IMG/VR virus record: IMGVR_UViG_3300042515_001790
Coordinates: 1-37,364 of that record
Source of the DNA: a virus
DNA: 37,364 nt
Strand: one strand, 5' to 3'
Positions within the stretch are counted from its first letter, which is position 1; each line of letters starts with the position of its first letter. The notes below the pieces were generated by a model. That model ran no database searches. It had not been told where the DNA came from and was given only the letters and a program-made list of their open reading frames with translations. This document shows, one piece after another, positions 1-37,364 of the stretch. The translations under genes were made by a program, and so were the position numbers.

Positions 1-1
1 C

Positions 2-811
2 TATAAAATACCACAAAGAGGTAATATTACCCTAGGCACGATCCTAGACACCCAATTCCAAACTGCTTCACAAGAAGCCTCTATCATGGATCAAGTTTGG
101 CAAAAAATTGGTAATACTTTCCCAGAATTTAAAAATCAAGATCCAACACGAGGTCAACAATTTGTTCCTCCAGCAGCCATGATGAACAAGGGAGGAGTTG
201 TTTATGCTAGTAATGGCATGTTGGTTAACTATCAACCACAAGGATCAGATACTGTACCAGCAATGCTAACTCCTGGTGAGTTTGTTGTTAACCGAAATGC
301 AGCACAAAAACATTTAGGCTTATTACAAGGAATAAATAATGGATATTATTCTGGTGGAGGAAGAGTCAAATATTTGGCTGATGGTACTCCAGGTACAGAT
401 GTATTACAACAGAATATCGCTCAACTTAGTTCCGTTCTGCAACTAGGGGCCGAAAGTATTAATGCCTCATTGACTGGTTTGTCAACAACGCTTAACGGCA
501 TAAGAGAAAATCTATCTGGCGGTAATACGGACAATCGTGTTAGTGGTGTATCTAATAATACAAACAACAACCCTATTGCTGCTATAAATGCTCTTGGGAC
601 TAAATTAGACCAATTTATCGAACGCCTACAAACAGCATTGCCACCAGTAATTAATGTTAAATTAACTCAGGATCAACCTATAAATGTTACAATTAATGGA
701 GCAAATGTCTTGCAAAATCTTCTGTCAGGACCAATTGGTGGTATCATTCAGAATGCTATTCAATCAGCTTTTGATGCTCGTAGTAGAACTAGCGAAGGGT
801 CTTCTTCATAA
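2..811 (+). CDS. Tail tape measure protein, C-terminal part (5' end outside window)
   Basis: The frame is open from the first bases of the window, so this is the 3' end of a longer gene; the ATG at 86 is internal. About 269 residues are visible. The diagnostic segment, about 30 residues after that ATG, runs GGVVYASNGMLVNY, then TVPAMLTPGEFVVNRNAAQK. In my knowledge this is the conserved glycine-rich segment near the C terminus of many phage tail tape measure proteins. It is followed by helical, Q/N/S-rich sequence and a C-terminal stretch rich in I, N and G (NVTINGANVLQNLLSGPIGG). Such proteins set tail length during assembly and leave the tail at DNA ejection. The position immediately upstream of the fibre and baseplate genes fits. 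It could also be another large virion protein sharing this C-terminal segment, but the PGEFVVN motif makes tape measure the best call. Confidence 0.75.
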   Translation, partial: YKIPQRGNITLGTILDTQFQTASQEASIMDQVWQKIGNTFPEFKNQDPTRGQQFVPPAAMMNKGGVVYASNGMLVNYQPQGSDTVPAMLTPGEFVVNRNAAQKHLGLLQGINNGYYSGGGRVKYLADGTPGTDVLQQNIAQLSSVLQLGAESINASLTGLSTTLNGIRENLSGGNTDNRVSGVSNNTNNNPIAAINALGTKLDQFIERLQTALPPVINVKLTQDQPINVTINGANVLQNLLSGPIGGIIQNAIQSAFDARSRTSEGSSS

Positions 812-828
812 TCCAAAGGTAAAATATT

Positions 829-3639
829 ATGGTTATATATTATGATAATAATATAGGTAATACATCTAGTAGTACTGGTACGAATAATTTCTTATTAGGT
901 ACTGCATTACCATACTACAATAGTTTAACAGGATTACTTAATAAATATATACCATATTATATTAAACATGATACATTAACAGAATGGGAGTATGGTTTAG
1001 GATATATTGTTAATATAGGAGGGGAAAATGTTTTAGTTAGAGGAGAGGATAATTCATACGAAACTGCCATATATTCATCTTCTAATAATAATAGCAAAGT
1101 TATTTTTTCTGCTGGTACTAAATCTGTAGTAGCCATTATTAGTGCTGAAAGAATTAATCACGGAGGTAATAATTATGTAACAAAAACTTCTAATTTTTAT
1201 GTAGATCCAGTACAAACAGTTTATGGGATACAACCAACAGGAACAAATATAACAGCTTATCTGCCATTAGCATCTGGCAACAAAAACCTAGTAGTTGGTT
1301 TCAGACTACTCAATGGTTCTCTTAATAACCTAATCATATCCCCTTCTGGATCAGACCTGATAGATGGATCAGGATCTGTTACACTAAATCCTAACACACA
1401 GTATACATCGCTAATATCTAATAATTCTGGATGGGTACAGCTAAATCGAAATATTAATATTGATGCTGCCGGATTACCTGATGGTAGTCAAGGAAATATT
1501 CAATTTAAAAATAATAGTACCGATTTTGCAGGAGATAATGATTTACATTGGGACATAAACAATAAACTATTATTAGTTGGAGGAGCAACGTCTGGTAATG
1601 CCAATATTATTTTACCAGCCGATTCGGGACATACTACGATCTTTAATAAACAAGCATTTAATAATGATTTTCAAGTTAAAGGAACAGGTAATAATCAGCT
1701 GTACTTTGATGCATCATCTGGTAAGTTTGGCATAAATACACAAACACCAACAACCATTTTACATATTGTTGGTAGGTGCGCTAATGACACAATGAAGCTA
1801 GAAAGCTCCACAAATTGTGCCACCGGAGTAGCACTAACCCTATATCATAATCCTCTTAGCGGCTCTGAAGTAGGAGATTTTCCAGCCACTATTAATTTTG
1901 CTGGTAGAGATAGTAATGGCCAACAGATTAATTATGGTAGAGTTAGGTCCAGAATCTTAGGAACATTAATTAATCAAACTAGTGGAGAACTTGTTCTAAG
2001 TGTAGATTATTTAGGTGCAGAAAAAAATATTATTACTGTTAGTCCAGTTAGAACTACATTAGGAGTTAATTCAAATACTTCTGAATTACATAATATATCT
2101 ATAGGTAATTTTATTGTTAATAGTGGATCTAATAATATAGTAGTTGGACAATCAGCTAATATTTCAGATATAAATTCTACAAACAATATTATTCTATCTA
2201 ACAGCGGGTCTTTTAAAGGAAATAATTCTTTTATAGCAGGAAGCAACACCCCCTCGTCAGGTACAAATATTTATGTTTTAGGTAGTAATACTAGGGCAAC
2301 CGGGATAAACCTATTCAATATCGGTTCTGATAATACTCTTAATGGTTCCAATATTATTAATTGTGGATATTCTAACAATACCAGCGGAGCATCAGTATTC
2401 GCATTAGGAAAAAATAACACAGTAACAAATGCTATTTCTGGCATAGCTATAGGATTCAACAACACTGTTCAAAGCGGCATTTCTTTTGGGTCAGACATTA
2501 CTGCTATAGGTTACAATATAACATGCGGATCATTAATAATATCATCTGGAGTTAATAATACTGTACTTGGTATCTACACTGATGCAATAGGATTGAACAA
2601 CACAGCGGTTGGATCTGGGCATTATATTCTCGGAACAGGCAATATTGTTTTTGGAGAAAATGTAGCAACAACCGGTACCAATAATATTATTATTGGAAAT
2701 AACTTAGATATTGTAGATAGCAATAGTGTTGTGATAGGTATTGATGATCCTTCTATTGTTATTAATAGTGGTAATATAGCTATAAACTCTGGACTATCTC
2801 CTGTAAACATTAGTCTCTACGGAAGTAGTGCTCAATCTGGTTTATTTTTAAGAAATAATAAAGTAGGTATTAATAATTTACCATCTGATCCATATGTATT
2901 AGATGTATTGGGTTCTGGTAAAATGAATCATCTTTATACAGAAACATTACGAGTTGGATCAAATACAAGTAGTAATTATATCTTAGTATCAGACACATCA
3001 GGTAATGCCACATGGCAGTCTCCATCTATTTTTGAACAAAATTTTACGGATAACTTAACAGTCAATGGACTAGTGTCCTATGACGGAAACACTTTTGTAT
3101 CAACAACTGGTTTGTTCTGGAGTCAAACTAGTGGTATTTTATATACTACTAATAATAATACTATTATTCCAACAGGAAATAATACTTTTGTTATTAACAA
3201 TAATCAACAAGCATTATCTAATTTATTTAATATCAAAGGTTCAATACGTCCAGATTTATTAGTAGTTAATAGTAATGTAGATAGAATAGGTATTAATAAT
3301 AATAATCCTCTTAGAACGATAGATGCTTCTGGTACTTTTAGAGTATATAAAGATTCATTGAATTATATTGAAAAAAATGACAATCAATTCATTGTAGCTT
3401 ATGATAATGGAGTAGCTCAATCTAATAAATTAGTATTCACCTCATCAGGTATTTATGTTGAACAGACAGTTGCTAGTCCACAAATATTGCCAGAGCACAC
3501 GTTTGTTTCTACATATCCTACTACAGTAAATGTTGAATTAGTTAGAGACTTAGTATTTGATACTAATGATAATAAATTAAAGTATAGAACATCCACATTA
3601 GCTGGCTTTGGGGCCTTTAACGGAAATTCAGATTCCTAG
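829..3639 (+). CDS. Tail fibre protein with YadA-head-like beta-roll repeats
   Basis: 936 residues, started by an ATG nine bases after AAAGG. Residues about 15-110 resemble the N-terminal module of many phage fibres (FLLGTALPYYNSLTG, then WEYGLGYIV, VLVRGEDNSYETAIYSSS and VIFSAGTKSVVAII). I know this module from siphophage and podophage tail proteins, where it probably links the fibre to the tail. Residues about 420-660 repeat short units of the GxNNTxxG type (IGFNNTV, IGYNI, IGLNNTAVGSG, GTNNIIIGNN), which recalls the left-handed beta-roll of the YadA adhesin head. FGINTQTPTTILHI near 300, VGINNLPSDPYVLDV near 678 and IGINNNNPLRTIDASG near 820 match the 'GIGTTNPxxxLHV' motif of trimeric fibres. 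I infer a trimeric receptor-binding fibre. No C-terminal chaperone domain was recognised. Confidence 0.7.
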   Translation: MVIYYDNNIGNTSSSTGTNNFLLGTALPYYNSLTGLLNKYIPYYIKHDTLTEWEYGLGYIVNIGGENVLVRGEDNSYETAIYSSSNNNSKVIFSAGTKSVVAIISAERINHGGNNYVTKTSNFYVDPVQTVYGIQPTGTNITAYLPLASGNKNLVVGFRLLNGSLNNLIISPSGSDLIDGSGSVTLNPNTQYTSLISNNSGWVQLNRNINIDAAGLPDGSQGNIQFKNNSTDFAGDNDLHWDINNKLLLVGGATSGNANIILPADSGHTTIFNKQAFNNDFQVKGTGNNQLYFDASSGKFGINTQTPTTILHIVGRCANDTMKLESSTNCATGVALTLYHNPLSGSEVGDFPATINFAGRDSNGQQINYGRVRSRILGTLINQTSGELVLSVDYLGAEKNIITVSPVRTTLGVNSNTSELHNISIGNFIVNSGSNNIVVGQSANISDINSTNNIILSNSGSFKGNNSFIAGSNTPSSGTNIYVLGSNTRATGINLFNIGSDNTLNGSNIINCGYSNNTSGASVFALGKNNTVTNAISGIAIGFNNTVQSGISFGSDITAIGYNITCGSLIISSGVNNTVLGIYTDAIGLNNTAVGSGHYILGTGNIVFGENVATTGTNNIIIGNNLDIVDSNSVVIGIDDPSIVINSGNIAINSGLSPVNISLYGSSAQSGLFLRNNKVGINNLPSDPYVLDVLGSGKMNHLYTETLRVGSNTSSNYILVSDTSGNATWQSPSIFEQNFTDNLTVNGLVSYDGNTFVSTTGLFWSQTSGILYTTNNNTIIPTGNNTFVINNNQQALSNLFNIKGSIRPDLLVVNSNVDRIGINNNNPLRTIDASGTFRVYKDSLNYIEKNDNQFIVAYDNGVAQSNKLVFTSSGIYVEQTVASPQILPEHTFVSTYPTTVNVELVRDLVFDTNDNKLKYRTSTLAGFGAFNGNSDS

Positions 3640-3648
3640 GAGTAAAAC

Positions 3649-5010
3649 ATGTCGAAACACTTACACAGAACAAATAGAACAACAAGCAACACTCCTATTG
3701 GAGGAGAATTAGAAGAAGGAGAAATTGCACTAGGTATTTCCACCTTAGGGACATCGACTAATGGTTTTAATAATGGTAGATTATATATAAAATTAGCTAA
3801 TGGAGATGTTAAAAGATTTATCGGATTAGGTCTTCCTGGCACAACAGATGAAACCTTAAAAACAAAATATGGAGGCACGAATAATAATTTCTCTACAGCC
3901 TCAGTCCCTACTGTCAATAATACTAAAAATTTAGTTTATTTTAATTATGATGCAAATTTAAATCATAGCTTAGCATCAGTGTCAAATGATACTTTATTAT
4001 GGAATGTATCTACCAATAGACTATCCATCAATCGTAGTACCGCAGCAACATGTACTTTAGATGTCGGAGGAGACCTTCGTGTTCAAACTATTCCGGATTG
4101 GACAAGTTCATTCTCTAGTACATTTAATATTTTAGGACAAAATGAATCAGATGAAAAAATTTATGGAATACCATCTAATACTTTTTTAAGCTACCTCTCC
4201 AATAATAGTCTCCCTTCATCAAGGATATCTGGTGTTGTTGGATTAGATAAAGGAGGAACCAATACTGATTTTACAGCATTTGGCGCCCCATCTAACGGAA
4301 GTGTTATGTTCTATAGCACAGCAACATCAGGCTTTATAACCAATCCTAATTTTACATGGAATACTTCTTCTAACATACTAACTATCGCTGGATCAGTTAT
4401 ACATAATGCCGCTACTGATACATCTAACAACGCCTCCCTTGTTGGTTTAGATGCAACGAATAAATTAGTTAGATTAACAGCCAACAATACTAATAATCTT
4501 GGTTTTAGTACTTTAGCTGTAAGTGGACAGAGTAGCGTCGTAGCAGACAGTAATACGGGTACCGTGACCCTCATTCCCGGAGGTGGCATAAACATAACAA
4601 CTAATAACACAGCTGATACCATAACCATATCTAGTGCTTCTCAGACTATAAGAGAGGTTTATTCGGCTAGTTTATTAGGTAACCTTACCATTAATACTTT
4701 TAGTGAGTTTAGATATCTATTCTTAGATCCTAATGGAGCAAATCGTAATGTGTTCTTAAGTACGACAGGAGCAACGCTGTCAAATGGAACAGACTTAGTA
4801 ATACAAAACACAGAGAGTAATTTATCTGATAATTATCTTAATGTATATAGTGGAACAGGTACAGCGTTATTGATAGCAACTTTATACCAAGATTATGGTG
4901 ATGGAATAACAGATAGAACTAAATCTTCATGGTTTGTATTTGATGGAACCAACTGGAGATCTGCTCTAGAACAGCATCATTATGCACCATATAGTCCATC
5001 GGTACCATAA
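3649..5010 (+). CDS. Second tail fibre-like structural protein
   Basis: 453 residues. The ATG lies seven bases after TAGGAG, which itself overlaps the stop of the previous gene. The N terminus (TPIGGELEEGEIALGIST, then GRLYIKLANGDVKRF) is the 'P..GELxxGEIAxN...GRLYIK' motif common near the start of phage tail fibre and neck-whisker-like proteins. Two related units (YGGTNNNFSTASVPT near 80 and KGGTNTDFTAFGAPSNGSV near 200) match the GGTN/GGTG fibre repeat, each followed by a beta-rich stretch. A short LDVGGDLRVQ segment near 140 recalls the fibre motifs of the preceding protein. The C-terminal 110 residues look like a globular beta domain ending in WFVFDGTNWRS. The gene sits ten bases downstream of the first fibre gene and is probably co-translated with it. 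A partner or distal segment of the same fibre is likely; the exact role is not visible. Confidence 0.6.
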   Translation: MSKHLHRTNRTTSNTPIGGELEEGEIALGISTLGTSTNGFNNGRLYIKLANGDVKRFIGLGLPGTTDETLKTKYGGTNNNFSTASVPTVNNTKNLVYFNYDANLNHSLASVSNDTLLWNVSTNRLSINRSTAATCTLDVGGDLRVQTIPDWTSSFSSTFNILGQNESDEKIYGIPSNTFLSYLSNNSLPSSRISGVVGLDKGGTNTDFTAFGAPSNGSVMFYSTATSGFITNPNFTWNTSSNILTIAGSVIHNAATDTSNNASLVGLDATNKLVRLTANNTNNLGFSTLAVSGQSSVVADSNTGTVTLIPGGGINITTNNTADTITISSASQTIREVYSASLLGNLTINTFSEFRYLFLDPNGANRNVFLSTTGATLSNGTDLVIQNTESNLSDNYLNVYSGTGTALLIATLYQDYGDGITDRTKSSWFVFDGTNWRSALEQHHYAPYSPSVP

Positions 5011-5033
5011 TATAATAAACTTAGGACTAATTT

Positions 5034-6812
5034 ATGAGCAGTATTGATTTACATTATGGTAGAAATAAATTTTCTACAATATCTGGTACAGCTTACAGAT
5101 TGCCTCTACCACTGGTAACTGTCGATACAACAACAAATGTAGATAATGATGGAAATATACTTTCATTTGTATCTTCTATTCAGCTAGAAGGAACAATTAT
5201 TGGGAGTGGAATTTCTTCTTTAATGACTGCGTATTCTGGTATACAGAATTTTTTTACTAACAATAGTAATCAGGGTCAAAATTTTAGCATTCTCTGCAAT
5301 AATACTAATATTAGTACATATAGTGGAGTATACTTAAAATCTATTAATGCCCAAAAAAGCAATGATAATTGGACAGTGTTACTACCATATTCTATTACGC
5401 TGGAAAGCGCCTACCCTGCATCAGGAGTGATAGGATTAATACAGTCATTTGAAGATTCATGGTCTATAGAACCTTTAGAAGAAATATCTTATGTTAATTA
5501 TGTTAAAGATGCTGTTCTTAAAGATTTTAAACCATCACAAGCTAATAGAGATTTGAATTCTCCTCCAGCAGACTCTATTCTCTACAATAAAGCAGTATCT
5601 GTTCAAGTAGAGAATATCCTACAACATAGAATCACTCATCGAGTCAGTGCTGTTGGTAAAAGTATAGATAGAAGTGATCTTGTAAATCCTTCTGTTATTA
5701 TTAATAAAAATCCAGCATATATAGAAGCAGCTAGATGGGTAGCAGATAGACTTAATAAGTCATACTCAACAACTAGTATTAGTACCCCAACAGGTATCAC
5801 AATTCTTTCTTCTCCGTCTTCTCCTCCTACTACAGGATTGTATTTATATAATCACGTTCGTACGATTGAATCAAATGTATCTGCTGGATCGTATGGTATT
5901 GTGGATACCTGGTTAGCTTTAACTTCTGGAATTAAATATACAGAAGAATTTACTTGGGAAATTAACACAGATGATAAATTAATTAAAACAGTAACTATGA
6001 ATGGAACTATTAAGGGATTGGAGGCAGTAGGTGGTAACGGCTTTACCATGTTTCCTGATCAGTCTATGACAGGAGTGATTAATCCTAATTTTCCCTCTAA
6101 ATTTTCTAATCAAAATCAAACAAACAACAAGTTTTCTGTAGCAATTAGTGGTTACAATAATCATGTCAAACCGTATCTTTATCAAAGAGCTTCCTTAGCA
6201 TTATCTGCTATTCCAGGAGGAGCAAAAGCATCTTCCAGCAGTAACACAACAGATCAGATATTTTTTGGCCCATCTGCAAATAATCCATTAAATGTTATTC
6301 CTGCTCAATATAGCGAATCTATGAATCCAGTCGCAGGAACAGTAGGATACAATGTTGTTTATTCAAATAGACCAGGGTCATTTATTCCTGGATCTTTATC
6401 TTCCAGTATTACAGTCACAGACTCAGCCCCTTCTGATCAAGTAGCAGAAACTTTTATTTTAGGCAGACCATTGGGTCCTATATTAGAAAAAGTAGGTACT
6501 ACTAAATCCGAAAGAAGGGTTAATGTAGAGATTCTATATCCCGCCCCAACAGGATATGTTCAAGCTCATCCACAATCTCCACAGTGTGTGGTTTATAGCG
6601 GTAATGCTTCTTTCCAGCAACTACAACAATTAGTCAATTCTTTTAGGCCCATAGCAGCCGAAGCTTTTGCTAGTATAGTACCTACGTCATCTTATTCCAT
6701 AGCCAATCAAGGATTAGTATTCAAAACTAGTGATAGTAGAAATTGGAATCCTTTTGAGGGTAGATTTTCATGGGATATTACATGGGTATATAATACTGGA
6801 GAATGTTTATAA
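5034..6812 (+). CDS. Virion structural protein, tail or baseplate (function unknown)
   Basis: 592 residues, started by an ATG seven bases after AGGA. I do not recognise a named family. The protein is rich in S, T, N and beta-prone sequence, without a signal peptide or membrane segment. The stretch SFEDSWSIEPLEEISYVNYV near 140, and AGTVGYNVVYSNRPGS followed by VAETFILGRPLGPILEKVGT near 440-490, resemble beta-sandwich modules I have seen in tail and baseplate proteins of large phages. AYIEAARWVADRL near 225 is a conserved-looking amphipathic helix. The C terminus ends in a tryptophan-rich segment (WNPFEGRFSWDITWVYNTGEC). The position between fibres and the 1795-residue protein supports a structural role at the tail tip. 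It could also be a neck or collar protein. Confidence 0.5.
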   Translation: MSSIDLHYGRNKFSTISGTAYRLPLPLVTVDTTTNVDNDGNILSFVSSIQLEGTIIGSGISSLMTAYSGIQNFFTNNSNQGQNFSILCNNTNISTYSGVYLKSINAQKSNDNWTVLLPYSITLESAYPASGVIGLIQSFEDSWSIEPLEEISYVNYVKDAVLKDFKPSQANRDLNSPPADSILYNKAVSVQVENILQHRITHRVSAVGKSIDRSDLVNPSVIINKNPAYIEAARWVADRLNKSYSTTSISTPTGITILSSPSSPPTTGLYLYNHVRTIESNVSAGSYGIVDTWLALTSGIKYTEEFTWEINTDDKLIKTVTMNGTIKGLEAVGGNGFTMFPDQSMTGVINPNFPSKFSNQNQTNNKFSVAISGYNNHVKPYLYQRASLALSAIPGGAKASSSSNTTDQIFFGPSANNPLNVIPAQYSESMNPVAGTVGYNVVYSNRPGSFIPGSLSSSITVTDSAPSDQVAETFILGRPLGPILEKVGTTKSERRVNVEILYPAPTGYVQAHPQSPQCVVYSGNASFQQLQQLVNSFRPIAAEAFASIVPTSSYSIANQGLVFKTSDSRNWNPFEGRFSWDITWVYNTGECL

Positions 6813-6831
6813 CACAAGGTAAGAGGACAAT

Positions 6832-9800
6832 ATGACAACACCGTGCTATACGACAATTACAAAATCAGGAACAAACGGAGGACCAGCAACCAACTATAAA
6901 ATATGTTGCTCTAAGGTTTATGCTCAAACTCTGTTTTTAGGATGTAGTATCAAATCTTTCAATGCTTCTTTGGCATGGGGCTCAGAATCCAGTAGATTAA
7001 CTGTTGAATTAGTATATGACTCTTGTAAATATCCTTCTTTAACTGATATTAACGGCACGAGAGTTCCAAGACCAACACAAGATAATGCCTATGTAACAGC
7101 TAGACAAAATAATAATTTTAGCAAGGACGAGAATGGGAATAGCTTAATCCCAGCAAAGGTATATTATGTAGCATCAAACGGAGCAATTGTTTCTAGGTAT
7201 TGGTCTGATCCTGACCCTGGTTTTTATGCGGACATGCCTGATCCCAATTTGAGTATAGATATTGTAGGAACACCCGTTTATTTTATTTATGACGATTTTT
7301 CATTTAATGGTATTGTTAAATCTTGGGAAAAAAGCAATTCTTCTTCGGGTACTGATAGCTATACTGTAATTATAGAATCTCCATCGTATTTACTATCTCA
7401 AACTAATATGATTTTATCAGATTATGTTGGTTCTATACATTCTAAAGTTGCCTCCGATTCTACTTGGTATTCCGAAAATCAATATCTTGGATTTCCTAGT
7501 TTAGAATACAGTAATGATTATACAGGTTTGATAGGGAATCAAAATATACCTAATCTTATCAATATTTATGGATATTTAGAAGATAATTCTAATTTCAATG
7601 GTACAGGTGGTAGTAGCGGAGCTTTATTTGATCCAATAACTCGTACGCCAGAATATTCTTATGGCAGATCTATGAAGAATGATCGAGGTATACCTGTTTT
7701 GAAAATTTTAACAGCATTATATGAACTTACAAGTACTGGAGAAGCATATGTAAATAATATTCCTAATCAAGCAGGATATAGAAAATTATTCAGATATGCT
7801 CCTTATGCTAGAATTGTTGGTAAGCCGCCTTTATTAAAAAATACTACTACTATTTATAACTGGCAGAATACAGATAGGTTTCGTATGGGTCTTATAGAAC
7901 CTAAACAATTGTCTGTAGACGGAGTTAATGTTTATTTAAGTCCTTTTATGCTAGATATAAGTAATTTAGTAGATAATGGTTTTATTCCAGCAGAATATCG
8001 TATGAGCGAAACTAATTTAGATATTTTAAGTTTAGTTAATAATATAGCAGATAATACTGGTCAAGAAGTTTTTATTAGTTTAGAAATATTCTGTGTAGGT
8101 AATTTTACATACCCTGTTATCAAAGTTAATACTTATTCTAATCTAAGAACACCTGGAGATACGGCTGTACAGTCTTTTATCGATGGTATAACAGACGCTG
8201 GAGCAACCATAACTGCAACAAATAAGGGAGAAGAATTTAATAATACTAAACCCGTTAGATCAGTATATATTGGAGGTAAACAACAAAGATTATATCAGGT
8301 AAAAAATGTAAAATATGCTGTTTCGCAAAGTACTCTCAAATACAATCCATATACTAAAACTTTTGCTCAAGTACAACACTATGGACCAAGTGCTACACAA
8401 CAATATAGATTTCCAGATCTTAATAGTTTAAGAAATTTAGATATGGGATATGTTGTAAATACTGTTTTAGGAGTTACTGGCAGAGTTGATGCAAGGGCTG
8501 CGGGAGCTTTTAATACGACGGATACATGGGCTACTAATATATTAAGAGGTAATTATCAAAAACCTCTTAACGTTGTTGGTACTCAAATATCTCCCGCAGA
8601 ATTGAGTTATCCTTCTAGTTTATCTGATGCTATTTGTCCTTTTTTTGGTACGGATCCTTTTACTAAATTAGTGAGACCTATTTATCACAATTATAATGAA
8701 ATAAATTTACAAACAGGAAATCCTCAAATTAATCCATTTGGCAATAAATCTGGTTTAGGATTTGTTGTAGAGTTTAGCGCTGCAGAAATAGAAAATATAG
8801 TAGGATATAATTTAACTGATCGAACTCCTATTGGAATTTCTGAGTTAGAGTTCAGAGCAGCTATGAGTGGACCAGACGCTTATATTGCATTTATAACTGC
8901 CGTCGCGGCTGAATCAGTATCTCTCGGAATATCCCCTTCTGCTGTTAAACTAGATATATATCGTAAAGTATTAAGATTTTTAGTTAATTTTGGACCTAGT
9001 ATATCTATGGGATTAAAAAATCATTATAATGCTTATAGCAATTCACAATCAGGAGGACAAAGCGTACCTACAGGACCAGCTTCTAGTATTTATACTGATC
9101 AAAGAGCATACGGAGTATTCGTTAAATTACAACAGTTTTTGAAAAATATTGCTGATGAATATTATGGTAAACAATTTATGATTAGTGTTCCTTCTCCTCA
9201 AATATATACAGATATTAACACAGCATATCAAGTTACAGGAACTCTGCCAAACGGAAATGATATTCCTTTAACTGGAGGTAGTCAAAAAATTTATTCGTCT
9301 TTTGAGCTAGCAACAGACGGAGCATGGGAAGAACCAGGCAATGTGATAGATGATACTCTAACAATAGGAACATCAGATGTTGATGAATTTATTAATGATA
9401 ATGGACTAATACAAACCATATTAGGCTATAGTAATTTACCTCTCTATAATTATTATAGAGAATTTGAATATTCTTTATATAATAATACCATTAATTTTAA
9501 TACAAATTTTAATTTTTATAACTTTACAAAATTTGATGCATATCGAAGCGCTGGTGTTTTTCATAACTGGTCAACATCTAATCCAACATTTTATTGGGAA
9601 CCATCTTTGATGTTTTCAGGAGATAAATATAAGGTAGTGCCATATAGACATTCTTTTTCAGACAGCTATAACTCCAGAACTATACCAGCGGACCTAGCTT
9701 CTAAAGTATATGTTAAAGCAGATGTTGAAGAAAATTTAGTGTTTGCTAAAAATGGTAATTCTGTTATTCCCAAAATTATTGTAAAAACAGATAAAATAGA

Positions 9801-12219
9801 TATTAATCCGATATCACCAGACGCACTAAGTGTTAGTGCTGCTATAGCAGAATTTATGTTGCCAGAATATTCTGCTACTAATAATGCTGTAATTTCTATT
9901 AGAGCTAAAAAAATTCTAGCTATTAGTAATAGATATGTTAACAATGGCGCCGGATTTACTGCTGAAAACTATTTACAGGATAGTGGAAACAAACAATATA
10001 ACAACCTATCTATTGCTCCAAAAGCAGCTATGCCAGCATTTGCCGCTATTCCCGTCAAAGATAATAGAGCTGTATACGGACCATGGATTAGCTCTCCAGA
10101 TATGTTTATAGACGATATTTTTTCGTATTTAGGAGACGACTCAGCTCATAAATCAAGAAAACTAGAAACACTAATCGGAGGAGTTAACGTAAATGTAGAC
10201 CCAAGTCTTGTTCCATGGAACTATGGAAGTATGGTAGTTTTAGATATGGTGGCTATTCAACTAGCTACACAAGATAATAATTATCAACTTAAGGGAGAAA
10301 CTGGTCAGTTATCATATTACGGCACTCCAATGTTTAATTTAGGAAATGAGTTGAAAGCTGCTGCATATGCATTCGGAGGACCAGTAATCAATAATATACA
10401 AACACAAATCAGCGAAAACGGCCCATTAACTACGTATACATTTAGAACATATACAAAGAAATTTAGTTTATTTAATAAAGAAAATGCAGATAGATTAAAA
10501 GAGGCAGGCGAACAAAATATTAGATTTGAAAAACAACTAAGGCAACAGTATGCGGCTATTAGAGAACAACTAAGTTCCATAGCTGGTCGCCCAACACTTT
10601 CAAATTTTGATCTAGGAGCATCTGTACCAAAACTGAGATCTTACAGTCCATTGAATGTTTTAGTTGGTTATTCTTCTCCATTTTTTAGTCGTAAAGCTAC
10701 TAAACAGCCCAAATTTCTAGCTAATCGATTTGATAATACTAACATATGGACGGGAGACAGTATTCGTCAATTAACCACTGTTACTTTACAAAATATTAGA
10801 GAAGTACCATCAGAATTTGAAAATTCTTATAGTTCCAAAGCATTTATGAGTATGGATGGTTTATTGCAGCCTATATCTTTTTATCCAACGTTGTCCAACT
10901 CTACTACTCCTCTAAAAAAATATTATACAAGTGGTTGTCCGTTTTGTAACGGAACCAAACAATATTCTTTTACTTTATCTGATGGAAATACCAGATCTCT
11001 ATGGTGTGATTTTTGTAGTGGTGAAGTAGCTGGTTCTGAAGCAGGACCATCAGATGCTAGTAATGGAAGATTACCTCCCTTTATTTTATCGAACGAAGCT
11101 GATTCGTCCATTATCAGAGATCCAAATGCTGTGAGCGCTCTACTAGATAATTTTAAACGAAAACGAATTAATTATGTTAATTTAAATCCTCTCATTATGC
11201 CAGTTGGAGAATTACGTAATCAATATGCTCAGCTTAATGACTTTACAGCTCATCATATCGACATTGTTGGTAGAAGTCAAGTACCTCCACAATCTTTATC
11301 ATTTTATCAGAATTTGGATATAGATCAAAATGGTAGAGAATACTCTGATCAAAATAATAGTTTTGCTGATGCAGATATTAATTCTAAATCTTTTGATAAT
11401 GTTAATAATCGTACTAATACTAGTATTACTCAGATGAATTATAGATTTTTAGGATTACGAGGTCCATTGATAATGGCTGGCTGGGGGTTTGACACAGAGG
11501 GATATCCTGTTCCTAATGCTTCTGGTGAGCCAAAAGGATTTTTTAGTAATGGCCAGCCTTGGAGAATCTCATCTTTAACACAGCAACAAACAGGAACAGA
11601 AGGGGCAATACTCGGCAAAAATCAAGAATGGTCGAATGATGAAGGAAGATGGAGTGAGCCTACGAGAGAAGATAAATTTTATCAGGGTTGGGGTTTAAGG
11701 CCGGATTCGTGGCCAGTCGGACCAGTAGACCTTAGATGGGATCATGCGAAAAAAGTGTGGACTACTCCACAGCCATATAAGCTCGTTGATATACAATTAG
11801 AAGATGATCTTGTACCACCATTTCCTGCTAGAGGCTTCTTAAATGCCGTAGACAGAAAAACACCACTACCCAATGGTCTCAGGCGCATGGTATTTGTCAA
11901 AGATTCGTCTGAAACATTTGGAGCACCAAGAGGCGCAAAAATTTTATGTTATTATGATGAAGGTTCTGGCTTTTATGAACCAATATCTCGTCAAAATATT
12001 ATTGCTTTAGGATATATACAAAGCAATGGTTCTGCTAGGATTTTTAATGCATATGCTAAAGGTTACGATCCAGTTACCGGGTTGCCAGAAAGTCCAGAAG
12101 AAATAACCGTTCAATATGGGAATCCTTTGAATTTCCCATTAACTACTCCAAACCAGACCGGTGTATTTATGTATATAAGGAATTCATGGACTCTTATTAG
12201 TACATATAGCTGCACTTAA
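6832..12219 (+). CDS. Giant tail-tip/baseplate protein, possible baseplate hub
   Basis: 1795 residues; ATG preceded by AGAGGA. Near residue 30-60 the sequence FLGCSIKSFNASLAWG leads into a beta-rich stretch, and near 145-200 GTPVYFIYDDFSFNGIVKSW is followed by SYTVIIESPSYLLSQTNMIL. This pattern resembles the N-terminal part of baseplate hub proteins (gp27/gpD-like), where a ring-forming domain is followed by a segment about sub-domain resolution (here near 395, IPAEYRMSETNLDILSL). A CxxC-x19-CxxC cluster (CPFC then CDFC) lies at about 1368-1393 and should bind zinc. A coiled or helical segment rich in K, E, R and Q lies near 1215-1255. The C-terminal region contains GPVDLRWDHAKKVWT near 1640 and LPNGLRRMVFVKDS near 1685, which I have seen in marine phage structural proteins. 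The hub assignment is an inference from position and motif resemblance. Confidence 0.45.
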   Translation: MTTPCYTTITKSGTNGGPATNYKICCSKVYAQTLFLGCSIKSFNASLAWGSESSRLTVELVYDSCKYPSLTDINGTRVPRPTQDNAYVTARQNNNFSKDENGNSLIPAKVYYVASNGAIVSRYWSDPDPGFYADMPDPNLSIDIVGTPVYFIYDDFSFNGIVKSWEKSNSSSGTDSYTVIIESPSYLLSQTNMILSDYVGSIHSKVASDSTWYSENQYLGFPSLEYSNDYTGLIGNQNIPNLINIYGYLEDNSNFNGTGGSSGALFDPITRTPEYSYGRSMKNDRGIPVLKILTALYELTSTGEAYVNNIPNQAGYRKLFRYAPYARIVGKPPLLKNTTTIYNWQNTDRFRMGLIEPKQLSVDGVNVYLSPFMLDISNLVDNGFIPAEYRMSETNLDILSLVNNIADNTGQEVFISLEIFCVGNFTYPVIKVNTYSNLRTPGDTAVQSFIDGITDAGATITATNKGEEFNNTKPVRSVYIGGKQQRLYQVKNVKYAVSQSTLKYNPYTKTFAQVQHYGPSATQQYRFPDLNSLRNLDMGYVVNTVLGVTGRVDARAAGAFNTTDTWATNILRGNYQKPLNVVGTQISPAELSYPSSLSDAICPFFGTDPFTKLVRPIYHNYNEINLQTGNPQINPFGNKSGLGFVVEFSAAEIENIVGYNLTDRTPIGISELEFRAAMSGPDAYIAFITAVAAESVSLGISPSAVKLDIYRKVLRFLVNFGPSISMGLKNHYNAYSNSQSGGQSVPTGPASSIYTDQRAYGVFVKLQQFLKNIADEYYGKQFMISVPSPQIYTDINTAYQVTGTLPNGNDIPLTGGSQKIYSSFELATDGAWEEPGNVIDDTLTIGTSDVDEFINDNGLIQTILGYSNLPLYNYYREFEYSLYNNTINFNTNFNFYNFTKFDAYRSAGVFHNWSTSNPTFYWEPSLMFSGDKYKVVPYRHSFSDSYNSRTIPADLASKVYVKADVEENLVFAKNGNSVIPKIIVKTDKIDINPISPDALSVSAAIAEFMLPEYSATNNAVISIRAKKILAISNRYVNNGAGFTAENYLQDSGNKQYNNLSIAPKAAMPAFAAIPVKDNRAVYGPWISSPDMFIDDIFSYLGDDSAHKSRKLETLIGGVNVNVDPSLVPWNYGSMVVLDMVAIQLATQDNNYQLKGETGQLSYYGTPMFNLGNELKAAAYAFGGPVINNIQTQISENGPLTTYTFRTYTKKFSLFNKENADRLKEAGEQNIRFEKQLRQQYAAIREQLSSIAGRPTLSNFDLGASVPKLRSYSPLNVLVGYSSPFFSRKATKQPKFLANRFDNTNIWTGDSIRQLTTVTLQNIREVPSEFENSYSSKAFMSMDGLLQPISFYPTLSNSTTPLKKYYTSGCPFCNGTKQYSFTLSDGNTRSLWCDFCSGEVAGSEAGPSDASNGRLPPFILSNEADSSIIRDPNAVSALLDNFKRKRINYVNLNPLIMPVGELRNQYAQLNDFTAHHIDIVGRSQVPPQSLSFYQNLDIDQNGREYSDQNNSFADADINSKSFDNVNNRTNTSITQMNYRFLGLRGPLIMAGWGFDTEGYPVPNASGEPKGFFSNGQPWRISSLTQQQTGTEGAILGKNQEWSNDEGRWSEPTREDKFYQGWGLRPDSWPVGPVDLRWDHAKKVWTTPQPYKLVDIQLEDDLVPPFPARGFLNAVDRKTPLPNGLRRMVFVKDSSETFGAPRGAKILCYYDEGSGFYEPISRQNIIALGYIQSNGSARIFNAYAKGYDPVTGLPESPEEITVQYGNPLNFPLTTPNQTGVFMYIRNSWTLISTYSCT

Positions 12220-12230
12220 AAAGGAATAGT

Positions 12231-15200
12231 ATGGCCGCCTGTGATTGTGATATTAAGAATAATTTATTAGTATATGAATTATTAAACAATATAGATAATA
12301 CTGTTTTTAACTATGATTTAGCAGATTATATAAAGCCGTACGATGTTTCGTATAGCGGCGTATGGATGCCCTATTTTCATACAACTCAACCAAAATCCAT
12401 CGATGGGTCCATATGGAAAGAATATACCAGTAATACTTGTCAATCTAGCACTCCGAATGGTTTGGGTGTTGCTAATTTCTTATATATTCCGCAAACACAG
12501 GGTTTAAAAAATTGGTCTGTAACTGGACCCTTATTTATGAATTTAGATTGGGTTGTTAATTTTCAACCTTGTGCTAATTATAATGAAACTATTTTATTTT
12601 GGTATAGATATTGGGATATAAATAGAGAAAATGACAATAGACTAGTTCCTGGTGTCGATTTATATATTTCAGATGGTGATTTTGCTATTATTAATGGAGC
12701 ACCAAATGTTACTGATAATTTAAAAAATAGCGCACGATTAATTAAACAATCATTGACATCTGCTAAAATTACGTGTGATGTAGACTGGTTATCAAAGCTG
12801 TTATCTTCTGGCCCTCAGATAGATTGGGTTACTGAGATTCTAACAGGAGCAGGAATAGACGAGTGTGAAAAGTTTGAGCCAGGATGGACGGTAGAATCTA
12901 TTCAATATCCTAGAGATGAATATTATAGAATACTACCTTTCTTAAAATTAATGTCAGATAAACCATATAATGATATTGGAACCAATAATTATATTCAATC
13001 TAAAAGTGATTTAATTTATAAACTAGTTTCTAAATGTGGTTTGCAGCTTGTAATTCCTCCAAACTCTACAACAATTTTTACTTCTAATTTTACTAGCGAT
13101 ACCGGACCCAATATCTCTATTAGTTCAAATCAACAACTTTTTGTTCCATCTAATAATCCTGGAGCAGGATATTCTGTTGCTTATAGTGTTGGAGACTTAT
13201 TATTTAAAGCAGCTCCATCTGGTTTTGTTAATCCCATTATGACAAAGTATAATAGTACTGTCTTGGCTGATACTCATAGACTAAATACATTTACTCTTAA
13301 TGATAAAGTTTTAGGTTATAACCTATCTCCTGTAGTGTCCGGAACATTTGATCCTAATATTTCTAATATACAATTTCATGGTTTTGGTGGAGTAAAAATT
13401 AATACAGATATTAAATTAGGACAAGCTTGTGATAATGAATTTAATCTTAACTTAGGTGGAGTCATTTCTATTACCATGATCAATGGAGGGTCCGATTATA
13501 CCTCTCCTCCTACCGTAAGTATACAGCCATCCGCGTCTGATTCGGGAGCAGGAGGAGCAACAGGAATAGCTGTTATTGGAGATGGAGCATTACAAGAAAT
13601 TAATATCATCAATCCAGGTAAAAATTACTTTACTCCACCAAAGGTTTACATAGTTGGTGGAGGTGGAACAGGAGCCACAGCTGTTGCACAAGTATCTGAA
13701 GATGGACTTATTACAAATATCAATTTACAAAATCGTGGAACAGGATATTATTCACAACCAACGATATATTTGATTGGTTGCGGAACAGAAGGTGTTGCCG
13801 AAGCAGAATTAACCTCTAGCGGACAAGTAACTAGGGTTATCATCACTAATCCTGGTTCGGGTTTTACTAAATCTCCGTCTATTAGTTTTAGTGGAGGAGG
13901 AGGATCAGGTGCTCAAGCCAAGGGAACAGTAGCTGGTACCCAGCATGAATTTCAAGAAGATACTGGAGAATTACCCAAGGCGAGATACTGCTCTGGATCA
14001 ACCTATGGACAACAAACAGTTAATATCCCAGATGGTTTGGGTTCTGGTCCATACTATGTTAGAATCACAGGTAATGTAAGCGATGATTTATTAGTAAATG
14101 GAACCATAATCGACTGCGGAAGATATGCTTCGGGAACATACAAATGCAACAACGACCATAGTATAGATTACTTATTTAAAACTTCCTCGTCATTCTTCAC
14201 CATAGCTGTTAAAAATAATTTTGGTGGAATAATCTCATATAATTTAAAAATAACCTTCTCAGGCTCTGCTAAATATAATAATACGAAACAATTCGATGAT
14301 AAACCCTTTTTTATCGACAACTATCGTCCTGCAAATAGAGTTTATGATACATTTGAAACCGGCCCAGCTGCTATAAGCATAGGATTTACTACAGCTAGTA
14401 ATAGTCAATTACGCATTAAAGAAAATTTTAATCTTAATTATTTAAGAAGTGCTTCTAAGCCATCTTGTCCTGCTTTTATAGAAACCAATTCTCAAGAATG
14501 TGATTGTCAGTCCTTAACATCTATACATCCAAATATAGGTATTCAACAAGCATCTAATGAGTTTAATAATGTTGGTATTCCTAATACATCTACATATTAT
14601 TTACCATCAGGTATGTACTATGGAGGATTATTATCCAATTTAGTTGGAGAAAATGGAATCATTATACCTGGTCATCCATCACCTGGAACACCACTTCCCA
14701 AATCTCATGCTCCTATTTTTCCTTCCAATGAATCTTGTAAATACTCAAGAGCCGGATGTGGGAATGGAACAGTCTATTTTGATATTCCTTATCCAGCTAC
14801 TCTAAAACTAACGACACAAGCTAGCAAAGGTAAATTTTCTCTGCTCTGGAATGGTAAGGCGGTTACTTCAACTAAAACAGGATCTGACGAATTAATACTT
14901 ACCAAGTCTACAGCAAGTCCCGCTAGTGTACAAGTAACATTCGGAGGAGCTACGGCTGATGATCCAGAGATTCAGTGGGGAGTATCTCTAGATGCAATAC
15001 AAAATACATATACACAACAGGTTGTTAGTGCTGGATTCTCTATGGTAGGTAGTAAGGGATTTTTCCATCCCAATTTTGGTTGGACTTATGATAGTCGATA
15101 CTCAAATAAAACGGCAGTCTTACCTCAAGGAACAACAGTTCTTGCTACACAAAGCATATCTTATGGAAGTAGTGTTAATTGGGGAGGTTACTGTAATCCT

Positions 15201-18200
15201 CAAATAGCTGGTGAAAAAATTATTACTATACCGAATAATATAGCATTACCAGTTTATGTAAATATAAAAGGATTTGTTGATGATGATTTAGTGATCAATG
15301 GAGATGTTATAGAACCAGGAAAATATCCGTATTGGATTTTTCCATGCAACGGAGCGCATAATGTTGACTACACATTCTTGTGCAATGAAAGATCTTTCAC
15401 TGTTGCAGCAGCTGATAATATTGGTGGTTGGGTAGGATATAATCTAGATATTAAATTTCAAAGTGCTACTAACTATTTTTATAGTGCATATAGTATGTAT
15501 GATGAAGAATATTTAGAAGGATACAACTTTATATTTAATGAAACAAATTTATCTGTTTATCAAAAAGAAAATATAGCATATGCTAAGTATTTAGGTATTC
15601 CAACACAAGGAGGAGCATATTTAGTTACAGATAAATGGCGTAAAATTAGATATACTCCAACAGAGAGTTTAATTCTTGATTTAGTGCCATTTGAATACAT
15701 TAATTTAGATTATTTTGTTAATGATCACGGAAGATTTATTAATGATTTAATTTATGAACAAGTTGGAGTCGATTCTATAAGAATTACTAGTTTAGACGGA
15801 ACTAATAGAGCTACTTCGTATTTTGATATTGTTAATCCAACATATCAAACATGGAAAGTTGTTTTATATAGTCGGCTGAATTTAAACAAAAATTTTGAGG
15901 CTACTATAAACTATATTCAAGATAATATTATATATCTCAGACAAAATTTACCGTCCAAAAATATAGATCAAGGTATCGACTATTCTTCCGGATTAATTAG
16001 AAAGATTAACGAAGAGCTGGATGATTATGTTCCGTCTATTCTTGTTCTAAGACCATATAAAACAGTGAGAGATGATTACATTTCTGTAGGTAAATGGGGG
16101 AATATGTCATATGGTAAAGCAGCTCTAAATGCTACACAAGCATTACCTAAATATAATAATTCCACTTTAAGAACTTCAGTATATCCAAATACATATTTTA
16201 CATGGGGTGTTCCATTAGCTTTCTATAATGGATATGATCCAGATAATAAGTCTTATTATTTTCCATTAACTAGAATATGGGCAGAAAAATATAGCAATCA
16301 ACGAATACTACATGTATTGGGCCAAAATAATCAATATCCAGTAGGAAATCCTAATCCTCAAGGAGATATGATTATATCATCTGGTTCTATTTCTGGTAGG
16401 CAAGATTATATTTATGTTGGAACATATACAGGACCTATAAGAATTGAAATTAATATCGATAGAGCTAATAGTATACAAACACAAAAATATGATGTTGTAT
16501 TGTACTATAATGGTAGCGAGGTATCAAGACAAAGAGTAAATAACAATAATCAATTTACTTTCTATAGTAATAAATCCTCATACTTAGGACTATACGCTAT
16601 TGTTAAAATAGAACAAAATCAGAGCGGTTGCACCAATAGTAATACAGCATATATTACAGGTACTGTGTCTTTAAGGTCGTATTCCGTAATAGCTAATACT
16701 AATAATAATGATCTTAAACAAACAACTAGATTGTGCTATCATAAACATGAAACAATAAATAAAGACTCAATGTTTCCTAAGTCTTTAGTTGCTGGTATAG
16801 GTGGAGCTCTAACATTATGTAATACTAAAATAGCTCCCCTCTCTTATAATAAAGATACTACAAACTTTAATTTATTAAAAACTAAAGATTTTTCTCCATT
16901 ATTAGATCTTCATATTTTTTCTAGTCTAGAGAAGCACCAACCTGTTAAATCTAATGGCGGTATTGTTTTCTTCGAAGATTTTTTACAACCAAAACCTTTG
17001 AATTTTTCTATGCAGATACCGTATAATGAAAATTTCTTTTGGATAGACATACCTCATAACACAGAATGGCAACTATTAACAAAAAAAGGAATTATATTTA
17101 AATCTAATCAAGTTTATAAGGTACTAAAAAAATTAAAATATACTTGCCAAGGAGATGCTTCTTTATGTTCATCAAGATATAAAAAAAATATCTGTCAAGA
17201 TGAATATAGTTTAAGTATAGGAGATTTATGGGATAAACTAGGACTAACAGCACAAGATAGTCAGTATTTCGATGTAGTTTCTGTTTCTTTTCCGGGAGAC
17301 TGTGGAAATATTGATTATTGCTGTGAGCCAGGAGACTGGAACTGTGCAAACTCTCAGGCCCAACAAAGAGATAGATGCTATAGTTTTTGGAATGATTACA
17401 AAGTTGATGTTAACTGTCAAAGCGCTACAGATCCTAATACAAATCCACAATGTTTGGATTCTATCAGCCAACCAACAAATGCCAAAGGTACTATTCGAGC
17501 AACAACAGAGTATTTTGTATTAAAACTTAAAGAAAATATATTACCATATTTACATAATATTACCAATCCTAGATTCCACTTTTTTAGAAACGCATCTACG
17601 GTACCAATTCCATGTACATCTACTACTCTTAATAGTGTTGGTACATCATTTTTAGTAAATTATTTTTGTAATATAATTACTGATAAATGTGAATATATTT
17701 TTCCTAAAGATTATAGTTTAGGTTCTGAATATACTCCTGGTAATTTTATAGATCTTAGTCCATCTATTCTCGATCCTGGTAATGCGATTATTAATACTCC
17801 TCCTCTATCCGTTATTTTATCGAATGAAGAAAAATACAGAAGTATTGTTTCCCATCCTAATAATATTAGTCCTCCTTTGAAAGAATATGATCCAGAGGCG
17901 GACACAAAATATTGTATTACAAAAACTTTTACTATTAAAGGTACAGATAATTGTATTGCTCCAGGACTTTTATTCAGGTTAGAGGTGGATAATTTTAGAT
18001 GTCAATTTTCTTTAGATAAAGACATAGAAGGAAATGTTAGTATCAAATCTTGTTTCGATGATTTGACACTAAAAACTAAAGACAATAATGCAACTTTTAC
18101 AGTATCTCGTACTATAGCAGAAGGGACTTTTTCGTGCAATAGCAATGGAGATCCAGTGACAGGAGGATCTCCTCCTGATAATTTTTTTAATCAACAAGAT

Positions 18201-19811
18201 TTTAGCTGCTCTGATGCTAATAACGAAATGTCCCAGCGTTTTGGACCAGACTGGGAAGAAAATTATACGTTGGTAGGATGTAAAGATATAAGCAAACCAG
18301 AAGATTATTATTTAGCTTGTAGATATTGTGGACCTAAGCCATGTGGACATACTTTAAGTTATCAAGAAGCTGCTGAACAAGAGTGTCATTGTCCTAAATA
18401 TGCTGATTTAGCTGATTCTCCTACAGGGGGTAAAACATGTACATACTCTGTAGACTTAAGCATATGTGAATTAGGACAATACGATGGCTATTGCACAAAA
18501 TATACTGTTAAAACAGTACCATTATGTGGAGGATATTTAAATGACGGATTATGTACAGTAGCCCCGTCGTGTTTTGCAAAAATTGATGGGCCAACAGAAC
18601 AAGAACTAAGAACATATGAAGATGCGTGTGCCAATGTTGATCCTCAATATATTAAAGAATTCGAAGTAAGTAGATCTATTTTAGATGGACCGATTAGCAT
18701 ATTAGATGACGACCCAGCTGATACAGTAGGGATATATAATAAAAACATAGAGGAACAAGCTAGAATTAATAATGAAAATTGTCAAGTTTATAGACAACAA
18801 TCAGAATGCAACAATAACTGCAATCAATATCAAGACCAGACTGCTAGATCTAATTGTTATTGTCAGTGTTCATGTCAATCATCATTAGCTCTAGCCCAAA
18901 TTGCTAATAGTCGAGAGTGGTCAATAGGTTGTAGAGCTTCGTGTAATACCTCCGATGGCATTACAGACGGGTCGAATTATGGATATAATTGGAATGGTTA
19001 TTATAATTATTGTGGATATTATTATGGTGGATTTTGTTATTATTATGGATGGTGGTATAATTATGGAACATGTACAGCTTCTAATGGAGAAGTATCTAGA
19101 CCTCCTTGTAATTTATCACATTGTGCTGCTAGTAGTTTCCAGAGTCAGTATCAGTGTAATGGTGAAAATAAAAGTGGTTCGGACTACTCTCCATGCTCTA
19201 ATCTAGAAGATCGTTTAACAATATACCAAGGACACGTATCTAGTTGTCAATGTACATTAATATCACCACAAGAAGGACAGTATTTTATCCCATATTATAG
19301 GCAAGACCAGGAGACTTCTTGTTATAGAACTAAAACAAATATAGAAACTTTAACACCAACACAACACTCTCATTATACTCGTGAGCGCAAAGCCTATACA
19401 AAAACTAAAACGGTTTTTGTGCCTCAAGATAAAGCTAAAGAATTGACAGAATCTGTAAAAATTCGTAAAAAAACTTATGAAATCAGTTATAAAAATAAAC
19501 AAGATCAGGATAATCCTCCCGGACAATGTCCTTGTTATGGACAAGAATCTATTAATATCACGATAAAAGTTGAGGTATATCATAATTTAATTATAGCTTT
19601 TTTTGGTTCTGGTGGAGGTAGCGGATCTTCAGGCACTGGAGCAGGCGTGATATCCGGTAGTTCATCTCGTTTAAATAAAATTTGTCTACCAAGAAATACT
19701 AGTAATAAATTTAAGTGTCCTGTTGTAAAATATACTCCACTTAATTCAAAATTATTAATGTGCGATACAACCAGTGTGAAAAAAAGTAATTGTGTTTTGG
19801 GGAGTATATAA
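12231..19811 (+). CDS. Giant multidomain cysteine-rich virion protein, probable adhesin
   Basis: 2526 residues; ATG preceded by AAAAGGA. No single family covers it. Visible parts in order: an N-terminal region (1-400) without recognised domain; four tandem glycine-rich units at about 409-568 of the form 'I.I.npGsgY..pP.v.i.GGGG.GA'; a beta domain at about 586-678 that is repeated at about 983-1078 (compare GNVSDDLLVNGTII with GFVDDDLVINGDVI, and IAVKNNFGGIISYNLKI with VAAADNIGGWVGYNLDI); a long middle region; a cysteine-rich part from about 1640; and a tyrosine/glycine-rich tract at about 2249-2282. The last bases of its stop codon overlap the next start (TAATG). The position after the baseplate-like gene and its modular make-up suggest an exposed tail protein that contacts the cell surface. 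Function is not shown by any catalytic motif I can see. Confidence 0.5.
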   Translation: MAACDCDIKNNLLVYELLNNIDNTVFNYDLADYIKPYDVSYSGVWMPYFHTTQPKSIDGSIWKEYTSNTCQSSTPNGLGVANFLYIPQTQGLKNWSVTGPLFMNLDWVVNFQPCANYNETILFWYRYWDINRENDNRLVPGVDLYISDGDFAIINGAPNVTDNLKNSARLIKQSLTSAKITCDVDWLSKLLSSGPQIDWVTEILTGAGIDECEKFEPGWTVESIQYPRDEYYRILPFLKLMSDKPYNDIGTNNYIQSKSDLIYKLVSKCGLQLVIPPNSTTIFTSNFTSDTGPNISISSNQQLFVPSNNPGAGYSVAYSVGDLLFKAAPSGFVNPIMTKYNSTVLADTHRLNTFTLNDKVLGYNLSPVVSGTFDPNISNIQFHGFGGVKINTDIKLGQACDNEFNLNLGGVISITMINGGSDYTSPPTVSIQPSASDSGAGGATGIAVIGDGALQEINIINPGKNYFTPPKVYIVGGGGTGATAVAQVSEDGLITNINLQNRGTGYYSQPTIYLIGCGTEGVAEAELTSSGQVTRVIITNPGSGFTKSPSISFSGGGGSGAQAKGTVAGTQHEFQEDTGELPKARYCSGSTYGQQTVNIPDGLGSGPYYVRITGNVSDDLLVNGTIIDCGRYASGTYKCNNDHSIDYLFKTSSSFFTIAVKNNFGGIISYNLKITFSGSAKYNNTKQFDDKPFFIDNYRPANRVYDTFETGPAAISIGFTTASNSQLRIKENFNLNYLRSASKPSCPAFIETNSQECDCQSLTSIHPNIGIQQASNEFNNVGIPNTSTYYLPSGMYYGGLLSNLVGENGIIIPGHPSPGTPLPKSHAPIFPSNESCKYSRAGCGNGTVYFDIPYPATLKLTTQASKGKFSLLWNGKAVTSTKTGSDELILTKSTASPASVQVTFGGATADDPEIQWGVSLDAIQNTYTQQVVSAGFSMVGSKGFFHPNFGWTYDSRYSNKTAVLPQGTTVLATQSISYGSSVNWGGYCNPQIAGEKIITIPNNIALPVYVNIKGFVDDDLVINGDVIEPGKYPYWIFPCNGAHNVDYTFLCNERSFTVAAADNIGGWVGYNLDIKFQSATNYFYSAYSMYDEEYLEGYNFIFNETNLSVYQKENIAYAKYLGIPTQGGAYLVTDKWRKIRYTPTESLILDLVPFEYINLDYFVNDHGRFINDLIYEQVGVDSIRITSLDGTNRATSYFDIVNPTYQTWKVVLYSRLNLNKNFEATINYIQDNIIYLRQNLPSKNIDQGIDYSSGLIRKINEELDDYVPSILVLRPYKTVRDDYISVGKWGNMSYGKAALNATQALPKYNNSTLRTSVYPNTYFTWGVPLAFYNGYDPDNKSYYFPLTRIWAEKYSNQRILHVLGQNNQYPVGNPNPQGDMIISSGSISGRQDYIYVGTYTGPIRIEINIDRANSIQTQKYDVVLYYNGSEVSRQRVNNNNQFTFYSNKSSYLGLYAIVKIEQNQSGCTNSNTAYITGTVSLRSYSVIANTNNNDLKQTTRLCYHKHETINKDSMFPKSLVAGIGGALTLCNTKIAPLSYNKDTTNFNLLKTKDFSPLLDLHIFSSLEKHQPVKSNGGIVFFEDFLQPKPLNFSMQIPYNENFFWIDIPHNTEWQLLTKKGIIFKSNQVYKVLKKLKYTCQGDASLCSSRYKKNICQDEYSLSIGDLWDKLGLTAQDSQYFDVVSVSFPGDCGNIDYCCEPGDWNCANSQAQQRDRCYSFWNDYKVDVNCQSATDPNTNPQCLDSISQPTNAKGTIRATTEYFVLKLKENILPYLHNITNPRFHFFRNASTVPIPCTSTTLNSVGTSFLVNYFCNIITDKCEYIFPKDYSLGSEYTPGNFIDLSPSILDPGNAIINTPPLSVILSNEEKYRSIVSHPNNISPPLKEYDPEADTKYCITKTFTIKGTDNCIAPGLLFRLEVDNFRCQFSLDKDIEGNVSIKSCFDDLTLKTKDNNATFTVSRTIAEGTFSCNSNGDPVTGGSPPDNFFNQQDFSCSDANNEMSQRFGPDWEENYTLVGCKDISKPEDYYLACRYCGPKPCGHTLSYQEAAEQECHCPKYADLADSPTGGKTCTYSVDLSICELGQYDGYCTKYTVKTVPLCGGYLNDGLCTVAPSCFAKIDGPTEQELRTYEDACANVDPQYIKEFEVSRSILDGPISILDDDPADTVGIYNKNIEEQARINNENCQVYRQQSECNNNCNQYQDQTARSNCYCQCSCQSSLALAQIANSREWSIGCRASCNTSDGITDGSNYGYNWNGYYNYCGYYYGGFCYYYGWWYNYGTCTASNGEVSRPPCNLSHCAASSFQSQYQCNGENKSGSDYSPCSNLEDRLTIYQGHVSSCQCTLISPQEGQYFIPYYRQDQETSCYRTKTNIETLTPTQHSHYTRERKAYTKTKTVFVPQDKAKELTESVKIRKKTYEISYKNKQDQDNPPGQCPCYGQESINITIKVEVYHNLIIAFFGSGGGSGSSGTGAGVISGSSSRLNKICLPRNTSNKFKCPVVKYTPLNSKLLMCDTTSVKKSNCVLGSI

Positions 19812-21697
19812 TGACATATCAATATATAGATACTAATGGAGCCATACAGGATTGCGACACATCTGGGCAATCTTCCAGAAAATGTTATCCAGATACTTGT
19901 TCTAATACAAAAAGCACATTTAATGCTTGTAGTGGAAATACTTTGAACGCATGGTTTAGTGGAGGGTCATGGGGATATTATGGTAAAATAGGTGACGATT
20001 TAATCTTTTTATATAGTGAAGTAGAAGCCCCAGACGAATATCTATGTAATTATCCAAGAGTTTGTGGATCTAATTATTATTATTCTTGGTCATATAATAA
20101 TTTTTATAACTACTGGTGGAATTATGGATATAATGATTATTATCAAAACTATTCTAATGCTTGTACTAGCAATACATGGGGTATGGGTTTTTGGTGGGGA
20201 TGGTCGGGAGAACAAAGGCCAAAATGCGATGATGAAAGAGGAGACTGTACTTTTCCGAGATTAGTAAACTGCAAGACCCGGAGATGTGTGAATGGAACAT
20301 ATTCATCTTATGATAATTGTCAAGCTATCAACGGAGAAGACAGGAAAAGATGTTGTGCATTACCGACAGGTTGGAATTGTGCAGAAAATGAGAATCACGA
20401 CGGGTCGGCTGGATGCGACTACTCATATGCTATTGTAAAAAAAACATATACAGTTGAGTATGAATTAGTTAAAGATCCGTACGTTTGTGTTGAAGAATAT
20501 CCAGAGTACCCCGAAACATCTTGCGAAAGTTTTTATAGTTATTATAGCTGGTATTATTATTATAATAATGGTAATTATTTCTATAATAATTTTCCAGTAT
20601 CATCCTATCCTGACAAGTGTTATACATGTGTCACTAATTGCGACCCTCCTCAGAGATGTGTAGGACAAAGCGGTGATGGTTCTTGTGTCGGATCATGCTG
20701 TCCTGGAAAAGAACCCAAAGAACATTATACAAAAATAGACACCCAAATCTTTCGTAAATCATGGAGATTTGAAAAAGAAGATTGTGCTTGTACATGTCAA
20801 CCGTGTTTAAAATGTTCTGAATATGATGATTGTACATTTGCTAATTATACTTCATTAGGAAATAACGGATTAAACTGGGGAACATTTTCTAATATTGGAA
20901 GCGATTGTTGTAATCAAAATAATTCTAATGATTATTATTATGGATATTATTATGGTTACTATTATTATGCTCCTCCACTATGTCCTAACGATGACTTCAC
21001 CCCACCGTCTGTAAAATGGTATTGTTATAATGGTACCTGTCAATCAGGCAGTTTTGTTCCTGTGGGAGCAAAAGAATTTTCTTCTAAATATGCCTGTTTG
21101 AATGGAGGATGTGAGCACGGAGATGGAGATGAAAATAGATGTTATGAACCACCAAATAGTTATACTACAGGATTATGTTGTGATAAAGATTTTATGAACA
21201 ATAATAGAGACAGAGCAAATCAGACCAATAGCTGTTGGACAGCTGGTCCTTCATACACAGAAAATATTAAAACTAATATAGGAACATCAGAATGTAGAAC
21301 AGATATATCATATCAAGCTGAAAAATGCACTTTTAAACCCAAATATTGCACTATGAAAAGAGTAGAAGAAGTTCGTACAACAGATACATACGAATATGAG
21401 ATAGAAATGCCTGAAACAGTGACCCCAGGGTGGGAGGCTTGTACTAGATCATATTCAGGAGGTTATTATTATGGTGGAGTTAATGCACCAAACTATACTA
21501 ATTTATGTGATCCAGAATCTTTACAAACCTGTATAAATAACTATAATAATAGCACTATAGCTCCTGATTTTGACACAGGTAAAACCATAGTAAAATACTC
21601 TTTAAAATATAATCCAGAAGCAATTGTTGGATCCACGACCGTTAAATTAAATGTTTACTATTGTAAGATAACAACGAAACCCTGTACTGAATCATAA
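19811..21697 (+). CDS. Cysteine- and tyrosine-rich virion-associated protein (function unknown)
   Basis: 628 residues with 50 cysteines, which is extreme for a cytoplasmically made phage protein. I start it at the ATG at 19811, which overlaps the previous stop as TAATG and follows GGGGAG at seven bases; an upstream TTG in the same frame is not needed. Tyrosine-rich tracts lie at about residues 88-117, 240-263, 371-388 (DYYYGYYYGYYYYAPP) and 549-556. The segment WYCYNGTCQ...YACLNGGC near 400-428 matches a small two-disulphide-like motif ('C.nG.C......C...C') that I know from marine phage tail proteins. CACTCQPCLKC near 317-327 is another dense cluster. No signal peptide or membrane segment is visible. 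Metal binding or disulphide formation after lysis are both possible. The shared style with the end of the preceding protein suggests they act together, perhaps as adhesive tail-tip parts. Confidence 0.5.
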   Translation: MTYQYIDTNGAIQDCDTSGQSSRKCYPDTCSNTKSTFNACSGNTLNAWFSGGSWGYYGKIGDDLIFLYSEVEAPDEYLCNYPRVCGSNYYYSWSYNNFYNYWWNYGYNDYYQNYSNACTSNTWGMGFWWGWSGEQRPKCDDERGDCTFPRLVNCKTRRCVNGTYSSYDNCQAINGEDRKRCCALPTGWNCAENENHDGSAGCDYSYAIVKKTYTVEYELVKDPYVCVEEYPEYPETSCESFYSYYSWYYYYNNGNYFYNNFPVSSYPDKCYTCVTNCDPPQRCVGQSGDGSCVGSCCPGKEPKEHYTKIDTQIFRKSWRFEKEDCACTCQPCLKCSEYDDCTFANYTSLGNNGLNWGTFSNIGSDCCNQNNSNDYYYGYYYGYYYYAPPLCPNDDFTPPSVKWYCYNGTCQSGSFVPVGAKEFSSKYACLNGGCEHGDGDENRCYEPPNSYTTGLCCDKDFMNNNRDRANQTNSCWTAGPSYTENIKTNIGTSECRTDISYQAEKCTFKPKYCTMKRVEEVRTTDTYEYEIEMPETVTPGWEACTRSYSGGYYYGGVNAPNYTNLCDPESLQTCINNYNNSTIAPDFDTGKTIVKYSLKYNPEAIVGSTTVKLNVYYCKITTKPCTES

Positions 21698-21709
21698 AAG
21701 GAATTTTAT

Positions 21710-22261
21710 ATGACAGATGTAAATATTTTTTGTTCTTTTCAACAATCAAATTTAAATCCTAATTTATATGTATGTCAACATTGTGGTAATGTAGTTGATC
21801 AAAAAAATTACCATCCAGCTTCATTGCCTATGTGTCCAGTTTTAACCGATGTGTCCGCTATGAATCCGGACGTAAATCAGGTCAAATTAGCAGAAGTTGC
21901 TGTTTCAAACGACGGAGGAAAAACATTCGTATCCGTAACCAAAGATACTCAACCAACAGCTATTTTAGAGGATTGGTGGTTTTATAAACCATTTGGAGGT
22001 AATGCCTTAGAAACAAAACCTCCTAGACCACAACAATACGAAAATGATAACCAAAACAGAAAACAATGTACTCAGGCGCAAATAGACGAAAGATTAAAAA
22101 TTTGTCATGGTTGTGAGTTTTATAAGAATAATACCTGTTTAAAGTGTGGATGTGCATTATCTAGAGAAAAAACCTATATGAATAAACTACTATGGGCTGA
22201 TCAAAAATGCCCAGTAGAAAAATGGGGTCCTATTCCAGAATCGACAGATCTTGAGATTTAA
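21710..22261 (+). CDS. Small zinc-ribbon phage protein
   Basis: 183 residues; ATG seven bases after AAAAGGA. Two cysteine clusters are visible. The first (YVCQHCGNVVD near residue 23, with MCPVL about 20 residues on) looks like a zinc ribbon. The second, at about 125-175, has the order C..C......C..CGC.....K......CPVEKW (CHGCEFYKNNTCLKCGCALS). I know this C-terminal pattern from small uncharacterised proteins in phage structural gene clusters, ending in a 'CPxxKW' signature. Between them lies a segment with tryptophans (DWWFYKPFGG). It is the last gene of the rightward cluster, and its end overlaps the end of the leftward gene by 32 bases. Its biochemical role is unknown; a role in virion assembly or as a minor virion part is the contextual guess. 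Confidence 0.55.
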   Translation: MTDVNIFCSFQQSNLNPNLYVCQHCGNVVDQKNYHPASLPMCPVLTDVSAMNPDVNQVKLAEVAVSNDGGKTFVSVTKDTQPTAILEDWWFYKPFGGNALETKPPRPQQYENDNQNRKQCTQAQIDERLKICHGCEFYKNNTCLKCGCALSREKTYMNKLLWADQKCPVEKWGPIPESTDLEI

Positions 22262-23165
22262 CTGTTTTTATAGGCAATGTATTCTGATTAATTTTAAAAG
22301 AATGAATTTTGATTAGTTGACCTTGATGTGTTAGTGTTTGCGTTTTTTCTATAATTTTATTACCGTACATTATTCTAATCTGAACTTTTGTATTAGATTG
22401 TCTTCTATCCCACTGTTTAAAATAATGAAGATAAACATCATACATGCCATAAGGAGCATGACCTCTTGGCCAAAAAATATTTTCTACAGGTTCTATAGTT
22501 AGCAAATTAGGGTTAGCATTTCTATCTATATCTAAACAACCTCCTGTCATACCAACAGGATTCTGCCAATTAATAGGATCAACTTTATCTTTTGCTCTGC
22601 ACATTATCCATAGATCAATATCGTTTGTGTTATTCCATATAATAGACGCTTGCACATCACCAGTTTTTGCTCCATTAGCCCCAAGTCTTCTACCCATTTC
22701 GTCTGTTCCATTATGACCACTAGGGATATTTCCGGAACCTGATCCATGAGAAATAATATCTTCTTGGGAGTTATTATTTATACTTGCTAACAAAGTAGCA
22801 TTATCTATGATAGGAAGAGTATCATTTACAGATGCATTATCAGGTATTTCTATTCCATCAACAGACAGCTGTTCTGGTTCTATTTGAATTTCTGTATATG
22901 AAGCCAAAGTAGTATCATCAGATACTTCTTTTGCCCCTTTTTGTTTATCCGTTAGTTCTTCAATAGATACCAACGGATCTAAATTAATATCTTCTATTTG
23001 ATCATTGGAAAATTGTAGATCAATAGCAATTTTTTTACAATATTTTTGTTCTGGTACATACAGTAAGAGTAGCAATAATACTATCGTATGTACGATTAAA
23101 GACTGTAAAGTTCCAGTTTCTATCCACCAGTCGATCAGTCGTCTTTGTCTTTCTCTTTTTGCCAC
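22230..23165 (-). CDS. Membrane-anchored protein with C-terminal DUF2135/YfaP-like domain
   Basis: 311 residues from the GTG at 23165. A TTG nine bases earlier is in frame, but AAAGG sits one base before that TTG and nine before the GTG, so the GTG fits better. After a basic start (KRERQRR) there is one hydrophobic helix (SLIVHTIVLLLLLLYV, residues about 21-36), giving an N-in, C-out topology. An acidic, low-complexity linker follows (about 50-150). The C-terminal domain starts with GDVQASIIWNNTNDIDLWI and continues GGCLDIDRNAN, PVENIFWPRGHAPYGMYDVY; I recognise this as a DUF2135/YfaP-like beta domain. The same two-part layout is, to my knowledge, common in Planctomycetes. It is the last gene of the leftward operon, and its start lies within the 3' end of the gene at 23135. 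Acquisition from a host is inferred; it might act in the cell envelope during infection. Confidence 0.6.
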   Translation of the reverse strand: MAKRERQRRLIDWWIETGTLQSLIVHTIVLLLLLLYVPEQKYCKKIAIDLQFSNDQIEDINLDPLVSIEELTDKQKGAKEVSDDTTLASYTEIQIEPEQLSVDGIEIPDNASVNDTLPIIDNATLLASINNNSQEDIISHGSGSGNIPSGHNGTDEMGRRLGANGAKTGDVQASIIWNNTNDIDLWIMCRAKDKVDPINWQNPVGMTGGCLDIDRNANPNLLTIEPVENIFWPRGHAPYGMYDVYLHYFKQWDRRQSNTKVQIRIMYGNKIIEKTQTLTHQGQLIKIHSFKINQNTLPIKTVKSQDLSILE

Positions 23166-23473
23166 TTGTGCCAACCTTTATTGGGTAACCAATTGTTTTG
23201 ATCGTCTTTCCTTTTGGGAAATAACGTTCCACCTTTTTTATGCTGTCCAAACGCTAGTGTAGCCCCACATCCTTGAGAACCACACCTCATTTCATAATAA
23301 TCGTTGCTCTCAACATTGCGAACAACAAATTTTAGATCTGCTCCTTTGCATACCCCACATTGTTCTTCGCCAAAAATTTCTTGTACACTAGCTAATTCTT
23401 TAAAGACTTCTTTTTGTCCTTCTGCTTCTATTTCAAATTGTAGTTTATTATTTGCTTTATAATTCACTTTCAT
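23135..23473 (-). CDS. Small zinc-ribbon protein next to putative annealing protein
   Basis: 112 residues; ATG six bases after GGAG. Residues about 1-35 form an acidic, helical segment (EVFKELASVQEIFGEEQ). A four-cysteine ribbon follows: CGVC near 39-42 and CGSQGC near 64-69. Then comes a strongly conserved-looking stretch, LAFGQHKKGGTLFPKRKD, and LPNKGWHKW before a highly charged tail. I recall this combination (zinc ribbon plus FGQHKxGGxLFPKRKD) from uncharacterised proteins in large phage replication regions, but I know no demonstrated function. It lies three bases downstream of the putative annealing protein and overlaps the next gene by 31 bases from the chosen start, so the three are probably translated together. 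A nucleic-acid-binding accessory of recombination is a contextual guess. Confidence 0.55.
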   Translation of the reverse strand: MKVNYKANNKLQFEIEAEGQKEVFKELASVQEIFGEEQCGVCKGADLKFVVRNVESNDYYEMRCGSQGCGATLAFGQHKKGGTLFPKRKDDQNNWLPNKGWHKWQKEKDKDD

Positions 23474-23475
23474 AA

Positions 23476-24207
23476 CTATCTCCAGTTAGATTCATAGCCC
23501 ATAAGTTTTTCCGGTATATCATTCATATTTTGCTGATAACGGGACAGTTCCCTGATAACCCGAATACCATCAGTATGAGATATATTATGCACATTATCCT
23601 CTATAATATCTAATGATGATAGGAGATGCAAGATATTAATATTTAATCTTTGTCCTAAAGTATCCATAAAATTTAACTGATTAGGAGCAATTTTGTTCAC
23701 ACTATCCCCATTTGGATCGTCTTCTATAGCAGATGATAGTTCTTCTGCTGCCACCACTTTTCTTAATCTTAATCCTCTTCTTAGGGCTCTTCCTTCTGCT
23801 CTGGTTTCTGCTACAGCAACAGGGTGATTACGGTAGATTTTATCACAATTGCCCCAATAAACGTCCGCAGAGCCAGTTACCGACCTGACTTTTAAATCTT
23901 CGTCGCTACAGACCACAGAATTTAATACGTAGGTCAGGGTGTGAGTTACTGTTGCTCTTTTTTCATTCTCCGGAGTAGGAGATTGAACAATATCTGTATT
24001 AGAGTGAACTACCACACAATTTAAGGCCAATTCAAAGACTCGACGCAAACCATCGACAGTGGGATTTCCGTCTATTTTTTCCTCGTCTGTGAGAAGGCTC
24101 AAAACATAATCATTCCAACCAACGTCATTATATGACAAAGGAGACGAAGGTGCTTCGGTCGTTGTTTCAACAGGTTCTACAGGAGCCTCTTTTTTGATTT
24201 TAATCAT
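23476..24207 (-). CDS. Putative single-strand annealing protein (Rad52-like), tentative
   Basis: 243 residues. The N-terminal 25 residues are a low-complexity linker (VEPVETTTEAPSSP). The core at about 30-155 has IDGNPTVDGLRRVFELAL, then SADVYWGNCDKIYRNHPVAVAETRAEGRALRRGLRLRKVV with AAEE (in pieces: ADVYWGN; HPVAVAETRAEGRALR; LRKVVAAEE). The arrangement of a beta-meander followed by a helix 'A.A.TRA.GRALR..L' is reminiscent of Rad52/Rad22-type annealing proteins, where the helix packs DNA and has similar 'AKGRALR' basic residues. The C-terminal 80 residues are helical and may be a protein-interaction tail. It sits beside a zinc-ribbon protein, a homing endonuclease and, further upstream, ssb and polymerase genes, which fits recombination. 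I do not have sequence-level proof; it could be another conserved phage replication protein. Confidence 0.35.
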   Translation of the reverse strand: MIKIKKEAPVEPVETTTEAPSSPLSYNDVGWNDYVLSLLTDEEKIDGNPTVDGLRRVFELALNCVVVHSNTDIVQSPTPENEKRATVTHTLTYVLNSVVCSDEDLKVRSVTGSADVYWGNCDKIYRNHPVAVAETRAEGRALRRGLRLRKVVAAEELSSAIEDDPNGDSVNKIAPNQLNFMDTLGQRLNINILHLLSSLDIIEDNVHNISHTDGIRVIRELSRYQQNMNDIPEKLMGYESNWR

Positions 24208-24213
24208 TATCTT

Positions 24214-25005
24214 TTAATCCTCTATTTCTATGTATCTTTTGTCTCTATCTGGAAATTTATTTTTTATAGTTCGTAATTCATCAAGTAGTTTTTCTAATAA
24301 TATCCGCGCCCTTGTGTCAGAATAATCTTTTGTTTGCTTAATTCTTATCAAGACCAACTCTTTACCTAAGATTAAACCATTCTTTTTAGTATCGTATTTT
24401 TGATTTTTCTTTAGTACATCCTCGCCCCATACTGGTTCAAAATGAGAAGGACCATCTACTTCTATCGCTACGGACATAGTAGGCAGAAACAGATCAATTT
24501 GCAATCTCGTATTTGATAAAATTTGTTCCTTATGGAAGTCTACTTTGTAGTCGCATTCTAGTAGTTTATATAATAAAAAATTCTCTAACTTGGATCCGGT
24601 TTTTGAAGATTCTCTGACAGCCATATTAGCTTTGTGTAGTATATTTTGTTTCTCGTCGTGAGATTTATTACTCCACGCTATTTTAGCTTTTTCTTGTCTT
24701 TCTTTAAGAGCATTTTCGTCAAGAGCTTGCCAAGATTCGTAAACTCCTAAACCAATTTTTTGTTTTTCTTCTTCTGTGCGTATTTTTCCCTTTGTTGGAT
24801 GTTTATGAGATCCATTCGCTAGTGCGTTTTTTTGCGCTTCGCTCTTGTCTCTAATTTTAATTCCAAACTTAATAGCATCACGACGCAATTTATTAGGATA
24901 TGTTTCGTATTTTTTAGCCAGATCTATAAAACTTAATTTACCAATATCGTATTGTTGTTCTAAGATCTTTTGTTTTTGATTATCGGACAAATTATCGTAT
25001 GACAT
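24214..25005 (-). CDS. Freestanding homing-type endonuclease, PD-(D/E)XK (Vsr-like) fold
   Basis: 263 residues. Residues 1-55 form a helix-turn-helix-like DNA-binding region (LSFIDLAKKYETYPNKLRRD) followed by IRDKSEAQKNAL. Residues about 60-130 have lysine-rich repeats (HPTKGKIRTEEEKQKIG, ENALKERQEKAKIAW, SHDEKQNILHKANMA) that resemble NUMOD-type DNA-binding modules of homing endonucleases. The nuclease part has GSKLENFLLYKLLE, LQIDLFLPTMSVAIEVDGPSHF and LVLIRIKQTKD: the D of QIDLFLP and the E of IEVDG fit the active site of the Vsr/PD-(D/E)XK superfamily. I recall the same architecture in marine phage proteins. It is freestanding and overlaps the preceding gene by 14 bases. Such genes usually move within or between phage genomes; its target here is unknown. 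A weak promoter-like pair lies just upstream (25032-25060). Confidence 0.7.
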   Translation of the reverse strand: MSYDNLSDNQKQKILEQQYDIGKLSFIDLAKKYETYPNKLRRDAIKFGIKIRDKSEAQKNALANGSHKHPTKGKIRTEEEKQKIGLGVYESWQALDENALKERQEKAKIAWSNKSHDEKQNILHKANMAVRESSKTGSKLENFLLYKLLECDYKVDFHKEQILSNTRLQIDLFLPTMSVAIEVDGPSHFEPVWGEDVLKKNQKYDTKKNGLILGKELVLIRIKQTKDYSDTRARILLEKLLDELRTIKNKFPDRDKRYIEIED

Positions 25006-25444
25006 TGTATATGTTTTCCGGAGTTAATGCTTCTATATAGATAGGTTTTTTCCATGTTAATTGAAGTAGTGTGTCAATGTCTTTATTACAAGTAATAACA
25101 TCTATTTTTGGATTATCGAAAATCTTTTCCCATAATTCATAATTAATATTATAGTTTTTCGTCCACGCTACATTATCGTTATGAATATAAAAAATATGTT
25201 TAATATTTGGAAAATTAATTGCCAAATCAATTGATAAAATATCCCAAGTAATGAGTGTATCATAACAGTATTTAGCTTCGTGTATAGGCAATACTGGAAA
25301 ATTCTTTAAAATATTTTCTGTATTGTATCCAAACGTAAACATTCGTAGATTAATATCGTCATGATGATATGTTAATTCGTTCAGAGCACTAACAATGCCA
25401 TGACACGAATCGTCTGAAACAATGCACATCATACCTAAATTCAT
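24992..25444 (-). CDS. Hypothetical protein in glycosyltransferase operon
   Basis: 150 residues; ATG eight bases after AGGA, overlapping the previous stop as ATGA. I do not recognise a family. The alternation of beta strands and helices (LGMMCIVSDDSCHGIVSAL, IKHIFYIHNDNVAW, IDVITCNKDIDTLLQLTW) suggests a Rossmann-like alpha/beta fold, compatible with half of a GT-B glycosyltransferase. The phrase HIFYIHNDNVAWTKNY recalls acceptor-domain segments of such enzymes. No nucleotide-sugar motif such as E-x7-E is present, so it would not be active alone. The 3' end overlaps the endonuclease gene, so that gene's arrival may have trimmed the end. The role in the cluster is inferred from position only. 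Confidence 0.5.
   Translation of the reverse strand: MNLGMMCIVSDDSCHGIVSALNELTYHHDDINLRMFTFGYNTENILKNFPVLPIHEAKYCYDTLITWDILSIDLAINFPNIKHIFYIHNDNVAWTKNYNINYELWEKIFDNPKIDVITCNKDIDTLLQLTWKKPIYIEALTPENIYNVIR
25032..25060 (-). promoter_or_regulatory. Weak promoter-like pair upstream of the homing endonuclease gene
   Basis: On the minus strand TTAACA (25060-25055) and TATAGA (25037-25032) are 17 bases apart. They match the sigma70 consensus at five and four of six positions. The expected start is near 25025, about 20 bases before the endonuclease ATG at 25005, within the 3' end of the preceding gene. Homing endonuclease genes often carry their own promoter, but in DNA this AT-rich a chance match is quite possible. 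Confidence 0.25.
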
Positions 25445-26199
25445 ACAGATAATCCTAATTGTTTTGTGATATTGGAAATAAATTTATTACTATCTATAGA
25501 TAAATTTTCTACTCTAAAGGAACAACTATCTATAGTATCAATAGTATCTGGTTTCTTAACAGATAATAGTTGATTAGATATCAAATTAATAACTGGTTTT
25601 TTCATCATTAATGCGTCTACATAATACAAATTATCTATATTTATATAATAAGCACACTGCTTGATAAGATTCAAGATTTTATCCTCTGATGCAACACCCA
25701 GATTCTGTACATGCTCTACTTTGGGATTATTAATCAATTTAACTGGCATAGTTGTATTCTCGGGGTAGAATAGTTTATTTAGAGATCCTATCATATCAGG
25801 AGCTTCTAGACAAGACATATTGCATAATATATATGAACTATTGCTTGTTGTTTGATTATTACTAGTATTAGGATATTCATCATATAACAAATAATCATTA
25901 GTACTAATAAAGACAAAATTTTCATTCTTAATATTATTAGTATTTTCAGTATTTAATAAAACAATTTTTGTATTAGTGATTAAATTTTTTTGTATAATAT
26001 CATTTATGCAATTTTGTATATGGTAATTTGATAATACATAATTATCTAATAATAAATATTTAGGCTTATAATGTAAAATTATTTCGTAAATATTATCTGG
26101 ATTAAATAAATTCATAGACACAACACCTGTAATATTACAGATGTTTTTATAAAACAAAAGATTGGTTCTAGAAGGATTATTATTAGAATATATGTTCAT
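25441..26199 (-). CDS. Hypothetical protein, possible degenerate GT-B glycosyltransferase
   Basis: 252 residues, coupled at both ends by ATGA overlaps and without a good Shine-Dalgarno of its own, so translation is probably coupled to the upstream gene. It is very asparagine- and isoleucine-rich. An alpha/beta pattern is visible (YLLLDNYVL, TKIVLLNTE, ENFVFISTND). Near residues 160-210, NPKVEHVQNLGVASEDKILN and QCAYYINIDNLYYVDALMMKKPVINLI look like the C-terminal donor domain of GT4-type enzymes, where 'xxEAMAxGKPVI' is usual. The catalytic E-x7-E glutamates are replaced. This suggests a diverged or inactive glycosyltransferase-like protein, or a structural partner for the active ones in the operon. 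I would not assign a substrate. Confidence 0.4.
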   Translation of the reverse strand: MNIYSNNNPSRTNLLFYKNICNITGVVSMNLFNPDNIYEIILHYKPKYLLLDNYVLSNYHIQNCINDIIQKNLITNTKIVLLNTENTNNIKNENFVFISTNDYLLYDEYPNTSNNQTTSNSSYILCNMSCLEAPDMIGSLNKLFYPENTTMPVKLINNPKVEHVQNLGVASEDKILNLIKQCAYYINIDNLYYVDALMMKKPVINLISNQLLSVKKPDTIDTIDSCSFRVENLSIDSNKFISNITKQLGLSV

Positions 26200-26876
26200 A
26201 TGGATTTATGATTAATAATTTTTTTAATTTTTACAGGGTTTACTTTATCTATATTGAATACAATATTATGTTCTATAAGTAAATTTATATATTCAAATAA
26301 AAACATATTTTGTATTTTAATACCAGCCATACGTTGTGTAATATTTTTAATATTTTGGATATCTTTGTGTGAAAAATAGCACATCTCTGCCCACAGTAAA
26401 TCGAGGTCGTAGCACAGGTATTCGGCTTTCATCTGATTGTGTCCTATGCCTATATCGAAATGATTTTCTTTATCGTTGTTAGCTAGTGCAATCAAACTAG
26501 ATTCTTCTAAATTTTTAGGTTTATATGATGAGACTATACCGCTGGAATATACCATAATAGACCCATCTTTTATATGGTCTAAACATCTAGTAAAACTATA
26601 CAACTGATTAGTTATTTCAAATTTATCATTATAAATAATATTAATACTACTGTTTAATACTTTAAATGTTTTTAGAATCTCTAATACTTTATCAGCATGA
26701 AATCCCAACACTATATGTATTTGATGCTTATGTCCTTTATAAGCATGTTGTAGTAACTCTATTTGCTTCACTATCAACGGTTTTTTATTTTTGGGATCTA
26801 TTGTCAGAATAGCTTTGGGCCCATAGGACTTCATACCTTTTGGTATTTCACAAGCTAAAATAACGATATTAATCAT
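26196..26876 (-). CDS. Nucleotidyltransferase-like protein (sugar-phosphate NTP transferase fold)
   Basis: 226 residues, coupled by ATGA at both ends. The N terminus INIVILACEIPKGMKSYGPKA, followed by LIVKQIELLQHAY and QIHIVLGFHADKVLEIL, matches the NTP-transferase fold that makes nucleotide sugars or CDP-choline-like compounds (GlmU/RfbA/LicC type), with a strand, a nucleotide loop, a PK motif and the 'vvlGf..dkv' second strand. Two departures stand out. The loop is ACEIPKGMKSYGPKA rather than the usual GxGTRMxxxxPK, and where the metal-binding aspartate normally follows a strand ('lv.NGD') the sequence reads SIMVYSSGIV. Activity on a normal substrate is therefore uncertain. Within the operon it would supply activated sugar or alcohol to the glycosyltransferases. 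It may instead be a diverged GT-A glycosyltransferase. Confidence 0.55.
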   Translation of the reverse strand: MINIVILACEIPKGMKSYGPKAILTIDPKNKKPLIVKQIELLQHAYKGHKHQIHIVLGFHADKVLEILKTFKVLNSSINIIYNDKFEITNQLYSFTRCLDHIKDGSIMVYSSGIVSSYKPKNLEESSLIALANNDKENHFDIGIGHNQMKAEYLCYDLDLLWAEMCYFSHKDIQNIKNITQRMAGIKIQNMFLFEYINLLIEHNIVFNIDKVNPVKIKKIINHKSI

Positions 26877-27643
26877 ATAATCTCTATGTTGTATAGATCT
26901 GTTACTCGATGTATTTCATCTATCACGAAATCTATATTCTTATCCATCGCCGTATAAAAAGATGTTGGAATAGCTAATTTTTGAAAATCCCTATCCGTAA
27001 GCTGTTCTGATACAATAATTTTTTTATTTATGCAATGCTTGAATATTTCTTGAGAGGAATCAATTTGTTCTGTTGTGAAATCATTTTTAATGACAAAAAT
27101 CAGTGCTGCTATCGGAGGTAGACCAGTTCTAAGGACGCTATCTAATATCATATTGTCGCTGGTATCATCGACCACAAAGTGAATCTTCCATTTGATTGGG
27201 AGATTATATTCTTCTATGTATTTTGCAACATTGTCTTTGATATTAGTATTTGTTTTACGAATAATAAATGATATTAATCTTGGTTTTGAAACTAAGTTAT
27301 TAATATTGTCTAATGTCTTATTAATATAGTTTTTATCAGATGATGACAAGAACACTAATAAGTAGTAGTTTATAGTAGATTCTTTAAGAACAATGTTTTC
27401 TAAAGATTCGTCTGTTGGATTATTGTCTTGTACAACAGATGCCCACTCAGCCAATCTTGCATAAGGACAATAAAAATCATTAATAATATAGCTATTTGTT
27501 GTCTCGTCAACTTCCAGGTTGTCTTTATTGTATAACAGCTGTAGCTTATTAACAATTCTCTCCGTTACCCCCAGCTGACAGGATGTTTGTTTATTGTTTT
27601 CGTCTGTAATTTTAAATATGCATTTGTTACATTTTGTCTTCAT
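26873..27643 (-). CDS. Protein with N-terminal Cys cluster, possible GT-A-like domain
   Basis: 256 residues. The first 65 residues carry four cysteines in the order CNKC (5-8), C22 and C59 (FYCPYARLAEWA), a spacing that could hold a metal or an iron-sulphur cluster. I recall such an N terminus ('C..C.F.......C.lG') in phage proteins found beside glycosyltransferases. The rest alternates strands and helices: YYLLVFLSSSDKNYINKTLDNI, LISFIIRKTNTNIKDNVAKY, WKIHFVVDDTSDNMILDSVL and ALIFVIKNDFTTEQID. The VVDD pair and the order of strands resemble GT-A (family 2-like) glycosyltransferases, though a clear DxD with product-side motifs is missing. It is coupled to the next gene by ATGA and lies five bases after the methyltransferase-like gene. 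A modified-sugar pathway role is inferred from neighbours. Confidence 0.4.
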   Translation of the reverse strand: MKTKCNKCIFKITDENNKQTSCQLGVTERIVNKLQLLYNKDNLEVDETTNSYIINDFYCPYARLAEWASVVQDNNPTDESLENIVLKESTINYYLLVFLSSSDKNYINKTLDNINNLVSKPRLISFIIRKTNTNIKDNVAKYIEEYNLPIKWKIHFVVDDTSDNMILDSVLRTGLPPIAALIFVIKNDFTTEQIDSSQEIFKHCINKKIIVSEQLTDRDFQKLAIPTSFYTAMDKNIDFVIDEIHRVTDLYNIEII

Positions 27644-27648
27644 AATAA

Positions 27649-28068
27649 TTATTTGATTCTTTGAACTGTTAAAATTTTAAATAAACCAGAAATATTATTT
27701 TCTAAAATACGTAAATTAGGTAGCTGAGAACACACATGAACTATAAATGATTGATCCCACATGGATTTATGTGCATTTAATATTTGATTAAAATTTTCAA
27801 AATCTATTCTATTACGATAGAGGTCTATACCGAATGTGTCTAAATCTATAAATCGTAACTTTAATAATCCATCTTTTTTCAGCTTATGAGACATTTCTAG
27901 AAAAATAGCATTTCTTTGCTCTAATGTTAATTCATCTAAAAAATTACAAATCATAGTGTCTACAGATCCATTGGATACTTTTTGTAGTTCACTAACGTGT
28001 ACAGGAGTAAAATCACTAACAATATGATTTTCTGTAATATATAGATTAATACTTTTATTCTTGAGCAT
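27649..28068 (-). CDS. Short class I methyltransferase-like protein
   Basis: 139 residues, shorter than the usual 200-250 of a class I SAM-dependent methyltransferase. The middle part matches the family well: VSNGSVDTMICNFLDELTLE, then EMSHKLKKDGLLKLRFIDLD correspond to motif II/III ('gs.D.v...dvleh') and the 'lkpGG.l.l...d' strand. The N-terminal motif I (the GxGxG SAM loop after the first strand) is not recognisable; the sequence there is INLYITENHIVSDF. Either SAM binding is lost or a partner supplies it. The gene lies two bases after one glycosyltransferase-like gene and five before another, so it is part of the same operon. Methylation of a sugar or of a modified base is a possible role; the sequence does not decide it. 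Confidence 0.5.
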   Translation of the reverse strand: MLKNKSINLYITENHIVSDFTPVHVSELQKVSNGSVDTMICNFLDELTLEQRNAIFLEMSHKLKKDGLLKLRFIDLDTFGIDLYRNRIDFENFNQILNAHKSMWDQSFIVHVCSQLPNLRILENNISGLFKILTVQRIK

Positions 28069-28070
28069 AT

Positions 28071-28958
28071 TTAATAATACCTTGTAGCTGTTAGTTTGTC
28101 AAAAAAAAGTTGTAGTTTATCATTTCTATCATCCGATATTAGGTTAGACAAAACATTATTATCTTGACCAAATAAAGAACATGAAATTGTATTAATAGTT
28201 TTATTCAAAACTTTAACTAGTTCATCCTCATTAGAGATAGAAACAGTATTAAATAGATTATTATACAATATAGTATTTTTGCCTGTGCTGATATAAAAAG
28301 CTTTTGCTATGATGCTAGCAAAACATTCCAGAGGGGATGCATTAGAAAAATCTATACAGTACCTATAACGAGACAATGTGGTAATCAGGTCGTTTATAGA
28401 AGCAGGATATATGTCTAGTGTATCGCAACTCAATTGATTGTTTTTTAATAAAGCAATTATGCTAGGATTAATTTTGGTTGTATTATAATTGATAATCGCA
28501 ATATCTTTAATTTTATCTATATCTTTAATTACTGGAGCTTCCGTACTTGAACATAGAGGTATTTGTAAAACCCTGTCTTTATATTTGTCAGCAACATTGT
28601 GTTCAGAATCAGCTATTGTTAAATAATATAAATTATCTATGCTATTTAGTAATTCTAGATTTATATCAGAGGCGGTTGTCTGTGTCACTAATACTAAAGG
28701 TATTTCTGACGTATTAGACAAATTAATGATCTGTTCGTTTAGATAATTAGTTAAGATAAAATCATAATTAAAAAATTGAATATCATTAATTTGAGTTATA
28801 GCATTATTACCATTATTTTGAGTACTGAAATAGGATGTCTTTTCTGTCGGTAAAATCAAACTATCTAGATATAAATTTCTGGTATTAAAACTACAAAATA
28901 TATTAGTATCTATAGAATTATATTTATGAATAATATTTTTCATTAAATTGATTGACAT
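28071..28958 (-). CDS. Putative degenerate GT-B glycosyltransferase-like protein
   Basis: 295 residues; ATG eight bases after AGGA, and 16 bases overlapping the previous gene. An internal Met at residue 6 is a less likely start. The sequence has an alpha/beta pattern with a middle segment (NLYYLTIADSEHNVADKYKD, then VLQIPLC) typical of the link between the two Rossmann domains of GT-B enzymes, where a 'vIPnGid' follows. Near 200-240, LSRYRYCIDFSNASPLECFASI and IAKAFYIST correspond to the donor-binding end of GT4-like enzymes; the glutamate of LECFAS may correspond to the first of the two donor-site glutamates, while the second is missing. I infer a diverged glycosyltransferase. Its substrate is unknown and an inactive scaffold is possible. 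Confidence 0.4.
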   Translation of the reverse strand: MSINLMKNIIHKYNSIDTNIFCSFNTRNLYLDSLILPTEKTSYFSTQNNGNNAITQINDIQFFNYDFILTNYLNEQIINLSNTSEIPLVLVTQTTASDINLELLNSIDNLYYLTIADSEHNVADKYKDRVLQIPLCSSTEAPVIKDIDKIKDIAIINYNTTKINPSIIALLKNNQLSCDTLDIYPASINDLITTLSRYRYCIDFSNASPLECFASIIAKAFYISTGKNTILYNNLFNTVSISNEDELVKVLNKTINTISCSLFGQDNNVLSNLISDDRNDKLQLFFDKLTATRYY

Positions 28959-30061
28959 ATTTGTTGTCCTATATTATTGTAACTGAATCTCTCTAAATAT
29001 TTAGTATCAGAAACAGTTTTTTTATCATTAAAAGCAGATCTCATTTGTTGTCTTAAATGCATAATACTTGGAATAAACCATGTCTCATTTGCATTATAAA
29101 AATCTAGACCATTTACATATGTTGTGTCTTCCATGAGTACTGGTTGCTCAGAGCTTTGCACATAATAAAAGTCATCAGTGTCTAACATTTCTGAGATACC
29201 AATACCGTCTGATAGGATAGCCGTGTTGCCAGAACAAACCGCTTCTGCCGCTGGTCTACAAAATGCTTCTCCATAGGATACGGCAACAAAACAATCGCAC
29301 GTTTTGTGTAATGATTGCATCTCTAAATCTGATAGTCGTTTAGTAATTATGGTTTCTGTCTTATATTTATTTTTAATTCTGAAGCGTGTTTTCAGTTTTA
29401 CAATATCTTGCTCTATATGTTGTTTAGCTTGTTCGCTTGTTAATCCCGGCATAGATGTTTTTATTATTAGTTCTACTGGTTCGTTAATATCGAATTCTAA
29501 ATTAAAAGCAATAATAATATCTTTTATGTTTTTTCTTTGAATATATTCTCCAATAAAATAAAATTTAAACGTATTAGAGGATAAGCCCATATCTAATACT
29601 TTACTTGAATGATTTTTTATTAGATTAGTATCGATGGGTTGAGAAATAGTCGATATTGGTATACGAACACCAGAATTTATCAGTGCATTTTTTTCTTTTA
29701 AAGACGGGACTAATAACTGATCCATAATATTAATAGATGCTATTCCGGAGGAAAAGAATCTATTGTTTTCTATAACTGTTAATCCTATATTTTTCCCAAA
29801 ATCTCCATTATACACAAAAGACTGAGGCATAGATTTTTGTATAACATAATCATAATAAGTATAGGATTGTTTTTCCGCATTAAGTATTTGTTTATTATCT
29901 ATAACACATTTAGCTCCTCTATTAGTATAGAAAGAGACGGGAACCACATTATGGTGTGTGCTTAATAAAGCTAATAGATAATCTCTAGACGCTAGTCCCC
30001 AACCATCATGCTGTCTATATGGAGCTATGTATAATATATTTTTAGGTTGTTTTGTTTGCAT
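28943..30061 (-). CDS. GT4-family glycosyltransferase
   Basis: 372 residues, a normal length for family GT4. The first domain starts with NILYIAPYRQHDGWGLASRD, the glycine-rich acceptor-side loop after strand 1. The second has FKFYFIGEYIQRKNIKDIII, with the RK pair that contacts donor phosphate, then PVELIIKTSM, and CDCFVAVSYGEAFCRPAAEA with the E-x7-E pair (E of GEAF to E of AAEA) that holds the nucleotide sugar. It transfers a sugar from an activated donor; donor and acceptor cannot be told from sequence. It is translated after the larger glycosyltransferase gene with a 20-base overlap, and the next gene overlaps its 3' end by 16 bases. No membrane segment is visible, so it acts in the cytoplasm. 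Confidence 0.8.
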   Translation of the reverse strand: MQTKQPKNILYIAPYRQHDGWGLASRDYLLALLSTHHNVVPVSFYTNRGAKCVIDNKQILNAEKQSYTYYDYVIQKSMPQSFVYNGDFGKNIGLTVIENNRFFSSGIASINIMDQLLVPSLKEKNALINSGVRIPISTISQPIDTNLIKNHSSKVLDMGLSSNTFKFYFIGEYIQRKNIKDIIIAFNLEFDINEPVELIIKTSMPGLTSEQAKQHIEQDIVKLKTRFRIKNKYKTETIITKRLSDLEMQSLHKTCDCFVAVSYGEAFCRPAAEAVCSGNTAILSDGIGISEMLDTDDFYYVQSSEQPVLMEDTTYVNGLDFYNANETWFIPSIMHLRQQMRSAFNDKKTVSDTKYLERFSYNNIGQQICQSI

Positions 30062-31721
30062 AATCTATAAAATCTTCACTAGTTAACAATGACGGATTAC
30101 ATCTAGCATATTCTACATTATTATAGTTAGTAATAATACTATTGATATCTTTGATAATATTATTAATAGAGTACGACACAACAGACGCTCCGTCGTACAG
30201 CATTGAGTTTTGTGCAAAATATATGTTTTTTAATAACCAATAGGTAGACATATCTAGTCCTGTTGATTTAAATTGATTATGTAGACTATAAATTTGTTCA
30301 TAAACTGTTTTATCTCTTATTTCTGGATTAATATTTATAGTTGGAATTTGTTGATAAGACATATTTTCCCATCGACTACGATAGTAATCCGTATCAACAG
30401 TGTCTATATAATCCATCCACTTCTGAACAGTATCCTGCCAGGAGTACTCATTGGTTGCTAAATTTTTATTAGTAAAACCTATTTTAGCTAATATATTCTG
30501 AGGTTTATGGATCAAAGAATATAATTTATCTACAGTATCATCTTTATCTGGATATACTCTGATAGCCCCTGTTTCCAATTCTTTGAATTTTAATCCGAGC
30601 TTAATGGGTTGGGCATTGATTTTTTTAATCATGTCCTCCATTGCGCTATAATTTACGGTTAAAACAGGAACCCCACAGTAGCTTGCCTCAACCTGGGGCA
30701 TACCAAAGCCTTCACAGATAGAATATTGAACATATACATCGAATATTGACATTATTTTACCTAATGCCGCTTCTCCTATAGCGTTTCCAACATTCGGTAT
30801 TATGGCAGACTTTTGTTTACACTTATAGCATTTTTGTGTAAAGCCAGCTAAATTTGATGCAAAAATAGCGTTGCAGCTTCTGCACCAATATGTAAAGTAT
30901 ATTTTATTTGAAACCTTACTATTCTTGATTAACTCAAACATATCCCATCCAGCATCGGGATAACTTGTGTGCAAATATAATATAATTTGATTGCTTTTTT
31001 CTGATTGTTCATTACGCAAACGATCAACTAACGCTTCGAAAGCTTGGATTAATTCAGGGAAAAGTTTTCTCTTTTGGTTTCTCATTACAGTACCAATGAC
31101 GATATTGTCTTTTGATAGAGCTAATGAACCCTTTATTTCTTGTTTTTGAGCTAGTGAAACCTGCTGATAACTTGAGGCATTAGCTGCTGGAGATGCTGTT
31201 GATATATATTTAATCTTATTACTTGTTTGCTGTTTTAGGACTTCTGCTCCCCAGTCACTATATGTAAATACAGCATTAGCATTGATATAAGTATCTAGCC
31301 ATTCCTCTTTTTGAGGAAATGAATCTATGGTTGGCATAAGAATCCAATGAAAATATTTGCGTAAAGGAGAAAACCTCTGATACGCAGACATCCAATAATC
31401 TCTAATGTCTATAACTATTTCCGGCTTAAAATCTAAAACAACTCTATCAAAACGCCATTTGCCGAATTGGTTTTCGGGAGAGCTATTATATAACTGTTCT
31501 CTTTTATCATCTTTTTCTATCGCATTTGGATAGTACTTCCATGGGATATTAAACTTTTCTTTATCCCCTATTAATCCATATGAAGCAAACTCAGCAATTT
31601 CATATTTATTGCTTTCAAATAATCCTTTTAGCAAGGCTTTATTGTATGTTCCAAAGCCTGAAGAAACTTTAGATGATTCTGAACATACTAAAATTCTAGT
31701 TTTATGTTTTTGATTAGTCAT
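30042..31721 (-). CDS. Large GT4-type glycosyltransferase with inserted zinc ribbon
   Basis: 559 residues from the ATG at 31721. An in-frame ATG at 31772 would add 17 residues, but its codons run through the ssb terminator and the promoter described below, so I reject it. The N-terminal domain begins TRILVCSESSKVSSGFGTYN. The C-terminal donor domain has VIGTVMRNQKRKLFPELIQA (the RK contact) and CEGFGMPQVEASYCGVPVL near 335-352, with the E-x7-E pair (E of EGFG to E of VEA). Between them, at about 279-302, lies CRSC...CYKC, a CxxC-x15-CxxC zinc ribbon within the GT-B fold. The C-terminal 150 residues are an added helical region containing YSWQDTVQKWMDY. There is no Shine-Dalgarno; the predicted mRNA begins about seven bases before the ATG. 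It is the first gene of the glycosyltransferase operon. Confidence 0.8.
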   Translation of the reverse strand: MTNQKHKTRILVCSESSKVSSGFGTYNKALLKGLFESNKYEIAEFASYGLIGDKEKFNIPWKYYPNAIEKDDKREQLYNSSPENQFGKWRFDRVVLDFKPEIVIDIRDYWMSAYQRFSPLRKYFHWILMPTIDSFPQKEEWLDTYINANAVFTYSDWGAEVLKQQTSNKIKYISTASPAANASSYQQVSLAQKQEIKGSLALSKDNIVIGTVMRNQKRKLFPELIQAFEALVDRLRNEQSEKSNQIILYLHTSYPDAGWDMFELIKNSKVSNKIYFTYWCRSCNAIFASNLAGFTQKCYKCKQKSAIIPNVGNAIGEAALGKIMSIFDVYVQYSICEGFGMPQVEASYCGVPVLTVNYSAMEDMIKKINAQPIKLGLKFKELETGAIRVYPDKDDTVDKLYSLIHKPQNILAKIGFTNKNLATNEYSWQDTVQKWMDYIDTVDTDYYRSRWENMSYQQIPTININPEIRDKTVYEQIYSLHNQFKSTGLDMSTYWLLKNIYFAQNSMLYDGASVVSYSINNIIKDINSIITNYNNVEYARCNPSLLTSEDFIDYANKTT

Positions 31722-31734
31722 GAAAATTTGTGTG

Positions 31735-31763
31735 TTTATAAAAATAGGGCTGTCTTTTTTCAA
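31735..31763 (-). promoter_or_regulatory. Predicted sigma70-type promoter for glycosyltransferase operon, inside terminator
   Basis: On the minus strand TTGAAA (31763-31758) and TATAAA (31740-31735) are 17 bases apart; each matches the sigma70 consensus at five of six positions. The expected start of transcription is near 31728, about seven bases before the ATG at 31721. This would give an almost leaderless mRNA, in agreement with the lack of a Shine-Dalgarno there. The -35 lies in the loop and 3' stem of the ssb terminator. AT-rich DNA gives chance matches, so the agreement between the two hexamers, spacing and start codon is the main support. Confidence 0.5.
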
Positions 31764-31770
31764 CAGCCCC
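31741..31770 (-). terminator. Rho-independent terminator downstream of ssb
   Basis: Read leftward, GGGCTGT (31769-31763) pairs with ACAGCCC (31753-31747) around a nine-base loop, a perfect 7-bp stem with four G-C pairs, followed by TATTTTTATAA. It sits 27 bases after the ssb stop codon and has no matching T-run in the rightward direction, so it is oriented to end ssb transcription. Confidence 0.75.
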
Positions 31771-31796
31771 ATCTTTAAATCTGTTTATGGGATAAC

Positions 31797-32165
31797 TTAG
31801 AAAGCCACAGCCTCTGTATCAACTGACTGAGACTTAGACAGCTTGGTGATCTTAGAAAAGTTGTTTACTCTAATACGTAGAGTACTATGCTTGACCCCAT
31901 CCTTTTCCCACGAGTCATTTCTAAGAGATCCTTCTACCATTACCAAGTCACCCTTCCTAAAGGATTCCGCTATAATCTCTGCTCCAGAATCCCAAGCTTC
32001 GCAATTAACAAAAGTGGTAATCTTATCCTTTTCGCCAGAAGCCTTGGTATATTCACGAGATACAGCAATGGTGAAATTTACCACAGACACAGGCTTTGAT
32101 CTGCCTTCGATTTTCCTAATCTCAGGATCACGAGTTAGATTACCTCTAAGTAATACAATATTCAT
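31797..32165 (-). CDS. ssb: Single-stranded DNA-binding protein
   Basis: 122 residues from the ATG at 32165, nine bases after AAAGGA; the in-frame TTG two codons upstream lies too close to it. The sequence MNIVLLRGNLTRDPEIR, VVNFTIAVSREYT, TFVNCEAWDSGAEIIAESFRKGDLVMVEG (in parts) and KHSTLRIRVNNF is the standard bacterial/phage SSB OB fold. The protein binds and protects unwound DNA at the replication fork. The usual acidic C-terminal tip (DDDIPF) is shortened to VDTEAVAF, so contacts with host partners may differ. It lies between its own promoter (32213-32241) and its own terminator (31741-31770), so it can be made in large amounts independently of polymerase genes, which fits its stoichiometric role. 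Confidence 0.95.
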   Translation of the reverse strand: MNIVLLRGNLTRDPEIRKIEGRSKPVSVVNFTIAVSREYTKASGEKDKITTFVNCEAWDSGAEIIAESFRKGDLVMVEGSLRNDSWEKDGVKHSTLRIRVNNFSKITKLSKSQSVDTEAVAF

Positions 32166-32212
32166 ATTCAAATTTCCTTTGTAAAAAGTTAAAAATCACG
32201 CAAACGCACAGT

Positions 32213-32241
32213 ATAGTATTGGTGGTGTACCAGCATGTCAA
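32213..32241 (-). promoter_or_regulatory. Predicted sigma70-type promoter of ssb
   Basis: On the minus strand a perfect TTGACA (32241-32236) is followed after 17 bases by TACTAT (32218-32213). The expected start is near 32206, leaving a leader of about 40 bases with AAAGGA before the ssb ATG. The TGA stop of the upstream polymerase gene lies inside the TTGACA, so the promoter uses the last bases of that gene. This is the best consensus match I saw in the window. Confidence 0.65.
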
Positions 32242-33788
32242 GTTTTTGCTAAAAACGTCTTTTCAGCAACAAACGAATCCTTATTTTTAGATATATTGCC
32301 CTTGATGATAATAATATTACCTTCAAATAATTGGTTACGGTATTGTCTAAAAGTTTCTGGAAAATATACCACAGAATCCAAACAGGCAGTACCATCATTT
32401 ATGGATAGAAAAGCCATCTCGGCTCCAGCATTTTTGCCCTTCTTTGTTTTGACTATATTGATATTCTCTATCTCACCGGCCACCATCAAATTATTGTTGC
32501 TGCATTTATTATGCTTAATGTCTCTACAAGAATGACTTACCATGTGAATATCATACATGTCTATTTTAGAACAGGAGATAGAATAACCCAACAACATGTT
32601 CTCAGTATCAACAAGCCATTCTATAGAGTCTTCAATGGAAAATGGAGGATTTTTCATTGTTTTACATAAATTATTGACTATTTCTTTACGTTTATTCAAA
32701 GTTATTTTTTCTTTTAATTGACACAGACTAGTATATAGATCATCTGTGTTCAAAGATATACTCTTAAGTAGAGCGACCTCTTTGGGTGTTAATTCTAATA
32801 ACATACTGTAATCCAACAGCATTTTGTTTCTGTGTAACTTCAAATAATCCAATGCTCCGGATTGAATTAGTGCTTTACTAGCTGTGGAATTCAATTCATA
32901 CAAAACATCTATCAAAAATTCTGTCCATTTTAATTTAGCAAGATCTAGATTGTCTGTATGTATTAGGTGTTTTAGTTTTTTAAATGCTGATTGACCAAAA
33001 CCTTTAATATCTGTTAGTCCGAAATATATATGTTGGTTTTTAAGTTCTATAAGATCGTTTAGCATTCTTACATCTGGATTACATATACTAATTCCCATCT
33101 CTATAGCATTTTGTACCAGTTCTTTAATTTCTTGTTGAGGATCTATTTTATCTTTGGCAAATCTTAGGTAAGCCGTAAAAAAATAAACAGGATAGTGAGC
33201 TTTAGCATATGCTGATAAGTAACAATTCATAGCATAACTAATAGCGTGCGATTTATTAAAAGAATATCTTTGACTTTTTTCGATCCATCCGAAAACCTGA
33301 TCAGCTTGTTCTGCATTTAATAATTTTCTATTAGCACAACCGTCTATAAATTTGATTTTAAGTTTTGCCATTTCTTCTGGTTTCTTTTTACCAATAGCTT
33401 TACGCAAATTGTCTGCTTCTTGCAAATCGAAACCAGCAATATCTTTAGCTATTTGCATAGCTTGTTCCTGATATACCATTTCACCATATGTAGTATTCAG
33501 AATAGGCTCCAAACACTCATGAAAATAATCGATATCTTCGACACCATTCTTTTTGTCGATATAGTGACTGGTTACGCTTTTTCCGTCTCTATATGCCTCC
33601 AAACATCCTGGTCGCATAATAGAAATTAGTGCAGCTAATTCTTCTATATTTGATGGTTTTAGTTTTTTAGCCAAAGACCTTCCTAGCCTGGACTCCAACT
33701 GAAAACACCCCTTAGTATTTCCATTTGATATTAAATTCCAGGTTTTGGAACAAGCCAAATCAATTTTAGATATATCTGCTTCAAACAT
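32238..33788 (-). CDS. dnaE: DNA polymerase III alpha subunit, C-terminal half (split gene)
   Basis: 516 residues from the ATG at 33788; it overlaps the exonuclease stop by eight bases (ATGTTTGA), and GTG (33800) and TTG (33794) are alternative starts. It carries the part of alpha from the fingers on: TKGCFQLESRLGRSLAKKL (near 25), ELAALISIMRPGCLEAY, YGEMVYQEQAMQIAKDIAG, LRKAIGKKKPEEMAKLK and FNKSHAISYAMNCYLSAY (near 175), all typical of DnaE. The helix-hairpin region (FGLTDIKGFGQSAFKKL) follows, then an OB domain from about 433 (VAGEIENINIVKTKKGKNAG). It ends after the OB fold, without the tau-binding region of E. coli alpha, and I see no clear clamp-binding motif. No catalytic aspartate is here; those lie in the partner gene at 34674-36548. 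The two chains must assemble to form the replicase. Confidence 0.9.
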   Translation of the reverse strand: MFEADISKIDLACSKTWNLISNGNTKGCFQLESRLGRSLAKKLKPSNIEELAALISIMRPGCLEAYRDGKSVTSHYIDKKNGVEDIDYFHECLEPILNTTYGEMVYQEQAMQIAKDIAGFDLQEADNLRKAIGKKKPEEMAKLKIKFIDGCANRKLLNAEQADQVFGWIEKSQRYSFNKSHAISYAMNCYLSAYAKAHYPVYFFTAYLRFAKDKIDPQQEIKELVQNAIEMGISICNPDVRMLNDLIELKNQHIYFGLTDIKGFGQSAFKKLKHLIHTDNLDLAKLKWTEFLIDVLYELNSTASKALIQSGALDYLKLHRNKMLLDYSMLLELTPKEVALLKSISLNTDDLYTSLCQLKEKITLNKRKEIVNNLCKTMKNPPFSIEDSIEWLVDTENMLLGYSISCSKIDMYDIHMVSHSCRDIKHNKCSNNNLMVAGEIENINIVKTKKGKNAGAEMAFLSINDGTACLDSVVYFPETFRQYRNQLFEGNIIIIKGNISKNKDSFVAEKTFLAKT

Positions 33789-34473
33789 CTCCAAAGGCAC
33801 CCTTAAATTTAATTTTTTGTGATAAATTCTTATGTAACTTTAAAAATCTAAGTAAGATATCAGCACAATCTTTTACATCTTTTAGAGCGTCGTGAGCATT
33901 ATCTTTAGATATAGAAAAATAATCTCTAACATTATCTAATGATATTGATTTGACATCTTCTAAATACATAAACCAATAATATAATAGATTCATAATATCT
34001 ATTACGTCTCGTGGGTAAAAAATATTACTATCGTTTTCTTTATTGACTGTATTAAATTTTTGAGCCATACGATTAACTATTTTTAGATCAAATCTGTTGA
34101 TATTATATCCAGAAGCTATAGGAGCAGAAAATTCATTTTTCTTACTAGTTCTCGAATGATACTTATCTAAATATCCACAGAATAAGGACCATGCTTGTTT
34201 TTGTGGCATAGCTTCTTTCCACGAACATAAAATATCATCTCTGGAACAATTCCTAACTTTGGCATGAAAATTTAGAATATCATTATCATATTCGTGATTA
34301 GGATTGAGTTCTAAGCTTTCTGGCTTAAGCATTATATTAAATTCGGAATCCTTAACTATTTCTAATTTTATTGGATCCACTATCACAGCAGCTATTTGTA
34401 CTGCACTACAAACATTAGGATTCACTCCGTCTGTTTCTAGATCAAAGATACATATTTTGTTACTAAATTTCAT
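33781..34473 (-). CDS. DnaQ-like 3'-5' proofreading exonuclease (DEDDh)
   Basis: 230 residues. All five active-site residues of the DEDDh family are visible: D11 and E13 (ICIFDLETDG), D129 (GYNINRFDLKIVNR), and H194 and D199 (DNAHDALKDV). It removes mispaired 3' ends, the role of DnaQ (epsilon) beside Pol III alpha. It has an insertion between motifs I and II (about 40-115) and a short C-terminal tail without an evident clamp-binding motif. It sits between the two halves of the alpha gene: its start overlaps the small upstream gene as ATGA, and its stop overlaps the C-terminal alpha half by eight bases. The genes are therefore likely made in fixed ratio. A general RNase T-like nuclease is the alternative, but the location argues for proofreading. 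Confidence 0.9.
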   Translation of the reverse strand: MKFSNKICIFDLETDGVNPNVCSAVQIAAVIVDPIKLEIVKDSEFNIMLKPESLELNPNHEYDNDILNFHAKVRNCSRDDILCSWKEAMPQKQAWSLFCGYLDKYHSRTSKKNEFSAPIASGYNINRFDLKIVNRMAQKFNTVNKENDSNIFYPRDVIDIMNLLYYWFMYLEDVKSISLDNVRDYFSISKDNAHDALKDVKDCADILLRFLKLHKNLSQKIKFKGAFGDV

Positions 34474-34649
34474 GCTGAAACCTTTACTCGCTGTAATGGA
34501 AGAATCATGACTTTTTCTTTGGTGTCGTTACGAATGGCATTAAGCACCTTGCAACAACTAAGTCTTTCTTCTCCTATCTTTGTATATTCTAAATCATCTA
34601 ATACGAATACAGAATTTACCTCAATATCAATAAACTGTTTTTCTAACAT
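34470..34649 (-). CDS. Small conserved-looking protein between the polymerase halves
   Basis: 59 residues, MLEKQFIDIEVNSVFVLDDL to KVSA. The ATG follows AAGGG at eight bases, and the TGA overlaps the start of the exonuclease gene as ATGA, so translation is coupled; these signals argue for a real gene despite its size. The pattern 'F.di..n.vFv.dd.eY.Ki....C.kvlNAi.......kv.i.P...V' resembles small beta-barrel proteins widespread in large phage genomes, which I know without function. It contains a CC pair (residues 32-33). Nothing links it to catalysis; from position it may bind the exonuclease or polymerase. Confidence 0.6.
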   Translation of the reverse strand: MLEKQFIDIEVNSVFVLDDLEYTKIGEERLSCCKVLNAIRNDTKEKVMILPLQRVKVSA

Positions 34650-34673
34650 ATTTAGAACCCTTTCTTTTTGGAA

Positions 34674-36548
34674 TCAGACCTGATGAGATAATAAATCTTT
34701 TATGCACATAATCTTATCTAGCATAGCGATACCTAGAATATCGAATTTTACAATACCTAAACTTTCTAGGTCTTGCATCTCCATACCGGCTATGGTCTGT
34801 TCGTTCCTACTATCATAAACCATAGGACAGAGTTCGGCAAGAGCCTGTGAACTGATAGCGATACCAGCCGCATGTTTAGATTGGTTGGTTTTGGTCCCTT
34901 CCAGCCTAATAGCCTGCTCGAAACGCTTCGCCAGAGGGCCAGACAAGTTTCCTTCATCGTCGATCTTGCACCACTGCTCAAGACCTTCTGAATTATTTTC
35001 TAATGCCCAACGAATAATCGAAGATTCCCCATACTCGTCTTTCATTTCTTGTAGTTCGTCCGCAATTTTTGCTTCATCTGGTATATTTTTAGTAATCATA
35101 TTCATTTCATCAAAACTAATATTACCATAAACTCTTAATACGTCTTTTAAAGCTCCTCTGCCTTTCATAGTATTAAAAGTAATCATTTGAGACACTTTGC
35201 TAGAACCATACTGATTTTTAATATATTGAATAATTTCTTCTCTCTTGTTGATAGGTACGTCAATATCAATATCTGGCATAGAAATATGATCTTTAGTATT
35301 TCGACCAGCATTATAAAATCTATCAAACAGTAGTCCATATTGCATAGGATCTATACTAGTGATGCCTATTAAATATGATACTAGACATCCAGCCGCACTT
35401 CCTCTTCCTGGGCCGGGAAGCCAGTCATTTTGTTTTACATGATTAACTATATCCTGTACGATAAGAAAATAACTCGACAGACCAGCCCCCTGTAGAACCT
35501 CTAATTCGTATTTTATACGATCAACATAATTATTTTTGACATTATCTTCCAGACTATTGAGATTTTTATTTTTCCATCCATGCCTACATAATTCTCTAAG
35601 ATACTCGTCTTCAGATATTTGGTTTGGACATTTAAAATCTGGTAAAGTTGGCTTGTGTACTATATCATAGTTTTCGCATAAACTATTTATATAGTGAGTA
35701 TTGTCTAATTCTTCTTCAAAATGTAAAGCAGACATTTCTTGATGATCTAATATATGATAATTATCAGAAAGAAAGAAGGTGCCCATAGGGACATCGTCTT
35801 TATTTAGAATTTTTGTATTTATAGCTGGTAACGTAGTTTTTAAATTATTGCACAACAGAATCCTTTGGTCAACAGCATCTTCTTTTCTACAGTAGTGAGC
35901 ATCGGGTGTACAAATTGCTTTAATATTTTTTTGACGAGCTATTTTTCTAACACAATCTGTGAGATGTTTTTGTATTAATAGATTCTGAGAATCCATTAAT
36001 TGTGTTTCTAGGAAAAAATTATCTTTTCCAAAGGCATTCTGTAATAGATCAATATGTTTTATGGCCCCTGTTTCCCAATCATCTTTTATTTTGTCGTCAC
36101 GAACAATACAATCTGCTACAGTCGATCCTAGGTGTCCAGATATGCCTATAAGATTACCGTCTAACAGAGATCCTAATGTTTGAATATCTAATCTAGGTTT
36201 ATAGTAATAATAATCAGGATTGTTTGATTCAGAAACTATTTTTATTAGGGTTTTCCATCCTTGATAGTTTTTTGCCAATACTAATAAATGAGCTAAAGAT
36301 CTGTTTTCTGGGGTTTTAGTAGATGGAGATTGATCACAAATATATAATTCACAACCAAGAATAGGTTTAATGCCCTTCTTTTTCATTATGCTGTGAAACT
36401 TTACAGTACCGGATATAGTCCCGTGATCAGTGATTGCACAAGTATCAACACCTATTTCTGCACACCTATCCGCTATTTGATCAGGTTTTGACAAACCATC
36501 AAGTAAGGAATAATGACTGTGTACATGTAGAGGAATATATGTTTTCAT
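34674..36548 (-). CDS. dnaE: DNA polymerase III alpha subunit, N-terminal half: PHP and palm (split gene)
   Basis: 624 residues. Residues 1-260 form the PHP domain with intact metal-binding motifs: H8, H10 (LHVHSHYSLLDG), D41-H42 (AITDHG), GCELYI and TPDAHYC; unlike E. coli alpha it looks able to bind metals. The palm has GPGRGSAAGCLVSYLIGI near 378, the catalytic pair in MPDIDIDVP near 424, and the third aspartate in KFDILG near 601. The chain stops about 20 residues later (IKDLLSHQV), at the point where E. coli alpha has the loop before its fingers domain (FQLES). The rest of alpha is encoded separately at 32238-33788. No intein sequence is present at either end. The start overlaps the nuclease gene stop as ATGA. 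All catalytic aspartates are on this chain. Confidence 0.92.
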   Translation of the reverse strand: MKTYIPLHVHSHYSLLDGLSKPDQIADRCAEIGVDTCAITDHGTISGTVKFHSIMKKKGIKPILGCELYICDQSPSTKTPENRSLAHLLVLAKNYQGWKTLIKIVSESNNPDYYYYKPRLDIQTLGSLLDGNLIGISGHLGSTVADCIVRDDKIKDDWETGAIKHIDLLQNAFGKDNFFLETQLMDSQNLLIQKHLTDCVRKIARQKNIKAICTPDAHYCRKEDAVDQRILLCNNLKTTLPAINTKILNKDDVPMGTFFLSDNYHILDHQEMSALHFEEELDNTHYINSLCENYDIVHKPTLPDFKCPNQISEDEYLRELCRHGWKNKNLNSLEDNVKNNYVDRIKYELEVLQGAGLSSYFLIVQDIVNHVKQNDWLPGPGRGSAAGCLVSYLIGITSIDPMQYGLLFDRFYNAGRNTKDHISMPDIDIDVPINKREEIIQYIKNQYGSSKVSQMITFNTMKGRGALKDVLRVYGNISFDEMNMITKNIPDEAKIADELQEMKDEYGESSIIRWALENNSEGLEQWCKIDDEGNLSGPLAKRFEQAIRLEGTKTNQSKHAAGIAISSQALAELCPMVYDSRNEQTIAGMEMQDLESLGIVKFDILGIAMLDKIMCIKDLLSHQV

Positions 36549-37364
36549 GTTTGTCCCGGTGGTTTATAAAAGCCAAAATTATGATTAGGATGTTTATACT
36601 GCTGTGTAACAAATTGAATATCATATAATTCAATATCGTGTTTGATTTGTTCACATTTAGTCATATACTTATCTTTAGGAGATATTTGACCATCTCTGTA
36701 TTCAACAAGTGGGGGGACTGCGGTATTTTCGAACGTGGTTTTTCCCAAATGACACAGCTTACTACACATCCACGATTTTGTCAATTTTGGCTTCTTTGAT
36801 TTTTTTATGATTTCAAATTTTTGTCTCAACATGTCTTCTGTCGCTATTAAGTCCTTTTTATCAAAACAAATAGAGAAAGCCCCACCATCGTTAATAAAAT
36901 TAATAGAAACTATTACATGATCAATTTCTGGATATAAGCGAGTTAAAGCATAATGATAAATTCTTAATTGTGGATCTTTTTCTAAGTCTTCTTGTTCTTT
37001 AGTTTTACCAGTAGCCCAATTTAATCTTTTACCTGTTTTCCAGTCTATAATTTCTAATGTATTATCATTTACCTTAGTTATAAGATCAATAGTACCTTTT
37101 AGTGCCAAATGACCGGATATTTCTTGATCGTCTATAGTAAAACTGTATTTGCTCCATGGTTTTTTTATTTCAAAATCAAAGTGCTGTTCTGCTTCAACTA
37201 TATGTCTTTTTCTAGGATCAAACATCCCATTATTATAATTTAAGGTTTTATATACCCATTCTCGACAATCCTTTTTATCTACTGGCATCCATTTATGATG
37301 TTGGTTTGTGTTTGTATAATAATCATATACCTGTTCAATAATAGTATCTAAATCGTAGTTATTA
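36545..37364 (-). CDS. PD-(D/E)XK nuclease, RecB/Cas4-like (5' end outside window)
   Basis: The frame stays open to the right edge, so the start lies beyond it; about 272 residues are visible and the ATG at 37288 is probably internal. Counting from that Met, the nuclease motifs are E32/E34 (HIVEAEQHFDF), D68 (LKGTIDLI), D82-W-K84 (EIIDWKTGKR), and the Q107-x3-Y111 helix (DPQLRIYHYAL): the order of RecB-family and Cas4-like exonucleases. Cysteines near the C-terminal part (WMCSKLC, KYMTKC) could belong to an iron-sulphur cluster as in Cas4/AddB, but the spacing is not a clear match. It is coupled to the polymerase gene by ATGA. A role in processing DNA ends during replication or recombination is likely. 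A CRISPR link is not supported, since no cas genes or repeats are present. Confidence 0.75.
   Translation of the reverse strand, partial: NNYDLDTIIEQVYDYYTNTNQHHKWMPVDKKDCREWVYKTLNYNNGMFDPRKRHIVEAEQHFDFEIKKPWSKYSFTIDDQEISGHLALKGTIDLITKVNDNTLEIIDWKTGKRLNWATGKTKEQEDLEKDPQLRIYHYALTRLYPEIDHVIVSINFINDGGAFSICFDKKDLIATEDMLRQKFEIIKKSKKPKLTKSWMCSKLCHLGKTTFENTAVPPLVEYRDGQISPKDKYMTKCEQIKHDIELYDIQFVTQQYKHPNHNFGFYKPPGQT

Follow-up and report, generated by a model that had tools for sequence, protein, structure and literature searches.

The protein of 628 amino acids (aa) encoded in the penultimate gene of a phage tail operon carries a conserved framework of cysteines, and occupies a slot whose content varies between related phages. 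The operon ends with a gene for a small ribbon protein with CxxC pairs. A Cys-rich gene followed by a relative of this ribbon gene was also found in unrelated phages, and the recurrence of this two-gene cassette is the strongest new result of the analysis. We read the 628-aa protein as a distal component of the tail tip that forms one structure with the C-terminus of the preceding giant protein, is caged by disulphides and displays aromatic loops for host contact; taken as a whole, this reading has in our estimate an even chance of being right.

Organization of the tail operon

The window, i.e. the whole analysed stretch of 37,364 nucleotides, belongs to an uncultured phage and recurs at 100% on two other contigs, G001 and G002 (73 and 115 kb, G002 being the longer). 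On G002, a gene for a tape measure protein of 5797 aa is followed by genes for proteins of 936, 453, 592, 1795, 2526, 628 and 183 aa; beyond these, the coding strand switches. The tape measure protein was assigned by PF10145 (E 5e-22) and by PHROG tape-measure families, and its presence in this run confirms the location of the 628-aa gene in a tail gene cluster, as originally proposed. In tailed phages, genes for the tip and for host contact usually lie near the end of the tail operon. Features of the window are as follows:

2..811, plus strand: C-terminus of the tape measure protein, which has 5797 aa on G002
829..3639, plus strand: 936-aa tail-module protein, 4 Cys, assigned by its location downstream of the tape measure gene
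3649..5010, plus strand: 453-aa tail-module protein, 1 Cys, assigned by position
5034..6812, plus strand: 592-aa tail-module protein, 3 Cys, assigned by position
6832..12219, plus strand: 1795-aa tail-module protein, baseplate- or tip-like by position, with relatives at 27-34% identity
12231..19811, plus strand: 2526-aa giant tail protein, Gly-rich repeat at residues ~409-571
17028..19808, plus strand: last 927 aa of the giant, Cys-rich (57 Cys)
19799..19804, plus strand: ribosome-binding site GGGGAG of the 628-aa gene, 6 bases before its ATG
19811..21697, plus strand: gene of the 628-aa Cys/Tyr-rich protein, 50 Cys, 42 of them invariant among homologues
20066..20143, plus strand: aromatic tract GSNYYYSWSYNNFYNYWWNYGYNDYY, inserted only in this phage and absent from all four homologues
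20528..20593, plus strand: aromatic tract SFYSYYSWYYYYNNGNYFYNNF of the 628-aa protein
20933..20968, plus strand: aromatic tract YYYGYYYGYYYY, residues 375-386 of the 628-aa protein
21710..22261, plus strand: 183-aa ribbon protein of the operon's final gene, with CxxC pairs among its 11 Cys; its C-terminus matches phrog_13558

The start codon at 19811 shares bases with the giant gene's stop codon (TAATG), and the reading frame ends with its own stop at 21697. At about 0.15 nm per residue, the 5797-aa tape measure would correspond to a tail near 870 nm. The tape measure gene of G002 (L014:2402 to L015) also gives a weak ADP-ribosyltransferase match (PF03496, E 4e-5, residues 1218-1422). Elsewhere in the window (32238-36548, minus strand), DNA polymerase III alpha is encoded in two genes, one for the PHP and NTPase domains and the other for the finger, HHH and OB domains, separated by an exonuclease gene; a like arrangement of the second half and the exonuclease is present in L025 and L026.

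Composition of the 628-aa protein and of the giant protein

The 628-aa protein contains exactly 50 Cys (7.96%), 72 Tyr (11.5%) and 3 His. For at least 50 Cys in 628 aa the chance is 4e-16, assuming 2% Cys, and the local density of 10 Tyr within 12 residues was reached by none of 5000 shuffles of the protein. The counts of the original prediction (50 cysteines, about 8%, with Tyr-rich tracts) are therefore borne out. Spacings between cysteines are mostly 4-40 residues, with one compact cluster, CACTCQPCLKC, at residues 325-335. Neither a signal peptide nor a membrane segment was detected in the sequence, and no profile matches were found in Pfam, PHROGs, NCBIfam or PDB-sequence families. The AlphaFold model, built on an alignment of five sequences, has a mean pLDDT of 36 and is unusable for pairing cysteines.

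A similar Cys-rich style, noticed earlier at the 3' end of the giant gene, is evident in the giant protein, with 57 Cys in the C-terminal 927 aa (6.1%) versus 23 in the first 1599 aa (1.4%). The 1795-aa protein has 13 Cys and the tape measure protein a single one. The Gly-rich repeat of the giant is common with cyanophage virion proteins (phrog_701, phrog_708 and others), but only the repeat matches, and the Cys-rich parts have no match.

Relatives and variability of the slot

A tblastn search for homologues of the 628-aa protein among 50,697 isolate phage records gave none. Four homologues were found, all in contigs of uncultured phages, and they align at 33-39% identity. Searches with nearby genes led to related contigs; the genes used were the ribbon gene, the 1795-aa gene and one of 112 aa with about 70% conservation, for which 211 stretches were confirmed. 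Contigs L093-L097 of the group are binned into metagenome-assembled genomes named Chitinophagia, Alphaproteobacteria and Woesearchaeota.

Three classes of organization were distinguished. In class A (the window, L031 and L032, the last with a shorter homologue of 544 aa), a separate Cys-rich protein follows a giant with a Cys-rich C-terminus; L033 and L035 also belong here, with the giant lying off the contig. A 480-aa gene in the same slot of L034 was not counted as a homologue, as a profile built without L034 misses it. Class B has a single, fused giant (about 2610-2770 aa) whose Cys-rich C-terminus differs in sequence and in L129 and L131 forms a separate open reading frame (ORF), split at about the same point. 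Giants of class C have about 1% Cys and no Cys-rich region, and in some of them a Thr/Pro mucin-like protein then occupies the slot. Such mucin-like proteins lie between the giant gene and the ribbon gene in L101, L121, L123, L132, L136, L148 and L158, with repeats of the type PTPTPTNTRTP (L101:10670-12832, L121:10810-12897, L132:10788-12473 and others, minus strand), and some relatives have no protein in the slot at all.

Profile comparison detected no homology of the 628-aa protein with the C-terminus of the giant or with the Cys-rich tail of class B. The three appear alike in style and place rather than by demonstrated descent. Since the Cys-rich region of class B is either fused to the giant or split from it, the giant and the 628-aa protein probably form one structure. 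This idea, put forward in the original prediction, is favoured by adjacency, likeness and the fusion or fission in class B, and is weakened by the lack of detectable homology with the class B tail, which makes the reasoning one of positional analogy. Modelling of a split class B relative with 20 sequences reached a pLDDT of 57, with a confident beta-alpha-beta-beta core at about residues 121-137 and 208-302; a fold search with this partial model gave no convincing match (best Z 4.4).

The exchange of proteins in the slot between related phages suggests parts used in host contact. A non-virion protein of the late operon, e.g. a superinfection or surface-modifying factor merely placed after the tail genes, would fit the observation that some relatives do without such a gene, which is dispensable in the group. 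We nevertheless consider this improbable, given that many relatives carry a comparable region as part of the giant tail protein itself, that the sequence has no signal peptide or membrane segment, and that unrelated phages have such a gene in the corresponding position downstream of the tape measure gene. As a component of the tail, the 628-aa protein resembles known tail-tip and receptor-binding proteins in its position after tape measure and baseplate-like genes and in the variability of its slot between relatives. It differs from them in having no sequence match to any and in its 8% Cys, while tail proteins encoded before the giant have 0 to 0.7%.

Conservation of cysteines and of aromatic tracts

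In the class A alignment (the window and four homologues), 42 of 50 Cys (84%) are invariant, compared with 31% of Trp and 17% of Tyr. On our reading of the alignment, a further three cysteines of the window match when columns are shifted by one or two. Five occur in the window alone, and two cysteines common to all other homologues are missing from it together. Cysteine is the most conserved residue in class B too (0.78-0.82, at a mean identity of 0.35). Because 84% of Cys and only 17% of Tyr are invariant, it is, judging from the alignment, the cysteine framework that is held by selection, and not the Tyr tracts.

The aromatic tracts of relatives are rich in W, G, Y and N, located in partly similar places but composed of other letters (WWGWGYNW, FWGYWWGW), and look like loops between fixed cysteines. 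The three long aromatic tracts of the 628-aa protein could be taken to indicate a fibre, adhesive or similar to amyloid, that works through dityrosine or through stacked Tyr tracts, and the original prediction did regard them as a functional element of this kind. This is disfavoured because the tracts are conserved neither in sequence nor in number, few Tyr are invariant, all four homologues lack the tract near residues 86-140, and relatives have W/G/N-rich loops instead; we give such a fibre very little credence.

Disulphides or zinc

Pairs of the CxxC type, a mark of zinc knuckles, occur at 0.76 times the chance level in the 628-aa protein and its family, while in the ribbon genes they reach 4.5-5.4 times chance (4.5-fold in the neighbouring ribbon gene). 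The lack of CxxC enrichment in the 628-aa protein favours disulphides over zinc. Close sisters in class B often differ by two cysteines together (alignment columns 1110/1116, 1118/1123, 832/1190 and 841/885), and one clade has EEF-SFLES where others have EEC-WxEC; a tree-based test for paired gain or loss of cysteines in class B revealed no excess. Odd numbers of cysteines (47 in full-length homologues, and a mixture of even and odd in class B) indicate that some of them may be free, intermolecular or metal-bound. We read the cysteines as mostly engaged in disulphides, with some in one of these other states. Because there is no signal peptide, disulphides would need to form after lysis.

Alternatively, the tail tip could be rich in zinc, with cysteines binding several ions already in the cytoplasm and the ribbon protein helping to load them, so that the structure would be stable before lysis and need no oxidation. 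Synthesis in the cytoplasm without a signal peptide, the linked ribbon partner gene, the compact cluster at residues 325-335, the mild enrichment of CxxC in class B (1.3-1.6 times chance) and the odd cysteine counts all agree with this. Against it stand the depletion of CxxC in the protein and its family together with only 3 His, the change of cysteines in twos in several close class B pairs, and the spacings of mostly 4-40 residues; zinc binding as the main role of the cysteines is in our view rather unlikely.

The G002 contig also encodes a thioredoxin-fold protein with a signal peptide or membrane anchor and the WCxxC motif WCGAC (L019:13791-14192, minus strand), with relatives in L085, L087-L090 and L092. 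Seven other contigs of the group have a thioredoxin match, so that 8 of 24 contigs do in total. The exported thioredoxin was dropped as evidence of oxidation, being present also in G015, a relative with a Cys-poor tip. In the same region, a gene for a secreted trypsin-like protease (PF00089, E 5e-18; L019:12279-13427, minus strand) adjoins an actin-like Volactin match (PF25216, E 1e-63; L019:11275-12276, minus strand).

Linkage of Cys-rich genes and the ribbon gene

The ribbon protein keeps 11 Cys throughout the relatives of the window group, and its C-terminal motif is CxxCEFYKNNxCxxCGC...CPxxKWG. Over its C-terminal third it matches phrog_13558, a CxxC-pair ribbon family with no assigned function (E 2e-7). 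It differs from this 69-position profile in its length of 183 aa, in a second, N-terminal CxxC module, and in adjoining a Cys-rich gene.

A relative of the ribbon gene is present in unrelated phages with about 62% G+C, and a Cys-rich gene lies directly upstream of it there, often with a 4-base overlap. Considering the non-redundant loci of these phages with a complete upstream gene, the gene before the ribbon gene is Cys-rich in 23 of 25, versus 11 of 198 other ORFs in the same loci (p = 6e-21, a value that is overstated as the loci share descent). The Cys-rich genes before the ribbon gene encode 169-1020 aa with 4.5-15.5% Cys. In three of these phages the order is tape measure gene, further tail genes (two of them), Cys-rich gene and ribbon gene. 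The Cys-rich gene of another phage weakly matches a cyanophage baseplate hub protein (E 0.02).

Examples of Cys-rich genes in the phages of about 62% G+C are L190:4132-4896, L061:7560-8162 and L048:7354-9813 (plus strand). One protein of this set has a long poly-Ser tract, one reaches 15.5% Cys and one has CCxGxWxxG repeats, while several share a similar N-terminus of the type MALINQGGKLLLRDGKLGTGQACCC.

The ribbon gene is kept in relatives with Cys-poor giants, and in cyanophages with weakly similar ribbons no Cys-rich tail gene is annotated beside the ribbon. Its role is therefore wider than pairing with Cys-rich proteins.

Proposed model and its meaning

We propose that the 628-aa protein is made reduced in the cytoplasm and would be assembled at the tail tip together with the Cys-rich C-terminus of the giant. 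Once the virion meets oxidising surroundings, the conserved cysteines would close into disulphides and create a stiff framework, resistant to proteases, from which rapidly evolving aromatic loops, including the Tyr tracts, could be shown to the host. Presence in the virion and a part in host contact or adhesion are, like the disulphides, proposals, while the place in the tail operon, the conserved cysteine framework, the variable slot, the recurrent linkage with the ribbon gene and the fusion or fission of a comparable Cys-rich tail in sister phages are observed. As the genetically linked partner, the ribbon protein would most likely be a chaperone that assists assembly, protects thiols or carries metal, and not a component of the cage.

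Extracellular disulphide-rich adhesive or knottin-like proteins also combine an invariant cysteine framework with freely varying loops, and the 628-aa protein bears a general likeness to them. It differs in having no sequence match to such proteins and no signal peptide, and in coming from a phage. No relevant paper on Cys-rich tail tips was found in the literature collection searched. Tail-tip proteins are known as a kind; what is possibly new is the module of a Cys-rich protein and a ribbon.

Extended to the cassette, we tentatively suggest, at somewhat less than even probability, that a two-gene module of a Cys-rich tail-tip protein and a ribbon chaperone builds disulphide-armoured host-contact parts from cytoplasmic proteins in at least two unrelated groups of uncultured phages. 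The other tail proteins of this phage avoid cysteine. With a tip in which cysteines are the most conserved residues, one has to ask how so large a framework of disulphides (or metal) would stay reduced in the cell and close in the virion, a question made testable by the linked ribbon gene. In a large group of uncultured phages, the module further points to genes that probably serve host contact and previously had no assigned function.

What the first reader, a model, noticed from the sequence alone, without database searches (positions are those of the whole stretch)
32238..36548. Replicase split into two genes, with a proofreader and a small gene between
The Pol III alpha protein is coded by two separate genes. 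The first ends about 20 residues after the third catalytic aspartate (KFDILG); the second begins about 28 residues before FQLES. Compared with E. coli alpha from memory, only a few loop residues are lost, so nothing essential seems missing. In between are a 59-residue gene and a DnaQ-like exonuclease, all coupled by ATGA-type overlaps or close spacing. This differs from the cyanobacterial split DnaE, which is cut at FNKSHS and joined by a split intein; here neither end shows intein sequence. The two chains must work as a non-covalent complex, with all catalytic aspartates on one and the fingers and OB domain on the other.
Basis: partly seen in the sequence, partly recalled or inferred. Interest (0 to 1): 0.8.

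Follow-up and report, generated by a model that had tools for sequence, protein, structure and literature searches.

The report
Phage replicase permanently split in two
A large, uncultured group of phages carries its only recognised DNA-copying enzyme as two separate, intein-free proteins with a proofreader gene between them, an old and heritable arrangement that suggests this enzyme can be cut at its catalytic core and still work.

Summary
DnaE (Pol III alpha) is cut between palm and fingers. The N chain (34674-36548, 624 aa) carries PHP, palm, thumb and all three catalytic Asp (D426, D428, D603 = E. coli D401, D403, D555). The C chain (ATG 33788 to 32238, 516 aa) carries fingers, HhH and OB. 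A 59-aa gene and a DEDDh exonuclease lie between. No intein or intron was detected. It is not an artefact: 126 of 126 non-redundant split relatives have the same break with the exonuclease between the halves. Long contigs carry one copy; 20 tested have no PolA or PolB. Both halves are under strong purifying selection. The split group is one clade. One member (L158/L159) has N and C in one ORF with the exonuclease upstream; the tree nests it inside the split clade (p-AU 0.008), so it is probably a re-fusion. A non-covalent two-chain replicase is the best explanation; complex formation was not tested. Split Pol III alpha is not new in phages (PMC7824862 reports a minimal version; two Bacillus phage records show other breaks). 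New here, as far as the held papers show, are the break point, the exonuclease between the halves, the clade-wide age and the re-fusion.

The parts
34674..36548 (-). DnaE-N: PHP + palm/thumb half of Pol III alpha, 624 aa, with all three catalytic Asp (D426, D428, D603)
34470..34649 (-). orf59: small conserved protein (clade A pattern: F..l.vg..F..n...Y.ki...rvSCC..iNa), function unknown; its stop overlaps the exonuclease start (ATGA)
   Evidence: no Pfam or PHROG match
33781..34473 (-). DnaQ-like DEDDh 3'-5' exonuclease, 230 aa (FDLETD, GYNINRFD, HDALKD motifs)
   Evidence: Pfam RNase_T E 4.9e-9, phrog_192 polymerase exonuclease subunit E 9.2e-19; motifs read by eye
32238..33788 (-). DnaE-C: fingers, HhH and OB half of Pol III alpha, 516 aa from the ATG that overlaps the exonuclease stop (ATGTTTGA); the ORF listing gives an upstream GTG at 33800
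36545..37288 (-). PD-(D/E)XK nuclease, upstream of DnaE-N in the clade; probably longer, running past the window edge (about 345-365 aa in relatives)
31797..32171 (-). single-strand DNA-binding protein, downstream of DnaE-C
   Evidence: Pfam SSB E 1.4e-25; same place in relatives

Best explanation
The locus encodes a real, single-copy, two-chain C-family replicase. Chain N (PHP, palm, thumb; all catalytic Asp) and chain C (fingers, HhH, OB) are translated from one co-directional operon together with a DnaQ-type proofreader and assemble without a covalent bond into one Pol III alpha-like enzyme. The gene split once, in the common ancestor of a large uncultured phage clade, at the loop after the first helix beyond the third catalytic Asp, so that a small-gene + exonuclease block now lies between the halves. 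It has been inherited since, and was undone once by re-fusion (L158/L159). Shown: anatomy, completeness, intact catalytic residues, purifying selection, clade-wide fixation, single copy, absence of detectable inteins, the fused relative. Inferred: physical assembly, activity, the exonuclease as partner, and how the split arose.
For: Domains complete across the two ORFs. E. coli D401/D403/D555 map to window D426/D428/D603, invariant in 127/127 relatives; fingers motifs FQLES, RPG, YQEQ, RKxxGKK and NKSH almost invariant. 126 non-redundant split relatives, exonuclease between the halves in all 126. Three other contigs hold the window's own DnaE halves at 100%. One PF07733 and one PF17657 match in nearly all of 20 contigs of 79-232 kb, likewise PF17657 in further contigs; no PolA or PolB in 20 contigs. 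dN/dS mostly 0.02-0.08 for N, C and exonuclease alike. N and C distances correlate at r=0.94. L158/L159 encodes N and C in one ORF; its linker (38 aa) equals the N tail plus C head of its sister clade (14+24). C-chain model matches Pol III alpha structures best.
Against: No direct evidence of a complex or of activity; no multimer prediction was possible. The C chain modelled alone has low confidence at 60-88 and 100-105, which fits a missing partner but proves nothing. The fused L159 model is uninformative for the fingers because the C rows were misaligned in A3. Correlated N/C distances show co-inheritance, not contact. No bacterial-type clamp or clamp loader was found, so the rest of the replisome is unclear.
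Confidence: 0.85

Rival explanations
1. The halves are joined after all, by an undetected split intein, trans-splicing intron or recoding, giving one chain.
For: Split inteins do occur in this clade at other DnaE sites: IntN/IntC around PGRG|S in L044/L071 and at FNK|SH in L147, L159 and L160.
Against: No Hint/intein domain on the window chains, while Pfam does see such domains on L044, L060 and L159. No intron family at the locus. N ends 21 residues after the third Asp and C starts 28 residues before FQLES with extein-like sequence only. Two conserved genes lie between.
Confidence: 0.04
2. The unsplit form is ancestral within the clade: L158/L159 kept it, and the other subclades split independently.
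For: L158/L159 has an intact N-C junction, and all outgroups are unsplit.
Against: The tree puts L159 as sister of clade B inside (D,(L159,B)), and placing it outside all split rows is rejected (p-AU 0.0076). This would need at least four separate splits, each with the exonuclease landing between the halves.
Confidence: 0.07
3. One half is decaying or repurposed, and replication relies on another polymerase.
For: PHP metal ligands are lost in many relatives outside clade A, so parts of DnaE do decay in this group.
Against: Palm and fingers motifs invariant or nearly so, dN/dS mostly 0.02-0.08 on both halves, no PolA/PolB in 20 contigs.
Confidence: 0.03
4. Assembly or annotation artefact.
For: None found.
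Against: Same arrangement in three other contigs at 100% identity and 126 non-redundant relatives.
Confidence: 0.005

Closest known systems
Bacterial DnaE / DNA polymerase III alpha (E. coli DnaE)
   Same: Homologous over PHP, palm, thumb, fingers, HhH and OB; same catalytic Asp
   Different: Two chains; no C-terminal region after the OB fold matching the E. coli tau-binding part (C chain ends at the OB)
Minimal split Pol III alpha of group 2.2 jumbo phages (PMC7824862)
   Same: A phage Pol III alpha on two proteins, proposed to reconstitute
   Different: By that paper: minimal, only the core catalytic and template-binding domains, distant genes, accompanies a PolB, broken between NTP-binding and Mg-binding parts. 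Here: full domain set, one operon, no PolB or PolA, broken after all three Asp
Broken DnaE genes in Bacillus phages KLEB27-3 (OM634661) and Jayan (PQ299153)
   Same: DnaE in two ORFs, no intein seen by eye
   Different: KLEB27-3 is cut inside FQIE with an HNH endonuclease gene between; Jayan is cut just before the first Asp pair. No exonuclease between the halves
Cyanobacterial split-intein DnaE
   Same: DnaE encoded in two pieces
   Different: Cut at the FNKSHS region and joined by a split intein (general knowledge; PMC3919608 mentions intein-split cyanobacterial sequences); here a different site and no intein
Fractured phage genes with split inteins, e.g. PolB of MIJ3 (PMC6892783)
   Same: Phage polymerase genes interrupted by another gene; such events also occur in this clade (L044, L147, L159)
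   Different: The main split carries no intein or endonuclease

Membership tests
C-family DNA polymerase (DnaE / Pol III alpha) | Catalytic Asp of the palm (E. coli D401, D403, D555) | tested here: met
   D426, D428, D603; invariant in 127/127
C-family DNA polymerase (DnaE / Pol III alpha) | PHP, palm/thumb, fingers, HhH, OB domains | tested here: met
   Pfam PHP, DNA_pol3_alpha, DNA_pol3_finger, HHH_6, tRNA_anti-codon across the two chains
C-family DNA polymerase (DnaE / Pol III alpha) | Polymerase activity | not testable with these tools
   no assay possible
Cyanobacterial-type split-intein DnaE | Intein halves at the break | tested here: not met
   no Hint/intein match on either chain; ends are extein-like
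Cyanobacterial-type split-intein DnaE | Break at the FNKSHS region | tested here: not met
   NKSH is intact inside the C chain, residues 178-181
Minimal split Pol III alpha of jumbo phages (PMC7824862) | Lacks the other Pol III domains | tested here: not met
   PHP, HhH and OB present
Minimal split Pol III alpha of jumbo phages (PMC7824862) | Distantly located genes, beside a family B polymerase | tested here: not met
   one operon; no PF00136 match in 20 contigs
Endonuclease-interrupted phage DnaE | Homing endonuclease gene between the halves | tested here: not met
   only orf59 and a DEDDh exonuclease lie between
DEDDh (DnaQ) proofreading exonuclease | RNase_T fold with DxE, NxxxFD and HxAxxD motifs | tested here: met
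   Pfam RNase_T 4.9e-9; motifs read by eye
DEDDh (DnaQ) proofreading exonuclease | Binds this polymerase and proofreads | not testable with these tools
   suggested only by fixed gene order

The most novel reading that the evidence does not exclude
The exonuclease (with or without orf59) is the bridge that holds palm and fingers chains together, so that the polymerase can only form with its proofreader present: a replicase whose two catalytic halves and proofreader assemble as an obligate complex, co-translationally from one operon.
Probability: 0.15. Interest if true: 0.8.

Novelty: new variant of a known kind. Interest (0 to 1): 0.58.

Why it matters
Replicative polymerases are almost always single chains around the active site. 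Here a break between palm and fingers is fixed across a diverse phage clade and appears to have been reversed once, a natural hint that the two halves act as one enzyme. It makes testable how much covalent continuity a replicase needs, and gives a ready-made split polymerase for biochemistry. The clade also shows repeated further fractures by split inteins and homing endonucleases at several sites in the same gene.

Tried and rejected
Intein or intron at the break: none. Second alpha gene or other polymerase: none. Ancestral unsplit L159: rejected by the AU test, although the rooting rests on distant, partly long-branched outgroups. L159 fused model as a surrogate for the complex: failed for the fingers, because MAFFT placed C rows over the N region. 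Named relatives of the exonuclease and the PD-(D/E)XK protein among cultured phages: no match. The library lacks most subscription papers, and the original fractured-genes paper (gkp095) is not held.

Full report
Observation. The minus strand carries, in order, a PD-(D/E)XK nuclease, DnaE-N (34674-36548, 624 aa), orf59 (34470-34649), a DnaQ-like exonuclease (33781-34473) and DnaE-C (32238-33788), then SSB. N ends 21 residues after the third catalytic Asp; C, from its ATG, starts 28 residues before FQLES. In most relatives the C chain has about 22 extra N-terminal residues with a CGC motif; the window's own subgroup lacks them.

Is it real and shared? Three other contigs carry the window's own DnaE halves at 100% identity, one truncated within C. 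Searches with this and related proteins gave 284 records, window included; 257 hold both halves, 133 after removing near-copies, of which 6 are unsplit outgroups. Of the remaining 127, 126 are split, all with the exonuclease between the halves, and one (L159) is fused. In 20 contigs of 79-232 kb there is one PF07733 and one PF17657 match each, except G011, where N is broken again; a second set of 20 contigs shows the same for PF17657, except G035 with two pieces. Twenty contigs have no PolA or PolB, no bacterial clamp and no clamp-loader match, and all have DnaB. Contigs may be fragments, so absences are not proof.

Is it functional? Palm Asp are invariant in 127/127 and fingers motifs nearly so. 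dN/dS of close pairs is mostly 0.02-0.08 for both halves and the exonuclease, apart from one near-identical pair and saturated pairs (NG86, rough at high dS). The PHP metal ligands are intact in clade A, to which the window belongs (the first two lie in a region truncated in some rows), but lost in many relatives elsewhere. The C chain modelled alone has mean pLDDT 82.6, with weak stretches at 60-88 and 100-105, and its best structural matches are Pol III alpha structures.

History. In an IQ-TREE tree of 40 rows the split group with L159 is one clade (100/100), with subclades A (window), B, D, E and F; L159 is sister of B (99/97). Holding L159 outside all split rows is rejected, p-AU 0.0076. 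So one split and one re-fusion is the simplest account. In L159 the order is nuclease, small gene, exonuclease, N-C, against nuclease, N, small gene, exonuclease, C in clade B. A move of the small-gene + exonuclease block into or out of DnaE, or tandem duplication with complementary loss, would explain both states; these were not distinguished. The outgroups are distant and two long branches meet there, so rooting is the weak point.

Further fractures. L044/L071: split intein at PGRG|S with an endonuclease-like ORF between. L029: N broken near the first Asp pair with a LAGLIDADG ORF between. L147, L159, L160: split intein at FNK|SH with a NUMOD3/DUF559-type ORF between, the domains tested on L159. 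L060: intein inside C. These make a mobile-element origin of the main split plausible, but no trace of one remains at the break.

Known work. PMC7824862 describes a minimal Pol III alpha in group 2.2 jumbo phages, split into two distantly encoded proteins and proposed to reconstitute. Bacillus phages KLEB27-3 and Jayan have DnaE in two ORFs at other positions. PHROG profiles that cover only parts of DnaE (phrog_13169, 12219, 21652, 7513, 11165) hint at more. A split replicase in phages is therefore a known kind; this break point, the proofreader between the halves, the clade-wide age and the re-fusion are the new features as far as the held papers show.

Limits. No complex was predicted or assayed. 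Roles of orf59 and of the conserved exonuclease tail are unknown.

Noticed in passing
window 34674-36548 (residues H8, H10, D17, H42, E67, H87, H139, D216, H218): PHP metal ligands look intact in clade A but are lost in many other subclades, so window-type phages may have two proofreading nucleases (PHP and DnaQ).
   Followed up: partly
window 33784-33850; C-terminus of the exonuclease: The exonuclease tail carries a conserved K-x-K-F-x-x-[AS]-F-like motif in most subclades, possibly a docking site.
   Followed up: no
L147:5170-8026, L159:3334-8020, L160:5192-8017: Split inteins in phage DnaE at FNK|SH, a few residues from the cyanobacterial site, with a NUMOD3/DUF559-type ORF between (domains tested on L159).
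   Followed up: partly
L029:2074-5067: DnaE-N broken near the first Asp pair with a LAGLIDADG ORF between; the first piece runs on into a degraded-looking version of the motif.
   Followed up: partly
L029:332-1960: The PD-(D/E)XK nuclease gene of the same locus carries an inserted LAGLIDADG-type element ending in THN, intein-like.
   Followed up: no
clade A C chains, e.g. L070:5920-7545: About 22 extra N-terminal residues with a CGC motif on DnaE-C, absent from the window's own subgroup.
   Followed up: partly
20 clade contigs: No bacterial sliding clamp or clamp-loader match although the only replicase found is Pol III-like; host clamp use or an unrecognised clamp is possible.
   Followed up: no
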